Of a stretch of 64,000 nt of DNA, positions 1-64,000 are shown in pieces. The position numbers and the translations under genes are program-made. The notes beneath the pieces were generated by a model. That model saw only the letters and a list, made by a program, of their open reading frames with translations, had not been told where the DNA came from and did no database searches. Source of the stretch: Fibrobacter succinogenes (lineage in GTDB: Bacteria; Fibrobacterota; Fibrobacteria; Fibrobacterales; Fibrobacteraceae). How positions within the stretch are numbered: the stretch's first letter is position 1; each line of letters begins with the position of its first letter. The stretch is taken from positions 62,001-126,000 of the forward strand of contig NZ_CACZDK010000006.1 of NCBI RefSeq assembly GCF_902779965.1, written 5' to 3'.

Positions 1-1
1 T

Positions 2-547
2 ATCCTCGATACCGCGGTCGTGAACCGTGTGAACCCGGCGATTTTGCGGGCGGGGCTCGAAAAGGGTGTGAATGTCATCGACTTGCATTCGCGTTTTAGC
101 GCTCTCGAAAATCCGGGCTGGTACTTGTCGGATTTGGTGCATCCGTCTGTCGAAGGCGCAAAGCACTTGGCAGAAATTGTGTATGCCCATTTGCAAATGG
201 ATACGTTGCATGTAACGCAAGATGGCTCGACGCTCAAGGCGCCGAAGGGCTTTGGATTCCAGTGGTACAAGGACGGACGCCTCTTGGATGGCGACACGCT
301 TGAAACGCTTACTGTTTCGAGTGTTGGCAAGTACAAGGTCTCTGTGAAAATTGACGAAAAAAGTTTGTCACGGATTGTGACAGAAACGCTTGATTTGCAG
401 GAGCGAACTGCGTTGAAGCCGAATGCTCGCGTTAGTGAAAAAGCTTCAGTGAATTCGTCTCGTTACTTAGAACAACGTTTTGACGCTCGTGGTCGCGCTT
501 TGAAAACACAAAGCTCGTTCCAGAAAGTTTATATTAAACGGCTCTAG
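2..547 (+). CDS. SGNH/GDSL-type hydrolase, C-terminal part (5' truncated by window)
   Basis: The reading frame is open from the window edge, so the true start lies outside. The first ~60 visible residues look like the end of an SGNH/GDSL esterase fold: a strand with VIDLHSRF followed by SDLVHPSVEG, where D-x-x-H supplies the catalytic Asp and His of the family. About 110 residues follow that do not belong to that fold. They contain a WYKDG..L..GDTLETLTVSSVGKYKVSV stretch typical of an Ig-like module, then a basic tail. Extracellular polysaccharide or acetyl-ester deacylation would fit the organism, but the substrate is not visible. The stop overlaps by a few bases the end of the convergent recD2 gene. 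The family call is fairly safe; the function is inferred. Confidence 0.7.
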   Translation: MLDTAVVNRVNPAILRAGLEKGVNVIDLHSRFSALENPGWYLSDLVHPSVEGAKHLAEIVYAHLQMDTLHVTQDGSTLKAPKGFGFQWYKDGRLLDGDTLETLTVSSVGKYKVSVKIDEKSLSRIVTETLDLQERTALKPNARVSEKASVNSSRYLEQRFDARGRALKTQSSFQKVYIKRL

Positions 548-2682
548 CCTAATTTTTCGGTGAGTCTTGTGTACCGGCGAGTGCTGCGGTTGTTGCGCAC
601 GGCTTGGTAGAATGCACCGGGAGCTGACAAAATCCACACATGACCTTTGGCACGCGTAATCGCGGTGTAGATGAGGTTCCGCTGCAGCATAATGCTGTGG
701 CTTGAATCGAGCACGACGATGACGGCGGGGTATTCGCTACCTTGGCTTTTGTGGATGGTGCAGGCGTACGCAAGGATGAGCTCTTCGACTTCATCGGGCT
801 CGTAATCGACAGTCTTGTCGTCGTAAAAAACCGTGATCTTTTTTGTTTCCTTGCCGATTTTGTAGATGATGCCGACGTCGCCGTTGAACACGTTCTTGTC
901 GTAGTTGTTGCGGATTTGCATCACGCGGTCGCCTGTGCTCCAGTTGCCGCTTGCAATTTTGATGCGTTCCTTGCCGGGATTCAGAAGGTCTTGCAAGAAG
1001 TTGTTCAGCTCGTAAATGCCGAGAGGTCCTTTGCGCATTGGCGTGAGGAGCTGCATCTCTTGCGTATCGATATCGAGCTTTTCTTTGATGCCAAATGTGA
1101 CGAGGCGGGCAATGATGTCTTTAGCTTCATCGGCCGACTCGTAAGGCAAAAAGTGGAAGTTCGTGCCTTCGATGGGCGAGGGGCAAATGCCTTGGTTGAT
1201 TTTGGCAGCTTTGTCGGCGATGTCGTTTCCGCCGGCCTGGCGGAAAATGTGCTGAAGGCGGGTGCTCGGAATCTTGGGGCAACGCAACAAGTCGTTCAGC
1301 ACATTGCCTGCTCCCACGCTGGGGAGCTGGTCGGCATCGCCTACGAGAACAATTCGCGCGTTGAGTGGCGTCGCTTCGAGGAGCGACGCGGCAAGCCACG
1401 TATCGACCATACTGAATTCATCAACGATGAGCAAATTGCATTGGAGCTTATTGTTTTCGTCGCGGTGGAACTTGCCCGAAATCGGATCTACTTCGAGCAA
1501 TCGGTGGATTGTGCGGGCTTTTTCGCCACAGCATTCGCCCATGCGCTTGGCGGCGCGCCCCGTTGGGGCCGTGAGGCTTACGCATTCTTCCATTTGGCGG
1601 GCGAGATACAAAATCCCCTTAAGGATTGTTGTCTTGCCGGTGCCTGGGCCGCCTGTGATAATCGAAATCTTTCGCGATAGCGCCATCTGGATGGCTCGCC
1701 TTTGAATTGGATCAAAGCTGAACTTGTGTTCGCGTTCCCACTGCGCAAGAGCGTTTTCGAAGCCTTCCGTTGAAAGTTCGTTGTATCGCAAACGGAGCTT
1801 GATGTTGTCTGCAATGCGCTGCTCGGCATTGTAGAGTGGTGGAAAATAGCAGTCGTCGCCTTCGCGTTTGATGCGTCCGATTTCGCTTGCTTTTTCGAAT
1901 TCATCGAGGAGCGTGTTGATGGCACTTTCGTCATCTTGCATTAAACGCAAATTGCGGAACGTGCGTTCCAAGAGAACGTTTTTGGGCAAGAATACATGCC
2001 CGTCGCTCACGGAAGCTTCTTGCAATGTGTAAAGTAATGCCGCTTGAAAACGCTCGGGGCTGTCTTTCGGGAATCCAACTTTCTGCGCGATTTCATCGGC
2101 TTTCAAGAATCCGATGCCCCAGACTTCTTCGCAGAGCATGTACGGGTTCTGCGTGATGCGTTCAATTGTCGCCTGCCCGAACTTGTTCCAAAGGCGTTTG
2201 GCTACACTGCCGACAATTTCGTGCTTGTACAAAAACAGCATCGTCTCGCGGCTGTGGCGCGCTTCTTGCCAACGTGCCAAAAAAGCTTCCACCTTGCGGG
2301 CGGGGAAGCCTTTGATTTTCACTTCTCGGAATTTGTCAGGATCGTTGTCTAGGATATCGGCAGTTTTATCGCCAAAAATTTCAACGATGCGTTCGGCAAT
2401 TTTTTGCCCGACTCCAGGGAATTGCCCGCTTGCCAAGTATTCGACAATGTCGTTGTCTTCTGTGGCGAGGTATTCAAAAGAAGTCGCCTGGAATTGCTTT
2501 CCATATTTCGGATGCGAACCCCAGTCGCCTTCTACAGCAATCGTTTCACCGGGCTGTAAAGCGGGGAATGTTCCTGTAACGACAACGACTTTCTTGCTTT
2601 CAGCGTCGTTAAGGCGCATCACGGTAAAGCCGTTTTGCAGGCTATGAAACGTGATGCTTTTGATTGAACCTTTAACTTGCAC
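544..2682 (-). CDS. recD2: RecD2-type ATP-dependent DNA helicase
   Basis: Superfamily 1B 5'-3' DNA helicase of the RecD2/YrrC type, which acts in DNA repair without RecBC. The 712-residue product has the usual RecD2 layout: an N-terminal OB-like and helix-hairpin-helix region (about residues 1-200, with VGQKIAERI and GIGFLKADEIAQKVG), then the helicase core. Walker A GGPGTGKTT is at residues 344-352, Walker B is LLIVDEFSMVD, then GDADQLPSVGAGNVL, and the C-terminal motif YACTIHKSQGSEYPAV with TAITRAK. The start is GTG, chosen because the N-terminus MQVKGSIKSITF fits the family. It ends convergently with the SGNH gene. No recB or recC gene is nearby. Confidence 0.93.
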   Translation of the reverse strand: MQVKGSIKSITFHSLQNGFTVMRLNDAESKKVVVVTGTFPALQPGETIAVEGDWGSHPKYGKQFQATSFEYLATEDNDIVEYLASGQFPGVGQKIAERIVEIFGDKTADILDNDPDKFREVKIKGFPARKVEAFLARWQEARHSRETMLFLYKHEIVGSVAKRLWNKFGQATIERITQNPYMLCEEVWGIGFLKADEIAQKVGFPKDSPERFQAALLYTLQEASVSDGHVFLPKNVLLERTFRNLRLMQDDESAINTLLDEFEKASEIGRIKREGDDCYFPPLYNAEQRIADNIKLRLRYNELSTEGFENALAQWEREHKFSFDPIQRRAIQMALSRKISIITGGPGTGKTTILKGILYLARQMEECVSLTAPTGRAAKRMGECCGEKARTIHRLLEVDPISGKFHRDENNKLQCNLLIVDEFSMVDTWLAASLLEATPLNARIVLVGDADQLPSVGAGNVLNDLLRCPKIPSTRLQHIFRQAGGNDIADKAAKINQGICPSPIEGTNFHFLPYESADEAKDIIARLVTFGIKEKLDIDTQEMQLLTPMRKGPLGIYELNNFLQDLLNPGKERIKIASGNWSTGDRVMQIRNNYDKNVFNGDVGIIYKIGKETKKITVFYDDKTVDYEPDEVEELILAYACTIHKSQGSEYPAVIVVLDSSHSIMLQRNLIYTAITRAKGHVWILSAPGAFYQAVRNNRSTRRYTRLTEKLG

Positions 2683-2736
2683 GAATTTTGCGGCGTTTGT
2701 TTTTTGCGGCGCTTGTAAAACTTGCGAATCTCTAGT

Positions 2737-4272
2737 TTACTCAGCCTTCGGAATTTTTCCTTCGTCAAGGTCGGGATTCCAACGGTCGGCATTGTAACCT
2801 TCCATCTTTGAAAGCGTCTTGCCGCGAACGCAGAGGAAGAATCCGAGAATGGCAGCGTCATGGAGTGCAATCACGAGAGCTGTCTTGTAATCAAGTCCAA
2901 AACCGAGCGGAGCGCCCTTGAGATTTTCCGGGCTCACCCAGAGGATGTAATCTGCTGTAATGAACGTCATGAACATGCACGGGATAAGCGCAATCCAGAA
3001 GTTCTTCTTTTTACTGCGGAGGTAAACCGTGGCAACGCACAAACTGCAAACGGCCATGAGCTGGTTGCTCCAGCTGAAGTAGTTCCACAAGATGTTGAAG
3101 CCTTCGGGGTTCAAGTTGCTCCAAAAAATGATCACAGCGCAGAGGGCGAACATCGGAACCGTGAGGATCAAACGGTTACGCACGGAGGTCTGTTCAAGAC
3201 CTGTGAGTTCTGCAATCGTAAGGCGGAGGCTGCGGAGGCTGGTGTCGCCACTTGTAATGGCAAGGATAATCACGCCCACAACTACGAGAATCGAAATCGG
3301 AGCCCAAGGAATTACTGTCGAAACGAGAACGCTCAAGACTTTCACGCCCGAAGCGCCTGTCAAAAGTTCCGGCATCTGGTGATAAATGAACATACCGCCA
3401 GCGGCCCAAATCATGCCGATTAAACCTTCGATAATCATCATGCCATAGAACGTCTGACGGCCTGTCTTTTCGGTCACTTCGGTACGAGCAACGAGCGGGC
3501 TTTGCGTGCTGTGGAAACCGCTGATGATGCCGCAAGCAATCGTTACGAAGAGCATCGGGATAATCGGCTGGCCTGCCGGATGCTTGTGGAAGTTGCTCAT
3601 GATATCGCTAAAGCAGAATTCATCGAGTACGTTCAAGTTCGGGATGATGCCCACGAAAATCGCGAGCGAAGCGAGAATCAGGAGGGCGCCAAAAACCGGG
3701 TAGATGCGGCCGATAATCTTGTCAATCGGGAAGAAAGTGCTAATGAAGTAGTAGGCAAAAATGACGGCGACAGCAATCCAGAAAAGCGTCGGCGAAACGT
3801 GACTGCCAGCGAGAATCGGCGTATTCACGAGAGCTGCTGGCGTGTTGGTGAACACTGCACCGACGAGGATGAGCGCCACGGAAATGAGCGTCATTACAAG
3901 CTTTGCAGGGCCCTTGCCCAAAAACTTGCGGGAGAGCGCTGGCACATTGTAGCCGTTGTTGCGCATGCTGATCATGCCGCTGAAGTAGTCGTGTACAGCG
4001 CCGCCAAGCACGTTGCCGAGCGGGAGCAAGATGAACACGATGGCGCCAAACTTGATGCCAAGAATCACGCCAATCACAGGACCGATGCCCGCGATGTTCA
4101 AAAGTTGAATGAGAACGTTTTTCCAATGCGGCATGGGAACTCGGTCAACGCCATCGGGGTTTGCGAGAGCCGGAGTTTTTCTGTCGTCCGGTCCGAAAAC
4201 GCGTTCGACGAACTTGCCGTAGGTGAAATATCCAAGGATGAGGATTGCAACACCAATTAGGAATGTTATCAT
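2737..4272 (-). CDS. cstA: CstA-family carbon starvation/pyruvate transporter
   Basis: Integral membrane transporter of the CstA family (peptide or pyruvate uptake in characterised members). The 511-residue protein has over ten hydrophobic segments and clear family signatures near the N-terminus: the PHWKNVLIQLLNIAGIGPVIG block, then VFILLPLGNVLGGAVHDYFSG. Typical CstA is near 700 residues; this is the shorter form common outside enterobacteria, ending with a hydrophilic tail. The gene stands alone between recD2 and a beta-barrel gene; no LytS/LytR-type sensor is adjacent. The transported substrate cannot be told from sequence. Confidence 0.9.
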   Translation of the reverse strand: MITFLIGVAILILGYFTYGKFVERVFGPDDRKTPALANPDGVDRVPMPHWKNVLIQLLNIAGIGPVIGVILGIKFGAIVFILLPLGNVLGGAVHDYFSGMISMRNNGYNVPALSRKFLGKGPAKLVMTLISVALILVGAVFTNTPAALVNTPILAGSHVSPTLFWIAVAVIFAYYFISTFFPIDKIIGRIYPVFGALLILASLAIFVGIIPNLNVLDEFCFSDIMSNFHKHPAGQPIIPMLFVTIACGIISGFHSTQSPLVARTEVTEKTGRQTFYGMMIIEGLIGMIWAAGGMFIYHQMPELLTGASGVKVLSVLVSTVIPWAPISILVVVGVIILAITSGDTSLRSLRLTIAELTGLEQTSVRNRLILTVPMFALCAVIIFWSNLNPEGFNILWNYFSWSNQLMAVCSLCVATVYLRSKKKNFWIALIPCMFMTFITADYILWVSPENLKGAPLGFGLDYKTALVIALHDAAILGFFLCVRGKTLSKMEGYNADRWNPDLDEGKIPKAE

Positions 4273-4292
4273 TTTTTGCCTTCTTTAGTTAG

Positions 4293-5006
4293 TTAAAACT
4301 GTACCATCGCGTTGATGGACATGGCTATGTAGGTTTGCCAAAAATAGCTGTTGTGGTCTTTGACTCCGTTATTCTTTTTGCCAAATTCGATAGTTCCGCT
4401 ATTATCCGTATTGACTGATTTATACCAGTTCTCGTAAAAACGCACGGATGGAGATAAGCAGAAAAAGTCCGTAATATAATAGCGGATGTTTGCGATTATT
4501 GCAACGGCCGAACCCTTTAAGCTGGAATCGAAAAATTCTTTGCCATTGCTAGAGGTGTTTTTTTCGATATTCATGCTGGAAAATGAGTAGCCGAGACCTA
4601 CACCCACTTGGAAATATTCGGGAAAGAAAAAGTTATAGGTGGCTTCGAGTCCGAATCGCCAATAGCTTATGTCTTGTTCTTTCATTTCTTTGGGATTGTT
4701 ATCGATAGAGCCCGTTGTAGACCAGTATTGGAATGATAACCCGAAAGAAAATTCGCGGATATTCACGCCGAGGTTATAGTCGGGGGTTAGAAGAATTTTA
4801 TTTTGCGGAAAATTGACGATTTCTGTATTACCTTCTTTATCGGTAATTTTAAGTACTCTGGAAAAAAAATCACCGCGGTTTGCCATAATGCCAATGCCGA
4901 TACTGGCATAATAAGAACGTGGCCACTGCGCAAAATCGCCTTCGCTGGGTTGCGCCCAAACAACTCCTACCCAAAAAGCTAATGCCAAAAGAATTTTTTT
5001 CATCAC
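4293..5006 (-). CDS. Predicted outer-membrane beta-barrel protein
   Basis: A 237-residue secreted protein with an N-terminal signal peptide (hydrophobic core after MMKK, probable cleavage after VVWA). The rest alternates short amphipathic strands rich in Tyr, Phe, Gly and Ser (YNLGVNIREFSFGLSFQYW, YFQVGVGLGYSFSSM, IIANIRYYITDFFCLSPSVRFYENW) and ends in Phe, as outer-membrane barrels usually do. That suggests an 8- to 10-stranded OmpW/opacity-like barrel. Its ATG is preceded by a good GGGAGG ribosome site. A transcription terminator separates it from upstream nadA, so it is probably transcribed on its own. Function unknown. Confidence 0.7.
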   Translation of the reverse strand: MMKKILLALAFWVGVVWAQPSEGDFAQWPRSYYASIGIGIMANRGDFFSRVLKITDKEGNTEIVNFPQNKILLTPDYNLGVNIREFSFGLSFQYWSTTGSIDNNPKEMKEQDISYWRFGLEATYNFFFPEYFQVGVGLGYSFSSMNIEKNTSSNGKEFFDSSLKGSAVAIIANIRYYITDFFCLSPSVRFYENWYKSVNTDNSGTIEFGKKNNGVKDHNSYFWQTYIAMSINAMVQF

Positions 5007-5017
5007 AATCCTCCCTT

Positions 5018-5053
5018 TAAAAAAGCACCCTTAATTTAGAAATTTAAGGGTGC
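5018..5053 (-). terminator. Rho-independent terminator downstream of nadA
   Basis: Read on the minus strand, a 10-bp stem (GCACCCTTAA paired with TTAAGGGTGC) is followed by a run of T. It sits 32 bp past the nadA stop and before the next minus-strand gene. Confidence 0.8.
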
Positions 5054-5084
5054 CTTGGTATAATTTGTAATGTATTATGGCGCG

Positions 5085-6098
5085 TTATTCAGCGTATTTG
5101 AACATCGCGTCGATGCACTTCTTGGCTTTCACGCGCACATCTTCGTTAAGCGAGATGTGTTCTGCCTTTTCGGGGTGGCGGAGTGCTTCCAAGATGTTTT
5201 CGAGGGAGTTCGATTTCATGTACTTGCACATGCAGCAGCTACCGATAAAGTTCATGTCGGGGTGCTCGTAGTGCATGCGGGCATTGAGGCCGCATTCCGT
5301 GAGGAGCAAGATGCAACTGTCCTTGGGCTGCTGGTTGATGTAGCTGACCATTTGGCCCGTGCTTCCGACGTAGTCGCTGAGCATGGCAACCGACGGATTG
5401 CATTCCGGGTGGCTGATTACCTTGAGATTCGGGTTTTGGCTACGGAAGAACTGGATCAAATCCGGGTCGTAGTTTTCGTGAACGTAGCAGCAGCCGTTAT
5501 AGAGCTTGATATCCTTCTTGACTCCGCGACGCTTCATTTCGTCGATGATGTTCTGGCCCATGAGGGCGTCCGGTACAAAGTAAATCTTGTCGGACGGGAT
5601 TGTTTCGACAATGTGCATCACGTTACCGCTAGTCACGCAAACGTCGCAGGCTGCTTTCACGTCGGCGGTCGTGTTGATATAGCAAACGAACGTGTAGTCC
5701 GGATTCTGCTTGCGGAGTTCTTCGACGTCCTTGCCGGTAATGGAATCGGCGAGACTGCAACCCGTGAGCGGGCCTGGAATGATGACGTCTTTCTGCGGGT
5801 TTAAAATCTTGGCGGTTTCGCCCATGAAACGCACGGCAGAGAAGAGAATCGTCTTTTGCTGGACGGTTGTGGCGTCTTTGCTGAGTTTGAAGCTATCGCC
5901 AGTGAAGTCGGCAACGCCCAAGAGAATTTCAGGAGCGCAATAGCTGTGGGCGAGAATAACGGTGTCCTGCTGCTTTTTGAGCTCGTTGATTTCGTTGATG
6001 AGCGGGAGCATCTTTTCCACCTTTTCCATGGTGTAGGTGCAAAGGGCTGCGCCCGGCTTGACGGACTTGAGACGATTGTAAAGTTCTTCTGCTGTCAT
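5085..6098 (-). CDS. nadA: Quinolinate synthase NadA
   Basis: Condenses iminoaspartate with dihydroxyacetone phosphate to quinolinate in NAD synthesis, using a [4Fe-4S] cluster. The 337-residue product shows NadA hallmarks: VILAHSYCAPEI near residue 50, FMGETAKILNP, CYINTTADVKAACDVCVTSGN, FVPDALMGQN, and the C-terminal CMCKYMKSNSLENI cluster motif. Length and order are normal for the family. No nadB or nadC lies next to it, and a terminator follows it. The ATG has no convincing Shine-Dalgarno site; a TATCTTT element lies about 40 nt upstream. Confidence 0.95.
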   Translation of the reverse strand: MTAEELYNRLKSVKPGAALCTYTMEKVEKMLPLINEINELKKQQDTVILAHSYCAPEILLGVADFTGDSFKLSKDATTVQQKTILFSAVRFMGETAKILNPQKDVIIPGPLTGCSLADSITGKDVEELRKQNPDYTFVCYINTTADVKAACDVCVTSGNVMHIVETIPSDKIYFVPDALMGQNIIDEMKRRGVKKDIKLYNGCCYVHENYDPDLIQFFRSQNPNLKVISHPECNPSVAMLSDYVGSTGQMVSYINQQPKDSCILLLTECGLNARMHYEHPDMNFIGSCCMCKYMKSNSLENILEALRHPEKAEHISLNEDVRVKAKKCIDAMFKYAE

Positions 6099-6120
6099 TG
6101 TTGATTCCGTGAAATGTAAT

Positions 6121-6293
6121 TTCCTAGATGAAAGATAGTAATTTTAGTAGGAAGTAGGATGTAAGAAGTAGGAAGGGATTTAAAAGTGGTTAGTAAACAG
6201 TATGCTATAGGAAGGGCTTATAATCGCGGCTTTGCCGCCTAACTATTCCTGTCTACTGTCTACTGCCTACTGTTTACTGCGCCGCAGGCGCCG
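6121..6293. repeat. Intergenic low-complexity and hairpin repeat block
   Basis: Between nadA and the phosphoesterase gene. It contains degenerate direct repeats of AGTAGGA/GTAAGAAGTAGGA type, a TGTCTACTGTCTACTGCC-like tract on the other phase, and small GC-rich hairpins such as GCGGCTTTGCCGC and GCGCCGCAGGCGCC. The same words recur in many other gaps in this window. Confidence 0.7.
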
Positions 6294-7121
6294 CTAGTAT
6301 CCAGCCCATTCAGCGCTGATGGAGGGGCTTGCTTTGCGGATGTTTTTTTCTTCAGAAGTTTCTTCCTTGCGGGCGATGTCGCCGTTAGCGATGCGTTCCT
6401 TGATTTCGTCAAATGTTTTGGGAGGTACTGAATCTGGAGTATTGTCGCCGAGCACTTTGCAGGGGGCCGCTTCGGATTCTTTTGCCTTGTCTTTCACGGG
6501 CGTGTATTCGCGGAGCGCTTCGACGGTGTAGAATTTGTCTTCTTCGGGGCACCATGCGGTAAGCGCCTTGCCATAGCAGCAACCGGAATCAAGACCGATA
6601 AATCCGGGAATGTTCACGAAGCCTTTCTTGGCCCAATGTCCAAAGACAACAGTCTTGTTCCAAGAGACTTGTTCATACCAGGGCTTGTCATTCCAGTTGC
6701 GGATGGAAAGGAGCACTTCGGGGCTCATGTCTTCGAGGCGCGTTTTGCCCGGTTCGAGTCCGGCGTGTACGAGCAAGGCGTGCGGCGTATCGCGCCAAAG
6801 CGGCCAGTTCTTGACGGTATCGCGAATGTAGACCCATTCATCGAGCGTGAGCGCCTTGAAGCGTTTTTTCTGCTTTTCGGTCCATTGGCTTTTGGGTGTA
6901 TCCATCATGCGGATGAGGTGTTCCTCGTGGTTTCCACGGACGGTCAAAATGCCAATTTCTTCGACAATGCGCATGGCGCGAAGCATGTCGGGGCCTTTGT
7001 TGATAATATCGCCGGTTTGGAAGATGGTATCGTTACCGCGGACAAATCCGAACTTGTCAATCATTTCGGAAAGCTCATCAGCACAACCATGCACATCACC
7101 GATGTAGAGAGTACGTTTCAT
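6294..7121 (-). CDS. PPP-family metallophosphoesterase (ApaH-like)
   Basis: A 275-residue phosphoesterase of the calcineurin-like PPP family, near diadenosine tetraphosphatase (ApaH) and lambda-phosphatase-like Ser/Thr phosphatases. The three metal-binding blocks are all present: GDVHG at about residue 8, GDIINKGPD at about 37, and RGNHEEH at about 60, with later histidines in LLVHAGLEP and VVFGHWAKKG. The C-terminal ~60 residues (KDKAKESEAAPCKV to the end) are charged and not part of the fold. The substrate, dinucleotide polyphosphate or phosphoprotein, cannot be settled here. It stands alone between repeat-rich gaps. Confidence 0.8.
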   Translation of the reverse strand: MKRTLYIGDVHGCADELSEMIDKFGFVRGNDTIFQTGDIINKGPDMLRAMRIVEEIGILTVRGNHEEHLIRMMDTPKSQWTEKQKKRFKALTLDEWVYIRDTVKNWPLWRDTPHALLVHAGLEPGKTRLEDMSPEVLLSIRNWNDKPWYEQVSWNKTVVFGHWAKKGFVNIPGFIGLDSGCCYGKALTAWCPEEDKFYTVEALREYTPVKDKAKESEAAPCKVLGDNTPDSVPPKTFDEIKERIANGDIARKEETSEEKNIRKASPSISAEWAGY

Positions 7122-7439
7122 TTTTTAGTAGACAGTAGGAAGTAGGCGGTAGGAAGTAGTTTGGTAATGGGGTCGCACTAAAGTGCTTTGGGCTCGCTTC
7201 GCTTTGGGGTAAGGGGTCGCTTCGATGATAGACGAAAGACGATAGACGAAAGACGAATAATCGCGGCTTCGCCGCCTAGTAAAAATTTTTTGCTCGTTGC
7301 ACATTGCTATAATCTCTCGTCTTTACTCTTCGAGTCAAAACTTTTCGGCTCGGTTATATCGGCAATCGTACTTGCCGATGTGACTCTCGCCTCTCTCTCG
7401 TCTTTCGTCTATAGCCCGCTGTGGCGGGCGTTCTTTCGT
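7122..7439. repeat. 318-bp intergenic mosaic of short repeats
   Basis: No gene is supported here. The block holds AGTAGGAAGTAGGCGGTAGG-type direct repeats, then GGGGTCGC/GCTTTGGG hairpin words, a repeated AGACGAAAGACGATAGACGA tract with its inverse near the far end (CTCGTCTTTCGTCTATAG), GCGGCTTCGCCGC and GCCCGCTGTGGCGGGC hairpins. The direct and inverted copies of the GACGAAAGACG word could fold the whole region. Similar words occur at 6121-6293 and 53803-53932. Confidence 0.7.
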
Positions 7440-8171
7440 CTATAAATGCACTGCTTGTCGCAATTTGTTCATTTCATTTGGCGTGAGTTCGCGGAACTCG
7501 CCTGCGGGCAAATCGCCGAGTTGAATTTGGCAATAGCTCACGCGTTTGAGGTCGCGAATTTCATAACCGACGGCACGCATCATGCGGCGGATTTCGCGGT
7601 TTTTGCCTTCGATAAGCACCAGTTCTGCAAAACCATTTTCGAGGTACACGTCTGTTGCAAAGGCGATTTCTTCGGGTGCGTCAGGATCTTCGGGGTCGCG
7701 GATGTCTACGCCATCGACTAAACGCTGGGCAGCAGATTCGCTGAGCTGGCGCGTTGTCCACACGTAATAACTGCGCGGCACTTCGAAGCTCGGGTGCGTG
7801 AGACGGTAAAGCAATTCGCCATCGTCGGTGAACAGCAAAAGGCCGCGGCTCTGCAAGTCGAGTCGTCCAACGTATTTAAAGTTGTGGTATCCCGGCGGCA
7901 AGTAATCGTAAACCGTGCGGCGGCCTTGCGGGTCGTCCTTGGTGCAGACGCAACCTGCGGGCTTGTGGAACATGATGACTTTGGTCTTCTTGTTCGTGGA
8001 TATCTTCAATGGCTTTCCATCGATAGAAACCTGGTCCTTTGTTTCGTCCACTTGATGGCCGAGGTCGGAGATTGTTTCTCCGTTCACCTGTACGCGACCG
8101 CTGGCGACGAGTTCGTCGGCGGCACGGCGGCTAGCAAAACCACTGAGAGAAATGTACTTGTTGATACGCAT
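7440..8171 (-). CDS. rluB: RluB/RsuA-family rRNA pseudouridine synthase
   Basis: Converts a specific uridine in ribosomal RNA to pseudouridine. The 243-residue protein starts with an S4 RNA-binding domain (MRINKYISLSGFASRRAADELVASGRVQVNG) and continues with the RsuA/RluB/RluE catalytic domain. The catalytic-Asp motif is YVGRLDLQSRGLLLFTDDGEL, and the C-terminal block is GKNREIRRMMRAVG. It lacks the long tail seen in some RluB proteins. RluB (23S) is preferred over RsuA (16S) by the motif surroundings, but the two are hard to separate by eye. Ppx/GppA lies 19 bp upstream on the same strand, so the two may be cotranscribed. Confidence 0.88.
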   Translation of the reverse strand: MRINKYISLSGFASRRAADELVASGRVQVNGETISDLGHQVDETKDQVSIDGKPLKISTNKKTKVIMFHKPAGCVCTKDDPQGRRTVYDYLPPGYHNFKYVGRLDLQSRGLLLFTDDGELLYRLTHPSFEVPRSYYVWTTRQLSESAAQRLVDGVDIRDPEDPDAPEEIAFATDVYLENGFAELVLIEGKNREIRRMMRAVGYEIRDLKRVSYCQIQLGDLPAGEFRELTPNEMNKLRQAVHL

Positions 8172-8190
8172 AATTTTTTAGCCCCGTCTT

Positions 8191-9288
8191 TTATTTTTCA
8201 TCCCCGTCTGCGTTTTTGTCATCACGGTCTTCGGTTGGTGAGTCTGTCGAACCATCAGTTTTCTTTAAAAATGCCGGGCGTTTCTTTGGCTTTTGTTCCG
8301 GTTCTTTTTCAGGCGGGTAGAGCAAACCGAATCGCAGCCCTGCCGTACTGATCTTGAACGTTTCGACGCGGAGTTTTTCAAGGAGCGAACGTAACCAGAA
8401 AAGTCCGCAAATGATAACTTCGTGGCGGCCATTGCCAAGTCCAGGGAGCATCGCGCGGAGTTCTTTCGAAAGGTTCGTGATGCGCGTGGTGACTGCTTCG
8501 AGGTCGGCAAGACTCATTTCGAGACCTTCGATGGCCTTGTAGTCAAAGTTTTGACAATTCAAGAAAACCATGGCGAGTGCCGTGCCTGTACCACCGATAA
8601 GGTAGACAGGTTTTTTCGTCATGCCCTTGAACGACAAATCCTTGAAAGTTTCCTTGATAAACTTCTTGTATTCCGGGCCGGGAATTGGGCCCATCGCCTT
8701 GAACATTTTGAGGGCGCCAACAGGAATCGAGAATGTCGTTTCGCCGTTGCTGAGTTCTGTGGAACCGCCTCCGATGTCAATTGTAACGTTGCCGGGTCCG
8801 TGCCTTTCTTTGACGGAACGGTACGTGAGCTTGCCTTCTTCTTCGCCGGTGATGACGCGTGGCTTGACCCAAACTGCTTTTTCTACGGCTTCAATCACTT
8901 CGTCCGGATTTGATGCCTTGCGCATGGCTTCAGTCATGGCAACTGCTTTCAGGTCTGCGCCAAGAGCGTGCAAGTCCATGCGGAACTTGGTCATAATTTG
9001 CACAAGTTCTTGAATGCGTTCCGGCGTGATTTTCCCGTGTTCGTAAATATCTTCGCCGAGGCGGCAAACTTCGACCTTTTGGAGTTTCGGCACGAGTGTT
9101 TTGCGTGTGGCTGGAACTGCGGGCTTTTCTATCGTTTTTGCCGTCTGTTCGGCATTTTCGGACGCGTTAACGGACTGCGCGATTTCTGTTGATGTCGCGA
9201 TTTCAACAGGAACATCTTCAAACGCCGCTATCAAAAGAATGCAGCTGTGACTCCCGATGTCGATTGTTGCCTGGAGTTTATTTTCCAC
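8191..9288 (-). CDS. Ppx/GppA-family phosphatase
   Basis: Exopolyphosphatase/guanosine pentaphosphatase family (ASKHA fold), acting on polyphosphate or pppGpp. Landmarks in the 365-residue protein are the N-terminal phosphate loop ATIDIGSHSCILLIA, the second loop VTIDIGGGSTELSNG, EEGKLTYRSV and LIGGTGTALAMV. Two oddities appear: a ~45-residue low-complexity insertion right after the first strand (Ala/Thr/Glu-rich, around residues 28-70), and a ~40-residue charged Lys/Asp tail. Its start overlaps the end of the upstream 118-residue gene by 11 bp, so the two are translationally linked. Confidence 0.85.
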   Translation of the reverse strand: MENKLQATIDIGSHSCILLIAAFEDVPVEIATSTEIAQSVNASENAEQTAKTIEKPAVPATRKTLVPKLQKVEVCRLGEDIYEHGKITPERIQELVQIMTKFRMDLHALGADLKAVAMTEAMRKASNPDEVIEAVEKAVWVKPRVITGEEEGKLTYRSVKERHGPGNVTIDIGGGSTELSNGETTFSIPVGALKMFKAMGPIPGPEYKKFIKETFKDLSFKGMTKKPVYLIGGTGTALAMVFLNCQNFDYKAIEGLEMSLADLEAVTTRITNLSKELRAMLPGLGNGRHEVIICGLFWLRSLLEKLRVETFKISTAGLRFGLLYPPEKEPEQKPKKRPAFLKKTDGSTDSPTEDRDDKNADGDEK

Positions 9289-9634
9289 TTTCGGCCTCGT
9301 CCGTTTTTTCTTCTTGCTGATTCATTTTTTTCAGCATGATGTTTTTCATCTTTTCTGCAAGGGCGCCAGGATTTGTGAGGAACTGTTTGGCGTGTGCAAT
9401 TGCTTCTTCAACAACGGATTCCGGGTATTTGGAACTCCATGCAGCAACGATGTCGCCCGTTGTGCTGCCGAGCGGTTTCTTTTCGCGGATTTCCTGACCC
9501 ATCTTGAGAGCTAGCAAAAGTCCGAGCTCGAATGCTTTCGGTTCTGCTTCGGCTTCGATCATCTTTTCGATGCGAGCGATGCGTTCTTCAAAGGGAATGT
9601 TCTGCGAATTGGTCAAATCTTTTTCTGAAATCAT
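9278..9634 (-). CDS. Conserved hypothetical acidic/basic helical protein
   Basis: A 118-residue, mostly helical protein with no family I recognise. The start at MISEKDL is preferred over an upstream in-frame codon because a TATTTTTG promoter-like element ends 5 nt before this ATG and a longer coding region would run through it. The body (FEERIARIEKMIEAEAEPKAFELGLLLALKMG and PESVVEEAIAHAKQFL) suggests a small helical bundle. The end is highly charged. The stop overlaps the ppx start by 11 bp. Confidence 0.65.
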   Translation of the reverse strand: MISEKDLTNSQNIPFEERIARIEKMIEAEAEPKAFELGLLLALKMGQEIREKKPLGSTTGDIVAAWSSKYPESVVEEAIAHAKQFLTNPGALAEKMKNIMLKKMNQQEEKTDEAESGK

Positions 9635-9639
9635 GCTAA

Positions 9640-9647
9640 CAAAAATA
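9640..9647 (-). promoter_or_regulatory. TAnnTTTG promoter element, probable leaderless start
   Basis: TATTTTTG on the minus strand, only 5 nt before the ATG at 9634, with no Shine-Dalgarno sequence between. This matches the Bacteroidetes -7 consensus and would place the transcript start at or next to the start codon. Confidence 0.45.
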
Positions 9648-9665
9648 GTAAAGGTGTGGCGTGGC

Positions 9666-9730
9666 GCCAAAGAATATTAATGTTACAAAGGTATTTGTGG
9701 AATAGAAAAAAGAACTTTATGCGGGCGGGG
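9666..9730. repeat. Dispersed repeat, left-half copy
   Basis: Starts GCCAAAGAATATTAATG, continues TTACAAAGG..ATTTG..GGAATAGAA and ends ATGCGGGCGGGG. The same order of words occurs at 11439-11523; the right half, present in the other copies, is missing here. Confidence 0.7.
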
Positions 9731-9737
9731 TGCTAAT

Positions 9738-9768
9738 AAAAAAAAGACCCGCAAAAGTTCTGCGGGTC
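9738..9768 (-). terminator. Rho-independent terminator of the histone-like gene
   Basis: Minus-strand stem GACCCGCA / TGCGGGTC (8 bp, 7-nt loop) followed by eight T residues, 25 bp past the stop of the histone-like gene. Confidence 0.85.
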
Positions 9769-9792
9769 AAAATCGTTGGGGCAAAAAGAAGA

Positions 9793-10146
9793 TTACTTCT
9801 TGGTGCTCGGCTTCTTAGCAGCGGCTGGCTTCTTAGCAGCGGCCGGCTTCTTAGCAGCGGCCGGCTTCTTAGCAGCGGCCGGCTTCTTAGCAGCAGACGG
9901 CTTCTTGGCAGCAGCCGGCTTCTTAGCAGCGGCCGGCTTTTTAGCGGCGCCCGGCTTCTTAGCAGTGGCCGGTTTCTTAGCCGGCTTCTTAGCTGTAGCT
10001 GGCTTTTTCGTAGGCTTCTTAGCAGTGGCCGGTTTCTTAGCCGGCTTCTTAGCTGTAGCTGGCTTTTTCGTAGGCTTCTTAGCGGTGGCCGGTTTCTTAG
10101 CCGGTTTTTTTGCAGGCTTCTTAGTAGTAGTTTTTGTTTCAGCCAT
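9793..10146 (-). CDS. Histone H1-like Ala/Lys/Pro-rich DNA-binding protein
   Basis: A 117-residue protein built almost wholly from AKKP, TKKP and AAAKKP units, resembling the C-terminal tail of histone H1 and bacterial Hc1/AlgP-like proteins. It probably binds and compacts DNA through charge, with no folded domain. There is a strong AAGGAAG ribosome site and a dedicated terminator. The coding DNA contains a perfect 60-bp tandem duplication (9961-10020 and 10021-10080). The opposite strand has long open frames caused only by the repetitive composition. Confidence 0.85.
   Translation of the reverse strand: MAETKTTTKKPAKKPAKKPATAKKPTKKPATAKKPAKKPATAKKPTKKPATAKKPAKKPATAKKPGAAKKPAAAKKPAAAKKPSAAKKPAAAKKPAAAKKPAAAKKPAAAKKPSTKK
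9961..10080 (-). repeat. Perfect 60-bp tandem duplication inside the histone-like gene
   Basis: Positions 9961-10020 and 10021-10080 are identical base for base. The unit encodes 20 residues and is in frame, so copy-number change would lengthen or shorten the protein without breaking it. A third, diverged partial unit follows. Confidence 0.95.
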
Positions 10147-10211
10147 TTTTTTCTTCCTTTTTTGTTATTTATTTGTTGATACCTGAAAAATAACTTCTTT
10201 TTCACAAATAA

Positions 10212-10291
10212 TCAACACTTGTGTTGAAAAAAAGTGAATTTTTTTGAAAAAATTTTGTTATAGAAATCACTTGATTGAAAAGTGATATTTC
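10212..10291. promoter_or_regulatory. Palindromes in the histone-like/panB intergenic region
   Basis: TCAACACTTGTGTTGA (10212-10227) is a near-perfect palindrome of operator type. A second inverted repeat, with TCACTT at 10267-10272 and AAGTGA at 10280-10285, follows. They lie about 65-145 bp upstream of the histone-like gene start. The role is inferred from symmetry alone. Confidence 0.3.
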
Positions 10292-10391
10292 TTAATGTTT
10301 TGAGTAAAGTAAAATCGACCTCATGAGAGATCGATTGCCAAAAAAGAAAGTACTTATTTTGTCTGAAAGCTTGTGTGCAATCACGGTTTGA

Positions 10392-11135
10392 TTACATTCT
10401 TGCGTTCACACTTTCGATGTATTTCTTAACTCCTTGAACACCAACGGAATACATGTCTGCGAACTTTGTGGCGAACGGTGGAATTTTGTTCGGATGCATG
10501 CCTAGGGCATCGTGCATCACGAGTACATGACCGTCTGTGAACTTGCCTCCACCGATGCCAATTGTCGGAATGCTGATTTCGTCGGTGATTTTTTTGCCGA
10601 GTTCTTCGGGAATGTGTTCGAGAACGGTTTCGAAGCAAAGACCGTCAACAAACTTGGCGGCTTCTTCAATGGCGCGAGCTTCTTCTTCGGTGCGGCCTTT
10701 CTGCTTGAAGTTCTCTGCGGTTTGCGGTAAAAGCCCAAGATGCCCGCAAACGGGGATTCCTTTTTCGTGCAAAAACTCGAGAACGCCAGCGGGAGTGCCT
10801 TCAATTTTCACGCTAGAGGCTCCCACATCCATGAGACGACGGGCGTTGTCGTAGGCGGTTTGCGGATCCTTGTCGCTCAAGTAGGGCATGTCGGCGACAA
10901 CGTGAGTGTTCGGGGCGCCACGGCAGACTGCAGCTGTGAAGATGAGCATTTCGGTCATGCCGATTTCACGAGTGCTCTTGTAACCGAGCATTGTGTTTGC
11001 AAGGCTATCGCCTACGAGGATCTGGTCGATTCCGGCGGCTTCGGCGATTTTTGCGAAGGCGAAGTCGTAAGCGGTAATCATGGAAATCATTTCGTGCTTA
11101 GATTTTTTTGCTTTGATATCTTCAGGTGTTAACAT
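10392..11135 (-). CDS. panB: 3-methyl-2-oxobutanoate hydroxymethyltransferase PanB
   Basis: First committed step of pantothenate synthesis: transfers a hydroxymethyl group from methylene-tetrahydrofolate to ketoisovalerate. The 247-residue protein has ITAYDFAFAKIAEAAGIDQILVGDSLANTMLGY (Mg and substrate loop), VVADMPYLS, the VKIEG motif, CGHLGLLPQT and IPTIGIGGG. It is slightly shorter than the usual ~264 residues but no core motif is missing. An AGAGGTCATC ribosome site precedes the ATG. panC and panD are not adjacent. Confidence 0.95.
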   Translation of the reverse strand: MLTPEDIKAKKSKHEMISMITAYDFAFAKIAEAAGIDQILVGDSLANTMLGYKSTREIGMTEMLIFTAAVCRGAPNTHVVADMPYLSDKDPQTAYDNARRLMDVGASSVKIEGTPAGVLEFLHEKGIPVCGHLGLLPQTAENFKQKGRTEEEARAIEEAAKFVDGLCFETVLEHIPEELGKKITDEISIPTIGIGGGKFTDGHVLVMHDALGMHPNKIPPFATKFADMYSVGVQGVKKYIESVNARM

Positions 11136-11224
11136 GATGACCTCTTCACATTTTTACATTTTCCGAAAATATAAAAAATGTGTTTGATTATGGCTTGCTT
11201 TTGTAAAAGCTCTTTTTGAATTGT

Positions 11225-11317
11225 AAAAGTACTTCATGCGGGCGGGACCCCAGCTCGGAGTTGCGAAGGCCGCACGGGCCCCTCCCTGCACCCTCCCCAT
11301 CCTTGGCCGACGCTTTT
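11225..11317. repeat. Dispersed 93-bp GC-rich repeat, copy 1
   Basis: From AAAAGTACTTCATGCGGG to GGCCGACGCTTTT. It matches 54758-54851 with about two substitutions, which is near-perfect conservation of a non-coding sequence between gaps 43 kb apart. Confidence 0.9.
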
Positions 11318-11438
11318 GTCTTATGACGATGTTGTTTTATCAAAATGAGGGCTTATGTCTCGCTTTTGTTGTCGAGATGCTTGTAATTGTTGTTGTAGAA
11401 TTTTTTTGATAGACGGAATAGTAAACGGAGGGCGGACT

Positions 11439-11523
11439 GCCAAAGGATATTATTGTTACAAAGGGATTTGCAGGAATAGAATAAAAAAGTACTTCATGCG
11501 GGCGGGGCCCCAGCTCGGAGTTG
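11439..11523. repeat. Dispersed repeat, copy 2 (left half with alternative right end)
   Basis: Starts GCCAAAGGATATTATTG, shares TTACAAAGG and GGAATAGAA with 9666-9730, shares AAAAGTACTTCATGCGGGCG and CCCCAGCTCGGAGTTG with copy 1, then switches to an unrelated palindromic right end. Confidence 0.8.
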
Positions 11524-11632
11524 ACGCCTACGGCGTCAGCGGCTTCACTCGGTTATGCCGGTCTGCAAACAGCCCGTCGCAACACTCGTTTTGCACGCTA
11601 CTGCGAAGCGTTGGCGGAATTCAGTGCTTGAA

Positions 11633-12418
11633 TCAATGATAATCAAACAGTTTTCTTGTTTCGTTCAAGAACTTGATGGAATGAATTTCTTTCAAAAATC
11701 CGATGTGGTGGCGCAAGTAGGCGAGGAGCGCATTTTCGGTGAATTCGGGGCGCTCGATTTTATCGCCATTGTGTAGGGCCCAAAGTCCGTTTAGCGTTTC
11801 TGTTCGTGCGCGAGGATTTTCAACGCCGAGGCATGCGTGGCAAACGAATCCGCCTGTCTCGGGGAAAAAGTCTGCGGCGGGTTTGTCGAGTGTGCGTCCG
11901 CAGCGGCAGCAAGTGGTGAGGTCGAGATTGTAACCCCACATGTCACAAGTGTCCAAAAGCCATTGCGCAAAAATGCGCGACTTGTGGGTGCGCGCGGCTA
12001 TTGTTGACGGCGATTCTGCCGAAGTTGCTGGATTCCCGCAGCTTTCGTTAAATTCGCTGAGCGCTTGATCCAACCGCTCGAATTCTTCTTGCAGCGGGAC
12101 GCCTTGTGGAGCATAGCGCAAAATCATCTCGGAAATGACCTGCGCTTTCGCAAGATTTAGCAAGTCGTTTCGCAATTCATTGCGCCAATCCAAAAGCGTT
12201 GCTTCCTTGATGAACTGCAATTCGGTATTCGGATTTTGCCGAAAGACAACTTCGCTCAACGCAAGCGGATCCAAAGCCCCCCGGAATGGAGATTCCTTTT
12301 TCTTGCCGCCCTTGACGATGAACGAAACAATCCCGCTTTCTTCCGTCAGCGCTTTAACGATAAAGCTAGAGTCGCTGTACGGAAAGCGATGAAGAACTAT
12401 GGCGCGAGTTTTAATCAT
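11633..12418 (-). CDS. recO: DNA repair protein RecO
   Basis: Recombination mediator that helps load RecA at gaps (RecFOR pathway). The 261-residue product has the N-terminal OB fold (IKTRAIVLHRFPYSDSSFIVKALTEESG, FIVKGGKKKESPFRGALDPL) and a C-terminal helical domain with a zinc-finger-like C-x2-C...C-x2-C pattern (CCRCGRTLDKPAADFF then FVCHACLG). Length is typical. An insertion of about 20 residues around NPATSAESPSTIAA lies between helices. It is flanked on both sides by repeat-rich spacer, so it is probably a single-gene unit. Confidence 0.92.
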   Translation of the reverse strand: MIKTRAIVLHRFPYSDSSFIVKALTEESGIVSFIVKGGKKKESPFRGALDPLALSEVVFRQNPNTELQFIKEATLLDWRNELRNDLLNLAKAQVISEMILRYAPQGVPLQEEFERLDQALSEFNESCGNPATSAESPSTIAARTHKSRIFAQWLLDTCDMWGYNLDLTTCCRCGRTLDKPAADFFPETGGFVCHACLGVENPRARTETLNGLWALHNGDKIERPEFTENALLAYLRHHIGFLKEIHSIKFLNETRKLFDYH

Positions 12419-12420
12419 AT

Positions 12421-12555
12421 TGTTGAGTGGTCAGTAAACAGTGGTTAGTAAACAGTATAGTGAATATCAAGAATCTTTGATTCTATTTTACTAATCACAA
12501 CTTTCAGCTAACAGCGACAACGTCGCCCTAATCACTAGCCACTAACCACTAATCA
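12421..12555. repeat. Intergenic low-complexity direct repeats
   Basis: TAGTAAACAGTGGTTAGTAAACAG near the left side and CACTAGCCACTAACCACTAATCACTAC on the right are degenerate 7- to 9-bp direct repeats, the TAGT/ACTA-type words seen in at least six other gaps. Confidence 0.7.
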
Positions 12556-12912
12556 CTACTTAGCTGGGAACGGAGGCCAGCCCATTTCCTGTCCGCCGAC
12601 GACGTGCAGGTGGATGTGGAACACGGTTTGACCCGCATCAGCCTTGCAGTTGAACACAAAGCGGGCACCGCCTTCTTCGAGACCGAGGTCCTTCGCGATA
12701 AGCTGTGCGCGGTAGAGCATCTTGCCCACGAGTTCGCAATCTTCCGGCTTCATGTCCATGATGGTTGCGATGTGGCGCTTCGGCACGACCAAAAAGTGTA
12801 CCGGAGCTTGCGGGGCGATGTCATAGAAGGCGAACACATCGTCGTCTTCGTAGATTTTCTTGGAAGGGATTTCACCCTTGATGATTTTGCAGAAAAGGCA
12901 ATTTTCACTCAT
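12556..12912 (-). CDS. hinT: HIT-family nucleotide phosphoramidase (HinT-like)
   Basis: A 118-residue histidine-triad protein that hydrolyses adenosine phosphoramidates. The triad His-Ile-His-Leu-His is at residues 99-103, inside FHIHLHVVGGQEMGW. The N-terminal CLFCKIIKGEIPSKKIYEDDDV with its Cys pair (C5, C8) is typical of the HinT branch. Length and ending are normal. There is no obvious Shine-Dalgarno site; the ATG sits a few nt after an AT-rich TATTATAC element. Confidence 0.93.
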   Translation of the reverse strand: MSENCLFCKIIKGEIPSKKIYEDDDVFAFYDIAPQAPVHFLVVPKRHIATIMDMKPEDCELVGKMLYRAQLIAKDLGLEEGGARFVFNCKADAGQTVFHIHLHVVGGQEMGWPPFPAK

Positions 12913-12939
12913 AGTATGTATAATAGTAGTAAAAGGAGA

Positions 12940-13620
12940 TTAGGAATTTTCGCGTTGTTTTAAGATTTCTTCCACTTTGCGGTCTAGTAAGTCGTCGAAT
13001 CGCTTTTGTTGTAACGAACGCCCGTTTGCTATGATGACCTGCATAACTTTTATGTATGAGGCGAAAATCACGGTGGTCAATACAACTAGGGCGAGTCTTC
13101 CGGGGAGGAATAAGGACGAGAGGCATGCTGGGATTGAGAGAAACGTAGTGACAATGATGAATGCGAAAATCCATTCTGGAAGAACGGCCGGCTTAATCCC
13201 GTATTTCTCGAGCGTCGCGTTTTGCTTATGGAACAAATCCTTGAAAATATATGCGTCAATGAAAGGACCTAATACGATACCGAGTAAGACCGCTTTTAGT
13301 GGGGTGAGCTCAGTGGTGGTGTATTGGTTCTGTTCCTTTACGGCGTAGTAAATCCATATACTGAATTTGTAGGCGTATAAAAGAAAGACTATGAGAAAGA
13401 ATGCTATAGCGAGACTGGAAAAACAAAAAGCAAAGGATTCTATAGTAGTAAAGGATCCTTTTGTGTAATTTTTGAGCAAATGGATTAAGACTTCGATGGA
13501 AACCCAAGCAATTATTGTAAAAACAAGGAATATGAAAGACCATATAATGGCGCTTCTGCCGCGTCGGACGTTCTCTGGCTCGTCTAGAAAGAATGCGCTT
13601 TGCGTATTATTGCAAATCAT
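12940..13620 (-). CDS. Polytopic membrane protein, paralogue of 49894-50637 and 50634-51500
   Basis: A 226-residue protein with about five hydrophobic segments and no recognised family. It shares a central signature with two genes near 50 kb: a hydrophobic LGPFIDAYIFKDLFHKQ stretch (compare GIGQILTCFIFKDILTHQK and VIGPVFQYFIFNDLLARQK) and a final FASYIKVMQVIIANGRSLQ helix. The three form a small paralogous family. The ATG is preceded by an AGAGG ribosome site like that of the other two. Function unknown. Confidence 0.65.
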   Translation of the reverse strand: MICNNTQSAFFLDEPENVRRGRSAIIWSFIFLVFTIIAWVSIEVLIHLLKNYTKGSFTTIESFAFCFSSLAIAFFLIVFLLYAYKFSIWIYYAVKEQNQYTTTELTPLKAVLLGIVLGPFIDAYIFKDLFHKQNATLEKYGIKPAVLPEWIFAFIIVTTFLSIPACLSSLFLPGRLALVVLTTVIFASYIKVMQVIIANGRSLQQKRFDDLLDRKVEEILKQRENS

Positions 13621-13713
13621 AATAACCTCTAGTAGGTAATTTAGAAATAAAGCCTATTCAAAGTACAAATTATTTCGTTATTGTTTGTTCGATTTTCGTA
13701 TCTTTAATCCGTA

Positions 13714-14691
13714 ATGGTTTTCTTTGGTAAAATAGCGGCGGCGGTTTTTGCGTGGGGTGCTTATGCGGTGCTTAGGCTTGTGGGCTGGAAGCGTAAAACT
13801 GTTTTTGCGAACGTAAAGCATGTGGCGGGCGCTTTGTCTAATGCACTGAACGTGACTAATGCGCCAACTATCGCTCCCGTCAACTACGATGAGCTCTTGT
13901 TTAACTTGACTCGCCATGTGGGCGAACTGCTGTTCTGCTTTGGCACTTTCAAAAAGTTGCCGCATGATTTTTCTGCTTACCCGTGTTGCGTGGACGGTTG
14001 GAATTTTGCGCTTGACGAGGCTGCCATTCCAGTGCTTGAAAAAATGCGCAAAGGTGGAATTTTTTTGACGGCTCACTACGGCAACTATGAAGCGATGGGG
14101 CCGTGGCTTTGCCGCCTTGGAATCCCGCTTGTCGCAAGCTACATTCCTGTAAAGCCGAAATGGCTCAACAACATTCTCGAACGCAAAATTCGTGCGGTCG
14201 ATGGCCGGAGTTATTCTGTGGATGCTCGGACGCCTCGCGACTTTTTACGGATTTTAAACGATGGCAAACTTTTCTGCCTGCTTGCCGATCAGGACTCCCG
14301 CATTCCGAGCGCTCTTTCGGGAACGTTCTTGGGGCAATCGGCGAATGTGAATCCGCTACCGGACTTTTTGCTAGAACATCGCTCGCAGACTCCTGTATTT
14401 ATTTGTTGGATGGAGGAGCGTTTGGGGGCAGGCGATTCGCCGTGTGAAAGTCGTAAAGTCCGCGTACTCCATGCGATAGAAGTGGAACGCGTGCATGCCC
14501 CAAGTTCTGCGCATCTCGAAGATCCTGCGCTTCTCTCGCAATTCGAAAATGAAACGCAAACTGCGCCGAGCGTCGTCAACGCGCAATTCAACAAGTGGCT
14601 TGAGCAGCGCATTCTAGAAAATCCAAATCTTTGGTATAGTTTCACGCACCGGCGTTTCTACAGCCAGTCGCCGAAAATTTACGGCGATTAG
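13714..14691 (+). CDS. LpxL/HtrB-type lysophospholipid acyltransferase
   Basis: Family of late lipid A acyltransferases that add a secondary acyl chain to Kdo2-lipid IVA or a related acceptor at the inner membrane. The 325-residue protein has the H-x4-E catalytic motif HYGNYE (residues 121-126), preceded by GGIFLTA, followed by LVASYIPVKPKWLNNILERKIR, and a later LLADQDSRI block. The family usually shows D-Q-D/G there. An N-terminal hydrophobic anchor is present. It is divergent enough that the acceptor cannot be named. Confidence 0.8.
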   Translation: MVFFGKIAAAVFAWGAYAVLRLVGWKRKTVFANVKHVAGALSNALNVTNAPTIAPVNYDELLFNLTRHVGELLFCFGTFKKLPHDFSAYPCCVDGWNFALDEAAIPVLEKMRKGGIFLTAHYGNYEAMGPWLCRLGIPLVASYIPVKPKWLNNILERKIRAVDGRSYSVDARTPRDFLRILNDGKLFCLLADQDSRIPSALSGTFLGQSANVNPLPDFLLEHRSQTPVFICWMEERLGAGDSPCESRKVRVLHAIEVERVHAPSSAHLEDPALLSQFENETQTAPSVVNAQFNKWLEQRILENPNLWYSFTHRRFYSQSPKIYGD

Positions 14692-14778
14692 CGACTTGCG
14701 ACACTTCTTGCTTGACTTGCGGTACGTTTTGTTATGTTCGTAGCGCGTTTTGTCGTAAATCTTACTATCGTTATATTT

Positions 14779-15456
14779 ATGACTTGGACTCCGCATAAAA
14801 AGAAACCTTTGCTCCTTAGAATTTTAGATTGGCTGAGCGATTCCGAAGAATGGCCTGCTTGGGTGCAGTTCTTTTTGTTGCCAAAACCGCTTGGCCGCGA
14901 GAACTTCTTTTTTGTGCGCGTTGTTTTGCTTTTGGCGATGGCGTTTTTCTCAGTGCAGGCTTTTTTCGGCGGTTACCAGTCGTGGATTGTTCTGTTCCTG
15001 CACAACTTGAACTTGCCTGTTCACGAGACCGGTCACATCGTTTTTAGAATCTTTGGAAGCGAAGTGATGACGTCGCTGGGTGGCTCGCTGTTCCAAATCA
15101 TTATGCCGCTTGTGTTCTGCTTGGCACTGTGGATCAAACCTCGTGACTTGTTCGGTGCGTCTATTGCGCTTTGGTGGGCGTTCGAAAATTTTATTGATGT
15201 GGCGCCTTACATCGAAGACGCTCTCCCGATGAAGCTAACGCTCATTAGCGGCGGTACCGGAGCTGAAGCCCCATACGGATTCCATGACTGGAATTTTATC
15301 TTATCCGAAACGGGCTATCTTTTAAAATGTGATACGATTGCGTCGGTCGTTTATGCGATTGGCTATATCGGAATGGCGCTTTGCGTTTTGTGGGGCACTT
15401 GGAGCTTAATGTATTATTTTATTTATCAAAAAGAAGACGACGGATTGTTGGATTAG
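14779..15456 (+). CDS. Membrane protein with HExxH zinc-metallopeptidase motif
   Basis: A ~225-residue polytopic membrane protein. Within a predicted helix it carries HETGH, a perfect HExxH zinc motif, in the context LNLPVHETGHIVFRIFG, followed by MTSLGGSLFQIIMPLVF. This is reminiscent of the S2P/M50-like layout, where the metal site lies in a membrane helix and a second Asp or Glu comes from a later helix (WAFENFIDVAPYIED is a candidate). The start MTWTPHKKK is preferred; an in-frame ATG 45 nt earlier is possible. No PDZ domain. Intramembrane proteolysis is inferred, not shown. Confidence 0.65.
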   Translation: MTWTPHKKKPLLLRILDWLSDSEEWPAWVQFFLLPKPLGRENFFFVRVVLLLAMAFFSVQAFFGGYQSWIVLFLHNLNLPVHETGHIVFRIFGSEVMTSLGGSLFQIIMPLVFCLALWIKPRDLFGASIALWWAFENFIDVAPYIEDALPMKLTLISGGTGAEAPYGFHDWNFILSETGYLLKCDTIASVVYAIGYIGMALCVLWGTWSLMYYFIYQKEDDGLLD

Positions 15457-15537
15457 ATTTTTTTCGAAAAGTATTAGAATAATGCAATTCCCGTTTTTTA
15501 GGGTAGAATGTGTCTACTCTGGTGTCTGCTCTGTTGA

Positions 15538-15756
15538 CTATATAAGATTCATCTCGACGAGGAATCGGTAAAAGCAGAGTACAGCGACTCCGAGAATAAA
15601 TGTTGTCACGATTACGAATTGCACGGGGTGCTCGTGAAAATCGTAATCCGCCTTGCCATAAGAAAAATTACCACGAACAATGGCGCTGATGAAAAAGGCG
15701 AAAAATAAAATGGCAAGTAAAAGTGACATTGCGAACAAAGATAGAAAAGATTGCAT
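15538..15756 (-). CDS. Small two-helix membrane protein
   Basis: 72 residues with two clear hydrophobic helices (about 5-27 and 47-69) joined by a polar loop containing YGKADYDFHEHP. No family recognised. It is convergent with the HExxH membrane protein gene. Coding status rests on the clean membrane topology; a weak ribosome site is present. Confidence 0.45.
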   Translation of the reverse strand: MQSFLSLFAMSLLLAILFFAFFISAIVRGNFSYGKADYDFHEHPVQFVIVTTFILGVAVLCFYRFLVEMNLI

Positions 15757-15917
15757 AGAATCGAGCGCCTCCTATCGCAAATGTATTTATTCCTTTATAT
15801 TGTTGCAGATGCGTAATGTAAAAGCCGATGTTGTATTGGGTTCAACGGATTTTTTGTGCAAACAGGCCTGTTTGAGGGGAATAGAATCTATATTACAAAA
15901 AAATACAGGAGTGTTCG

Positions 15918-17942
15918 ATGCAATTCAAAAAGTTACCAGTAATAACTGTTTCCGCAGTTTTGAGCTTTGTGGCTTGTTCTGATGATTCTAATCCAATGGA
16001 GAGCCCCGGCGGTGAATATGGCGGTGGTGTTTACAGTTCCAGCAGCGAATTTCTGGGCTTTGATCTCTCTAGCGCTGTTGTTCCTGGTGATGAACTTTCC
16101 AGTTCAAGTCTTGTAATTCCGGGCAATGATTTTTCTAGTTCTAGCGCCTTGAATCCCGATAATGGGTCGAGCTCTAGCGTTTTTATCCCGGGAGTTTCGA
16201 GTTCTAGTGTTGTAATTCCTGGTTTTTCGAGTTCGAGCGTTTTTAATCCAAATAACGGAACTTCTAGTTCCAGTGGTGCGAATTCTGGCGAAGACGAAAC
16301 TGATTTGGATGATGCTAGAACTTTGAACGGCACGCAGATCCTCCTGAAACTTGCTGGAACAACGGCAGCTGTCGAAAACAACAACGGTTGCGTCACGGTC
16401 GAAAACAAAAGCGCAACGATCACTTGCCCGGGCGCCTATTACGTGACTGGCGAATCGTCCGATTTCCAGGTTGTGGTGAATACTCCGGGTACCAATAAAG
16501 AAGGCAATACCGGCATTTATCTTTACAATGCGACTTTGAAGAGTTCCGACGCTCCGATTCTTGTGAAAAACGCTGACAAGGCTGTTATCCATTTGGTCAA
16601 GGGAACGACCAACGTTGTAGAAGATGGCAAGGGTAGCCATGTGTTTACTACGGTCAATGGCAAACAGGATACCGCAAAGGCAGCAATTTATTCTAAGGAT
16701 GATTTGAACATCAAGGGCGCTGGAAAGTTGACGGTTACTGCTAATTTCAAAAACGGTATTCAGTCCAGCAACGATCTTAAAATTAAGAACGGCGACATCA
16801 CTGTGGTGGCTAGCGATGACGGCATTAAGGGCAAGGGCAGCCTCGAAATTTCGGGCGGTACTTTGAACATTACTGCTAAGGCGGGTGACGGTCTCGAAAG
16901 TGACGAATGCGTGGAAGATAACAGAGGCGCCTTCAAGGACACGGTGGCCGGCAAGGGCTATGTCGAGATTTCTGGCGGCAACATCACCATCAAGGGACAC
17001 AAGAGCGGCATCAAGGCGGCCAACTACATTCTCGTAAGTGATTCTACCGAGGCTTCGACAATCAAGATTGAATCCCCGAACAAGGGTATCTCTGCCGAAA
17101 AGTACATCTATGTCAACGGCGGCACCATTGACGTGAAGTCGGATTCTTCCGCCATTCGTACCAACTGGCGCGTTTACATGAACGGCGGTGACGTGACCAT
17201 CTCGACAAAGAAGAAGGGCATCCATGCAGATTCTGCTTTGTACTTGAGAGGTTCTACGATCAACGTCGTTACATCTCTCGAAGCTATTGAGGCTTACGAA
17301 ATTTTTGCCGAGGGCGGCGTGACTTCTGTGTTTGCGACCAACGACGGCTGGAATGGCGGTGGCGGCCCCAAGAACAATAATAGCTCCATGGCTATGTTCA
17401 GCGAAAGCAGTGGCTATATCACCATCAGCGGCGGCTACCATTACATTAGCGTGAAGGGCAACATGGTTGACGGGTTAGATGCTAACGGCACTGCAAAGAT
17501 GACCGGTGGCGTGGTGATTGTTGAAATCACGGGCCAGAGCTACGAAAACGGCATGGGTGGCGGTGGCTTTAACTTCGGCGGCGGTGGCGGCTGGGGTGGA
17601 GGCGGCGGCATGGGCGGCTTCCCGGGCATGGGCGGTCAGCAAGGCGGAAACAATTGCGGCGCCTACAACTTTGCCGGTGGTCTCATCGATACCGATGACG
17701 GATTTACAATTACCGGCGGCGTTCTCCTCGCGTTTGGCAACTACACGATGGATGTTCCTGGGTGCACGGCAATGACCTACAACAGCAATAGCTACTACGG
17801 TTCCGACAAGGCAGCATTCAAGCCGACATACCAAGGCAATTATATACTTTACGGTGGCGAAGTGAAGTCTGTGGCTCAGGTGCAAACCAGTGGCATGAAG
17901 GAAATCAAGTTCCCGAATGGGACAAGCTACATGTACAAGTAA
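15918..17942 (+). CDS. Carbohydrate-binding beta-helix lipoprotein (Cthe_2159/DUF4353-like)
   Basis: A 674-residue surface lipoprotein. The signal peptide ends in a lipobox with Cys20 (LSFVAC). Residues ~30-125 are a Ser-rich linker of SSSS tracts alternating with VIPG/NPNNG words, a style common in Fibrobacter. The rest matches the layout of cellulose/pectin-binding beta-helix proteins of the Cthe_2159 type: repeated short strands such as AAIYSKDDLNIKGAGKLTV, GIQSSNDLKIKNGDITV and DDGIKGKGSLEISGGTLNI, and the late GYHYISVKGNMVDGLDANG block. A Gly-rich loop (residues ~545-580) is inserted. It probably helps cells adhere to plant polysaccharide; catalytic activity is not implied. It has a good AGGAG site and a downstream terminator. 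Confidence 0.85.
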   Translation: MQFKKLPVITVSAVLSFVACSDDSNPMESPGGEYGGGVYSSSSEFLGFDLSSAVVPGDELSSSSLVIPGNDFSSSSALNPDNGSSSSVFIPGVSSSSVVIPGFSSSSVFNPNNGTSSSSGANSGEDETDLDDARTLNGTQILLKLAGTTAAVENNNGCVTVENKSATITCPGAYYVTGESSDFQVVVNTPGTNKEGNTGIYLYNATLKSSDAPILVKNADKAVIHLVKGTTNVVEDGKGSHVFTTVNGKQDTAKAAIYSKDDLNIKGAGKLTVTANFKNGIQSSNDLKIKNGDITVVASDDGIKGKGSLEISGGTLNITAKAGDGLESDECVEDNRGAFKDTVAGKGYVEISGGNITIKGHKSGIKAANYILVSDSTEASTIKIESPNKGISAEKYIYVNGGTIDVKSDSSAIRTNWRVYMNGGDVTISTKKKGIHADSALYLRGSTINVVTSLEAIEAYEIFAEGGVTSVFATNDGWNGGGGPKNNNSSMAMFSESSGYITISGGYHYISVKGNMVDGLDANGTAKMTGGVVIVEITGQSYENGMGGGGFNFGGGGGWGGGGGMGGFPGMGGQQGGNNCGAYNFAGGLIDTDDGFTITGGVLLAFGNYTMDVPGCTAMTYNSNSYYGSDKAAFKPTYQGNYILYGGEVKSVAQVQTSGMKEIKFPNGTSYMYK

Positions 17943-17997
17943 TTACCTTGAAATCGGAATTGGATAATCGATATTCAATTCCGATCCAAAATTTAAT

Positions 17998-18031
17998 GCG
18001 GGCTGCATCGAGTGATGCGGCCTGTTTTTTT
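17998..18031 (+). terminator. Terminator after the carbohydrate-binding lipoprotein gene
   Basis: A GC-rich stem (GGCTGCATC with GATGCGGCC, 4-nt loop) followed by seven T residues. A second inverted repeat, ATCGGAATTG/CAATTCCGAT, lies just before it at 17953-17985. Confidence 0.75.
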
Positions 18032-18059
18032 GCAAGAAAGATTTTTGTTGTTTGACGAT

Positions 18060-18701
18060 TTAAATTCCGAGTGCTTTGATCCAATCAACGTCTGGCGTGA
18101 CGGTAAGCGTTTGCAGTCCGCAGGTGGCTGCAGCGGCAGTGTTCACGGCGCTATCGTCAAGAAAAATTGTTTCGGCGGGGGAGGCTCCGAGTTCACGAAT
18201 GGCGGTTTTAAAAATTTCGGGATTCGGTTTTTGCAGGTGCATTTCCTGACTCAAGAAAATGCGGTCGAAAAAGTCATCGAGCTTGTTGCCGTTTGCGTTG
18301 AACCAATTTTTGCAACAATATTCCCAATGCAGTTCGTTGGTGTTGCTCAAGAGCGAAACGCTTGCGACGCCTTCTGTTTTGCGCAGTTTGCAGAGCGCTT
18401 GCAGTTTGTGGTCGGCGATTCCGAGACAAATTGAATTCCAGGCTTCTTCGATATCGCGTGGCGTTGTTGGGGGCGCGGCGCATCTTGTGTTAGAACTCGA
18501 AACACACTTGCTTGCAACTTGCTCACAGAACTCAGCGCTCGTGACATACCCGAGCTGGTAATCTTCCATCAGCTTGTAAACAAAACCGCCCGGCTCAAGT
18601 TCAGCGGGCGGCAAACCGAGTGCGACAAAGCGTTCGTAAGCATTTTTCATGCGGATGTCCAAGAGGACTCCGCCCAAATCAAAAATGTAGTTCTTGAGCA
18701 T
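18060..18701 (-). CDS. HAD-superfamily hydrolase (subfamily IA)
   Basis: A 213-residue HAD phosphatase-like enzyme. The start MLKNYIFDLGGVLLD is chosen because residues upstream have no family match and a TATTTTTG promoter element sits 4 nt before this ATG. Motif I is FDLGGVLLD (nucleophile D8), motif II is SLLSNTNELHW, and motif III/IV is KPNPEIFKTAI followed by ETIFLDDSAVNTAAA. The third residue after the nucleophile is Gly rather than the second Asp of classic phosphatases, as in YihX-like members. A Ser/Thr-rich insert (about residues 75-90) sits in the cap region. Substrate unknown. Confidence 0.85.
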   Translation of the reverse strand: MLKNYIFDLGGVLLDIRMKNAYERFVALGLPPAELEPGGFVYKLMEDYQLGYVTSAEFCEQVASKCVSSSNTRCAAPPTTPRDIEEAWNSICLGIADHKLQALCKLRKTEGVASVSLLSNTNELHWEYCCKNWFNANGNKLDDFFDRIFLSQEMHLQKPNPEIFKTAIRELGASPAETIFLDDSAVNTAAAATCGLQTLTVTPDVDWIKALGI

Positions 18702-18705
18702 ATTG

Positions 18706-18713
18706 CAAAAATA
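18706..18713 (-). promoter_or_regulatory. TAnnTTTG promoter element, probable leaderless start of the HAD gene
   Basis: Minus-strand TATTTTTG ending 4 nt before the ATG at 18701, with no Shine-Dalgarno site between. Same arrangement as at 9640 and 54694. Confidence 0.45.
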
Positions 18714-18723
18714 GAAAAATGAA

Positions 18724-19521
18724 TTATGCTTGCTTTTCTTTAAATTCAAGTTGCGAAATTGTGGCAGCAACTGCCGAAACACCGCCGATAAAGGCGGCAA
18801 TGAACGCTCCGCAGAATAGATAAAGAGGCAATGAATACACGGCTCCGTTTGTAAAAGCAATGTATTTTAATTTGTGTGTTTCTTTGCGGCTTTCTTTAGG
18901 CGATAAACGCCAACGCTCGAAAGTGTAATCCATAAAACCGTAACCGAAATAGTAAGCGTTGATGATGAAAATTAATATGATTGCAGCGATGCTCCCGACT
19001 ACGGGTATAAAATTCAAGAGTAGGCAAAGTGCTGTTAAGATGAGTTGCTTGGCCGTGTTGCGAACTGCAATGCGGATGGCTCGCCAAATGTCGCGAATAG
19101 TCTGTTTCGTGTCGAATGGAAACTCTTTTCCGGTGAGAATCGTTTCAGTCCTTTCCGAAAGGAGCGTGTAAATAGGCGACATCAAAATGTTGACGATTGT
19201 TCCGCCGATGAAAATAAATAGCGCAAAGAAAACGATGGGGAGGATAATCTTGATGGCGACCATGCCTGCGTGGATCCAACCGTTCATGTTTTCGGTGCTG
19301 CGTTCGATGATGCCGTTAATCCAGTCGCCAATACCTATGCCCGAAAATACAAGTGCTATAACAACGATGATATTCAAGAGAACTGGAATCAGCAAATATC
19401 TAACGAGATGATTCGCCCAAATAAGGCGCAGCGCCTTGATATAAGAGGAAAAGCCTGTTTTGATTTGCTGTGATGTAGGAATGTTTGTTTTTGGCATATC
19501 GACTTTCTTTTGCGTGTTCAT
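18724..19521 (-). CDS. CysZ/EI24-family membrane protein
   Basis: A 265-residue inner-membrane protein of the EI24/CysZ family (sulfate uptake in CysZ; other members uncharacterised). The motif order fits: an N-terminal FSSYIKALRLIWANHLVRYLLIPVLLN, two hydrophobic helices, a P-I-Y-T-x-L-S-E-R-T-E element, then DIWRAIRIAVRNTAKQLILTALCLLLNFIPVVGSI and ending with NAYYFGYGFMDYTFERWRL. A downstream in-frame Met (MPKTN) is an alternative start. No cysteine biosynthesis gene is nearby, so the substrate is open. Confidence 0.75.
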   Translation of the reverse strand: MNTQKKVDMPKTNIPTSQQIKTGFSSYIKALRLIWANHLVRYLLIPVLLNIIVVIALVFSGIGIGDWINGIIERSTENMNGWIHAGMVAIKIILPIVFFALFIFIGGTIVNILMSPIYTLLSERTETILTGKEFPFDTKQTIRDIWRAIRIAVRNTAKQLILTALCLLLNFIPVVGSIAAIILIFIINAYYFGYGFMDYTFERWRLSPKESRKETHKLKYIAFTNGAVYSLPLYLFCGAFIAAFIGGVSAVAATISQLEFKEKQA

Positions 19522-19595
19522 AAAAAGTGTGCTGTAATTGCTCTTTACTGGAATTCGGTGTTGTTAATATAAAATTTTTATTCGCAATAAACGCG

Positions 19596-19622
19596 AAAAA
19601 GGCGGTATGCATGACCGCCTTT
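19596..19622 (-). terminator. Terminator downstream of the GH11 xylanase gene
   Basis: Stem AAAGGCGGT/ACCGCCTTT (9 bp, 7-nt loop) with a short T run on the minus strand, between the xylanase stop and the CysZ-like gene. Confidence 0.7.
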
Positions 19623-19675
19623 GATATTATCGGTGTGGGTTGACTTATGATATTGAAACTTTTTGCGTTGAAGCC

Positions 19676-20668
19676 TTATTTGGCAACAACTTTTTTCATG
19701 GCGCTTCCTTGCTTGACCATGTAGATGCCGGTACTATGGAACTTGTTCTTAATTGCCGCGCTTAAGCTAGAGCCTTGCGTGATGCTGACCGTTCCAAGCA
19801 ACTTGCCTTGCATATCGAAAACTTGTAAATTTTGATTTTGGGTTGCCGCAAATTTCGGAGCATGCAATGCTGTACTTGCTTCGCCGGTGTAGACTTTCGC
19901 GTAAGCGAAATCGATAGTGCCCGAGGCGTTTCCGTTTTCGGGGTATTGGCCGGCTTCGCCAAGGACCTTTGCTTCGTACATGGAATTGCCGAGTTCGAGT
20001 CCGAGACTCTTCCAGCCGTCAAAGTGCGCCGTGATATCAATGGTTCCGCAAGAACGCTTTGTTTTGCGAACGCTGAAATATTGCGTGAACGGCGTGTTGT
20101 CGCCTTCGATGGAGCCGCGCTGGACCTTGTCGACATAGACTTCGTAAGTGGCGCCGTCAACCGTGATAGTACCGCGCAGGCCGCATTCGTCGCAACCTTC
20201 GGTCGATTTACCGATCCAGTTCGGGCGATACGGACTCCAGTTATCGACGATATACCATTCGATGAGCGGATCCTGCGACCAGCCATAAACGCCGATGTAG
20301 GAGTAGGTCACGTTGGAGTAAGTTGAAAATTTGGGGTCGGTCAACTTGAAGTCTGCGAAAAGATGGCCGAGGTCAGTGTACTTGAGCCCGCTATTCATGC
20401 CGTAGCGGATTCCTTCGCGGCAAAGGTAGTCGTTCACGTTGCTGAATTCGCAGGAGAACGAACCGTCTGTGTAGAACGTGGCGGAATTGTCGCCGATGTC
20501 TGCCCACAATTCGTAATTGTAGTTCCCGATATCGTTGATGCCGTTGCTCGTGATGGTAATGCTTTCACCGCTGTGCGTTGCGGTGTTGCAAAAATCCTGA
20601 GCAAAAGCGCCCGTGGCGAAAACGCCAAACAGACCCAATGCGAAAAGGGTACGAAAACCAAACATCAT
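19676..20668 (-). CDS. Secreted GH11 endo-1,4-beta-xylanase with C-terminal sorting-type domain
   Basis: Hydrolyses internal beta-1,4 bonds of xylan outside the cell. In the 330-residue protein, residues 1-23 are a signal peptide ending AFA. Residues ~25-262 are the GH11 jelly roll, with YSYIGVYGWSQDPLIEWYIVDNW (nucleophile E137) and KVLGEAGQ (acid/base candidate E238, where the family has T-E-G-Y-Q). Residues ~268-330 form a C-terminal module (LQVFDMQGKLLGTVSI..SSLSAAI..GIYMVKQGSAMKKVV) of the kind that ends many secreted Fibrobacter and Bacteroidetes proteins and acts as a secretion/attachment signal. Several Cys in the catalytic domain could form disulfides. An AGGAG site precedes the ATG pair. 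Confidence 0.9.
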   Translation of the reverse strand: MMFGFRTLFALGLFGVFATGAFAQDFCNTATHSGESITITSNGINDIGNYNYELWADIGDNSATFYTDGSFSCEFSNVNDYLCREGIRYGMNSGLKYTDLGHLFADFKLTDPKFSTYSNVTYSYIGVYGWSQDPLIEWYIVDNWSPYRPNWIGKSTEGCDECGLRGTITVDGATYEVYVDKVQRGSIEGDNTPFTQYFSVRKTKRSCGTIDITAHFDGWKSLGLELGNSMYEAKVLGEAGQYPENGNASGTIDFAYAKVYTGEASTALHAPKFAATQNQNLQVFDMQGKLLGTVSITQGSSLSAAIKNKFHSTGIYMVKQGSAMKKVVAK

Positions 20669-20716
20669 ATACGCTCCTGTTATGCCCCAAAATTAACTTA
20701 AGGAACGGAGGGGTGG

Positions 20717-20905
20717 ATGGCTTTGTATGCGCTTAAATGGAAAAGTGTTGCAAGTGTTTTTATTCTGCGTTTACTTTTTGTCGTTTTGCTTGATGACTCG
20801 GTCGAGTTAATCTTGTCCTTGTTTTCAAAATTATTGTCTTTTTGTTCCATAGCTTTTGGGTGTTATTTTTTTTGTGTGTTCCTCTTTTATGTCAACAACA
20901 ATTAG
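20717..20905 (+). CDS. Possible small hydrophobic leader protein upstream of wzz
   Basis: A 62-residue frame, almost wholly hydrophobic, with a good GGAGG site 7 nt before its ATG and a stop 3 nt before the wzz ATG, so it would be coupled to wzz. No similarity recognised. It may be a small membrane protein, a remnant, or chance in AT-rich DNA. Confidence 0.25.
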   Translation: MALYALKWKSVASVFILRLLFVVLLDDSVELILSLFSKLLSFCSIAFGCYFFCVFLFYVNNN

Positions 20906-20908
20906 TTT

Positions 20909-21787
20909 ATGAAAATGCGAGACGTTGATTTTGTTGAAATCTGCCTGCAGATTCTGAACAATGACTTGAAGCATTTTAGGTTTGTTGCTGCTTTTGTCCT
21001 TATCCCAACCATTGTCGTCTTTGTTTTGTTTGTGTGGGTTGTGAATCCCAAGTATGCGGCTTCGGCGATTGTTGCCCCACCTGCTAATTCTCCGTCGATG
21101 GTGGAATTGTTGAGTGGTATGTTGGGCGGTTCTTCTAGTATGATTTCGTAGCAGGGCTTGTACGAGACTGGCAATGACGAAAAAGCGGTGTGGACGATTC
21201 TCAATTCTTGGGAGTTGCACTATATGGTCGTTGAGCGGTTTAACCTTGCGGAGCATTATGGGCTCAAAGGGAGAAAACGCGCCGACTTGCTCAATGAGTT
21301 TCGCAAAAATTTCGGTCTTAAGCGCAACAAGGAGGAAATGTTTTTTGTCTATTTCAAGGATGCGGATTCCAGGCTTGCGGTACAGATTGTGGAGTTCGTC
21401 CTTGAAAAGGCCGATTCGGTTTTCAACGCTTTCAAAACCAGGCAGGCTCGCCAGGCCAGTGCGTATCTCCAGTCCAGGCTAGATTCTTGCAAACATGTGC
21501 TCGATTCACTGGTCAGCGACTTTGTCAAATTCCAGGTGGTAAACGATGTTTACGAATCGAGTATGCAGTTCGATGCAACAATCAAGTATTTGAGCGGATT
21601 GCAGAACATTCGTGAAGAAGTGGACTTGGAGCTAAACTTCGAAAAGTTGGACCGTGGCGAGAGCAGCAAACGCTACCAGGAACTTTTAAAGAGGATGATG
21701 GGGGTGAATTCTGCTTTTGCTGGAACGCTCAATGGCATGCTCAGCGACATCGGTATCATAAAACTCCAAAAGTCTCCGCAATTTTAA
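20909..21787 (+). pseudogene. wzz-like chain-length determinant, interrupted by an in-frame TAG
   Basis: Wzz-type polysaccharide co-polymerase. The N-terminal part has the standard short cytosolic helix (VDFVEICLQILNNDLKHFR), one membrane helix, then the periplasmic start KYAASAIVAPP. An amber codon at 21149-21151 falls in the middle of the conserved periplasmic region, and the same frame continues at once with QGLYETGNDEKAVW and ~200 residues of coiled-coil periplasmic domain to a TAA at 21785. There is no frameshift. The second C-terminal membrane helix expected of Wzz is absent, so the 3' end may also be lost. It lies directly upstream of a similarly damaged wzy. Confidence 0.75.
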
Positions 21788-21790
21788 GGA

Positions 21791-23167
21791 GTGCGTGCGT
21801 TCCGAAGGCCTTGCTGGCAGTGTATGGACATGATGTTTGCTTGTCCTGAATCAAGCGTGATGTTTACGCTTGCCATTGCGACGGTCGTCATCGTTTCGAG
21901 ATTCAAGGAAGATTTCTTTCGACCATCGACCTTGTATTTTCTCGTACAGATGATTATGCTCGGCATATCGTATTTGCAGTTTTGGCCCATGATGTCGGAT
22001 TTTAACTATTCGACATGGCTAGTGTGGGGCGGCGGCATGTTCTGTTTTATGGCGGGATGTTTTTTGGTGGATTTTGCATGGCGTTCGTCCGGCGGTCCCC
22101 CGTTACAGAGTAAATTAAAGTTGCATGGCGAGTACGACTGGGTGTGCCATTTTTTCCTCAGTTTCTTGGCGTTCGCGTATTTCTTGGTGGGTGTTGTTGG
22201 CGTGATTGCTGTTGTGGGGAACTTGGTCCTCTTGACGGATAACCCATCGCGATGGCTCTCGGGTAAGGACTGCGAAGTGCTTAGATATGCGGACTTTTTT
22301 ACTTCGGGCGCAATGGTGGTTGGGCTTTTTGCGGTGGCTTCGTTCAAGTCGATAAACCCGGTGCGCTGGGTGCGCAATGCGTCACGATTTATGGTTGTGT
22401 TAACGATAGTGCTCTCGTTTATGACATACCCGAGCCGAGGTATCAATATGCTTTGCCTTGGCATGCTTGTAATTCAGTTCAACTATTTTCGCGGACGTTT
22501 TTCGTGGCGTTCGATTCCTGTAGCCATGGTTTTTATTTGTGTCTTCTTTGTGGTTGTCGGGTCGCTTAAAGGGCAGTACGGTTATTACGACATAACCAAT
22601 GAGTGAAAGGCGAAGGAGACGGCTTTGCTGTTGTATAAATATGTGGCGAACGATTACTGAAATCTTGATTATGCGTTTAATCGCACAAGCGATATTCCCG
22701 AACACGAATGGACGTATGGCATAGATGCATTCTTTGGAATCACGTATTTGATGCATATCGGAGACGGAATCCAACAAAGTTTTGGGTGGGATTCACCTTA
22801 TAATGAAAGCGTGGTGAAATGCACAGGGTTGAATACGATTCCGTACTTGTGGGACGCCTACAAGGATTTCGGACTTCCTGGAATATTCCTACTGCCATTT
22901 ACCTTTGGCATGCTCTTTACGTTCTCTTGTCATAGAATGGCTGTTGCCAAGACTCCGTTGACTCTTCTATTGACATCGACTTTTATGATGTGGATAATCC
23001 TGTGGAACTTTACTACGGGGTATAAGCAAAGTATGTATTGGGTGTGGATGTTCTTTTTCTTCTTTGTGTGCACCGTCAGCAGTGGCCGCCCTGTTTTGCT
23101 GAAGGCTCACGAAGTTAACCTATACGCAATTTCGTCGCAAAACGAGCGCGACTGCAACGACTGTTGA
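21791..23167 (+). pseudogene. wzy-like O-antigen/oligosaccharide polymerase with two in-frame TGA codons
   Basis: Polytopic polysaccharide polymerase (about ten hydrophobic segments; motifs such as LSFMTYPSRGINMLCL and LLPFTFGMLFTF). The frame is interrupted by TGA at 22604-22606 and again about 51 nt later (22658-22660), then runs on without frameshift through IPEHEWTYGIDAFFGITYL to the stop at 23165. Joined, the product would be ~450 residues, normal for the family. The start is uncertain: a GTG overlapping AAGGAG at 21791, or ATG at 21824/21830. No glycosyltransferases remain nearby, which suggests the rest of the polysaccharide locus was lost. Confidence 0.7.
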
Positions 23168-23297
23168 GTTCGTTCTGTGGCAAGAGCCAAAGGTAGGACC
23201 TCCTTCGGATTCTACAGCGGCAATTGATTCTGGGGTTGTTTTGTGAAATTGCTTACCTTTTGGATTGCCGCCGAGTCTTCCTTTGGATTTGTCTCCG

Positions 23298-23576
23298 TTA
23301 TGCTGCTAATGTTGAATTGATTTCGGGAGAGCGGCTAGTTCGAATCCGTCCTGATAGAATTAGATATTGCCGTAGGTAACGGAAATAATCGCGACGGAAA
23401 TTATCGTATGTTTTGGAATCGCTCGGCGTGCTGGGAACCACGATGGTTTTATTTGCGCCCTTCGCCTTGTGACGAATGATGACGTGTTTACCGTGGCGGA
23501 CGATTTCCCATTGGCCAGAATGGATCAGGTTTTGAACGAAATCGCGGATGTTTTTATCGCTAGAAATATAAGGCAT
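23298..23576 (-). CDS. HicA-like mRNA interferase toxin, orphan
   Basis: A 92-residue protein with the HicA/dsRBD-like pattern: helix, then G-x-W-E-I-V-R-H-G-K-H (catalytic His candidate H31), a strand VIIRHKAKG, a VVPSTPSD turn and a final helix NFRRDYFRYLRQ. HicA proteins cleave mRNA and are normally paired with HicB; no HicB-like gene is next to it. The C-terminal ~20 residues are polar and probably outside the fold. It may be a stand-alone RNA-binding protein or a toxin that lost its antitoxin. Confidence 0.55.
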   Translation of the reverse strand: MPYISSDKNIRDFVQNLIHSGQWEIVRHGKHVIIRHKAKGANKTIVVPSTPSDSKTYDNFRRDYFRYLRQYLILSGRIRTSRSPEINSTLAA

Positions 23577-23715
23577 GTAGACCTCCTGGGTTGAACGCCT
23601 GGGAAATGCGAAAATCGTGCCAAAAGAAAAAATGATGAAATAAAACGAATTTTAAATGGTTACTGCTAAAAAATAACTGCGCTGAAATTACAATTGAGAA
23701 AAAATTTTCGTATTA

Positions 23716-23735
23716 TAAGAAAAAATATTCTTATT
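23716..23735. promoter_or_regulatory. Inverted repeat upstream of the sigma-54 promoter, possible activator site
   Basis: ATAAGAA (23716-23722) and TTCTTAT (23729-23735) form 7-bp arms with a 6-bp spacer, about 60-80 bp before the -24 element. Position and symmetry suit an enhancer-binding protein, but the sequence is AT-rich and symmetry could be chance. Confidence 0.35.
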
Positions 23736-23795
23736 TTAATTGCTTGTGCTGTGGGAAATTATTTGATTTTGATAAAAAAACTTATTTTGTTTTGT

Positions 23796-23810
23796 TGGCA
23801 TGAGTTTTGC
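23796..23810 (+). promoter_or_regulatory. Sigma-54 (-24/-12) promoter of the defence operon
   Basis: TGGCAT-N5-TTGC: the GG at 23797-23798 and the GC at 23809-23810 have exactly the 10-bp separation required for RpoN, and 9 of the 10 consensus positions of TGGCAC-N5-TTGC match. It lies 48 bp before the first gene, placing the transcript start near 23822 and leaving room for the AGAGGAG ribosome site. The last gene of the operon encodes a sigma-54 activator. Confidence 0.8.
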
Positions 23811-23858
23811 GAATGAAAGAAGGTATTTTTAACTGCAACAAAAAGAGGAGTTGTTATT

Positions 23859-24557
23859 ATGGCTTTTGATCCGTCTAAATACACCATTGCCAAGGCTCGC
23901 CCGCTTCCGGTGATTCTGATGCTTGACAGAAGTGGCAGTATGGAAGGTGAAAAGATTCTCCAGCTCAATGCTGCTGTGAACGAAATGATTGAGTCGTTCA
24001 AAACGGCTGGTCAGGGTGAAGTTGATGTCAATATCGCTGTCATCAGTTTTGGTAATGGAGGTGCAACTCTTGATTTGAAACTTCAGTCTGTTTCTACAAT
24101 TGAAAGCCTTCTTTGCTTGCAGGCTGATGGTATGACGCCTATGGGCATGGCGCTCCGTATGGCGAAGGATATGATTGAAGATAAAGACGAAATTCCCTCG
24201 AAGGGCTATCGTCCTGCAGTCGTTCTTGTTTCGGATGGAGCTCCTAATGATGACTGGGAAAAAAACATGGAAGATTTTGTCGGTAATGGACGCAGCTCTA
24301 AGTGCGAACGCTTCGCCATGGCAATTGGAACGTCTCAAGATGATCCTGTACTGAATAAGTTCCTTAGTGGTACAGAAAATAAGGTGTTCCTTGCTTCCGA
24401 AGCAAGCAAGATTCGTGACTTTTTCAAGTTCGTGACGATGAGTGTTTCTGTACGTAGTCGTTCGCAGAATCCTAATGCACTCCTTCCTGCATTGTCTAAT
24501 CCTTCTGCTCCGTCTCAGTTAGAAGATTTGGCTAAGGAATTGGGCTTCGACTTGTAA
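23859..24557 (+). CDS. TerY-like vWA-domain protein (first gene of defence operon)
   Basis: A 232-residue von Willebrand factor A domain of the TerY type. A complete MIDAS metal site is visible: D-R-S-G-S (D23, S25, S27), Thr93 in DGMTPMG, and Asp126 in VLVSDGAPND. vWA proteins of this group appear beside a PP2C phosphatase and a Ser/Thr kinase in tellurium/stress and defence loci, probably as a metal-dependent scaffold or phosphoprotein partner. The next three genes are exactly a second vWA, a PP2C and a kinase. A strong AGAGGAG site lies 8 nt before the ATG, 17 bp before the second vWA gene. Confidence 0.85.
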   Translation: MAFDPSKYTIAKARPLPVILMLDRSGSMEGEKILQLNAAVNEMIESFKTAGQGEVDVNIAVISFGNGGATLDLKLQSVSTIESLLCLQADGMTPMGMALRMAKDMIEDKDEIPSKGYRPAVVLVSDGAPNDDWEKNMEDFVGNGRSSKCERFAMAIGTSQDDPVLNKFLSGTENKVFLASEASKIRDFFKFVTMSVSVRSRSQNPNALLPALSNPSAPSQLEDLAKELGFDL

Positions 24558-24574
24558 TTCTGAGGGACCTTGGT

Positions 24575-25021
24575 ATGAAAGAGCTGTGTGTTATTGTTGA
24601 TGTTTCTGGCAGTATGTATGTCATGGGGAAACCTTTGATTATTGGTGGTATCTTGCAGACTCTTTCTGCTCTCGAAAAAATGGTGAATGAAGCAAATTCG
24701 TTCTCTGTTGTAAAAATGCAATGGGACGGTAGCGAGGCGGGGTTTGAAGCTCTTATCGAAAAATGCGATAAGAAAAATTCCTTACTTTTGACCGATGGTT
24801 ATTCTTTGTCCGATTCTTGTCGTAAATCGCGCGTCATAAAGAATTTTTTTGAAGATTCTAAAGATTCGTTGTACGTAGTTCTTTGCGGAGGCGATGCGCT
24901 AGATATATCATCTCATAGAGAATTTTCAAGAGTGAATGTGGTTCATGCCGAAGATATTTTGAAAGTTGTAGAAATCTTATTTGCAAAACAAGAGTGTTCT
25001 GCTGAAGAAGAGGGTTGGTGA
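24575..25021 (+). CDS. Small vWA-like protein with DxSGS motif
   Basis: A 148-residue product beginning MKELCVIVDVSGSMYVMG, a vWA first strand with the D-x-S-G-S metal motif at residues 9-13. It is about 60 residues shorter than a full vWA fold. A second acidic loop appears in SLLLTDGYSLSD, but the Thr element seen in the first vWA protein is not obvious, so the metal site may be incomplete. It could pair with the preceding vWA or act as a regulatory subunit. Its TGA overlaps the PP2C ATG (TGATG). Confidence 0.75.
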   Translation: MKELCVIVDVSGSMYVMGKPLIIGGILQTLSALEKMVNEANSFSVVKMQWDGSEAGFEALIEKCDKKNSLLLTDGYSLSDSCRKSRVIKNFFEDSKDSLYVVLCGGDALDISSHREFSRVNVVHAEDILKVVEILFAKQECSAEEEGW

Positions 25022-25743
25022 TGTTTGGATTTGGACGTTGCTTTGCGTGTGGTTCTAGCGTAATTGGACCATCTCATTTATTGCACGGAATCGTCAACCA
25101 AGATGCATTCCTTTTCAAAAAAAGAAGAAAGTATTCTCTCTTTGTCGTTTCAGATGGTATGGGCAGTAAGCCTTTTTCCGATATCGGCTCGAAAATGGCG
25201 TGTGAATCGGTGTCTAGGGAAATTGAACGTTTTGTGAAGAATCTCCATGAACGTGTTTCTGTTTCGAGTTTGTTCGAAAATATCGTTGAAACTTGGAAAA
25301 AGTCTGTGTTGCCGCACGAGGCAAAAGAATGTTCTGCAACATGTTTGTTTGTGCTTGTTACAAAAAATAAAATTTTAGTAGCAAGGCTTGGCGATGGAAT
25401 GGTTTGTCTTTTGGGTAATGAAGCTTCGCAAAGTATCGCATTGACAGATGATAAAGAAGGCTCGTTCTCCAATGCCACTTGTTCGTTGTCTGATTCTTTG
25501 GCCGTCCAGGAATTTAGATATGCTGTTTATGATCGATTACTTTATAAGGGCGTGGTCCTTTCAACGGATGGAATTTCGGCCGATATGAATTCGGGAAAAG
25601 AGATTCCGTTTGCAGAGGATATTTTTTGCGAATTGAAAAAAATGTTTTTCTGGAAGAGAAACTCTTTTTTGCGGAATGTAATGAATCATTGGCCTGTGCC
25701 GCACCATACGGACGATAAAACTCTTGTTGTAGCGGGGGTGTAA
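25021..25743 (+). CDS. PP2C-family serine/threonine phosphatase
   Basis: A 240-residue metal-dependent phosphatase. PP2C motifs are in order: NQD with D28, VVSDGMGS with D45-G46, ARLGDGMVCLL, GVVLSTDGISAD and the final HHTDDKTLVV. The metal-binding Asp residues are kept, so it should be active. The ATG at 25021 is preferred over an in-frame TTG two codons earlier because it overlaps the upstream stop. Together with the kinase it would set the phosphorylation state of one or more operon proteins. Confidence 0.85.
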   Translation: MFGFGRCFACGSSVIGPSHLLHGIVNQDAFLFKKRRKYSLFVVSDGMGSKPFSDIGSKMACESVSREIERFVKNLHERVSVSSLFENIVETWKKSVLPHEAKECSATCLFVLVTKNKILVARLGDGMVCLLGNEASQSIALTDDKEGSFSNATCSLSDSLAVQEFRYAVYDRLLYKGVVLSTDGISADMNSGKEIPFAEDIFCELKKMFFWKRNSFLRNVMNHWPVPHHTDDKTLVVAGV

Positions 25744-27227
25744 TGCAAGATACTGATGAAAATGTTTTTTATTTGCTGGATAGCGACGATAAACGCGTTG
25801 AACTAAAGAGTGTGCTAGATTCCTACGGCTATTCGCATGTGATTGTTAAGAAACTCAGTCAGGGTGGGCAAGGTGTAGTGTGCTTGACTAAAAATCCTGA
25901 AGTGGTGATAAAATTTGCCTTGGATTCTAAAGGGCGCCTTATTAGCAAAGACAAGAATAAAGATACGTTTTTAAAGAATGATTTTTCTTTTCAGGCGATA
26001 ATGCAAAAACCTTTCCCGGAAAGACTTCATTTAGCTTATCCGATGGCTCGCCTTGCTGATTATTCTGGATATGTCATGCGCCTTATGGGGGATATGGCAA
26101 GTTTTTCTAGTCTTGTTCCTGTAGATAAAGATGGAATAAAGCGCATGTCAGAAGATGGTGGGCATAGAAGGCGTTTTGATTTGCTTGCAAAACTTGCCGC
26201 GTTGTTGGCTAAAATCCACAGCGTTGGGATGGTTTATAGCGACTTGTCTCCAAACAATGTGTTTATCACAAAAAATTCGGCGTTGGTGACACAGAATGTG
26301 TGGCTTATAGATTCCGATAACGTGTTTATTTCTGGCGAAGATGTTGATAAACTAGTTTACACTCCGCGTTATGCTGCTCCGGAACTTTTCAAGGGTGAGC
26401 CTTGTACTCAATGGAGCGATGTTTATTCGTTTGCGACGCTTGCGTTTGAATCGCTTGCGGCACTCCACCCGTTTGCGGGTGAAAAAGCAAATAGCGGAAG
26501 TGATGGCGATGACTGGGATGCATCTGTGAAAAAAGATGAAGAGCGAAAACTGCCGGATGTTGATCCTCGGTATTCTGGAAAAATTCCTTGGGTTGAGGAT
26601 GTTGAAGATGATGCGAATCATACAAAGGATGGCTTGCCTCGACAGAATTTCTTGACCGATGAAACGTTCACGTTATTCAATATGACTTTTTCAGAAGATG
26701 GTCGTGAATGTCCCAAAAATCGTGCGACGGCGGTACTTTGGGCGAGGGCATTTGCTCATTCTCATGCACAGAGCGTATGTTGTCCTGTTTGTCACATGAG
26801 CTTTATCTATGACGAAAAACAAAAGAAATGTCCTTGGTGCGGAAAAAAATTACCGCGGATTATTGCTTTAAAAGATGAAAGCGGATCAGTCGTATTCGCT
26901 CATGAGTTGAATTTCAATGATGAGGGGGCGTGCACTGCTTTTCCGTTGCCGAAACATATTTTTACGCCGTTTTCCATAAATGATTTTTTCTGTGGTGCTT
27001 TTGAGGTCCGTTCTGTAAATTATAACGGTTTTGGAATTGAATTTTCTTTGCAACCTCTATTTGCTACGGATTACGATTGCTTTATCGTTATTGACGGAAA
27101 AGAAGAAAAAATCACAGGACGTTATATTCTACAATTAAAAAATAAAGAAACTTATTCGATTAAGTGCGTCTGTAGGAATGGTTGGACTCGGACCCTCGCG
27201 ATTGAAATCTCGGAGAAAAGCAAATGA
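25743..27227 (+). CDS. Ser/Thr protein kinase with C-terminal zinc ribbon
   Basis: A 494-residue kinase. Gly-rich loop LSQGGQGVV (residues ~38-46), ATP-binding Lys in VVIKFA (K57), catalytic loop YSDLSPNN (D167, N172), a modified DFG-position LIDSDN (D190) and YAAPELF. A stretch of acidic residues is inserted in the C-lobe (about 250-300). After the kinase comes a zinc ribbon C347-x2-C350...C363-x2-C366 and a ~120-residue beta-rich tail with no family match. The catalytic residues support activity. It overlaps the PP2C stop by 1 nt and the helicase start by 4 nt, so phosphatase, kinase and helicase are translationally coupled. Confidence 0.88.
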   Translation: MQDTDENVFYLLDSDDKRVELKSVLDSYGYSHVIVKKLSQGGQGVVCLTKNPEVVIKFALDSKGRLISKDKNKDTFLKNDFSFQAIMQKPFPERLHLAYPMARLADYSGYVMRLMGDMASFSSLVPVDKDGIKRMSEDGGHRRRFDLLAKLAALLAKIHSVGMVYSDLSPNNVFITKNSALVTQNVWLIDSDNVFISGEDVDKLVYTPRYAAPELFKGEPCTQWSDVYSFATLAFESLAALHPFAGEKANSGSDGDDWDASVKKDEERKLPDVDPRYSGKIPWVEDVEDDANHTKDGLPRQNFLTDETFTLFNMTFSEDGRECPKNRATAVLWARAFAHSHAQSVCCPVCHMSFIYDEKQKKCPWCGKKLPRIIALKDESGSVVFAHELNFNDEGACTAFPLPKHIFTPFSINDFFCGAFEVRSVNYNGFGIEFSLQPLFATDYDCFIVIDGKEEKITGRYILQLKNKETYSIKCVCRNGWTRTLAIEISEKSK

Positions 27228-30200
27228 TGGATGTGAATCATATTGAGACTATTCCTTTTTACGAGAATATTCAAGCAGTGTATGCTGTTTCGTCCGTTTC
27301 TCATGTTGAAATGGGGCTGGCAACGATTTTAAGAAACCCTGATCGCCATAATTATCTTATCCGCACAAGCAAAGGGGTTGTGGAATTTGATTTTAGGAGT
27401 AAGCAGGATAAGGAAAATATTAATTCCTGTTTTTGTCAAGGCCGTTCTCACATTTGCAATGTGAAATCGGTTTCGCATGACGGTAGCTTCATTTTTGATT
27501 TTTATGTATTTGCGGGATCTGTTGATGATTTTGGCGATGTCGTGATTTTAGCCGAGGAAGAAAAACTTGGTAAACTTCAGGGTAAAAAATCAAGTATTGA
27601 AGAATGTCGAAAAAAACTTGCTGAAAATTGCACGATAAAGCTGAATGGTGAATCTTATTTTATCATGCAAGGGGATTATGAACCTCTGAAAGATGATGAA
27701 GAGGATGCGGAACATGATGAAACGAGAAAAGCAGAACTTGGTGGCGCTTTTTCAATTTTGTGTAACCATTTTGGAAAATGCTATGCTGTGAAAGTTCAGC
27801 AGAAATGCTTGTCATCGACAGGAACTGCAAAATACTTTACAGTGACGGGGACTACTCCTCGTAAAAATATTCGTCCTGCTTGCAATTTTCATTTGATAAA
27901 AGCAAACCTGACTTTTTCGGATCAGAGAACGGAGGCTTCTGAATACAATATTGAAAAACTCAAAAATCTAATTGAAAAAAGCGGAAGCTATTTAAAAGCA
28001 TGGCGTGAATATACTGCTGCTCGAGGGAACCGTATTTTGGCTCAGGCTCGAAAATTTGGTGTTTTGCACTATGTTGAGTATACTCCGATTTCGCAGGATT
28101 CCGTTAGGCTTTATTTTAAAGCAAATATTTCTAATAAAATTAGAGAGTCTTCTGTAGAAGAACTTATTCTTAGCCCGAATTCGAAGGAACTCCCACTTTT
28201 TTTGCAAGATGAAAAAAGCGATTTTCTCGACTATTGCGAAAAGAAGTTTTCGGCGGAGAAGGAGCGTAAAGAAAAGGAGAAAAATAAAAAATTAGATAAT
28301 TCCCAAGACGATGAAGTCGTTTGTCCTATTGTTGATTATAAGGACAACTGGATTCGGGTTTCGATTTCGGCGGGAAATATTCCTCACAAGGGATATGTTG
28401 TTATGTCCATGGTTGGCGAGGAAAGTCAGATTAATCGTCAGCAGGAAGCGTGGAAGCTGGTTTCTAGTGGACAAGCTGGAATAAATTCATTGGGGAATAT
28501 TCTGGAAGGTAGCTTTGATTTTATACCATCTGGTAGCGCCCCTTCGAAGTTGCATATATCTAATCGCGTGAGGGAAAAAATTTTCAAAAATCCGCCAACG
28601 GATCGCCAACTTGAAGCGATTAATGTGGGGCTATCTACTCCAGAAATTGCTCTTATTCAGGGACCTCCGGGAACGGGTAAGACGACTGTCATAACGGCGA
28701 TTCTTGAAATTTTGAATGAGGTTCAGGATAAACGTGGTGTAACTGCGGGGCGTGTCTTGGCGACTTCATATCAGCATGATGCTGTTGAAAATATGATTGA
28801 ACGTATTCGAGTGAATGCCTTGCCGACATGGAAATATGGAAAGCGTCGTAATTCTCAAGGGAATTACAATGACCATATAGATTCTTGGTGCAGCGAAATC
28901 GAGGAACGAGTTCTTTCTATCCATCCTGATGTTCAGATTTCACATGAAGAAGAAATTCTAGCTGAAAAAATTGCTGAATATAGAATTTCGCCATTGCCAG
29001 AAAATAAAGAGAATCTACTTGATTATATTGGGCTTCTCCCTGTATCAGAGGACTTGGCTTCAGAGGCTCGGAATCTTTTGTTGCGTAATAGCAAAGAATC
29101 ATATAGTTCTGATAAGATCCTGCTTAGAAAAATTCATTCGCTTAGAACGACTGAAAAGTCATATTCTGATGATGGTGTGAACCGTGTAAAAGAATTGTAT
29201 TTCGCACTAGAAAAAAATTGGCTGCCAGAACATAAAGCATGGGAATCTTTTTTAATGGATTTGATTGAGGGTTCTTCTGTGTTGAGCCTGCTCGAGCAAC
29301 TTGTAAAACTTGCCGAATTGAAGATCGAATTGCTTGAAGAATTTTCGCCAAGGCCTGCTTATTATGTGGCAGAAGTTGATGACGATGTCATTTCGTTGTG
29401 CAATAAGGTTGTAGATTTCTTGACTCTTCTTCGCAGTAAGAAAAGTAAGAAAGACTTGATTATTGCTGATTGGATAGAAGCTTTGCGTACGGGGCATCAG
29501 GCTTTTGCACGTGCGATAAAGGACTGCGATTTTGTTTATGCGGCAACTAGCCAGCAATCGGTAGGTAAAGATATTGCTCGCCAAAAGAAATCTGTTGAAT
29601 TGGTGAATAGCCCTTATGTACGGCTGTACGATACCGTTATTGTAGATGAAGCCGCCCGTGCGACACCGCCAGATTTGCTTATCCCGATGTGCAATGCTGT
29701 TAAACGTATCATTCTTGTGGGGGATCATCGTCAACTTCCACAATTGGTAGATGATGACTTGTGTAGTGATGTCTATAAAAAGGCTCAACAAGATATTGAA
29801 TCCCAAGATGAATCGACTTCGGATGAAGAAAATGTCGGTGATGCTTACGAAAAAGCGTTTAAATTAAGCCTTTTTGAATTGTTGTTCAAGAAACTCAAGG
29901 ATTTGGAAGAAAGGGATGGAATAAAGCGTACTATTACATTGGATAAGCAGTTCCGTATGCATCCTGTTTTAGGAAAATTCTGTTCGCGTCTTTTTTATGA
30001 ACCTTATGGGGAGGGGTATGAATCGCCTCGTCCGGCAAGTGAATTTACTCATAATCTCCCTGGAATTGAAAATAAGGCTGCTGTTTGGATTGATGTCCCT
30101 AAAGAATGTGGTAAAGAACAGAAATACGGAACGAGCCGAATTCGTGAGTGTGAAGCTGACTGTATTGTTGAAAAAATGATGGAATTTGTTCGGAGCCAAA

Positions 30201-30598
30201 GTGCTGTTTCTAGAGAAAAAAAACTGAGTTTTGGTATAATTACGTTTTATAGCGCTCAACGGGATTTAATCAAGCAGAAACTTAGACGTTACGAAAAAGA
30301 ACTGAAAAATTCCGTCACTTATAAAGTGGGAACCGTCGATGCGTTTCAGGGAATGGAATTTGATGTCGTGTTTCTTTCTGTTGTCCGCTCAAACGGTGTG
30401 ATTGATTTCTTGACTCCCAATCGACTTTGCGTTAGTATGTCTCGTCAGAAAAAGGTTCTTATTGCTGTCGGATGCAGTGATTTTATGACTTCAGCGGAAT
30501 CACGAAATCAAAAAATTCCGGCGATGGCGGAGTTTTATGATTTATGTGCAGGAAAGAATGACGAAGGATATGGAGCGGTGTTGACATGGAAAAAATAA
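27224..30598 (+). CDS. Large SF1 helicase (Upf1/DNA2-like)
   Basis: A 1124-residue superfamily 1 helicase. Walker A is GPPGTGKTT at residues 480-488, Walker B DEAA at 808-811 (VIVDEAARATPPDLLIPM), then GDHRQLPQL, QFRMHP, and C-terminal VGTVDAFQGMEFDVVFLSVVRSN and SMSRQKK. This motif set is of the Upf1-like subgroup, which works on RNA or DNA. A long (~320 residue) insertion of mixed helical sequence separates motifs I and II. Residues 1-440 are N-terminal and unassigned. ATGA overlap with the kinase, 13-nt overlap with the HEPN gene. Confidence 0.88.
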   Translation: MMDVNHIETIPFYENIQAVYAVSSVSHVEMGLATILRNPDRHNYLIRTSKGVVEFDFRSKQDKENINSCFCQGRSHICNVKSVSHDGSFIFDFYVFAGSVDDFGDVVILAEEEKLGKLQGKKSSIEECRKKLAENCTIKLNGESYFIMQGDYEPLKDDEEDAEHDETRKAELGGAFSILCNHFGKCYAVKVQQKCLSSTGTAKYFTVTGTTPRKNIRPACNFHLIKANLTFSDQRTEASEYNIEKLKNLIEKSGSYLKAWREYTAARGNRILAQARKFGVLHYVEYTPISQDSVRLYFKANISNKIRESSVEELILSPNSKELPLFLQDEKSDFLDYCEKKFSAEKERKEKEKNKKLDNSQDDEVVCPIVDYKDNWIRVSISAGNIPHKGYVVMSMVGEESQINRQQEAWKLVSSGQAGINSLGNILEGSFDFIPSGSAPSKLHISNRVREKIFKNPPTDRQLEAINVGLSTPEIALIQGPPGTGKTTVITAILEILNEVQDKRGVTAGRVLATSYQHDAVENMIERIRVNALPTWKYGKRRNSQGNYNDHIDSWCSEIEERVLSIHPDVQISHEEEILAEKIAEYRISPLPENKENLLDYIGLLPVSEDLASEARNLLLRNSKESYSSDKILLRKIHSLRTTEKSYSDDGVNRVKELYFALEKNWLPEHKAWESFLMDLIEGSSVLSLLEQLVKLAELKIELLEEFSPRPAYYVAEVDDDVISLCNKVVDFLTLLRSKKSKKDLIIADWIEALRTGHQAFARAIKDCDFVYAATSQQSVGKDIARQKKSVELVNSPYVRLYDTVIVDEAARATPPDLLIPMCNAVKRIILVGDHRQLPQLVDDDLCSDVYKKAQQDIESQDESTSDEENVGDAYEKAFKLSLFELLFKKLKDLEERDGIKRTITLDKQFRMHPVLGKFCSRLFYEPYGEGYESPRPASEFTHNLPGIENKAAVWIDVPKECGKEQKYGTSRIRECEADCIVEKMMEFVRSQSAVSREKKLSFGIITFYSAQRDLIKQKLRRYEKELKNSVTYKVGTVDAFQGMEFDVVFLSVVRSNGVIDFLTPNRLCVSMSRQKKVLIAVGCSDFMTSAESRNQKIPAMAEFYDLCAGKNDEGYGAVLTWKK

Positions 30599-32655
30599 TT
30601 GGTGGAAAAGAATGGAATAGTCCATTCCCGGTGAGCGTTCGTCAGAAAATTTTGTGGCCTTGCTACGAGTTTATCGTTCAGGCGGAAGGCATCGATAGCT
30701 ACGAAAGAAACATCATCGAAGAGATAATTCTTCGCCTTGCAAATATCAAGGAGACTGATACTAAAGCAATTGCCTTGGATACCGGCCTTGAAGAAGATCT
30801 CGTCTCTTTTATGCAATCCCGTCTCGAACAGCATGGGGCCCTTGATAATTGCTATCGAATAACAGATGTAGGGTTGCTGAGGTTGGGTGAAATGATAGAA
30901 AACCATAGAAGCTCGATTCATGTCTATGTGGATGCCGTATCCGGAGAACTAATCCCTTATTTTAGCATGTTGAATGATAATGAACAGTTTAGGTATTCGT
31001 TTGGAAAAGATGACGTTGATGATGCGGGTAGGTCATTTTTTAGGTACAAAGGTTATTCTTCTGCGGGGTTGGAATCTGATGAATTAGAAATAGCTTTTAA
31101 GCTCCATTATAATAAGGAGTATAATGAAATTCCCTCAAAAGGCGATGTGACAGCGATGCTTCATAAGCTTTATCCTAATAGGGACGGTCTCTGTGTTTCC
31201 GTGGAATTAAATCAAAGCAAGTCTAAAAATCTGAGATGGTTTTTGATTGATGTTTTTCAACCGGAAGGTTCATCACGTGATTGGGTGTTTACTGATGGTT
31301 TTGGCAAAATTACATCGTTTTTCTCGGTGAAAAGAATCCAAGATGAAGTTGACAGAAAATATATTTCTGAACTTCGTGAAAAATTGCAGGTAAAAACAAA
31401 TTTCCAAGCAAAAACTTCTATAAAACTGGCAGAAGAAAAGTATCCGATGTTAAAAGATAAGCTTGATTCTGCTCAGAAATGTATGAAGGAACTTAGACTG
31501 TTTGTCGATTCGCCTGATAAGGAAGAAACTCTGCACTCTGCGATGACCGATTCTGTTATCTATTTGACTCAGCTTATGGAATGGGTCCTGTTCTATATCT
31601 TGCATAAAAAATCAAACGAGTATCATGTGAGAATGGTTCTCACTGAAAATAGAAAGACGTTCAATAATAAAGAGTCTTACCATATTAATGGTGGATTGGC
31701 TACGCGGTGTGCTCGGAATCTTGGCTTTGAAGTTGGCGTGACTGAAAAAAAATCGTTCTGTCAACGTAATGGAAAACTTTGGAATTCGTTTGTAGAAACG
31801 CCTAAGTTATTACCTCTTTTGGATGTCCTTTTGATTTCTTTATATGAAAAAGGATGGCTTCAGGATTTTGCTCGTGATTATTCTGATTTTTTGTGTATTC
31901 TTGTTGACTTGAATGATAAGCGAAATCAGGGATTTCATAGCGGTTCTGTGAACCGTATGGATGAATTTTCGGCCCATATCGAAGAGGCGTATCAAGAAAT
32001 TCTTGATTTTATGAAAAAAGGATTGAATGTAAAGATTAATGAATCAAGTGAATTTACCTTTGAAGAAAAAATCACTTTGCAGAATGAACGGAATTCTGCG
32101 ATAACCCGTGTAGAACAGTCTCTTGGCTTTGCTCTTTGCCAAACATTAGATGCTACTTTGATTGGTTTTGTTACGGATATGGAACGTCGTGGAACAGATT
32201 CTAAAACTTTAAATAATGCGATCATCCTTGATCAATACCGAATTTTGGAGAATTTGTTTAAATCGGTAAATGAGTGCCTTGATAATGAATTGGTACATTC
32301 AGATTGGCTTGCAAAAGTCAAAGGTGCCGGTTTTGGTATACCAGAAGAAAAGGAATTTAAAACATTACTTAGGACTAAAGAAGAAAAGATTCGTTCTGCT
32401 TTGAATAGAAAAAATTCTTCTATGAATGCGGCTTGTATCGCTTTTTGCATTCTTGCAGATAAAAACTTGTTGCGTGGTATATCATCGAAGTGGCATGATA
32501 TGTTGGCAGATGTTTGCTATGTCGTAAACAAACGATCTCATGGCGAAATTCCAACTTCGATAGATTGTGATAGAGCGTTAAAGATAAAGGAACGAATTGT
32601 TGAACTGATTCGCTATTTTGCTGAAAAGGGATTTTTAACAAGTCGATTGTCTTAG
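30586..32655 (+). CDS. Tandem HEPN-domain protein, predicted ribonuclease
   Basis: 689 residues without a named family. Residues ~36-105 look like a winged helix (EEIILRLANIKETDTKAIALDTGL..). Two C-terminal helical units end in HEPN-type signatures. The first is DLNDKRNQGFHSG with R446-N447-x3-H451, the R-x4-H active site of HEPN RNases. The second is VVNKRSHGE (647-652), the same spacing with Arg replaced by Val, hence probably inactive. Each is followed by the expected amphipathic helix (EEAYQEILDFMK; ALKIKERIVELIRY). HEPN pairs with one dead copy are known from toxin and CRISPR RNases. It would cut RNA when the operon is triggered; the target is unknown. A 40-nt gap follows before the McrB-like gene. 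Confidence 0.65.
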   Translation: MEKIIGGKEWNSPFPVSVRQKILWPCYEFIVQAEGIDSYERNIIEEIILRLANIKETDTKAIALDTGLEEDLVSFMQSRLEQHGALDNCYRITDVGLLRLGEMIENHRSSIHVYVDAVSGELIPYFSMLNDNEQFRYSFGKDDVDDAGRSFFRYKGYSSAGLESDELEIAFKLHYNKEYNEIPSKGDVTAMLHKLYPNRDGLCVSVELNQSKSKNLRWFLIDVFQPEGSSRDWVFTDGFGKITSFFSVKRIQDEVDRKYISELREKLQVKTNFQAKTSIKLAEEKYPMLKDKLDSAQKCMKELRLFVDSPDKEETLHSAMTDSVIYLTQLMEWVLFYILHKKSNEYHVRMVLTENRKTFNNKESYHINGGLATRCARNLGFEVGVTEKKSFCQRNGKLWNSFVETPKLLPLLDVLLISLYEKGWLQDFARDYSDFLCILVDLNDKRNQGFHSGSVNRMDEFSAHIEEAYQEILDFMKKGLNVKINESSEFTFEEKITLQNERNSAITRVEQSLGFALCQTLDATLIGFVTDMERRGTDSKTLNNAIILDQYRILENLFKSVNECLDNELVHSDWLAKVKGAGFGIPEEKEFKTLLRTKEEKIRSALNRKNSSMNAACIAFCILADKNLLRGISSKWHDMLADVCYVVNKRSHGEIPTSIDCDRALKIKERIVELIRYFAEKGFLTSRLS

Positions 32656-32698
32656 GATAAATCGCTATTGAGTTTTAAATATAAAATGGAGAAAAATG

Positions 32699-35431
32699 AT
32701 GTCAGAAAATAATGAAGAAAAATATACTAAAGATGATGTGAAAAAATTAATGGAAAAAGCAAAAACGAAAGTTGAATCGCAGAAAGCTGAAATAGAAAGA
32801 AAGAACGTTGAAATTAAGAACCTGAGCAAACAACTTGAATCTTATCGGTTGCGTGAATCTTCTATTCCTACAGAAGAAGAAATAGAAACTTTTAAGAAGG
32901 ATAAAGCTGACATTGCAGCTCGTAAACTTGCTGTTGAAACTCAAGAAAAGTCTTTTAACGCAATAAAAGATTCTCTTGTAGCCGCAGCGATGAAACTTGC
33001 TGAAAAGAAAGCAGAACTTTTTGCTGAAGCCGAAAAGCTTGCTGCCGATTTGCATGACAAGCGAATTTCTGAAACAGAAACTGAAATCCAGAAAATGCAT
33101 GATTTGGCGAATGGCGAATGCCAAAAAATGCGTGAGGAAGCATCCGTTTATGCAGAAAGGGTTCGCAAAGAAACTGATGTCTCGAATGAAAAAATCCGCA
33201 AGGAGGCCATTGAGGCCGCTCAAAACATTCGCAGTGACGCCCAGAAGGAGTATGATCGAATTGTTAGTGAAGCTAAAGAAAAAGCCAAGGAAATTGCTGC
33301 AAGTGCTGTAGTGGATACGGAAAATCTTAAAAAACAAATTAAGGATTTGGAAGAAAGAAATGCCGAGCTTTCTGGCAAAAAAACAGTGCTTTATGAGTTG
33401 AATCAGGCCCTTACTGAAGACAAAACGAATCTTTCTGAAGCATTAAAAGAGCAAAAAGCGGAATTTGATAAAATTACGGCCGATTATGAAAAGACTATGG
33501 CGAACTTTGAAACTCTTCGAGTTCAACTTGAATCGAGTGGTAAGAATGTAGAAACGTTTTCTAAAGAAATTGCCGGTATGGCCCTTCGCGAACAGGACCT
33601 TAATCAAAAGAAAGAGGAATTGGACAAGCGAGAAAATAAACTTTCTTTTAAAGAAGAATACAATAAAAAAGAATCTGACGATCTTGATCAAAAAGAAAAG
33701 GATATTGATGCTGAAGTCGAAAAACGTTATCCTGATATATTGGCTTATAAGGATCGCGAAATACAGACTTTGAAAGGTGAACTCCAAAGATTGCGTGATT
33801 CGATCTTCGATAATGCCAATATCATTGCGAAATTTGAAGATTTGAAGGCTCAATTTGGTGACAAAAATCCGACGGAGATCCTTTTGGATTATGAACGGGT
33901 GAAGGGTGAACTTGCTCTTGCCTTGGAAAAGGTGAACAATACGCCGTCTTATGTATTGCAGAAAACGGCTGAAGATTTAAAGGTACAAGAGGAAAAACTT
34001 CAAGAACGTATAGACGCGGTTGCTGAAAGAGAAAGTCAAAGTGCAAAATTGCAGGAATCATTTAATCATGCTTTGTCAGAAAAAGATGCTCTTGCACAAA
34101 AGTGTACGAATCTTGAAAAAGACAAGAAAATTGTGGAAGAACAGCTTGCTCGCCTTCGTTCTACTTATGAAAATCCTGCTGAACGTGAAGATCGCATTAA
34201 GGCTATCAATGAACCGTTGATTAAGGAAACTTTAGAGCGTAACACGGAAAACGTCTCCGAAATAGATTGGCTTAATGGAATCAATAAAAAAATTGAAAAA
34301 AGCGGTTTGCATTTCCCGAGCCGCATTTTGAAAGCTTTCCATACGGCTCTTAAAACTTCTGAAATGTCCCCGCTTACTGTTCTTGCGGGTGTGAGCGGAA
34401 CGGGTAAATCGGAACTTCCTCGTCTTTACTCTCGTTTTGGCGGTATCAATTTCCTTTCGATGCCTGTGGAACCGAACTGGGATTGTCAGGAAGCGATGCT
34501 TGGTTATTACAACTCTATTGATAATTGCTTTGAACCGACAGATATGCTTCGCTTGCTTGCGCAGTCTCAACGTAATGTCGATGACCAGCAGGGAATGAAC
34601 GATGTAATGACAATGATTCTTTTGGATGAAATGAATCTTGCCAATGTTGAACTCTATTTTGCGGATTTTTTAAGTAAGCTTGAAACGCGTCGCGGCCTTG
34701 CGGATAATGACCGTTCGTTCCCAAGAATTGGTGTGAAAATCGGATGTAAAATGGCTGATTTCCCGCTTAAGCTGGGCCGCAATGTGCTTTGGACAGGTAC
34801 AATGAATAACGACGAAACGACAAAGACTCTTTCGGACAAGGTTCTTGACCGTGGAATCGTCATTAATTTCCCGCGTCCTAAAACATTGATTCGCTCTAGG
34901 AAAAATAGCGTACTTGCAGAGCCGTCTCCGCTCTTGTTGAAGTCTAATTGGACTTCTTGGGTGAATAAAGCGATTGCTTTTGAGGATACCCTTATAAATA
35001 GTTATAAGGAAAAAATCGAGAAAATTAATGAACAGCTTGGAAAAGCTGGGCGTGCTCTCGGTCATCGTGTTTGGCAGTCTATTGAAAACTACATGTCTCT
35101 TTATCCTGATGTTATTGCATACGAGGGTAAATCTCGAGAACTTGCAATGGATAGGGCTTTCGAAGATCAACTTGTTCAAAAGGTAATGCCGAAACTCCGT
35201 GGGCTTGAAACGCGTGGCTCGCAGAACGAAGTGCTTGAAGCCATTAAGGGTATTATTCCTGAAACGCTCCATGAAGATTTCAAGAATGCCGCTGAACAGA
35301 ATTACGGACAGTTTATCTGGACTACATCGGGATATTTACTGCGTGACGATGACGTTGTGCTGGATGCTAAAAAAGATGATTTGAAACCTGAAGAGAAGAA
35401 GGGTTTGCAAAAGGATGCCGGTAGAGCTTAG
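32699..35431 (+). CDS. Coiled-coil McrB-like AAA+ NTPase
   Basis: 910 residues from the ATG that has GGAG 7 nt upstream; an ATG one codon earlier is possible. Residues ~10-480 are an almost unbroken charged coiled coil (heptads of Lys/Glu with repeated EKAK, KKE, EKLQE). Then comes a McrB-type AAA+ domain: Walker A GVSGTGKSE at about 565-572, Walker B ILLDEMNLANVELYFADFL, and TGTMNNDE...LDRG, matching the M-N-x-x-D signature of McrB GTP-hydrolysing proteins. The coiled coil replaces the modified-DNA-binding domain of McrB, as described in CoCoNuT-type McrBC relatives. Its last 17 nt overlap the next gene, the McrC-position partner. Confidence 0.85.
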   Translation: MSENNEEKYTKDDVKKLMEKAKTKVESQKAEIERKNVEIKNLSKQLESYRLRESSIPTEEEIETFKKDKADIAARKLAVETQEKSFNAIKDSLVAAAMKLAEKKAELFAEAEKLAADLHDKRISETETEIQKMHDLANGECQKMREEASVYAERVRKETDVSNEKIRKEAIEAAQNIRSDAQKEYDRIVSEAKEKAKEIAASAVVDTENLKKQIKDLEERNAELSGKKTVLYELNQALTEDKTNLSEALKEQKAEFDKITADYEKTMANFETLRVQLESSGKNVETFSKEIAGMALREQDLNQKKEELDKRENKLSFKEEYNKKESDDLDQKEKDIDAEVEKRYPDILAYKDREIQTLKGELQRLRDSIFDNANIIAKFEDLKAQFGDKNPTEILLDYERVKGELALALEKVNNTPSYVLQKTAEDLKVQEEKLQERIDAVAERESQSAKLQESFNHALSEKDALAQKCTNLEKDKKIVEEQLARLRSTYENPAEREDRIKAINEPLIKETLERNTENVSEIDWLNGINKKIEKSGLHFPSRILKAFHTALKTSEMSPLTVLAGVSGTGKSELPRLYSRFGGINFLSMPVEPNWDCQEAMLGYYNSIDNCFEPTDMLRLLAQSQRNVDDQQGMNDVMTMILLDEMNLANVELYFADFLSKLETRRGLADNDRSFPRIGVKIGCKMADFPLKLGRNVLWTGTMNNDETTKTLSDKVLDRGIVINFPRPKTLIRSRKNSVLAEPSPLLLKSNWTSWVNKAIAFEDTLINSYKEKIEKINEQLGKAGRALGHRVWQSIENYMSLYPDVIAYEGKSRELAMDRAFEDQLVQKVMPKLRGLETRGSQNEVLEAIKGIIPETLHEDFKNAAEQNYGQFIWTTSGYLLRDDDVVLDAKKDDLKPEEKKGLQKDAGRA

Positions 35432-38400
35432 TACAATATATAAGCAGATTGCTACAGGAAATGGAAAACAGTACGAGTTGCTTTTTTCCATTGTTGGGAT
35501 GTTGTCCTCTGTAATGGAATTTGATCCTGTTACAGATGAACCTCTCCCAATGACTGTTGATGATATTCTGTATGGCCTTTCTTCAGTTGATGCTAAGAAT
35601 ATGGATTGGCAGAATGATCGTTTACAGCATATTGTGTGTTTTGCATCTACCGCAGTCCGTAATCTAATCGATTTGCTCCATGAAAAAAATCTTCGCGAGC
35701 ATCGGATTACCCGCCCGGAACAAATTCGTGAAGTCGATAGCCGCAGCATGATGTGGCTTGCTAAGAAGCCTGGTTTTACGATAAAGCAAAAAATTGCTTC
35801 TGAACAGCGTATGATGGGGGTGTATCATACAACAAGTCTGGATACTGCCGAAAACCGCTTGTTAAAGGCTTTTATGCAAAAGCTGGAAGAATTGCTTTTG
35901 GAAAAGGAAAATGCTTGTCGCAAGTGTGAACTTTCCATGAGCGAAGATTTCGAGCATTTTGTGTCTATGGTGCATCGGTGGTTAAAAAGCGATGAAGCTT
36001 TGTTGATTGGCAAATGGAATAATACGCCGCCGAATAATACGCTTTTGAATGACAAGAATTATCGAAAAATTTGGAAAGCGCATTTGATGCTTCAAAATTT
36101 GAATGATCAAGTGCAGCGAGATTTGGAACGTATTGGAACTTTAAAGAATGCGGCTTGTTTTTGGCTTTTTGTTGCCAGAATGAACCGTTACAATGAGGTT
36201 CGCTTTCTACAGAAAGTTTTTTTCCCGGAAAGTAAATCGTTGAGTTTTACGAAAAAAGAAAATTCCCTTGTAGGGTACATTAATTTATCGTCGTGGAAAA
36301 AGTTGAAATGTACTTTGCTGGAAAGTTCTATTGATTTGTCTATCGGAGATGCTAAAAATAGTCTTTCTTTTAATCAAGAAATAACTGAATTTGCTGCAGT
36401 ATTTTCATTTGTTGAAAAAAAATGCGGTGAAATTTTATTAGGAAAAAATATTGGCTTTCCAAAGAATTTTGCAGATGGAAACCAGCAAATGGTCGAAGTT
36501 GCTGCTGTTGACCTAAGTTCAATATTGCCGTCATGTTCATTTGGCAATGGACTTAAAGGTCAATTTTCTAAAAAGCTTGTATGCCAATCGCAATGTATAG
36601 AAAAAAAATGGTATCCTTGCTCGTCCGCTCGTTCTAAATTGATTTTTACCAACTCAGAGGATTTAAAGACCTTTTCGATTCATTCAATTTTTGATAGTGC
36701 TTTATTGCCCGTTTCGGATTCCGAGGATAATAAGACGGATGTTGAAAAAGCATGTGCAAATTTTGCCAAGACTATAAAGGACGAATTGCATTGCAAAAAA
36801 TGCCTTTATGTTACAAGCGATGATGTAGATGATTTTTCGCCGAGCGTGAATGCATTTAAGTTCTACATGAATTCCGCTTTTTCGAATACCGAAATTTTGC
36901 CTAGAAGTATCGCTATTTTATTTGCAAGTCTTCAAGATGTTCAGGCTCGTTTCCGTAAGGAGGACGAAGTCACTGTAAGGACAATTTTTGATGATTACGA
37001 AATAAAGTCCAAGATTCGCATTGATTATGATAAGCAACTTGCAAAAGAAAATCCAGAAACGAAAGGTTTTGTATTTAAACGTTTGTGCGTCTCAAGGGAA
37101 AATCTAAAGAAAAAAAATCTTCAAAATATAATTCCGAAGAATATGGAAAATCTTTTAACATTGCATGATTCCAATTTGTTAAAAGATTCTTTTTCCGTTG
37201 ATGAATTTCATTTTATACGTAAGGTTGGAATTCAAAAGATTTCTGCGGCTAAGAAGGAAATAGTCTTTTTTGCGGATAATGATTCTTCCGTAGGGGCTGT
37301 TAAATATGACCGCTTGCAGAAAATCACGCCCGATATTCCTTTATGGCTTGACGTTTTGCCGAAATTGAGCATGGTTGATTCAATGGGTGAAGAGCATGTG
37401 CTTGTTGAACCGGAGAAAGTGTCTATTCGTCCTGTTGTTGGGAAGCCCATTGATATTCCTATTTCATGGAAATTTGGTTTCCCACAAGGTAAAGAGTTTT
37501 ATGAATTTCCACTTATTCAGGGGGATAATAAGGAATCTTCGAAGTATTTTGCTTTTATTCAAGATTCGTTGTTCCCGCTGGAGCATGAAACTCAATGTCG
37601 GCTGAAACTGACATACACGTATGGTAAACCGCTTCCTTATGATCTTGAATTTCTTCCTGTTTCTAAGACAGCTGAATTTAGGTCGGTCTCGGTTAAATGG
37701 GAGAACAAGTCGCGCAAGGATTATATCCATGATATGCCTGTCCCCAATTTTGTGCGTGAATATACTTGGGAGGATATGCAATCTGTACAAAAACGTGATG
37801 CTAAAGAGACATCCGATTTGGTAAACGATTGGTTGCCTGCGGAATATGAAAAAATTGAGTATTCAGGTTCTTATAAGCTTGTTAGGGAAATTCCTTCGAA
37901 TCGTGGAGGCGAAAGAGTATTCTTTATTGATTTGAACCGTTCAATAAGTGCGATTTGTCCGATTGATAATCGACAAAATGCTCAAATTGGGAAAGATGTC
38001 TGGTGTTGCTTAAAAGTTGATTCCCAAGGACGTGTTAAAGCTGTTGATCCCCATGTTATTGGCTCTAATTGGAATGATACTGAGTTTAAAAAATCGCTCC
38101 GTTTCCCGGCGATAATGGTTTGGAATAATGGAAGAAGTATAGAGGATGATGCATGCCCTCAGAATTTTCAGGAGAAGACAAAAAAAATATTGGATAAAAT
38201 GAAGGAAGTCTTACAAAATTCGGATGTTCCCGAATGTGTGAAACGTGAATTTAAGTTCTTCCTTTCTTGTATGCATAAAGATGCTCCGGAATGGTTCTAT
38301 TCGGAACTCCCCGATATCCTTAAAAAATTAGAATCATATTTTGACTATCCTAATTGGATTGCCTATGCTCTTGGTGATTGTTCAATGGAATGGCAAATAA

Positions 38401-38960
38401 AATTGTTAGAAAGTACAATGCTGTTGCTTGAAAATTCCCAAAAGGCGGAATATGCGATAAGGGTCTTGGCTGTTGCGTTGTGGCGTGTAAATAGTTTTGT
38501 ATTTAATTTAAATTCGTATGATGTAAAAGTAATTTTGAAGGCCATTCGTGAGCAATTTGAGAAAATGAAAACGCAGGAAAATAACAAGTTAAAAAATTCG
38601 CAAAGGGAATTATTGCTGAAACCTAAAAACCAAAGGGGTTTGACTTTGAAAAGTGTTCGACTTTATTCAGCTTGCTTAGAGTGCATTGTAGCTCTGTGTC
38701 GCCTGCGAAAAACGAAAAACGGTAAAGATGCGGATGAAAATATGTTATCTGCACTTTCCCCTGCTGTAAATCCTAATGTGAAAGGTATTGTTGAAAACAT
38801 GAGACTTATAAAAAGCGGTATAAAGACATTCCTTACATTTAATATCGAACGTTCTTCTGATGATCAGACTCCAGAGTTGTTGTATGCGGCTCGTGGATAT
38901 TTATCGGGATCAATAGATTCTAATGCGATTAAGGTTTTGGAAGCTGATTTTAGTGAATAA
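35415..38960 (+). CDS. DUF2357-like McrC-position partner protein
   Basis: 1181 residues. Residues ~60-170 (DRLQHIVCFASTAVRNLIDLLHEKN, then VYHTTSLDTAENRLLKAFMQKLEELLLEK) resemble the DUF2357/McrC N-terminal region, where a T-x-E-N-R-x-x-K helix is typical. The rest is mixed alpha/beta with a beta-rich middle (~600-830) and a helical C-terminus (~950-1181). I cannot find a convincing PD-(D/E)xK catalytic set, so nuclease activity is unproven; it may be divergent or lost. It sits in the McrC place, overlapping the McrB-like gene by 17 nt, which implies a complex. 17 bp before the regulator gene. Confidence 0.6.
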   Translation: MPVELSTIYKQIATGNGKQYELLFSIVGMLSSVMEFDPVTDEPLPMTVDDILYGLSSVDAKNMDWQNDRLQHIVCFASTAVRNLIDLLHEKNLREHRITRPEQIREVDSRSMMWLAKKPGFTIKQKIASEQRMMGVYHTTSLDTAENRLLKAFMQKLEELLLEKENACRKCELSMSEDFEHFVSMVHRWLKSDEALLIGKWNNTPPNNTLLNDKNYRKIWKAHLMLQNLNDQVQRDLERIGTLKNAACFWLFVARMNRYNEVRFLQKVFFPESKSLSFTKKENSLVGYINLSSWKKLKCTLLESSIDLSIGDAKNSLSFNQEITEFAAVFSFVEKKCGEILLGKNIGFPKNFADGNQQMVEVAAVDLSSILPSCSFGNGLKGQFSKKLVCQSQCIEKKWYPCSSARSKLIFTNSEDLKTFSIHSIFDSALLPVSDSEDNKTDVEKACANFAKTIKDELHCKKCLYVTSDDVDDFSPSVNAFKFYMNSAFSNTEILPRSIAILFASLQDVQARFRKEDEVTVRTIFDDYEIKSKIRIDYDKQLAKENPETKGFVFKRLCVSRENLKKKNLQNIIPKNMENLLTLHDSNLLKDSFSVDEFHFIRKVGIQKISAAKKEIVFFADNDSSVGAVKYDRLQKITPDIPLWLDVLPKLSMVDSMGEEHVLVEPEKVSIRPVVGKPIDIPISWKFGFPQGKEFYEFPLIQGDNKESSKYFAFIQDSLFPLEHETQCRLKLTYTYGKPLPYDLEFLPVSKTAEFRSVSVKWENKSRKDYIHDMPVPNFVREYTWEDMQSVQKRDAKETSDLVNDWLPAEYEKIEYSGSYKLVREIPSNRGGERVFFIDLNRSISAICPIDNRQNAQIGKDVWCCLKVDSQGRVKAVDPHVIGSNWNDTEFKKSLRFPAIMVWNNGRSIEDDACPQNFQEKTKKILDKMKEVLQNSDVPECVKREFKFFLSCMHKDAPEWFYSELPDILKKLESYFDYPNWIAYALGDCSMEWQIKLLESTMLLLENSQKAEYAIRVLAVALWRVNSFVFNLNSYDVKVILKAIREQFEKMKTQENNKLKNSQRELLLKPKNQRGLTLKSVRLYSACLECIVALCRLRKTKNGKDADENMLSALSPAVNPNVKGIVENMRLIKSGIKTFLTFNIERSSDDQTPELLYAARGYLSGSIDSNAIKVLEADFSE

Positions 38961-38977
38961 AAACACGGTATTGAAAA

Positions 38978-40393
38978 ATGAAAGATAAGGTTACTCTACT
39001 CACATGGATGGCGGCTAATAACGATCCTCAGGCTTTAGAATCGTTGTTGAATCACTTAGATCAAAAATATAGCGTCGAAAAAGTCATATATCTTTATCAG
39101 AAGAAATATGTAAAAAAACTTGATGACGTCAAAAATATTTTTCCTGTTGAACCTTTTGAAGTCAATCTCAAAAATCCGACGGCGCATAAGGAAATCTATG
39201 AGGCTGTGAAAAATAATGTTCTCCCGTTGTTAAGTAGAGAACGTAATTTGATTGTCAATGTGTCTGCAGGGACTCCGGCAATGCATGCTGTTTGGCTCAT
39301 TTTGTATGCGGGTGGAAGTTTCCCTAATGGAACACTGTTGGTCTCGTCTCAAATTAATCGCGAAACGAGAGTGACGACTTGTGATAACGTAGATTTCCCG
39401 ATTACGACTTATTTGAGTGAGGTTCGTGAATTCGAACGTGAAAATCCTGATGTGCCTGTTTATCAGCCTGTGGCGAAATCGCTGGCGAGGAAAAACGCAT
39501 TCGAAAAAATAAGAGCTTATGCTGGTGTTACGGGAGTCCCGCTCCTGTTATTGGGAGAAAGGGGAATTGGTAAAAGTAGTGTTGTGGAATCTTTTGTATC
39601 AACGATAAAGAAAAAAGATGTTGTAACAGAGGCTTGTGGCTCTTTAGATTCAAATTTGGTTGAGTCTATTATTTTTGGGCATAAGAAAGGGGCTTTTACA
39701 GGAGCTGATAAAGATAAAAAAGGTATCCTGAAAGAAGCTGATGGAAAAATTCTTTTTTTAGATGAAATTCAGGATTTGCCGAAACCTGTACAGCGAAAAT
39801 TGGTGCGTACGTTGCAAGACAAAAAGCATCGCTATTGTCCGCTTGGTAGCGAGAAAGAAGAAGTTGCCGATATTGAACTTGTATGTGCATCGAATTTACC
39901 TGAAAAAGAATTGAAAGAAAAGTTGGATCCCGATTTTTATGACAGAATCTCTTTTTACAAGGTCGAGCTTCCTCCATTGAGAGAATGTCGCGAAGATTTG
40001 CTGGCGGATTGGCGTGGTGTTTGGAAAACAGCACGTCTCGATAGTTCGCCTGAAAATGCTCCAGAAGATGAATGCTTGATGAAGTTTTTTAAGAAGTCTA
40101 GCTTGCCGGGAAATTTCCGTAACTTGCAGTCTGTCGCCTATCAAATTATTGCATGGAACGGTAAAAAATCAATGGAAGAGATTCTGAAAGATATTTCTTT
40201 TGAGGATTTAAACGGAAAATCTTTTAATGTTGCCGATTATCCGGAATTCAAGGATAAAACATTGACAGAGGCGAGAAATTATTTCCAGCACAAGTTTGCA
40301 GAATATGCTTGTAGCAAGTACCGGACGCAAAGTGAGGCTGCGAAAGCTATTGTTTGTTCAACGAAAACTCTTCAAAATTTGATGAAAAAGTGA
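38978..40393 (+). CDS. RtcR-like sigma-54 activator with N-terminal CARF-like domain
   Basis: 471 residues. Residues ~1-155 form a Rossmann-like domain with NVSAGTPAMHAVWLILYAGG (S96-P100), the ligand loop expected of CARF domains of RtcR and CRISPR ring-nuclease families. Residues ~170-400 are an AAA+ sigma-54 activator domain: Walker A GERGIGKS (193-200), the RpoN-contacting GAFTGA loop (238-243), Walker B LFLDEI (259-264). The C-terminus SEAAKAIVCSTKTLQNLMKK is a Fis-like helix-turn-helix. RtcR itself is switched on by RNA fragments with 2',3'-cyclic phosphate ends. Here it should activate the operon from the promoter at 23796. Last gene of the operon. Confidence 0.85.
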   Translation: MKDKVTLLTWMAANNDPQALESLLNHLDQKYSVEKVIYLYQKKYVKKLDDVKNIFPVEPFEVNLKNPTAHKEIYEAVKNNVLPLLSRERNLIVNVSAGTPAMHAVWLILYAGGSFPNGTLLVSSQINRETRVTTCDNVDFPITTYLSEVREFERENPDVPVYQPVAKSLARKNAFEKIRAYAGVTGVPLLLLGERGIGKSSVVESFVSTIKKKDVVTEACGSLDSNLVESIIFGHKKGAFTGADKDKKGILKEADGKILFLDEIQDLPKPVQRKLVRTLQDKKHRYCPLGSEKEEVADIELVCASNLPEKELKEKLDPDFYDRISFYKVELPPLRECREDLLADWRGVWKTARLDSSPENAPEDECLMKFFKKSSLPGNFRNLQSVAYQIIAWNGKKSMEEILKDISFEDLNGKSFNVADYPEFKDKTLTEARNYFQHKFAEYACSKYRTQSEAAKAIVCSTKTLQNLMKK

Positions 40394-40399
40394 AAATAA

Positions 40400-40507
40400 T
40401 TATTGCTTTTCAATGATCATATGCCTCCGCACTTCCATGCGATATACAATGACTTGGAAGGAGTCTTTGAATTATCTACATTAGACCCAAGTTCATGTCA
40501 AAGATGA
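40400..40507 (+). pseudogene. DUF4160-like protein fragment
   Basis: Frame reads LLLFNDHMPPHFHAIYND then LEGVFELSTLDPSSCQR and a stop. N-D-H-x-P-P-H-F-H-A is the hallmark of DUF4160 proteins, usually ~80 residues long. There is no start codon or ribosome site and a stop closely precedes it, so this is a remnant. Confidence 0.6.
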
Positions 40508-40634
40508 TCACCGACCGATTGTTCAGCAACTTTCGAATTTGGACTTGTTCAAGGATTTCAAAGTTCAGGCTCGTACAATCGTGTGGAGCAACGGTGTCGA
40601 TTTCGCACCGGAGTTTATCAAGAGCTTGTCTTAG
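40500..40634 (+). pseudogene. DUF2442-like protein fragment
   Basis: Another frame reads VKDDHRPIVQQLSNLDLFK, DFKVQARTIVWSNGVDF and APEFIKSLS before a stop. F-x-x-x-x-V-x-x-x-T-I-V-W-x-N-G-x-D-x-A-P-E-F is the DUF2442 C-terminal signature. The N-terminal half is missing. DUF4160 and DUF2442 genes are usually neighbours, so a deletion seems to have fused the two remnants. Confidence 0.6.
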
Positions 40635-40763
40635 CTTCTTGCTTCAGTCTTTTTTTTTGACGGAAATGATAACCGTCTCAACTGTATCTCCTGGCGCTAG
40701 TCTTTCTTCCCGTTCCTCCCTGTCCGGACATCTTTTTTGCGCCCTGTCCTCAACTGTCAAAAA

Positions 40764-40931
40764 TTTGACACTTTCTTTTGCTATATTCACTAGACCCCCG
40801 AACGGGGTGTCTGGCAGCGGTTGTTGCCAGGCGTGTATCACGAGGGCCGTGCGGGCTGTGCTATCCAATCAAGGGTGTATGGCTCGGTGGACCCAAAATC
40901 CGGAAACGGAATCTACAAGTAGGAATCTCAA
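40764..40931 (+). promoter_or_regulatory. Putative tex promoter and long GC-rich leader
   Basis: TTTG at 40764-40767 and TATATT at 40782-40787 suggest a promoter, though the 14-nt spacing suits neither the sigma-70 nor the Bacteroidetes consensus well. The following ~140 nt contain CCCCGAACGGGG and CTGGCAGCGGTTGTTGCCAG hairpins, unusual for a simple leader; a structured 5' UTR is possible. Confidence 0.35.
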
Positions 40932-43319
40932 ATGGATTTTTCTGCGATTATTGCCGAAGAGCTGAATCTTGAAGTGTGGCGCGTCTCTAAGGCGCTCGAA
41001 CTTATGGACCAGGGGGGCACGATCCCCTTTATCGCCCGTTACCGCAAGGACCAGACGGGTACTTTGAACGAAATTGAACTCCGCGACATCAGCCACCGTC
41101 GCGACTACCTCCAGGAACTTGTGGACCGCAAGGAAACGATCCTCAAGAGCATCGAGGAACAAGGCAAGCTCACGCCGGAACTCAAGGCTCAGATTGAAGC
41201 TTGCAAGGACAAGACTCTTCTCGAAGATATTTACGCTCCGTTCAAGCCGAAGAAGCGTACTCGTGCAACGATTGCAAAGGAACTTGGTTTGGAACCGCTT
41301 GCCCGCCTCATGTGGGCCCAGGAAAATACGGGCAACACGGCCGAAGAAATCGCCCGCATTTATTTGTCCGAAGAAAAGGGCCTCGCCGATCCGCGTGCTG
41401 CACTCAAGGGTGCTGCTGACATCCTCGCCGAAGAAGTTGCAGACAACGCAGAATTCCGCCAGTACCTCCGCAACAAGGTCGAAAAGACTGGCGTCATGGT
41501 TTCCAAGGTCAAGAAGGATTTCGAAAAGCAGGAAACGAAGTTCAAGGACTACTACGACTTTAGCGAACCGGTCTCGAAGATTCCGAGCCATCGTATGCTC
41601 GCTCTCCGCCGTGGTGAAAAGGAAAAGGTGCTCCGCCTCTCCATCGAGGTCCCGAACGAAGAAATGGTCGGTTACCTCCAGAATCAGGTTATCAAGGGCG
41701 ACTCTGTCTGGAAGCCGTATCTCGAAGACATGTGCAAGGACGCTTGGGAACGTTTGCTCCAGCCGAGCATGGAAAGCGAAGTGCGCCTCCTCCTCAAGGA
41801 TGCTGCTGAAGAAGAAGCTTTCAAGGTATTCTCCAAGAACCTCCAGGACGTTTTGCTTGCCGCTCCGGCAGGCCACAAGGCTGTGCTCGCCCTCGACCCG
41901 GGTTTCCGTACGGGCTGCAAGGTGGCTGTGCTCGACAAGAACGGCAAGTTTATGGATCATGGCATCATCAAGCCGCATGAACCGTGGAACGACAAGGCCG
42001 GTGCCGCTGTTTATCTGATGAGCCTCATCGACAAGTATCAGATTGACCTCATCGCAATTGGTAACGGTACGGCAAGCCGCGAAACGGACGCTTTCTGTGG
42101 CGAAATGGCTCTCAAGTTCAAGGGCAAGGTTCCGCCTCGCGTCATCGTCTCCGAAGCTGGTGCATCTGTCTATAGCGCAAGCATGATTGCTATTGCCGAA
42201 TTCCCGAAGGAAGATGTTACTACACGTGGTGCTATTTCCATTGGTCGCCGCTTGCAGGACCCGCTTGCTGAACTTGTGAAGGTTGATCCGCAGTCTATTG
42301 GCGTGGGTCAGTACCAGCACGATGTGAACCAGCGCGAACTCAAGAAGCGCTTGGACGAAGTGGTGGAAAGCTGCGTGAACATGGTCGGTGTCGATGTGAA
42401 CAGCGCTTCTGCTCCGCTCCTCTCTCACGTGGCAGGCCTCAGCAACACGCTTTCTGAAGCTATCGTGAAGTACCGCGAAGAAAACGGCGCTTATGCAAGC
42501 CGCGAAGACTTGAAGAAGGTGAAGGGCTTTGGCCCGAAGGCTTTCGAACAAGCTGCAGGCTTTATGCGCATTCCGGGTGCTGAAAACCCGTTGGACGATT
42601 CCGCCGTGCATCCTGAAAACTACGCCCTCGTCGAAAAGATGGCTGAAAAGGTTGGCGTTCCGGTCAAGGAAATGGTCGGCAATGCGGACGCTGTGAAGGG
42701 CATCAAGCTTGATGAATTCCTCTCCGACGAAGTCGGTCGTGCTACTTTGGAAGATATCCTCAAGGAACTCCAGAAGCCGAGCCGCGACCCGCGTAAGGAA
42801 TTCCGTTATGCAAAGTTCGATGACCGCATCAAGACCATCAACGACCTCGTGACGGGAAGCTGGATGGAAGGTGTCGTGACCAACGTTGCTAACTTCGGTG
42901 CTTTCGTGGACATCGGCGTGCATCAGGACGGTCTCGTTCACATTTCTGAAATCAGCGACAAGTATGTGACGGACGCTAAGGACGTGCTTACGGTCGGTGA
43001 CGTGGTGAAGGTTCGCGTGGTTGCAGTCGATGCTAACCAGAAGCGCATCAGCCTTTCCATGAAGCAGGAACAGACGGACGGTGTCGCCGGTGCTGGCGTG
43101 AGCGGTCCTCGCGGTCAGCGCGTGGGTGGTCCGCGTGGCGTTGGTCATCGTGATGGTGGTGCTCGCCCGCAGGGTGGCATCCAGGGTCATGCGACGATTG
43201 CCGACCTTAAGAACAAGATTGCGGGCAAGGAACGCCCGGGTTTTGCTCAGAAGAAGCCGCAGGCCGCCCAGCCCGCCAAACTCAACTCCCTCCTCAAGAA
43301 CCTGAAAAAAGGCTTCTAA
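40932..43319 (+). CDS. tex: Transcription accessory protein Tex (S1 RNA-binding)
   Basis: A 795-residue nucleic-acid-binding protein acting in transcription and stress responses. Order: N-terminal helical region (MDFSAIIAEELNLEVWRVSKALELMDQGGTIPFIARYRKD), a YqgF/RNase H-like domain (VLALDPGFRTGCKVAVLD), helix-hairpin-helix motifs (LKKVKGFGPKAFEQAAGFMRIP), then an S1 domain (SWMEGVVTNVANFGAFVDIGVHQDGLVHISEISD) and a Gly/Arg-rich tail. Codon use is strongly GC-ending and biased, unlike the AT-rich operon upstream, which suggests high expression. A very long antisense frame overlaps it but is a composition artefact. Confidence 0.96.
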   Translation: MDFSAIIAEELNLEVWRVSKALELMDQGGTIPFIARYRKDQTGTLNEIELRDISHRRDYLQELVDRKETILKSIEEQGKLTPELKAQIEACKDKTLLEDIYAPFKPKKRTRATIAKELGLEPLARLMWAQENTGNTAEEIARIYLSEEKGLADPRAALKGAADILAEEVADNAEFRQYLRNKVEKTGVMVSKVKKDFEKQETKFKDYYDFSEPVSKIPSHRMLALRRGEKEKVLRLSIEVPNEEMVGYLQNQVIKGDSVWKPYLEDMCKDAWERLLQPSMESEVRLLLKDAAEEEAFKVFSKNLQDVLLAAPAGHKAVLALDPGFRTGCKVAVLDKNGKFMDHGIIKPHEPWNDKAGAAVYLMSLIDKYQIDLIAIGNGTASRETDAFCGEMALKFKGKVPPRVIVSEAGASVYSASMIAIAEFPKEDVTTRGAISIGRRLQDPLAELVKVDPQSIGVGQYQHDVNQRELKKRLDEVVESCVNMVGVDVNSASAPLLSHVAGLSNTLSEAIVKYREENGAYASREDLKKVKGFGPKAFEQAAGFMRIPGAENPLDDSAVHPENYALVEKMAEKVGVPVKEMVGNADAVKGIKLDEFLSDEVGRATLEDILKELQKPSRDPRKEFRYAKFDDRIKTINDLVTGSWMEGVVTNVANFGAFVDIGVHQDGLVHISEISDKYVTDAKDVLTVGDVVKVRVVAVDANQKRISLSMKQEQTDGVAGAGVSGPRGQRVGGPRGVGHRDGGARPQGGIQGHATIADLKNKIAGKERPGFAQKKPQAAQPAKLNSLLKNLKKGF

Positions 43320-43692
43320 GATTTGATTGCGACGGCAAGCTTGCTTGCCGGCATAAGCAAATCGCCGGGCATTGCGCTCCATAGGAGCGCAAAGGCTTCT
43401 AGCCGAGAGTCCATCCGTCATCCTGACGCCGAAGGCGGAAGACTACTTAGAAGGCGAGTGTTGCGACCATGCTTGCATGGGCATAACCGAGCCGAAGAGT
43501 TGGGGCTTGCCCCATCTAGTTAAATCAAAACTTTACTGGATTCTTCGCCATAAATGACTCAGAATGACGATTCAAAACAAACAAAAACAGCACTCGATAG
43601 AATCGAGTGCTGTTTTTGTGTTAAGTCTCACAAGATAAGCAAAGCTTCGTTACATCGCGAAATTTGCGACAACTTTGCCTAAATGCTCGAAA
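43320..43692. other. 373-bp gap between tex and the ferredoxin gene
   Basis: Contains short hairpin words (GGCAAGCTTGCTTGCC, GCCGAAGGCGG, GGGGCTTGCCCC) in the style of the other intergenic mosaics, then one strong bidirectional terminator. No gene is supported. Confidence 0.6.
43582..43618. terminator. Bidirectional terminator between tex and the ferredoxin gene
   Basis: A 17-bp stem centred on AG loop bases, with CACTCGAT/ATCGAGTG at the core and A/T runs at both ends, serving the convergent tex and ferredoxin genes. Confidence 0.9.
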
Positions 43693-43890
43693 TTACGAGA
43701 ACTTGATAACGCCAGCCGGGCAGCTTTCAGCTGCGTCCTTGATTTCGTTTTCGTAAGCAGAGAAGTCTACGCCTTCCTTAACGACCATCTTTTCCGGAAC
43801 GGAGAAGACAGCGTCGCAAGTTGCTTCGCAAGCGCCGCAGGAGACGCATTCGTCGCTAGATTCATCGAGCCAAACTTTTGTAATTGCCAT
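43693..43890 (-). CDS. Ferredoxin, 4Fe-4S
   Basis: A 65-residue electron carrier with one [4Fe-4S] cluster: C-V-S-C-G-A-C-E-A-T-C gives the first three Cys plus an extra one, and AESCPAG supplies the fourth ligand. A long upstream in-frame extension is rejected because MAITKVWLDESSDEC is the family N-terminus and an AGAGGT ribosome site lies 6 nt before it. Acidic, as expected for a low-potential ferredoxin. It shares a terminator with tex. Confidence 0.93.
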   Translation of the reverse strand: MAITKVWLDESSDECVSCGACEATCDAVFSVPEKMVVKEGVDFSAYENEIKDAAESCPAGVIKFS

Positions 43891-43979
43891 AAAATACCTC
43901 TTATATTGGTTAGGTTTTCCCAAAAGATATAAAAAAATTACGCTTGCAGGGTGAAAAAAGTAAAGGAAAATGGAAAAAA

Positions 43980-44060
43980 ATGGGGCTTGGCCATTAGTCA
44001 ATGGTCAATAGTCATTAGCAATAACCAACAACTAATAACTAGTATCTCCTAACTCCTAAC
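43980..44060. repeat. Low-complexity intergenic repeats (TAGTCAATGG/ACTAATAACTAG type)
   Basis: Degenerate words such as ATTAGTCAATGGTCAATAGTC and AACTAATAACTAGTATC, related to those at 12421-12555. Confidence 0.65.
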
Positions 44061-44091
44061 CAACAACATGTTTTTATATATTCTCATTCAA

Positions 44092-44721
44092 ATGCGTAAA
44101 TTTGTCTGCCTTATAATCCTATTTTGCTCGTTCTCTTTTGCTTCACCTTCTGGTGGGTGGTCAGGCTGGATGCGTGATTTGGTCTCGTCAGAGGGGACTA
44201 TTTTGCCGCTCAGTTTTAGTATCAATAAAGACGATTATAATTTGGGGTTGTGGGGCGGCGTAAAAATTGCCGACGGATTGTATTTGAATGGTCAGTCGTT
44301 TAATTTTCATTTGGTTAATGACACTAAAGATTCTGTCACAAGAATTGGTGCTGCCTTTCTCTTGCATACGATTGCTATACCGATTGCGATCTATGATTTC
44401 TTTGATCCATCTAGTCATGAACTCCGTGTATATTATGCTATGGCGGCGCTATTAAATCCCACATTGGAATTCTATGTCGTGCGTGAATATGTCCCTATTT
44501 CGGTCGGAATCGGTTATAATACAGATTGGTTTGCTTTTAAGCCTAATCAGAAATTTTATTTCCGTGTGCATGGTGATGTAAACATCGAAATTCCTTTTTT
44601 TGTTAGAGTGACGGCTTCTTATTCCTATTCGTTTTTGGACACCTACGATTTGAAAAAAGGTTTCAGGCTTTATTTTGGAGTTGCCTTGTTCCATTTTCCT
44701 GTGTCAAAGCGTTGGTGGTAG
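44092..44721 (+). CDS. Secreted or outer-membrane protein of unknown function
   Basis: A 209-residue protein with an N-terminal signal peptide (MRKFVCLIILFCSFSFA, cleavage near FASPSGG). The mature part alternates short strands rich in Tyr, Phe, Gly and Asn (KFYFRVHGDVNIEIPFFVRVTASYSY) and ends FHFPVSKRWW, suggesting a small beta-barrel or lipocalin-like envelope protein. No family recognised. The inner ATG is preferred over an in-frame ATG 24 nt earlier because it begins a normal signal peptide. Confidence 0.6.
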   Translation: MRKFVCLIILFCSFSFASPSGGWSGWMRDLVSSEGTILPLSFSINKDDYNLGLWGGVKIADGLYLNGQSFNFHLVNDTKDSVTRIGAAFLLHTIAIPIAIYDFFDPSSHELRVYYAMAALLNPTLEFYVVREYVPISVGIGYNTDWFAFKPNQKFYFRVHGDVNIEIPFFVRVTASYSYSFLDTYDLKKGFRLYFGVALFHFPVSKRWW

Positions 44722-44863
44722 AAATCATAGAAAATACAGAATAATCTCTACCCACTACCTACTGCCTTTTGCCAACTATTTTTAAATTTGGTTCAAGTTT
44801 TTCGGGCTAATCCGGGCAATGGTGCTCGCCTTTCGCCTGAAAATTATGAGGACATCGTTAACG

Positions 44864-45655
44864 ATGAAAAAAGTGGTTGTAAAAATTGGTGGCAGCTTGG
44901 CAATCGACGAAGCCAAGTTGGCCGATTTTGTGGCGGCAGTCAGCAAGCTTCCGGCTATGGGCTGCCAAGTGGCCGTGGTGCACGGCGGTGGCAAGGATAT
45001 CAACGAGAATATTTCCTTGCTCCGAGAACAACCCACCTTTATCGACGGTCTCCGAGTCACGACACCTTCTATCATGAAGATGGTCGAAATGACGCTCTCG
45101 GGGCACGTCAACAAGAAGCTCGTGCGAATGCTCCTCGAAAACAATTGCAGCGCCGTCGGTCTGAGCGGCGTAGATGCCAAGTTGTTTGAAGTTGTCAAGA
45201 AACAGGGCAAGGTGGATCTTGGTCTCGTGGGTGAAGTCAAAAAAGTCAATCCGAAAATCGTGGAAACGCTCTGGTCTGCTGGTTTTGTGCCCGTGGTGAG
45301 CCCGATTTCGATTGGTCCTGACGAAAACGGCAAGGCTGTGAGCTGGAACGTGAATGCCGATACGGCTGCAAGCGAACTGGCTGTGGCGCTCCATGCTGAC
45401 CAGTTCGTGCTGGTGAGCGACGTCCCGGGCGTGATGGACGATACCAAGACCGTCATTCCTGAATTGAGCGAGGCTGCTGCCGAAAAACTCATCGAGTCTG
45501 GCGTCATCAGTGGCGGCATGATCCCGAAGGTCCGCGAAAGCTTCAAGAGCATTGAACGCGGCCTCAAGAGCATTCACATTGTCGGCTGGAAGGATGCCGA
45601 ACACTTTGTAAAACAAATTAATGGAGAACTGAACTATGGCACAATCCTTGGCTAA
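44864..45655 (+). CDS. argB: Acetylglutamate kinase ArgB
   Basis: Phosphorylates N-acetylglutamate in arginine synthesis. The start is taken at MKKVVVKIGGSLAID because the amino acid kinase family begins with K-[LIV]-G-G; in-frame Met codons upstream add nothing. Landmarks are VAVVHGGGKDIN, LRVTTPSIMKMVEMTLSGHVNKKLV, GLSGVDAKLFE, NADTAASELAVALHADQFVLVSDVPGVM and SGGMIPKVRESF. 263 residues, typical. It overlaps argD by about 20 nt, so they form one operon. argC, argJ and argF are not present here. Confidence 0.94.
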   Translation: MKKVVVKIGGSLAIDEAKLADFVAAVSKLPAMGCQVAVVHGGGKDINENISLLREQPTFIDGLRVTTPSIMKMVEMTLSGHVNKKLVRMLLENNCSAVGLSGVDAKLFEVVKKQGKVDLGLVGEVKKVNPKIVETLWSAGFVPVVSPISIGPDENGKAVSWNVNADTAASELAVALHADQFVLVSDVPGVMDDTKTVIPELSEAAAEKLIESGVISGGMIPKVRESFKSIERGLKSIHIVGWKDAEHFVKQINGELNYGTILG

Positions 45656-46847
45656 TTCGATTTTTGAAGAAGACAAGCAGTATATCGCACCGCTTTATGG
45701 CAAGGCCAATATTGAATTTGTCCGTGGCGAAGGTTCTTACTTGTTCGACAAGAACGGCAAGAAGTATCTTGACTTTGTCGCTGGCATCGCTGTGAACGCT
45801 CTCGGCCACCAGAACGCAGCTATCAAGAAGGCTGTCGAAGAACAGATGGACAGCTTCTTCCACATTTCGAACCTTTATCCGAACTTCCCGCAGGTGAACC
45901 TCGCTAAGGCTCTACTCGCTGCAACGGGTTTCGACAAGGCATTCTTCTGCAACTCCGGTACCGAAGCTAACGAAGGTTGCATCAAGTTTGCACGTAAGTA
46001 TTTCGATCGCAAGGGTGAAAAGAACCGCCAGAAGATCGTGACGTTCATCAACAGCTTCCACGGTCGTACGTTTGCAGCCCTTTCTGCAACGGGTCAGCCG
46101 GCTATCCGCGAAGGCTTCGGCTCCATGCCGGGTGACTTTGTTCACGTTCCTTGGAACGATGTGGCTGCCCTCAAGGCCGAAGTCAACAACGACACTTGCG
46201 CCATCATGCTCGAATCTCTCGCTGCCGAAGGTGGCGTGATGACCGTTTCCGATGAAATGGTCGCTGCCATCAACAGCTTGAAGAAAGAATTCGGCTGCCT
46301 CGTGATTGTCGACGAAGTCCAGGCAGGTATGGGCCGTCTCGGCACATTCCTTGGCCTCCAGAAGCATGGCATTGATGCTGACCTCGTATCGCTTGCCAAG
46401 GCTCTTGGCGGCGGTCTCCCGCTCGGTGCAGTGCTCCTCCGCCAGAAGGTTGCTGACCAGCTCAAGGCAGGCGATCATGGCACAACGTTTGGTGGCAACC
46501 CGGTTGCTTGCGCAGTGGGTCTCGCTGTTGTGAACCAGATTGCAAAGCCGGAATTCCTCGCCAATGTCGAAGCTCGCTCAGCTCAGCTCAAGGCTGGCCT
46601 CGAAGCTATCGCCGCAAAGTTCCCGGCAGTGAAGAGCGTGCGTGGTGAAGGCCTTATTCTCGGCCTCGCTCTCGACGAATCTCTCCCGGTCGGCAACGTG
46701 ATTGCAGCCGCCCGCGACGAAGGCATGATGGTCCTCAGCGCTAAGGGCAACGTGCTCCGTTTGCTCCCGCCGCTGAACGTCTCCGCTGCTGAATGCGATG
46801 AAGCGCTTGCAAAGCTTGGCGCGGCTTTTGCTGCGGCAACGAAGTAA
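45636..46847 (+). CDS. argD: Acetylornithine aminotransferase ArgD
   Basis: PLP-dependent class III aminotransferase converting N-acetylglutamate semialdehyde to N-acetylornithine. Landmarks in 403 residues: YLDFVAGIAVNALGHQN, FFCNSGTEANEGCIK, FINSFHGRTFAALSATGQP, LVIVDEVQAGMGRLG, then SLAKALGGGLPLGAVL with the Schiff-base Lys, and GDHGTTFGGNPVACA. It overlaps argB. Codon use is biased as in tex, suggesting high expression. Confidence 0.94.
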   Translation: MAQSLANSIFEEDKQYIAPLYGKANIEFVRGEGSYLFDKNGKKYLDFVAGIAVNALGHQNAAIKKAVEEQMDSFFHISNLYPNFPQVNLAKALLAATGFDKAFFCNSGTEANEGCIKFARKYFDRKGEKNRQKIVTFINSFHGRTFAALSATGQPAIREGFGSMPGDFVHVPWNDVAALKAEVNNDTCAIMLESLAAEGGVMTVSDEMVAAINSLKKEFGCLVIVDEVQAGMGRLGTFLGLQKHGIDADLVSLAKALGGGLPLGAVLLRQKVADQLKAGDHGTTFGGNPVACAVGLAVVNQIAKPEFLANVEARSAQLKAGLEAIAAKFPAVKSVRGEGLILGLALDESLPVGNVIAAARDEGMMVLSAKGNVLRLLPPLNVSAAECDEALAKLGAAFAAATK

Positions 46848-46953
46848 ACCGCGCGGCACTTGTCATGCCCGATTGTCATCCTCGAAGCGAAGCGTAGGGG
46901 ATCCATTATTTTTCAAATCGGACATTTGGTGGGCATCGCCGTCTCGAAAAATT

Positions 46954-46987
46954 AAAAAAGACCTGGACTTAGTTCTTGGTCTTTTTT
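46954..46987 (+). terminator. Terminator of argBD
   Basis: AAAAAAGACC / GGTCTTTTTT stem with an imperfect upper stem and a T run, ~107 bp past argD. Its core and downstream sequence resemble the terminator at 48531. Confidence 0.8.
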
Positions 46988-47110
46988 GTATATTCTGCGC
47001 TTTGTCGCTTTTCAAGCACGTTAATTTATGTAGTTTGTACTATGATGAAATCTTGATACTGTTGTAACTATCGATGGTGTAAAAAATACCTATTCCTCGC
47101 CGATTGCTTT

Positions 47111-47272
47111 ATGAATGATGAATACAAGGAATCTTTCCACCTCAATGATTCCTGTGAAATCGGGTGGAACGGAAAATACGCCGAAAAAGAAGACATCCTT
47201 GATTTGCAGGATGCTATGGAAGATAAACAGTTTAAAGAAAAGTTCGCGAAAAAGTGTGAATTTTCTCGATGA
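47111..47272 (+). CDS. Possible 53-residue protein or remnant
   Basis: The frame begins MNDEYKESFHLNDSCE and continues IGWNGKYAEKEDILDLQDAMEDKQFKEKFAK. The composition is protein-like (acidic, helical) but there is no ribosome site, and the frame seems to extend upstream without a start (KKYLFLADCF), as in a truncated gene. Low confidence. Confidence 0.25.
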   Translation: MNDEYKESFHLNDSCEIGWNGKYAEKEDILDLQDAMEDKQFKEKFAKKCEFSR

Positions 47273-47410
47273 ATTTTACCTATTGTAAAATTTTCATAAT
47301 TTTTAAAAATTTTTAGGCCAAACGAGTTTCTAAAACGTGTTAATGTAATGGATAGGGAGCATTTTCTGTCTATGAACCCGACATCATCGGGCGTTTAACA
47401 ACGGAAAAAT

Positions 47411-48520
47411 ATGGAAAACGACAATAATGTAGCTGAAATCCATTGGGGCAAAACAATTAGCGAGGCTAGAACTTATGAGGAGTATAAGGGGGCTGGTGTT
47501 TTTGCTGATCTCCTGACAGATAGAACTTTCAAGAAGGCTTTCAATCCCGACTCGCAGAATAAAGTTTGTTTGATTGCGCTTTTGAATGCTGTGCTTGAAG
47601 GTGAAATCTCATCGCCGATTGTGGATGTTCAGTCTCGTGACAAGGAATTTAACGATGGATCGAATGAAAATCGGACAACGGTTTTTGATTTGTATTGCAT
47701 CGATTCCGCACAGAGACGGTTCATCATCGAAGTTCAAATTTTACCGCAGAAAAACATCGTTAATCGTGCTATTTACTATGCTTCCCAGACGGTTATTGCG
47801 CAGGGCGAACGTGGTCAAAGCTACAAATACGAGTTGAAGCCGGTAGTTACAATCGTATTCATGGAATTTAATGTGTTTGCCGATGACCGCTATATTCGCC
47901 GAGCGAAGCTTCGCGAGGTCAATGGTGCTAGCGTGAGCGATATCCTCTCTTTTGCGTTTGTGGAACTTCCGAAGTTCAATAAGCCTTTGGATCAACTAGA
48001 GACGACGCTAGACAAGGGACTTTACGTGCTGAAGAACATAAAAAACATGACTCATATGCCTAAGCAGTATGCAAATACGGCGTTCGAGCTCTTGTTTCTC
48101 ATGGCGGAATTGGCTAAATTATCAAAAGAGGAACAGAAAATGATCGATGAAGCACAGAAAGCCAAATGGGACGCATACGCTATTCGTGAGTATGCTATTG
48201 AAACTGGGCTAAAAGAAGGTTTGGAAAAGGGGCTCAAACAGGGGCTCAAACAGGGGATTGAACAGGGGATTGAACAGGGGCTCAAACAGGGGATTGAACA
48301 GGGGATTGAAAAGGGGCTCAAACAGGGGATTGAACAGGGACTTAAACAGGGAATCGAACAAGGAATCGAACAGGGTCTTGAAAAAGGTATGGACCAAAAA
48401 GCTCGCGAAATGGCAAGAAGTATGCTTGCTGAAGGTGATTCGGTACAAAAGGTTATACGTATTTCAAAACTTTCTGAATCTGATGTTCTCGCTATTAAGG
48501 CGGACTTAGATAAAGTCTGA
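47411..48520 (+). CDS. Rpn-family PD-(D/E)xK nuclease / putative transposase
   Basis: A 369-residue recombination-promoting nuclease (Rpn/PDDEXK_2) relative. Residues ~20-45 carry the F-x-x-L-L-x-D-R-x-F-K-x-x-F entry motif, then VFDLYC (Asp of the active site) and RFIIEVQI (E-x-Q in place of E-x-K), NRAIYYASQ, and the helical ELPKFNKPLDQLET region. The last ~100 residues hold about 14 G-L/I-x-x repeats (GLKQ, GIEQ), encoded by a 12-bp DNA repeat, then a short helix. Rpn proteins cut DNA and are implicated in horizontal transfer and defence. It stands alone with a terminator. Confidence 0.85.
   Translation: MENDNNVAEIHWGKTISEARTYEEYKGAGVFADLLTDRTFKKAFNPDSQNKVCLIALLNAVLEGEISSPIVDVQSRDKEFNDGSNENRTTVFDLYCIDSAQRRFIIEVQILPQKNIVNRAIYYASQTVIAQGERGQSYKYELKPVVTIVFMEFNVFADDRYIRRAKLREVNGASVSDILSFAFVELPKFNKPLDQLETTLDKGLYVLKNIKNMTHMPKQYANTAFELLFLMAELAKLSKEEQKMIDEAQKAKWDAYAIREYAIETGLKEGLEKGLKQGLKQGIEQGIEQGLKQGIEQGIEKGLKQGIEQGLKQGIEQGIEQGLEKGMDQKAREMARSMLAEGDSVQKVIRISKLSESDVLAIKADLDKV
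48205..48392 (+). repeat. 12-bp tandem repeat tract in the Rpn gene
   Basis: Units of the type GGGCTCAAACAG and GGGATTGAACAG, about 15 copies, each encoding four residues (GLKQ/GIEQ/GLEK). Left copies are nearly identical; right copies have diverged in third positions. Confidence 0.9.
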
Positions 48521-48530
48521 ATTAATTTTT

Positions 48531-48559
48531 AAGACCTGGATTTTGTTCCAGGTCTTTTT
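48531..48559 (+). terminator. Terminator of the Rpn nuclease gene
   Basis: Stem AAGACCTGGA/TCCAGGTCTT (10 bp, 6-nt loop) followed by five T, beginning 10 bp past the stop. Confidence 0.9.
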
Positions 48560-48643
48560 GTATGCTCGGTGCAGCGCCGCTTTCCGCGCACATTCCCTTT
48601 GCATTTGTCTTTCCTACCGACTACTGTTTACTTCTAACTTCAA

Positions 48644-49774
48644 TTATCTCCCTTCTCGGGATGATTTCTTTTGCAAGTACATTTGCTTGTCGGCGGCTGC
48701 AATGACTTCATCTTCGGATTGCATGCCTGTTGTGCGGATGGCAAAGCCGTAGGCGGCGCTTTCTGTAATTCCTTGAACTTGAGTTTGCTTGGAAATCTCT
48801 ATAAATTGCTTCAAAAAAGCTTCGCATTTTGTGTGATTGAACTTGGGTATAATTACTAAAAATTCGTCGCCACCAGTGCGGATGGCTTCGGCATTTTCGG
48901 GAAGAATCTTCTTTAAAATTTCGGCGAAGCTTTGGATGTATTCATCTCCTTTGTTGTGACCATAATTGTCGTTTATTTCCTTGAGGTGGTTCAAGTCAAA
49001 CATCACGTAACTGCACGGGAGCTTGCGCTTCACGTCATCGGGATGCATCACCAGGTAGTTTCTGTTGAAAAGTCCCGTCATGGCATCGTTGAAACTGATT
49101 TTTTCGATCAATTTGTGCGAGGTGTTTTCACTGACCTGCACGCCGACAAAAAGGCAGACTATTACAAAAATCACGCTGACGATATCTATGCGGATACCTT
49201 CGGCAAACGGCGCTGCTGAGCCTGCAATAAAGGGGAGAATGAAGTAAATTGTAAATAAAATAAATGTTTGTAGCCCGAACTGCTTGCGAAAATAGATGAT
49301 GATTCCTGTCATGATGAAGCCCCAGACGCCGGTGGCTAGCCAAGAAACAATGGTCTCGTTTGAGGTCCAGTCGCGGGTAATGTCACCTGTAGAAATGTCT
49401 ACGCCGACGTTCAGTAAAAAGTCGAGGACGCAAAGGGCGTAAATGGTGTAGTGTGTGATTTTGCTGAGTTCGCACTTTCTATTTTCGAGGAACGCGAATA
49501 CGTACTGCGAAAAGTAGTAGATGCATAGCGCGCTCGAAACAAAGCTGACTAAATCGACAATTGCGTAAACTGGGGCCGAAAGTTCTCCATCGCAAAAGTG
49601 GATGATGGCGTACGTGATGATTACGCCGTGGTAGGCGATGATCATGCCTATAAAATTGTATTGAAGCCTGTCGTTTCGCCAATGCCCGACCCAGAGAAGA
49701 ACCAAAATGAGAGACAAGATGGAAAGACTGAACAAGTCGATACAGATATTTATCGCCTGAATAATATCGTCCAT
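48644..49774 (-). CDS. Membrane diguanylate cyclase (GGDEF)
   Basis: Makes cyclic di-GMP from two GTP. Residues 1-210 hold six to seven hydrophobic helices, a 7TM-type sensory module without a recognised ligand motif. Residues ~215-376 are a GGDEF domain: DAMTGLFNRNYL, VMFDLNHLKEINDNYGHNKGDEYIQ, and the signature GGDEF at 301-305 within RTGGDEFLVI. All catalytic residues are kept. No R-x-x-D inhibitory site is obvious just before it. A GGAAGCC site precedes the ATG. No EAL or PilZ gene is adjacent. Confidence 0.9.
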   Translation of the reverse strand: MDDIIQAINICIDLFSLSILSLILVLLWVGHWRNDRLQYNFIGMIIAYHGVIITYAIIHFCDGELSAPVYAIVDLVSFVSSALCIYYFSQYVFAFLENRKCELSKITHYTIYALCVLDFLLNVGVDISTGDITRDWTSNETIVSWLATGVWGFIMTGIIIYFRKQFGLQTFILFTIYFILPFIAGSAAPFAEGIRIDIVSVIFVIVCLFVGVQVSENTSHKLIEKISFNDAMTGLFNRNYLVMHPDDVKRKLPCSYVMFDLNHLKEINDNYGHNKGDEYIQSFAEILKKILPENAEAIRTGGDEFLVIIPKFNHTKCEAFLKQFIEISKQTQVQGITESAAYGFAIRTTGMQSEDEVIAAADKQMYLQKKSSREGR

Positions 49775-49893
49775 GGCTTCCTCTGTTAAAAAATCACTAT
49801 ATCAGTATATAAATATAATCTATGGATATGGAATGTTTTGAATTGAAATTGAATTATTTAAAAAGTGTGATTAGTGTCAGCCTCCAATTTAAA

Positions 49894-50637
49894 CTATTGG
49901 AGTTTTTTTGCTTTTTTTAAGCCTATATTCAATAGGGCGATCGCCGTTTCGTTTGATAGGGGCTGTTGAATCAATTTCATGTATATGAGCAGGACGATTA
50001 TTGCAAATATGTCGAAAGCGACTTTGAAAATGAAGAGGTAGATTATAATGGGAAAAAATAATGCTAAGAAAATAAATCCTACCATATAGCTGTTTGCTCC
50101 TAATGTGTACATTAGCAATGTTAACAGGGTGCCTAGTCCTAGTAACAGCGGTGATAGTGGTGTGGTTGTTGGAATTGATGTGGTGTTGACACTATGCGTG
50201 TCAAGGATTTCTTTTTGGTGCGTGAGAATATCTTTGAAGATGAAGCATGTCAAAATTTGCCCGATACCAGGGAGTAGCGAGCAAGCGACAGCGATCTTGG
50301 GTGAAAAACGGGTTTCTGTAAATTTGCGAAGATTGCTCAAAATACGGTAAAGCCACTTACAATAAATAGCTAATGACGAAAGCAATACGAAAAAAACGAA
50401 CAGAGAATGGAGTGGATATGCGATAAAGAATAGTCCTAACAAAAAGTCTGATCCAAAACAGTATCCGATGATAAGTATGAAAAATAAGAGTATCTCGGTC
50501 TTGATAATTATAGGAATGAATTTTTTTACCCTGCCAATCAGTTTTTCTCCACGCTGGACATTCTCCTGAATTTCTTTGTCGAAAAATTCTTGCGACTGAA
50601 TTTCATCATTGACGGATTCGCTCTCTTCGCAATTCAT
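49894..50637 (-). CDS. Polytopic membrane protein, paralogue of 12940-13620
   Basis: 247 residues with about five hydrophobic helices and the family signature ACSLLPGIGQILTCFIFKDILTHQKEILD. Its ATG overlaps the stop of the upstream paralogue (ATGA), so the two are coupled. The leader GAGGCCAGC before the ATG is nearly identical to that of the upstream gene, pointing to tandem duplication. Function unknown. Confidence 0.65.
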   Translation of the reverse strand: MNCEESESVNDEIQSQEFFDKEIQENVQRGEKLIGRVKKFIPIIIKTEILLFFILIIGYCFGSDFLLGLFFIAYPLHSLFVFFVLLSSLAIYCKWLYRILSNLRKFTETRFSPKIAVACSLLPGIGQILTCFIFKDILTHQKEILDTHSVNTTSIPTTTPLSPLLLGLGTLLTLLMYTLGANSYMVGFIFLALFFPIIIYLFIFKVAFDIFAIIVLLIYMKLIQQPLSNETAIALLNIGLKKAKKLQ

Positions 50638-51500
50638 GCTGGCCTCTGTAGGTTGTCGGGAGTGTCGCTGGGAGTGTTGGCTGTCGCCAATGAATGGAGC
50701 GTGCTTGCGTTCGCGGTGATGGTGCGTATGATTTTGATGTAGCTAGCGAAAAGGAATATGCCGGAAAATACGCTGGCAAACCATACGATTGGAATCCACT
50801 CTTTGAGAATGCAGATAGACAATAATCCTGACTGCATCACAAAGCCGGATACGGAAATTACGGGGAGTAGCCTATCAGGAAGGTTCCTGCAGTCTTGATG
50901 ATTCCTTTCAAACACTTCTTTTTGCCGGGCGAGCAAGTCGTTGAAAATAAAATATTGAAAGACAGGACCAATAACGGGAATTAGGGCGCAGATGACTGCA
51001 TCATCAGGAAAAAAACGCATTTTCGAGAAATGACTTTGTTCTGTTTCGGAAAAATGAAGCCAACCGCAGTAGTGATAGATGCACTTGCATAAGGAAATAA
51101 CTAGAAAGATGCATGAAGCAAGAGTGGCTAGGGCAAAGACTGGCCATAACAAGACTAACGGCGGGCATAGTGCTGTTATGAGTAGAGGGACGAGCCAAAC
51201 CCAAAAACCGACAATTATGCCCAGTAAGTTTATGTCTAAGGGACCATTTGTTGATTCCCAATATATAGCAGTTATGGGTAAAATAATCATGATGAGGCTG
51301 GTGAAAAAGAAAGCCTTAAGCCAATATATCGCCTGATCGCCACGTACTTCGCATTCCGTGAGGGGTGCTGCTTCCTCCGGCTCGATTTTGTCTGCCGGGT
51401 TTGCGGTTGAGGAATTGACCTTGCTTTCATTCGGTGCGTCACACCACAGGCACTTCGGCATGTCGTCTTCGTATTTCCTTCCGCATTTCTTGCAAATCAT
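50634..51500 (-). CDS. Membrane protein with N-terminal zinc ribbon, paralogue of 49894-50637
   Basis: 288 residues from MICKKCGRKYEDD. The N-terminus is a zinc ribbon (C-K-K-C ... C-L-W-C, about residues 3-20); then a linker and about five hydrophobic helices with the signature ALIPVIGPVFQYFIFNDLLARQKEVFE. This is the only one of the three family members with the ribbon. The start is chosen because the ribbon begins here and an AGAGGCCAGC leader precedes it. Function unknown. Confidence 0.7.
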   Translation of the reverse strand: MICKKCGRKYEDDMPKCLWCDAPNESKVNSSTANPADKIEPEEAAPLTECEVRGDQAIYWLKAFFFTSLIMIILPITAIYWESTNGPLDINLLGIIVGFWVWLVPLLITALCPPLVLLWPVFALATLASCIFLVISLCKCIYHYCGWLHFSETEQSHFSKMRFFPDDAVICALIPVIGPVFQYFIFNDLLARQKEVFERNHQDCRNLPDRLLPVISVSGFVMQSGLLSICILKEWIPIVWFASVFSGIFLFASYIKIIRTITANASTLHSLATANTPSDTPDNLQRPA

Positions 51501-51589
51501 GCTGGCCTCTAGTGAATTAATCTGAACTTTAAAATACAAAATAAAAAATGCCCGCACGAGGCGGACATCTTGCAATTGTGTTTGGATTT

Positions 51590-51634
51590 ACTAGTAACTA
51601 AAAACTAGTAACTAGTAACTGCGGCTGCGCCGCA
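51590..51634. repeat. ACTAGTAACTAG-type low-complexity repeats and a GCGGCTGCGCCGC hairpin
   Basis: ACTAGTAACTAAAAACTAGTAACTAGTAAC words, then a small GC hairpin, directly downstream of the radical SAM gene. Confidence 0.7.
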
Positions 51635-53140
51635 CTACTCCTTAATCGTCGGAGCCTGTCTTGCGACTGGCGCGAGTTCACCATGCTTTCTGAACAAGTG
51701 CTTCACGAGTGTACCGAATCCACGGAGAACTCGGTAACGTTCGCGCGGGTTCTTGATGGCCATGATGCCTTGATGGAAAATGTAGCTCGGACGCAGGTAG
51801 AATTCACGGCGGGCCTTGTCGCAGAAGTCCACGAGAGCTTGGCTCGTGAGTTCGCCACGCTGGATTGTGGTGCGGTGGAAACCGTCCTTGTCGAGCCACT
51901 GGCTGTAATCCTTCGACTTGAGAGCGCCGCTTTCAAGAGCTTCCTTGTAAGCTTCGGTGCCGGGGTATGCCATGATGGGGTAGAACTGGGCTGTGTTCGG
52001 GTTCAGCTTCTTGGCGTAGTCTAGCGTCATGCGGAGCGTTTCCGGCGTGTCGCCCGGGTTACCGACCATGAAGCATCCGTGAACGAGGAGTCCTGCCTTG
52101 CGGGCATTCTTCGTAAATTCAATTGCCTTGTCGGTGTTCTTCACACCCTTGTGGATCTTTTCGAGAACCTCGGGGGAGGCGCTTTCGAAGCCCACGCACA
52201 TTTCGCGGCCACCGGCCTTCTTCATGAGCTTGAGCAAATCGAGCGGAACATCGGCGCGGGCGTTGCAGCTCCACGTAATCTTGAGACCGCGTTCGAGAAT
52301 CAAGTTGCAAATTTGGCGCACGTGTTCGTGGCTTGCCGTAAACGTATCGTCTTCAAAGAACACTTCGCCTAAATCTTCGAAGTTTTCCTTGATGTACTGG
52401 AGTTCGTCGACAACGTCCTTCGGATCGCGGCGGCGGAATTTGTGACCGTTGAGCGTCTGCGGAATCACGCAGTAGCTGCAGTGGTTCGGGCAGCCACGGC
52501 CAGACAAAATCACGATAAGCGGGTTCAGGTTTGCGCCGTAGAAATACTTCTTGTAGCAGCTGTAAAGGTGTTTGCGGTAAACCTTGGAAACCCACGGAAT
52601 TTCGTTCAGGTTTTCAATCTTCGGGCCTTCGGGCTGGAAGTCCACTTTGCCTTCGGCGGTGCGGTAGGCAAGTCCTGCAAACTGACCGACGGGAGCGCCA
52701 TCGCCACGGAGAGCGCGCACGAGGTTCCTACAGGTGTAGTCGGCTTCGCCAATCACCACGTAGTCCAAAGACGGTTCCATTTCCATGGATTCGAGCGGCT
52801 CGGCAGTCGCGTGCGTGCCCATGATGGCAACCTTCACGTTCGGCAAAGCTTCTTTAATCGCATGGACGACCTTGAGGTCATTCAAAATACTCGGGGTGCT
52901 TGTGCTGCAAATGACAAGTTCCGGGCCGAACTTCTTAATGCCTTCGAGCGTCTGCGGAAGGTCGAGTTCCATAGCGGGACTGTCAATAAGCTGGATTTCG
53001 TTACCGTCGGCTTCACAAACGCCGGCAGCATAGCTCAAAAACATTGGCCAGTAAAGCGTACTGGATTTCGTAACACACGGGGATCTAGATTCCCGACTGA
53101 ACATCGGGTGAAACGGGGGATTTAAAAAAGTAACGTTCAT
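51635..53140 (-). CDS. B12-binding radical SAM enzyme
   Basis: A 501-residue radical SAM protein with an N-terminal cobalamin-binding Rossmann domain (MNVTFLNPPF..., GPELVICSTSTPSILND, VAIMGTHATAEPLE, DYVVIGEADYTCRNLV). The catalytic domain follows, with the [4Fe-4S] motif C-P-N-H-C-S-Y-C inside ILSGRGCPNHCSYC, and FFEDDTFTASHEHV, CMVGNPGDTPET. It resembles HpnJ/BchE-type methylating or cyclising enzymes. The substrate (lipid, glycan or cofactor) cannot be told. The start MNVTF is preferred over an upstream ATG because it begins the fold. Confidence 0.85.
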   Translation of the reverse strand: MNVTFLNPPFHPMFSRESRSPCVTKSSTLYWPMFLSYAAGVCEADGNEIQLIDSPAMELDLPQTLEGIKKFGPELVICSTSTPSILNDLKVVHAIKEALPNVKVAIMGTHATAEPLESMEMEPSLDYVVIGEADYTCRNLVRALRGDGAPVGQFAGLAYRTAEGKVDFQPEGPKIENLNEIPWVSKVYRKHLYSCYKKYFYGANLNPLIVILSGRGCPNHCSYCVIPQTLNGHKFRRRDPKDVVDELQYIKENFEDLGEVFFEDDTFTASHEHVRQICNLILERGLKITWSCNARADVPLDLLKLMKKAGGREMCVGFESASPEVLEKIHKGVKNTDKAIEFTKNARKAGLLVHGCFMVGNPGDTPETLRMTLDYAKKLNPNTAQFYPIMAYPGTEAYKEALESGALKSKDYSQWLDKDGFHRTTIQRGELTSQALVDFCDKARREFYLRPSYIFHQGIMAIKNPRERYRVLRGFGTLVKHLFRKHGELAPVARQAPTIKE

Positions 53141-53190
53141 GACGCTCACAAAATACATAATATGAAATGATTATGCTACATTATAATGCA

Positions 53191-53802
53191 ATGAAGAAGC
53201 TTTTTTTCACGTTTTTTACGCCTTTTGTGATTGCAGGCACGGCTATCGCCGCGCCCAAGGCTGCTTCTGTTGCTTTGGATACTATTCGCACGACTTTTGA
53301 TGACGGTCGTGTGTCACGAATTTACACCGTTTTAAAGGGGACGGATGTGCGCGAGGGGGTGTCACTCTCTTATCACCCGAACGGTCAATTGGCGATTGAA
53401 GTGCCGTATAGAAATGGCAAGATAGACGGGGTTTTACGTTCGTACGATGAAAATGGAAAGCTCCATGAAACCATCGGGTATCTGGAAGGCGAAGAAGAAG
53501 GCTATAGCACCATCTATTACGCGAATGGCAAAAGGAAAAGCCGCGAAACATATCGCCATGGAATCTTAAACGGGGTGTCAGAAATTTGGGATGAAAAGGG
53601 GAAACTCCGCCGCCAGGTTCCATATGTAGACGGACAAATTCATGGTGTGTTCAAAATGTACGATGAGTTCGGGAAAATTATGGAAGACATGAATTTTGTT
53701 CATGGGCTCCGCCATGGCGCCTATCGTCGATACAAATATGGCAAACTAGAATTTGAAGCCGAATTCCAAAACAACCGCTGCGTCAAGAATTGCAATTTTT
53801 AG
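53191..53802 (+). CDS. Secreted YwqK/MORN-repeat protein
   Basis: A 203-residue exported protein. A signal peptide (MKKLFFTFFTPFVIAGTAIAA) precedes at least five MORN/YwqK repeats (YHPNGQLAIEVPYRNGKIDG, YDENGKLHETIGYLEGEEEG, YYANGKRKSRETYRHGILNG, WDEKGKLRRQVPYVDGQIHG, YDEFGKIMEDMNFVHGLRHG). Such repeats form a beta-sheet ladder. Automatic annotation often calls these antitoxins, but nothing here supports a toxin partner. It ends with a Cys pair in NNRCVKNCNF. It is divergent from the radical SAM gene with only 50 bp between start codons. Confidence 0.8.
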   Translation: MKKLFFTFFTPFVIAGTAIAAPKAASVALDTIRTTFDDGRVSRIYTVLKGTDVREGVSLSYHPNGQLAIEVPYRNGKIDGVLRSYDENGKLHETIGYLEGEEEGYSTIYYANGKRKSRETYRHGILNGVSEIWDEKGKLRRQVPYVDGQIHGVFKMYDEFGKIMEDMNFVHGLRHGAYRRYKYGKLEFEAEFQNNRCVKNCNF

Positions 53803-53932
53803 ATCGCTTCGCTCTCAGCTCGCTCGTAAACTCGCTTTGGGCTATGGGGTCGGCACGTTGTGCCTTTGGGGTCGCTTCGCTTTGGGCAATTGCTCATACC
53901 TCGGAGGGAACCGTAGGCGACCGTGCCCATAG
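53803..53932. repeat. Intergenic hairpin mosaic (GGGGTCGGC/GCTTTGGG words)
   Basis: Contains GGTCGGCACGTTGTGCC and GGGGTCGCTTCGCTTTGGG, nearly the same words as in 7122-7439, between convergent genes. Confidence 0.65.
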
Positions 53933-54688
53933 CTATTTTTTCTTTGGCTTCACGGCATTCCAGACCATGTAAGCGATAAAGAGCACGCCAAAGCCGAGCA
54001 ATGCGATGGCAAGTTCGGAATTGTACTTCTCGATGATGTCCTTTTGTCCGTGGGCGAGGTAGCCGAGCAATGCGAGGACGCAGTTCCAAATGGCTGCACC
54101 GAGGAATGTGTAGAGCGTGAACGGAGCGAGCTTCATCTTTGCAAGACCTGCCGGGATAGAAATCAACTGGCGGATCACTGTGATGAGGCGGCCGACGAAT
54201 GTCGAAATGGCGCCATGTTCACGGAAGTAGTTCTCGGCCTTTTCAACTTTCTCGACATCAAGCAGCAAGAAGTGTCCGAGACGGCTATCTGCAAATTTGT
54301 AAATAATCGGGCGGCCGAGAATTTTGGCGAGATAGTAGTTGATATAAGCGCCAATCAAAGCGCCGAGCGTTGCAAAGAATACGATGAGTGCAATGTTGAG
54401 GCCAGAACCCGGCTGCAATGCCTTGTAAGCGGCTGGCGGCACGACAAGTTCAGACGGGAACGGAATGAACGAACTTTCAATCGCCATCAAGAGCGTGATC
54501 GTTCCGTAGTTTAAGTTGTCATTGTACCAATCAATTATTTGGTTGTAAATGCCTGTTGATTTGGTAGCCTCGGCAGCTGCGGCGCCGGCATTGGCGACCG
54601 TATCAGCGGCAATTGCATCAGAAGCAAAAGTAAAAGCGGTAAAGAAAAGAGTTAAAGCAATAGTTGTTTTAAGGACTGATTTTTTCAT
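53933..54688 (-). CDS. DedA-family membrane protein
   Basis: A 251-residue DedA/SNARE-associated (VTT-domain) membrane protein; relatives flip undecaprenyl phosphate or phospholipids. An N-terminal hydrophobic signal-like segment precedes the domain. Family motifs: NYGTITLLMAIESSFIPFPSELVVPPAAYKAL (E..P.PSE), a F-x-x-x-G-A-x-x-G-A-Y-I-N-Y-Y-L-A stretch, then YFREHGAISTFVGRLITVIRQLISIPAGLAKM, with the F-x-G-R-x-x-x-x-x-R motif near the end. A TAAATTTG element lies 5 nt before the ATG. Confidence 0.88.
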   Translation of the reverse strand: MKKSVLKTTIALTLFFTAFTFASDAIAADTVANAGAAAAEATKSTGIYNQIIDWYNDNLNYGTITLLMAIESSFIPFPSELVVPPAAYKALQPGSGLNIALIVFFATLGALIGAYINYYLAKILGRPIIYKFADSRLGHFLLLDVEKVEKAENYFREHGAISTFVGRLITVIRQLISIPAGLAKMKLAPFTLYTFLGAAIWNCVLALLGYLAHGQKDIIEKYNSELAIALLGFGVLFIAYMVWNAVKPKKK

Positions 54689-54693
54689 TGGGA

Positions 54694-54701
54694 CAAATTT
54701 A
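54694..54701 (-). promoter_or_regulatory. TAnnTTTG promoter element, probable leaderless start of the DedA gene
   Basis: Minus-strand TAAATTTG, 5 nt before the ATG at 54688 with no Shine-Dalgarno sequence between. Confidence 0.45.
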
Positions 54702-54757
54702 GAAATTTAAAAAATAAATTTTTTGATTTTATTATAAAAGTCGTTTTTTTTAATATG

Positions 54758-54851
54758 AAAAAGTACGTCATGCGGGCGGGGCCCCAGCTCGGAGTTGCGA
54801 AGGCCGCACGGGCCCCTCCCTGCACCCTCCCCATCCTTGGCCGACGCTTTT
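54758..54851. repeat. Dispersed GC-rich repeat, copy 3
   Basis: Matches 11225-11317 almost base for base, from AAAAGTAC to GGCCGACGCTTTT. It lies between divergently unrelated contexts (a DedA gene here, panB there) and is followed by T residues. Confidence 0.9.
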
Positions 54852-54876
54852 TTAATAATAATTGCTGTTATTGATG

Positions 54877-56595
54877 TTAGAAATAGAAGTAAAGGCCGAC
54901 GCCGAGGAGTGCTGCTGCTGTTCCGAGCAAAATGCCGCCGGCAATGGCTTTGTTGTCGCCTTGATCGACTAACTTCTTGTTTTTCTTGACTTTGTTCTGG
55001 TAGTTTGTTCCTTTGACCGCTCCTGGAATTTTAAGATCCTTCTTGATGTCGTCAGCGTCGTTGTAGTCTAAGTGGGCAAAGTACATGAGCAATCCACCAA
55101 TAAGAACGGTTCCTGCAGCACCGCCAATAAATGCTTCGCCGAGAGTTTGCATTTTCTTTTCGTGCAGCCACTTGTTTTGCTTTTCGATTTCGTCAAAGTC
55201 GGTCAACTTTTCAAGATCAATGCTCAAGTCTATTTGCGATACCGGTGCGACAAAGAAATTGACGAGCGTATCTCTGTAGCCTGCTTTGCGGATAATGAGG
55301 CTGTCTGTTCCCATGTTGTAAACGGGGATTTTTTCAGGCGTCTTGGCGATTGCCTTGGAACGCTTGGTGATGGGGGCGTCTGCTTTGTAAACGCTTGCGC
55401 CTTCGGGGAATGTCAAAATGCGAATTTCGGGAGCAACGCGCTTAAGTTTGAGTGAAATATGTACTGTATCGCCGAGAAGAGGAGTGATGTTTGTGCTTGC
55501 TCCCCAAAGGTGTCTGTCGACATCCCAATAGGCGTAAAGCGGGAATTTGTTTGTGTCTGTAACGACGAATGTGCAAGGCGATTTGCAAATAGCGTCTTTT
55601 TCAGAACGAGAAATCGTTGCTCCGTCGGGGTCCGTTTCAATGTGGATGTAAGCACGATTTTGTTTTGCTTTAATAGTCTCTTTACCTTGAGCGTCTAAAA
55701 GTTGATTCCTTAATTTGTTGTTGGTAATGGCATCGCTGAATACGGCTTGCCTTGAAATGTTCACGCTAGCTCTGTGCAACATTGGCAACGAATCTTCGTA
55801 AAATGCATGCGTGAGGTTTAACGTTAAGCTATCGGTTTTGATATTCGGGACAATTTCGCCAAAGTATATAGACTTGTAGCCATAAGAGGAAAGTTCGTTT
55901 TGAATGCAGATGTTGTCATCACAGTTCTTGATATCGCTCTTGCGAATGAGTTGTGGATTTTCGCCAGCTTCCATGAGCAATCGCGCGGTAAGGCCTGTGA
56001 ATTGGTCGGCAATGGACTGGTTGACTCCTTCTCCAGTGTAGGCTATCAGAACGGTTTTGATGGGCTTTGGTGCAGGCTTTTCGCTAGACGAACTGATGCT
56101 AGATGAACTTGCAACCGGTGCGTTTTCGCTTGAAGAACTGGAGCTAGATATTTTTGCGCTAGAAGAACTCACGCTAGGCGATTTCGTGCTGGAGGAACTT
56201 ATGTGGGCTTGTTTTGCGCTTGAAGAAATCGCGGTAGACGAACTTGAAATTGCTGCAGAACTTGATGATTGGGCCGAACTTTCTGCTGCCGAGCTAACGG
56301 CGATTGAACTTGAACTTGGCTCCGTTTTTTCAGCCGTTGTTTTTGCTTGCGAAGTTTCGTTTAAAAGGTCGTTGCCTTTTTCATCTACAATTCTTTTGAA
56401 TTGCTTCTTGGCAATCTTTACGATTGTGAACTTGTTTTGGATGTATCCGCCAAGGCTTACGGTATCGTTTTCAATACCCATAAGTTTTGCGCGTTGCTTT
56501 GTGCCCGACAAGAGCTCGACATCAACGAAAATGCCTTCGGTGTTAGCGAAAGTGGCGGTTAAGGCGATTGCAATGAGTAAGAAAATCTTTTTCAT
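54877..56595 (-). CDS. PEGA-domain envelope protein with Ser-rich linker (operon gene 5)
   Basis: 572 residues. A signal peptide (MKKIFLLIAIALTATFA) and a small N-terminal beta domain are followed by a Ser-rich linker (about residues 90-180, SSSS tracts with AISSSSTAIS-like words), a globular region (about 185-330) with ICIQNELSSYGYKSIYFGEIV, two PEGA-like beta units (IHIETDPDGATISRSEKDAICKSPCTF and IRILTFPEGASVYKADAP), and two C-terminal membrane helices split by a ~40-residue polar loop. The last gene of a five-gene minus-strand operon, 7 bp after its neighbour. It probably spans the envelope; function unknown. Confidence 0.7.
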   Translation of the reverse strand: MKKIFLLIAIALTATFANTEGIFVDVELLSGTKQRAKLMGIENDTVSLGGYIQNKFTIVKIAKKQFKRIVDEKGNDLLNETSQAKTTAEKTEPSSSSIAVSSAAESSAQSSSSAAISSSSTAISSSAKQAHISSSSTKSPSVSSSSAKISSSSSSSENAPVASSSSISSSSEKPAPKPIKTVLIAYTGEGVNQSIADQFTGLTARLLMEAGENPQLIRKSDIKNCDDNICIQNELSSYGYKSIYFGEIVPNIKTDSLTLNLTHAFYEDSLPMLHRASVNISRQAVFSDAITNNKLRNQLLDAQGKETIKAKQNRAYIHIETDPDGATISRSEKDAICKSPCTFVVTDTNKFPLYAYWDVDRHLWGASTNITPLLGDTVHISLKLKRVAPEIRILTFPEGASVYKADAPITKRSKAIAKTPEKIPVYNMGTDSLIIRKAGYRDTLVNFFVAPVSQIDLSIDLEKLTDFDEIEKQNKWLHEKKMQTLGEAFIGGAAGTVLIGGLLMYFAHLDYNDADDIKKDLKIPGAVKGTNYQNKVKKNKKLVDQGDNKAIAGGILLGTAAALLGVGLYFYF

Positions 56596-56602
56596 ATTCT
56601 AC

Positions 56603-57259
56603 CTAAAATGAAAGAACGAATCCTGCTGTAAGGAATGCTATTCCTGTTGCAAAGAAAATCCCTGAGACTGTTTTAGCGGTTTTGGCGCTACTTTTGTGGT
56701 CTTTGAAATCACGCATGTGTTCATCGTATTTTTCGTTTACGAAGCGCGTGTTTTCCATAGCTCTTTTGTGGTCGTTTGCTTTGCTTATATTGTAAAGCGA
56801 GATGATTGCAGAAATTCCGCTAATGGCAAAGGGGGCGATGGATGCCCATTTGAGGTATCCTCCGAGTATGCGCCTGTTCCTGTGTTTTAAAAGGTCTTGA
56901 TTCCTTTCGATTCTTTCATCGTCGTAAGTTTGCTTGAGTGCTACAATGATGAATGATGTATCGTTAGGCGAGAGTGCAATGTTGATTGTCGTATCCGCGT
57001 AATTCGGGTGGAAAAACGAAACGATGATGCTGTCTTTTCCATCGGGTACAGGGATAAATGCGGGGGATGTGTAATTGGGTTTGCTGGCGAAGTCTGGAAA
57101 AATCAGGCCGGTGTACAAATCAACCGTTGACGGATTTGTCGAAATCTGCAAATAGCGAGTCTTGGTTTGGGTTGATGCGCTTTGTTCTGCAAAGACATTC
57201 CCGCAAAGAGCAAAAAGCAAAATGACAATTGCGATGGAGGCTCTCTTGATATTAATCAT
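56603..57259 (-). CDS. PEGA-like membrane protein (operon gene 4)
   Basis: 218 residues: signal peptide ending VFA, a PEGA-like domain (RYLQISTNPSTVDLYTGLIFPDF ... DSIIVSFFHPNYADTTINIALSPND), then two hydrophobic helices with a charged loop between (HKRAMENTRFVNEKYDEHMRDFKDHK). The C-terminal two-helix layout matches that of the next gene, so the two probably work together or are distant paralogues. It overlaps the upstream lipoprotein gene by 4 nt. Confidence 0.65.
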   Translation of the reverse strand: MINIKRASIAIVILLFALCGNVFAEQSASTQTKTRYLQISTNPSTVDLYTGLIFPDFASKPNYTSPAFIPVPDGKDSIIVSFFHPNYADTTINIALSPNDTSFIIVALKQTYDDERIERNQDLLKHRNRRILGGYLKWASIAPFAISGISAIISLYNISKANDHKRAMENTRFVNEKYDEHMRDFKDHKSSAKTAKTVSGIFFATGIAFLTAGFVLSF

Positions 57260-58650
57260 TTGTTGTCCTCCTGCTTGGTGTATGGTCCAAAAATTCCTGT
57301 TTCAGAACCATTGACCTTGATTTTCCAATAAACGTTGGGTGCCTTGTTGCGTGCATAGTCTTCAGCATTTACGACAAGCTTGCATTCATTTTGACACGTG
57401 TTGATTATGGATACAATGTTGTTTTCGTATTTTGATAGAACTGTATCTGCGTTTATTGTTGCATAAATCTTTGACACGTTAACGCCGGAACCGTTATCGA
57501 GAAGCATGAACTTGATTGGTACGGTTGTCGGAAAATTTGTGTTGATTGGAGTCATGTTGGGCTTGACATTGTCGCGCAAGAACAATGTGTCGGTTACCGT
57601 TTTTGTGCTGGGCGCTAAATTGGTTGTTATGGAATCGCAACCGTATTCTGTACGAATTTCATCGCAGATTACAATTTTTATGTTTGATTGCGGACTCAGT
57701 GTCTTTATAATGTTTGTAGTCGATTTGTTTTCTGAAATTTTAGAAAGAGTATCTCCCGCTGCCGAAAGAATGGCGCCTGTTAGCTTTGATTTTTCCGGGA
57801 AGAGGTTGGATAGGCTTACTACCGGAATCTCGATAATTGAAGATCCGTCATTTTTTAACTTTGTGGAAAAACTGAATACGTCGCTATACGCTTGTTCAGA
57901 CAGACCTTTTTCGTTTTTGATTATGGCACGAACTCCCCAGTAAATTGTGGAGGATTCGGTACCGTGATTGATGGTGTCGCCTTTTTCGGTTATTTCTGCG
58001 TTTAAGTCTCCAAGCAGATTGACGCTGCCCATGCAATCCATGTTTCCAAGCGAAGAATTCCAAATGTTAGATTTGTTGTAGCCTGCGAAAAGTGTACAGT
58101 ACGAGGTTTCCCAGGGGTCAATTCCTGAAATACTCCATGTGAGTTCGAGTCCGTTCTCATTATCGCCATCGACTTGGTTGTAATTGTTGGCGGGTGACTG
58201 TAATGTAACTTTTGTTGGCGTATTGACGTAAATTTTTGCGTTTGTTTGTAAAGTGTCGCCAAGAAGATCGATTGTTTCAAACGTTATGTTATGGATTCCT
58301 GCTTTGTCAAAACTGGAATAGACCGAAGTTGCTCCTGCTTCGTCATTATCAATTTTCCATTTGTGAAAACTGTAATAAGGTATAGCCTGTTCCGCCGATA
58401 TATATTCTCCATTAATGGCGTAAACACCGCAAATGCGGATTTTTTCATTAATGTTGACATAAAATTTATCTGAAGATTTGTAGCGTTTGTCGTTGTAGGG
58501 CTCGCCATAATAGCTTTCAGGAACGATAAAAATCGATTGTGTAAGTTCAGAAATATCCGACGATTGTATCTCGGGATCAGAACATGAAATGAGAGAGTAT
58601 GTAATTGCGGTAGCGAATGCAATTGATAGAGGAATGTACTTGTAATTCAT
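57256..58650 (-). CDS. Envelope lipoprotein with Ig/FN3-like modules (operon gene 3)
   Basis: A 464-residue lipoprotein with signal peptide and lipobox L-I-S-C (Cys ~23). An Ig/PKD-like N-terminal module (YYSFHKWKIDNDEAGATSVYSSFDKAGIHNITFETIDLLGDT) is followed by a fibronectin-type unit opening with LQSPANNYNQ and GLELTWSISGIDPWETSYCTLFAGYN, then further beta modules. The order is shared with the two genes upstream, so the three look like tandem duplicates. Possible roles are cell-surface adhesion or assembly; none is shown. It overlaps genes on both sides by 1-4 nt. Confidence 0.65.
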   Translation of the reverse strand: MNYKYIPLSIAFATAITYSLISCSDPEIQSSDISELTQSIFIVPESYYGEPYNDKRYKSSDKFYVNINEKIRICGVYAINGEYISAEQAIPYYSFHKWKIDNDEAGATSVYSSFDKAGIHNITFETIDLLGDTLQTNAKIYVNTPTKVTLQSPANNYNQVDGDNENGLELTWSISGIDPWETSYCTLFAGYNKSNIWNSSLGNMDCMGSVNLLGDLNAEITEKGDTINHGTESSTIYWGVRAIIKNEKGLSEQAYSDVFSFSTKLKNDGSSIIEIPVVSLSNLFPEKSKLTGAILSAAGDTLSKISENKSTTNIIKTLSPQSNIKIVICDEIRTEYGCDSITTNLAPSTKTVTDTLFLRDNVKPNMTPINTNFPTTVPIKFMLLDNGSGVNVSKIYATINADTVLSKYENNIVSIINTCQNECKLVVNAEDYARNKAPNVYWKIKVNGSETGIFGPYTKQEDNK

Positions 58651-60215
58651 TAGTTTTCCTCCATTGTTGTTGCTTGCTTAACGTAAAGCTTCCAAGTCTT
58701 GCTTTGATGTAAGCCGTTCTTGTAGATGACTGTTGATCTTATGGTTTGCTCGGCATCGAAAAATGCTGCTTCAAGTTCTGCTGAAATCGTATTTGTGTTA
58801 GGAACAGAAATAATGATTTTATTTTTTGTGACGTTGAAGAGTTGCAATGAATCTACGACAAAATCAAATGGGTTTTTGTCTTGAATGAACATCTTGACGA
58901 GCCCGTCGTTTGCGATAGTCGTATCGTTGTTTGTGGTAAACCAAAGTATGCTTGGCGTAATGTAGAATGATTTGCTGAAAACGTTCTTGCTTCCGTCTGT
59001 TGCTGAAATCGCAAGAATTCGGTATGCCCAACTTTTATCGGTTTCTTTGAGCACGACTGTTAAAATGCTGTCTTTGTAGAATTTATCAAGAATAGGTTCG
59101 TTTTCGAGGGAAACTTTGATGTCCTGTGATGAAATGACTCTGCTCCCGTCCTTTACAATGAATTGCAGTGTGTCGGCAAAATCAAGTGTGTCTCTTTTTG
59201 TAATTGAAACGATTGTCGGTGCAATTAAATCGACGAGCTTGAGGTTGTTTGCAATTGTTACAAAGCCATCGTTGATTTTGACGTCTTTTATAATCGCTCC
59301 AAAATCAAAGTAATCCGAGCTAAGTGTCAGTTGATATGTTCCTGCTGGGATAACACCTAGTGAAATATTGTTGTTCGTCGATGAAAGATTGAACTTGAAA
59401 TCAAAATGCTTGTTGAAATCGTCCTTGTTTTTTAGCGTCAGCTGCATGGGAACCAATGAGGCTTGCCCGATATCGATTGTTGCTTGCAATGATCCTTCGC
59501 CAGGGAATCCTTTGGTATAGAATGAGCTTTCGATTTTTTGTATCGATGCAAAATTGTATTCGTTATAAGCTTGAACTGACCAATTGTATTTTTTGAATTG
59601 ATTTAATTTGTTGTGAAATGTGAAATTTGGTTCGTATAGAATAGTGTCAATTTTGGCAAACTTTGAATCGGCATTGGCGAAATCTTGCTCGCTCAGTGTA
59701 AATCGGTAGTAATGGGCAAGTTTGATTCCTTCGGTTTTGGCACTCCAGGTGAAGTAAATTGCTTCGAACGGATCGATGGCTTGCGTTCCGTTGGCTGGAG
59801 TGAATGCACTGTCGTTTAAAATTGGATTGTCTGCAACCCACACGTCAAGCGAATCGTAGTGCATGTCGCCAAAGTGATCTTTTAGCACGAACGTAAATTT
59901 GTGGTGACCGGGTTCGGTAATCTGTTTCTTGAAATTGTATTCAGAGGAACAGTATTTGCCGTCCATGAGCCAGTGGTAATCTTGAACTTTAATGATTTTA
60001 TTCGGACTAATCGTTGTTACGAAAAAAATCGTGTCGTTGACATGAAACGTGTCAGCCTTGACTTTCGATGATACATCTGTGATGGTTTTTGCTAGGGCTA
60101 CATTTACACTGATGTTGATGGCTTCTGCTTCGTCAAAAATGTGGTCATCAGAATTAAAGCATGACTGGAGTAAACTTGCAAATGCGGCAATGGCAAAAAT
60201 TTTCAAAAATTTCAT
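58650..60215 (-). CDS. Envelope lipoprotein with Ig/FN3-like modules (operon gene 2)
   Basis: 521 residues, lipobox L-Q-S-C (Cys ~19). The N-terminal Ig/PKD-like unit (YHWLMDGKYCSSEYNFKKQITEPGHHKFTFVLKDHFGD) and the fibronectin-like unit (NDSAFTPANGTQAIDPFEAIYFTWSAKTEGIKLAHYYRFTL) parallel the neighbouring lipoproteins. It continues with carboxypeptidase-regulatory-like beta domains (IDIGQASLVPMQLTLKN ... GVIPAGTYQLTLSSDYF). Overlaps the first gene by 4 nt and the third by 1 nt, so it is coupled in translation. Confidence 0.65.
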   Translation of the reverse strand: MKFLKIFAIAAFASLLQSCFNSDDHIFDEAEAINISVNVALAKTITDVSSKVKADTFHVNDTIFFVTTISPNKIIKVQDYHWLMDGKYCSSEYNFKKQITEPGHHKFTFVLKDHFGDMHYDSLDVWVADNPILNDSAFTPANGTQAIDPFEAIYFTWSAKTEGIKLAHYYRFTLSEQDFANADSKFAKIDTILYEPNFTFHNKLNQFKKYNWSVQAYNEYNFASIQKIESSFYTKGFPGEGSLQATIDIGQASLVPMQLTLKNKDDFNKHFDFKFNLSSTNNNISLGVIPAGTYQLTLSSDYFDFGAIIKDVKINDGFVTIANNLKLVDLIAPTIVSITKRDTLDFADTLQFIVKDGSRVISSQDIKVSLENEPILDKFYKDSILTVVLKETDKSWAYRILAISATDGSKNVFSKSFYITPSILWFTTNNDTTIANDGLVKMFIQDKNPFDFVVDSLQLFNVTKNKIIISVPNTNTISAELEAAFFDAEQTIRSTVIYKNGLHQSKTWKLYVKQATTMEEN

Positions 60216-60919
60216 TTTGCCTCCAATGTGTCGACAACGTAAAATTTCTTAGGTGCAAGAGTATCGGCATCGCCATAAAGGTCTCGAACGATAATGCGGA
60301 ACGAGTGTTCTCCTGCTTTAAAGCCTGATTGCTTGACTTGCAAAAGCGTTCCGACATCATATTGTTTACCGTCAATTTCAAGAATGTGGAACAACGTATC
60401 GCCGTTGCTTAAATCCTTGTCGATGCTGTACCATTCAAATAAGAATGCGGATTCCGGTGAACCATAAAGTTTTGCTCCGCTTGATGGGATTGTTGAATCC
60501 GAAAGTACAGGAGGAGTGTTGATGACGACTGTGAATTCGTAAGTTTTGTTATTGCCCTCTTGGTCGGTGACGATAAGCTTGTTGGGGAGGTCCTCTCCGG
60601 ATCTGTTTGGGTAGAACGAGTAACTACTTCCGTTCTTGAGGAGATTATCTTTATTCTCGTTAGAATAGAACCACTCAAACGAAAGCTCATCATGGAATTT
60701 TTCGGGAATGACGCTAGCTTTGATGGTTGCTGAATCGGAGGGGTTTACCTTGAGTATGGTCGAAAAAGAATTGTCTTTTTGCTTGACCATAATGCTGATG
60801 GATTCGACCGTTTGCAGCTCTTGTGGGTCGTTGGGAGCGTCGAGACATCCGGCAAGAAATATGCCGAAAAAGGCGAAAAACGCTAAAAGGGGTAATATGG
60901 AACGATAGAACAAATTCAT
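60212..60919 (-). CDS. Envelope lipoprotein, short Ig/FN3-like form (operon gene 1)
   Basis: 235 residues, lipobox L-A-G-C (Cys ~25) after a hydrophobic signal. It has the same two-module order as the next two genes: an Ig-like unit (DELSFEWFYSNENKDNLLKNGSSYSF ... NKLIVTDQEGNNKTYEFTVVI) and a fibronectin-like unit (DSTIPSSGAKLYGSPESAFLFEWYSIDKDLSNGDTL). First gene of the operon; its start codon is only 29 bp from the divergent xseB start, with no Shine-Dalgarno site, so the transcript is probably leaderless. Confidence 0.65.
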   Translation of the reverse strand: MNLFYRSILPLLAFFAFFGIFLAGCLDAPNDPQELQTVESISIMVKQKDNSFSTILKVNPSDSATIKASVIPEKFHDELSFEWFYSNENKDNLLKNGSSYSFYPNRSGEDLPNKLIVTDQEGNNKTYEFTVVINTPPVLSDSTIPSSGAKLYGSPESAFLFEWYSIDKDLSNGDTLFHILEIDGKQYDVGTLLQVKQSGFKAGEHSFRIIVRDLYGDADTLAPKKFYVVDTLEAK

Positions 60920-60925
60920 TTGAAT

Positions 60926-60943
60926 TAAATCTAACTATATTCG
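60926..60943. promoter_or_regulatory. Overlapping divergent promoter elements between operon gene 1 and xseB
   Basis: Minus-strand TAGATTTA (60926-60933) ends 6 nt before the lipoprotein ATG at 60919, and plus-strand TATATTCG (60936-60943) ends 5 nt before the xseB ATG at 60949. Each matches TAnnTTTG at 7 of 8 positions. Only 29 bp separate the two start codons, so both elements lie back to back. Confidence 0.4.
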
Positions 60944-60948
60944 TGAAC

Positions 60949-61149
60949 ATGAGTGAGCAAAATTTTGAATATAAAAACGCAATGGCGCGTTTAGAAGAAA
61001 TTCTCTCGAAAATCGACAATTCCGAGATGGAAATTGATGAACTTGCTCTGGAGGTTCAAGAGGCTACGCAGCTTTTGCGTAAGTGTCGCCAAATTTTGAT
61101 TGCGACCGAAAAGAACGTTCAGGACGCTCTTGCCGAGTTGGACGCTTGA
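60949..61149 (+). CDS. xseB: Exodeoxyribonuclease VII small subunit XseB
   Basis: A 66-residue subunit of exonuclease VII, which degrades single-stranded DNA. The typical pattern is present: FEYKNAMARLEEILSKIDNSEMEIDELALEVQEATQLLRKCRQIL. The start MSEQNFEYK is chosen because upstream residues lie in the divergent lipoprotein gene and do not match the family. xseA is not adjacent. TGA overlaps the ATG of the next gene (TGATG), an unusual partner for xseB. Confidence 0.9.
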   Translation: MSEQNFEYKNAMARLEEILSKIDNSEMEIDELALEVQEATQLLRKCRQILIATEKNVQDALAELDA

Positions 61150-61973
61150 TGAATATCGAAAAAATTGATAGTGCAGTCCCTGCCATCGAAGTAAACGGGC
61201 TTACGGTACGGTTCCCGATTCGCGGTGGCATTTTTAGCAAAGTCAAGGACTATTTTACAGCCGTTGACAATGTGTCTTTTACGCTCCCGCAAGGGAAGAT
61301 TCTTTCGATTGTGGGGGAGTCAGGCTGTGGAAAGTCAACGCTCGTCAAGTCTTTAGTCGGGCTCGTTCCTATTGCTAACGGTGATGTTAATTTGTTTGGA
61401 CTACCGGTAAAAAACGGTAAAGTGGGCACGGCTAAAGATGCTGTGCGCGTGTCGGACTTGGTGCAGATGATTTTTCAGGATCCGTTTAGCAGCTTGAACC
61501 CGCGCCAAACAGTAACTGAAATTTTGACCGCTCCCGTAATTGCTCGCGGTGTTTCGTTCGATGAAGCCTGCAAACGCGCTAGGGAGCTTTTGGATCGCGT
61601 TTCGCTCCCGGCGGGTGCCATGGACAAGTTCCCGCATGAATTCTCGGGTGGCCAGCGCCAGCGCCTTTGCATTGCTCGTAGCTTGATGGTGCGCCCGAAG
61701 GTGTTGCTCTGCGATGAAGTGACGAGCGCTTTGGATGTGTCCGTGCAGGCTCAGATTTTGCATTTGCTTGACGATTTGCGTAATGAACTTGGTCTCTCTA
61801 TTCTTTTTATCAGTCACGATATGCAAGTGGTTCGCGCTTTGAGCGATGAAGTCTTGGTCATGTACTTTGGACATGCTGTAGAACACGGCCCCGCCGATAT
61901 TGTGCTCACGAACCCGCAAAACGATTACACGAAAAAATTGTTAGCAAGCGTCCCGACTATTCATCGAGAATAA
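61149..61973 (+). CDS. Oligopeptide/dipeptide-type ABC transporter ATPase (OppF/DppF-like)
   Basis: 274 residues. Walker A GESGCGKST, Q-loop QMIFQDPFSSLNPRQTV, signature FSGGQRQRLCIARSL, Walker B VLLCDEVTSALDV and the H-loop FISHDM are all present, and the DPFSSLNPR text is characteristic of the peptide/nickel (OppF/DppF) class. A ~25-residue N-terminal extension precedes the domain. No permease or binding protein gene is in the window, so it must work with a transporter encoded elsewhere or only partly here. It overlaps xseB by one nucleotide. Confidence 0.88.
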   Translation: MNIEKIDSAVPAIEVNGLTVRFPIRGGIFSKVKDYFTAVDNVSFTLPQGKILSIVGESGCGKSTLVKSLVGLVPIANGDVNLFGLPVKNGKVGTAKDAVRVSDLVQMIFQDPFSSLNPRQTVTEILTAPVIARGVSFDEACKRARELLDRVSLPAGAMDKFPHEFSGGQRQRLCIARSLMVRPKVLLCDEVTSALDVSVQAQILHLLDDLRNELGLSILFISHDMQVVRALSDEVLVMYFGHAVEHGPADIVLTNPQNDYTKKLLASVPTIHRE

Positions 61974-61996
61974 AAAAGGCGGACCTAAGCCCGCCT
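61971..61996 (-). terminator. Terminator of the Mla-type operon
   Basis: Minus-strand stem AGGCGG/CCGCCT around a short loop, followed by six T; it overlaps the stop codon of the convergent ABC ATPase gene. Confidence 0.7.
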
Positions 61997-62033
61997 AGCA
62001 ATTCTTCCTACCGCCTACTTCCTACTAATACTA
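61997..62033. repeat. Low-complexity CCTACC/CTACTTCC-type repeats
   Basis: TTCCTACCGCCTACTTCCTA words of the family seen at 6121-6293 and 7122-7160, here between terminator and stop codon. Confidence 0.6.
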
Positions 62034-62627
62034 TTACTTTACTCTTGCGATATTCTCAAGCGCGTCCTGCATGTACTTGGCGTAAAGCTTGGAGAGTGCT
62101 TCGGCGGCGGAGTGCGCATCGCGCTTGTTCATGCTCTGGCGCTCGTCATAGCGCTTTTCCCACAGTGGCGTATCTTCACCGACCTTGCGGAACGTGAACT
62201 GCACGGCGAGGTGCGCATCTTGTGAACTGCCTTCGTCGATTTCTTCAATCGCATCGACATTGCCGAGCAATTCAAAATCCGGCTTGCCCATCGGCTTTAA
62301 ATCGACGGATTTGAAGAGGTTACTCTTGACCAGGTATTCGCCTGTCACTTGCGTGAGCATCTGCTCTGGGCGCGTTGCCCACAAATCCAAATCGTAGAAC
62401 ATAAAGTCATACGGCGATTCGCGATAAACGATGTTGCTGCGCTGGTAGGCCGGGTCAATCGTAAATTTCTTGACGAGAACGCGCGCGTCGCTTGTAGCAC
62501 CCGATGTCGAAATGGATTCAGCAGAAATAGTGTAATAGCGGGAAGGTTCTGTCGAACCGCCGAGGCAACCCGTGAGCGTGAATGCTGAAAGGAGGGCTGC
62601 TGCTGCCAACAAACGATTTACTTTCAT
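62034..62627 (-). CDS. ABC-type transport auxiliary lipoprotein (PqiC/MlaD-partner type)
   Basis: 197 residues from MKVNRLLAAA; lipobox L-T-G-C (Cys21). It matches the ABC-type transport auxiliary lipoprotein family: YYTISAES near the N-terminus, then VLVKKFTIDPAYQRSNIVYRESPYDFMFYDLDLWATRPEQMLTQVTGEYL, and the WEKRYDER strand near the C-terminus. It follows the mlaD gene by about 16 bp in the same operon, as is common for Mla/Pqi-type lipid transport systems, where it would act at the outer membrane. Confidence 0.82.
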   Translation of the reverse strand: MKVNRLLAAAALLSAFTLTGCLGGSTEPSRYYTISAESISTSGATSDARVLVKKFTIDPAYQRSNIVYRESPYDFMFYDLDLWATRPEQMLTQVTGEYLVKSNLFKSVDLKPMGKPDFELLGNVDAIEEIDEGSSQDAHLAVQFTFRKVGEDTPLWEKRYDERQSMNKRDAHSAAEALSKLYAKYMQDALENIARVK

Positions 62628-62642
62628 GATCAAATCTCCTTC

Positions 62643-63566
62643 TTAACGACCGCTCTTGCCTTCGGAGCGGATGAGTGCAGACGGGTTGTTCTTAATCTTC
62701 TGGGTAAATTCTTCGAGATTTTCAAGAATCGCATTGAGCTCTTCCACGGCGTTTCCGACCTGGTCTTCGTTCTTGTAAACCATGGCATCAACACGCTGCG
62801 TGAGTTTGTTCATGGATTCTGCGGTTTGCATCAAGTTTTCGTTCAAACCCTTGGTGTCGATAGCTTCGAGCTTTTCCTTGAGCACGGTGAGGTTTGTGTC
62901 AGCCTTGGCGGCAAGCTTTGCCTCTTCGATTTCCGCAAGAATCTTTTGCAGCGAAACCGCAGACTTGCTCATGGTGTTGAGCGGCTTTCTGATGTCGGCG
63001 GTCAAGTGGCTTAAGTTTTCGGTCGTCTTTTCGAGGTTCTTGAGCGTGCGCGAAATGCTCTCGGCGTTTTCTGGATTCAACACGCGGGCAAGTCCGTCAA
63101 CGATCGGATTCGCCTTGTTGAAAATATCGCCCATCTGGCCTGTAATTTGGTCAAACATCGAAGCGGCTGCCGGAACGTAACCGCCTTCGGGAACGTTGGG
63201 TTCGCTGAAAGTACCGCCCGAAAGAATAACTTGCTTTTCACCGGTGAGGTTCATGCCCGCGGTGAGCCCAGCTCGTGTCCCTTTCTTGATCGGCGTTCCC
63301 TGGGTGACCTTGAATGCAACGACAACCTGATTCAGGTTTTGTTCGTTAATCGTGATGCTTGTAACGCTACCGACGGCAATGCCGTTCAACTTCACCTTGG
63401 CATCGACAAAAAGTCCGTTCACGTCCGTGTCGAAAATGGTGTAGTAGTTGTCGAATTGCTCGCTCAGGTAACGCTTGAGCACATAGCCTAGGAATATGCA
63501 AATCAATACTCCGCAAAAGAGCATGAATGCGCCTAGTTTAATTCTTTCGGATCGGGTAGTTTCCAT
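62643..63566 (-). CDS. mlaD: MlaD-family MCE-domain protein
   Basis: 307 residues with one N-terminal membrane helix (LGAFMLFCGVLICIFLGYVL), an MCE domain (~residues 38-125: YYTIFDTDVNGLFVDAKVKLNGIAVGSVTSI, GTPIKKGTRAGLTAGMNLTGEKQVILSGG), then a long helical C-terminal part with coiled-coil character. Substrate-binding subunit of a phospholipid or lipid ABC transporter, anchored in the inner membrane and facing the periplasm. It sits between the ATPase gene and the auxiliary lipoprotein gene. Confidence 0.9.
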   Translation of the reverse strand: METTRSERIKLGAFMLFCGVLICIFLGYVLKRYLSEQFDNYYTIFDTDVNGLFVDAKVKLNGIAVGSVTSITINEQNLNQVVVAFKVTQGTPIKKGTRAGLTAGMNLTGEKQVILSGGTFSEPNVPEGGYVPAAASMFDQITGQMGDIFNKANPIVDGLARVLNPENAESISRTLKNLEKTTENLSHLTADIRKPLNTMSKSAVSLQKILAEIEEAKLAAKADTNLTVLKEKLEAIDTKGLNENLMQTAESMNKLTQRVDAMVYKNEDQVGNAVEELNAILENLEEFTQKIKNNPSALIRSEGKSGR

Positions 63567-63577
63567 ATATTTTCAAC

Positions 63578-64000
63578 TCAATCAATAAATTCAAAGTTGT
63601 AAAAGTCTTCGGCATTGTACTCTTTCGGGCACTGCCTATTGAAGAAATGCCTGAGGATGGGATCGTCGGATTCCATGCCTTCTTTCAAAGTCGCATCTTT
63701 CAGGACGTAGCCGTCCTTGAGATAAACGAAGCGGTCGCAGACGATTTTAATGCTTTCCAGTTCGTGGCTCACAATCACCATCGAAACGCCCAGTGTGTCG
63801 CGCAGTTCGAGGAGCAGTTCGTCCAGCGAACGGGCGGTCACCGGGTCGAGGCCTGTCGAAGGTTCGTCGCAGAACAAAAGTTCCGGCTTGAGCGCAATCG
63901 CGCGGGCAAGTGCTGCACGCTTCTTCATACCGCCAGAAATTTCACCGGGGTACTTGTAGAACGCATGGAGCAAGTGCACTTTTTCAAGGCGGTCTGCAAC
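63578..64000 (-). CDS. mlaF: MlaF-like ABC transporter ATPase (partial, cut by window edge)
   Basis: The visible 141 residues are the second half of an ABC ATPase. The frame is open to the window end (VADRLEKVH before the visible ATG-like start), so the Walker A part lies outside. Present are the signature YPGEISGGMKKRAALARAIA, Walker B ELLFCDEPSTGLDPVTA and H-loop VIVSHELESIKIV. The GGMKKR form and D-P-V-T-A are typical of MlaF/Ttg2A. First visible gene of the minus-strand lipid transport operon, 11 bp before mlaD. Confidence 0.85.
   Translation of the reverse strand, partial: VADRLEKVHLLHAFYKYPGEISGGMKKRAALARAIALKPELLFCDEPSTGLDPVTARSLDELLLELRDTLGVSMVIVSHELESIKIVCDRFVYLKDGYVLKDATLKEGMESDDPILRHFFNRQCPKEYNAEDFYNFEFID

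Follow-up and report, generated by a model that had tools for sequence, protein, structure and literature searches.

A putative bidirectional sigma-54 control region at a CoCoNuT-like operon that ends in an RtcR_PspF1-type activator gene

The analysed stretch of 64 kb, referred to as the window, contains nine tightly spaced genes on one strand, located 3' of a promoter element at 23796-23810. Gene 1 (23859..24557, +) encodes a TerY-like von Willebrand A (vWA) domain protein of 232 aa and gene 2 (24575..25021, +) a second, shorter vWA-like protein with a DVSGS motif and without a Pfam match. They are followed by the genes of a PP2C-type phosphatase (gene 3, 25021..25743, +, counted from the first ATG at 25021; the listed open reading frame starts at a TTG at 25015) and of a Ser/Thr kinase with zinc-ribbon-like Cys motifs at its C-terminus (gene 4, 25743..27227, +). 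Gene 5 (27224..30598, +) encodes a CnuH-like helicase of the UPF1-like SF1 type, gene 6 (30586..32655, +) a CnuE-like protein with weak MkoB matches, gene 7 (32696..35431, +) a CnuB-like, McrB-like GTPase (PADLOC PDC-M26A, E=2.8e-34) with a long, charged, coiled-coil-like N-terminal region, and gene 8 (35415..38960, +) a CnuC-like protein with DUF2357, the McrC N-terminal domain. The last gene, gene 9 (38978..40393, +), encodes a sigma-54 activator. On the other side of the intergenic region, a HicA-like small protein of 92 aa is encoded divergently (23298..23576, -). Degenerate coding-like sequence with an HMPPHFH-type start, possibly the remains of a small gene, is found 3' of the operon at 40400-40630 of the window.

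Judged by their sequences, genes 1-8 match the plan of Type II/III-A CoCoNuTs (Bell et al. 2024, PMC11090510), with which they share the TerY-P triad, the UPF1-like helicase, a HEPN-motif protein, an McrB homolog with an NxD motif and a DUF2357 protein. Among the traits of Type III-A, the combination of the helicase CnuH with the TerY-P triad is present in the operon and the NxD motif of the GTPase is found as MNNDE in gene 7; for the extensive coiled coil typical of this protein, weak SMC-type matches were obtained. CnuE of Type III-A has two HEPN domains. In gene 6, the HEPN-type motifs RNQGFH (RxxxxH) and RSH (RxH) were recognized by eye and no HEPN profile matched; because of these two motifs, Type III-A is favored. 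The CnuC of Type III-A combines DUF2357 with an Hsp70-like unit and lacks a PD-(D/E)xK nuclease; for gene 8, Pfam returned DUF2357 and no match to Hsp70 or a nuclease.

The predicted domain order of the gene 9 product is CARF-AAA-HTH, and the GAFTGA loop that the initial annotation had read in the ninth gene is located at residues 238-243. The protein belongs to the RtcR_PspF1 family (PADLOC CARF_AAA_HTH), whose profile matches it over its full length (residues 3-471, 511.9 bits), and is also matched by Pfam Sigma54_activat. An assignment to RtcR proper was ruled out by a score of 174.3 bits against the 650-bit cut-off of the RtcR equivalog NF038308. In the AlphaFold model (mean pLDDT 77), the N-terminus displays the strand and helix order expected of a CARF domain, with a strand pair at its end. 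A fold search with the whole chain listed activator matches only, from which the CARF part could not be isolated, and a profile of the N-terminal part reached Csm6 in the PDB at E=0.41 only. Scanning the genome contigs with the single protein yielded zero matches; the alignment-based scan recovered mostly general activators plus CARF-type matches such as L068-L071. Cas10 and SMODS, as makers of cyclic oligonucleotides, gave no match in the genome that carries the operon, which argues against such ligands without excluding them. Elsewhere, a distant RtcR_PspF1-like gene has a Cas10 palm match roughly 3 kb away (G090:C36:4350-4964; L204, L208).

The promoter element 23796-23810 (+) consists of the letters TGGCATGAGTTTTGC, that is TGGCATG-AGTT-TTGC, and agrees with TGGCACG-N4-TTGC at 10 of 11 fixed positions. 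An RpoN-type -24/-12 element 48 bp ahead of the first gene had been proposed in the initial annotation; this is confirmed by the GG at -24 and the GC at -12 in the exact fixed spacing, by the 48 bases up to the ATG at 23859 and by the presence of one rpoN copy in the genome (174 bits). The predicted transcription start is around 23822. In the 64 kb of the window, this is the single exact match to TGGCAYG-N4-TTGC. The looser form TGGCA-N6-TTGC occurs twice at an expectation of 0.9 and thus near chance frequency, so that the motif by itself is weak evidence; it is the position and the conservation described below that turn it into a strong indication of a sigma-54 promoter. When the intergenic region was shuffled with preserved dinucleotides, 4 of 5000 sequences reached the promoter score, and none of the 5000 also matched the score of the second, divergent site. 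The underlying weight matrix uses approximate weights taken from the textbook consensus rather than a published matrix. Further sites at 46493 and 46817 are located within a gene and were dismissed as chance.

The second -24/-12 element (TGGCACG-ATTT-TCGC; 23608..23622, -) points in the opposite direction and is located 31 bp ahead of the HicA-like gene, which is probably its target; the predicted transcription start is near 23596. The 92-aa protein is recognized by the PADLOC HicA-like profile (E=1.7e-13, 48 bits); its match to Pfam HicA_toxin remains below the cut-off (E=0.005), its single-sequence structure model is weak, and a fold search with that model gave no significant match. A -24/-12 site and the palindromes described below are found close upstream of the HicA-like gene in L162, L163, L167, L168 and L169, all of them from genomes with the activator. 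Neither was found close upstream in L164-L166, from genomes lacking the activator, where the HicA-like protein is 76-78% identical. Of the 30 loci with a HicA-like gene that were compared, only activator loci combine a high-scoring site with palindromes close upstream. In L015, the HicA-like gene and its site are separated by 383 bp with a small open reading frame in between. These patterns suggest that the toxin-like gene forms a second arm, regulated together with the defense operon.

Between the two divergent promoters, two palindromes of 20 bp are found, TTGAGAAAAAATTTTCGTAT (23694..23713) and ATAAGAAAAAATATTCTTAT (23715..23734). Both are putative upstream activating sequences, and their starts are 21 bp apart, close to two helical turns. 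With at most one mismatch, the pattern GAAAWWWWTTTC-N9-GAAAWWWWTTTC occurs once in the 4.09-Mb genome, namely at this locus; the reversed pattern, used as a control, does not occur in the genome even at up to three mismatches. Since the first palindrome consensus was drawn from the same loci, held-out matrices, from which the locus under test and its nearest relative had been omitted, are the fairer test. In each of the ten intergenic regions tested, they recovered the palindrome pair, and none of 1000 shuffles reached its score. Along the whole window, the held-out matrix scored 40.0 at 23694 and 13.4 at the next separate place. The pair at 23694-23734 is thus a probable binding site of the activator. 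In Vibrio plasmid relatives, the upstream palindromes, compared by eye, are different, so this type of binding site is not shared by the whole family.

In the phylum, the activator is present at an E-value of 1e-40 or better in 11 of 168 genomes, at 12 loci that are few and related. Conservation of the -24/-12 site in homologous operons had been set in advance as a test of the promoter, and a strong site was found adjoining the activator or its operon at all 12 loci, several of which have operons of unrelated gene content. The site ranks first or second in the respective stretch and among the top four in the window; the product of the upper bounds per locus is about 10^-26.6 if the kinship of the loci is ignored. 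Natural absence controls come from genomes that have no activator match at the same threshold. The operon type of L014 and L015 is also present in L199 and L200 (vWA proteins 64-69% identical to that of L014), where no comparable site was found before the first gene; the same holds for the more distant operon L201. As a positive control, elements of this form were recovered in the genome under study ahead of a gltB-like gene with a NifA-like gene nearby. At L057 (G000:C2:11826 and 12070), such sigma-54-like sites are divergent and precede gltB-like and membrane-protein genes, near a gene for a GAF-domain NifA-like protein. The activator gene closes the operon in the window and in L016, L017 and L018. 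In L014, L015, L019, L020, L022 and L024, it is divergent from the site, and in L021 and L023 it precedes the site. Feedback through the activator's own transcript is therefore not a fixed feature.

Beyond the phylum, an operon of a helicase, a protein of about 370 aa, a PLD protein and the activator, the latter again in the last position, is carried by Vibrio and Pontibrevibacter plasmids, and a Klebsiella record lists PLD and activator genes. The operons of L017 and L018 are similar to this plasmid type. The four-gene arrangement recurs on plasmids as well as chromosomes (L158, L160, L161, L017, L018, L068). Two proteobacterial relatives have promoters with a weaker -12 element, namely TGGCATG-N4-TTGA in L158 and TGGCACG-N4-TTGA in L160, and no clear promoter was found in a third (L161). 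In L068, AGGCACA-N4-TTGC is located a short way ahead of the helicase gene.

With high confidence, the intergenic region 23577-23858 is interpreted as a bidirectional sigma-54 control region driven by the gene 9 product. The earlier reading of a sigma-54 promoter heading a defense-type operon, with the matching GAFTGA activator encoded by its last gene, is supported, and sigma-54 control of the operon by its own activator is very likely. RpoN-RNA polymerase would be held inactive at the two divergent -24/-12 promoters, and expression would be low without an inducer. The activator would dock via its C-terminal HTH domain on the tandem palindromes, and a ligand or partner would lift the block imposed by the N-terminal CARF domain, upon which the GAFTGA-bearing AAA+ ring would open both promoters. 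The rightward output would be the CoCoNuT-like operon, presumably directed against viruses and including the activator gene, and the leftward output the HicA-like gene. As gene 9 is part of its own transcript, the response would be amplified.

If the activator were made solely from the promoter that it controls, its synthesis could never begin, so a basal source is required. This need is accommodated by a variant of the same model, considered an outside chance though well ahead of the other alternatives, in which sigma-70 provides basal expression, the unliganded activator represses via the palindromes and sigma-54 sets the induced level only. Two sigma-70-like matches do overlap the palindromes, but the number of such matches (3, at an expectation of 1.4) is near chance for so AT-rich a region. 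The search for a basal promoter likewise gave sigma-70-like matches at chance level (37 against 37.7), none of which stands out. It is very improbable that the sigma-54 promoter is real but responds chiefly to a different activator of the cell, such as a nitrogen regulator, with gene 9 acting elsewhere: the genome does have other sigma-54 promoters, such as that of the gltB-like gene close to the GAF-domain NifA-like gene, but the palindrome pair at up to one mismatch is confined to this locus, and the occurrence of the promoter in the genomes compared follows that of gene 9. Least probable of all is a chance -24/-12 match in an operon transcribed from an ordinary sigma-70 promoter, for which sigma-70-like matches at 23687-23716 (+) and 23739-23712 (-) and the second copy of the loose motif, within a gene, could be cited, but which is at odds with the position kept at 12 of 12 loci, the palindrome pair, the divergent second site and the absence of the element where the activator is absent.

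The proposed control by gene 9 resembles that of rtcBA by RtcR in E. coli, where the AAA domain is restrained by the CARF domain and RtcR lacking its CARF domain is reported to be constitutively active (PMC9650030). Common to both are an activator of the CARF-AAA-HTH type, as predicted for gene 9, and a sigma-54 promoter accompanied by an upstream activating sequence, which is putative here. Unlike RtcR, gene 9 belongs to RtcR_PspF1 and scores far under the RtcR equivalog cut-off, and unlike rtcBA, the targets are of the defense type, the activator gene is located inside the target operon and the control region is bidirectional. The phage shock operon with PspF is alike in having a stress-responsive sigma-54 promoter and a related AAA domain; PspF consists of AAA and HTH domains only (PMC4012209), and its sensing and targets differ from those of gene 9.

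Control of defense systems by RtcR-like sigma-54 activators is not wholly new. RtcR-like CARF proteins tied to restriction-modification were predicted to be sigma-54 activators of neighboring defense genes (Makarova et al. 2014, PMC4012209), a prediction that, in the available part of that paper, relies on protein domains and gene neighborhood without promoter analysis, in contrast to the cis elements described here. For CoCoNuTs, an RtcR-like protein was predicted to drive transcription (Bell et al. 2024, PMC11090510); in the systems described there, RtcR is encoded at the 5' end, most often in Type II, whereas it is the last gene here. The main text of PMC11090510 does not mention HicA, and its sole passage on promoters concerns internal promoters and not a -24/-12 site. 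What is added here is the evidence from cis elements, together with a divergent target of toxin-like type and a layout in which the activator comes last; in the literature searched, the coverage of which was incomplete, no report of these cis elements was found. The locus and its relatives provide the corresponding DNA elements, backed by natural absence controls, and thus DNA-side support for the protein-based prediction that some defense systems are sensor-induced rather than constitutive. With evenly balanced chances, the RtcR_PspF1 activators may constitute a general plug-in module, a ligand-gated sigma-54 switch for CoCoNuT-like, helicase-PLD and other operons plus the divergent HicA-like gene, self-amplifying where the activator is encoded last. 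The short intergenic region is a defined place in which to seek the CARF signal by means of a reporter.

Two further observations concern sites of this kind. A small protein with an MCGCFFC motif is recurrent near sigma-54 sites (L016:2534..2223 and L019:18131..17805); its copy in L019 has no match in Pfam. In L202, a perfect palindrome pair and a strong -24/-12 site (7732, -, and about 7798; G150:C38) are located on a contig other than that of the activator. Downstream of the site, a stretch of some 500 bp lacks any obvious gene and is followed by three paralogs of the sigma-70 family, an arrangement that would be compatible with a possible sigma-54 to sigma-70 cascade.
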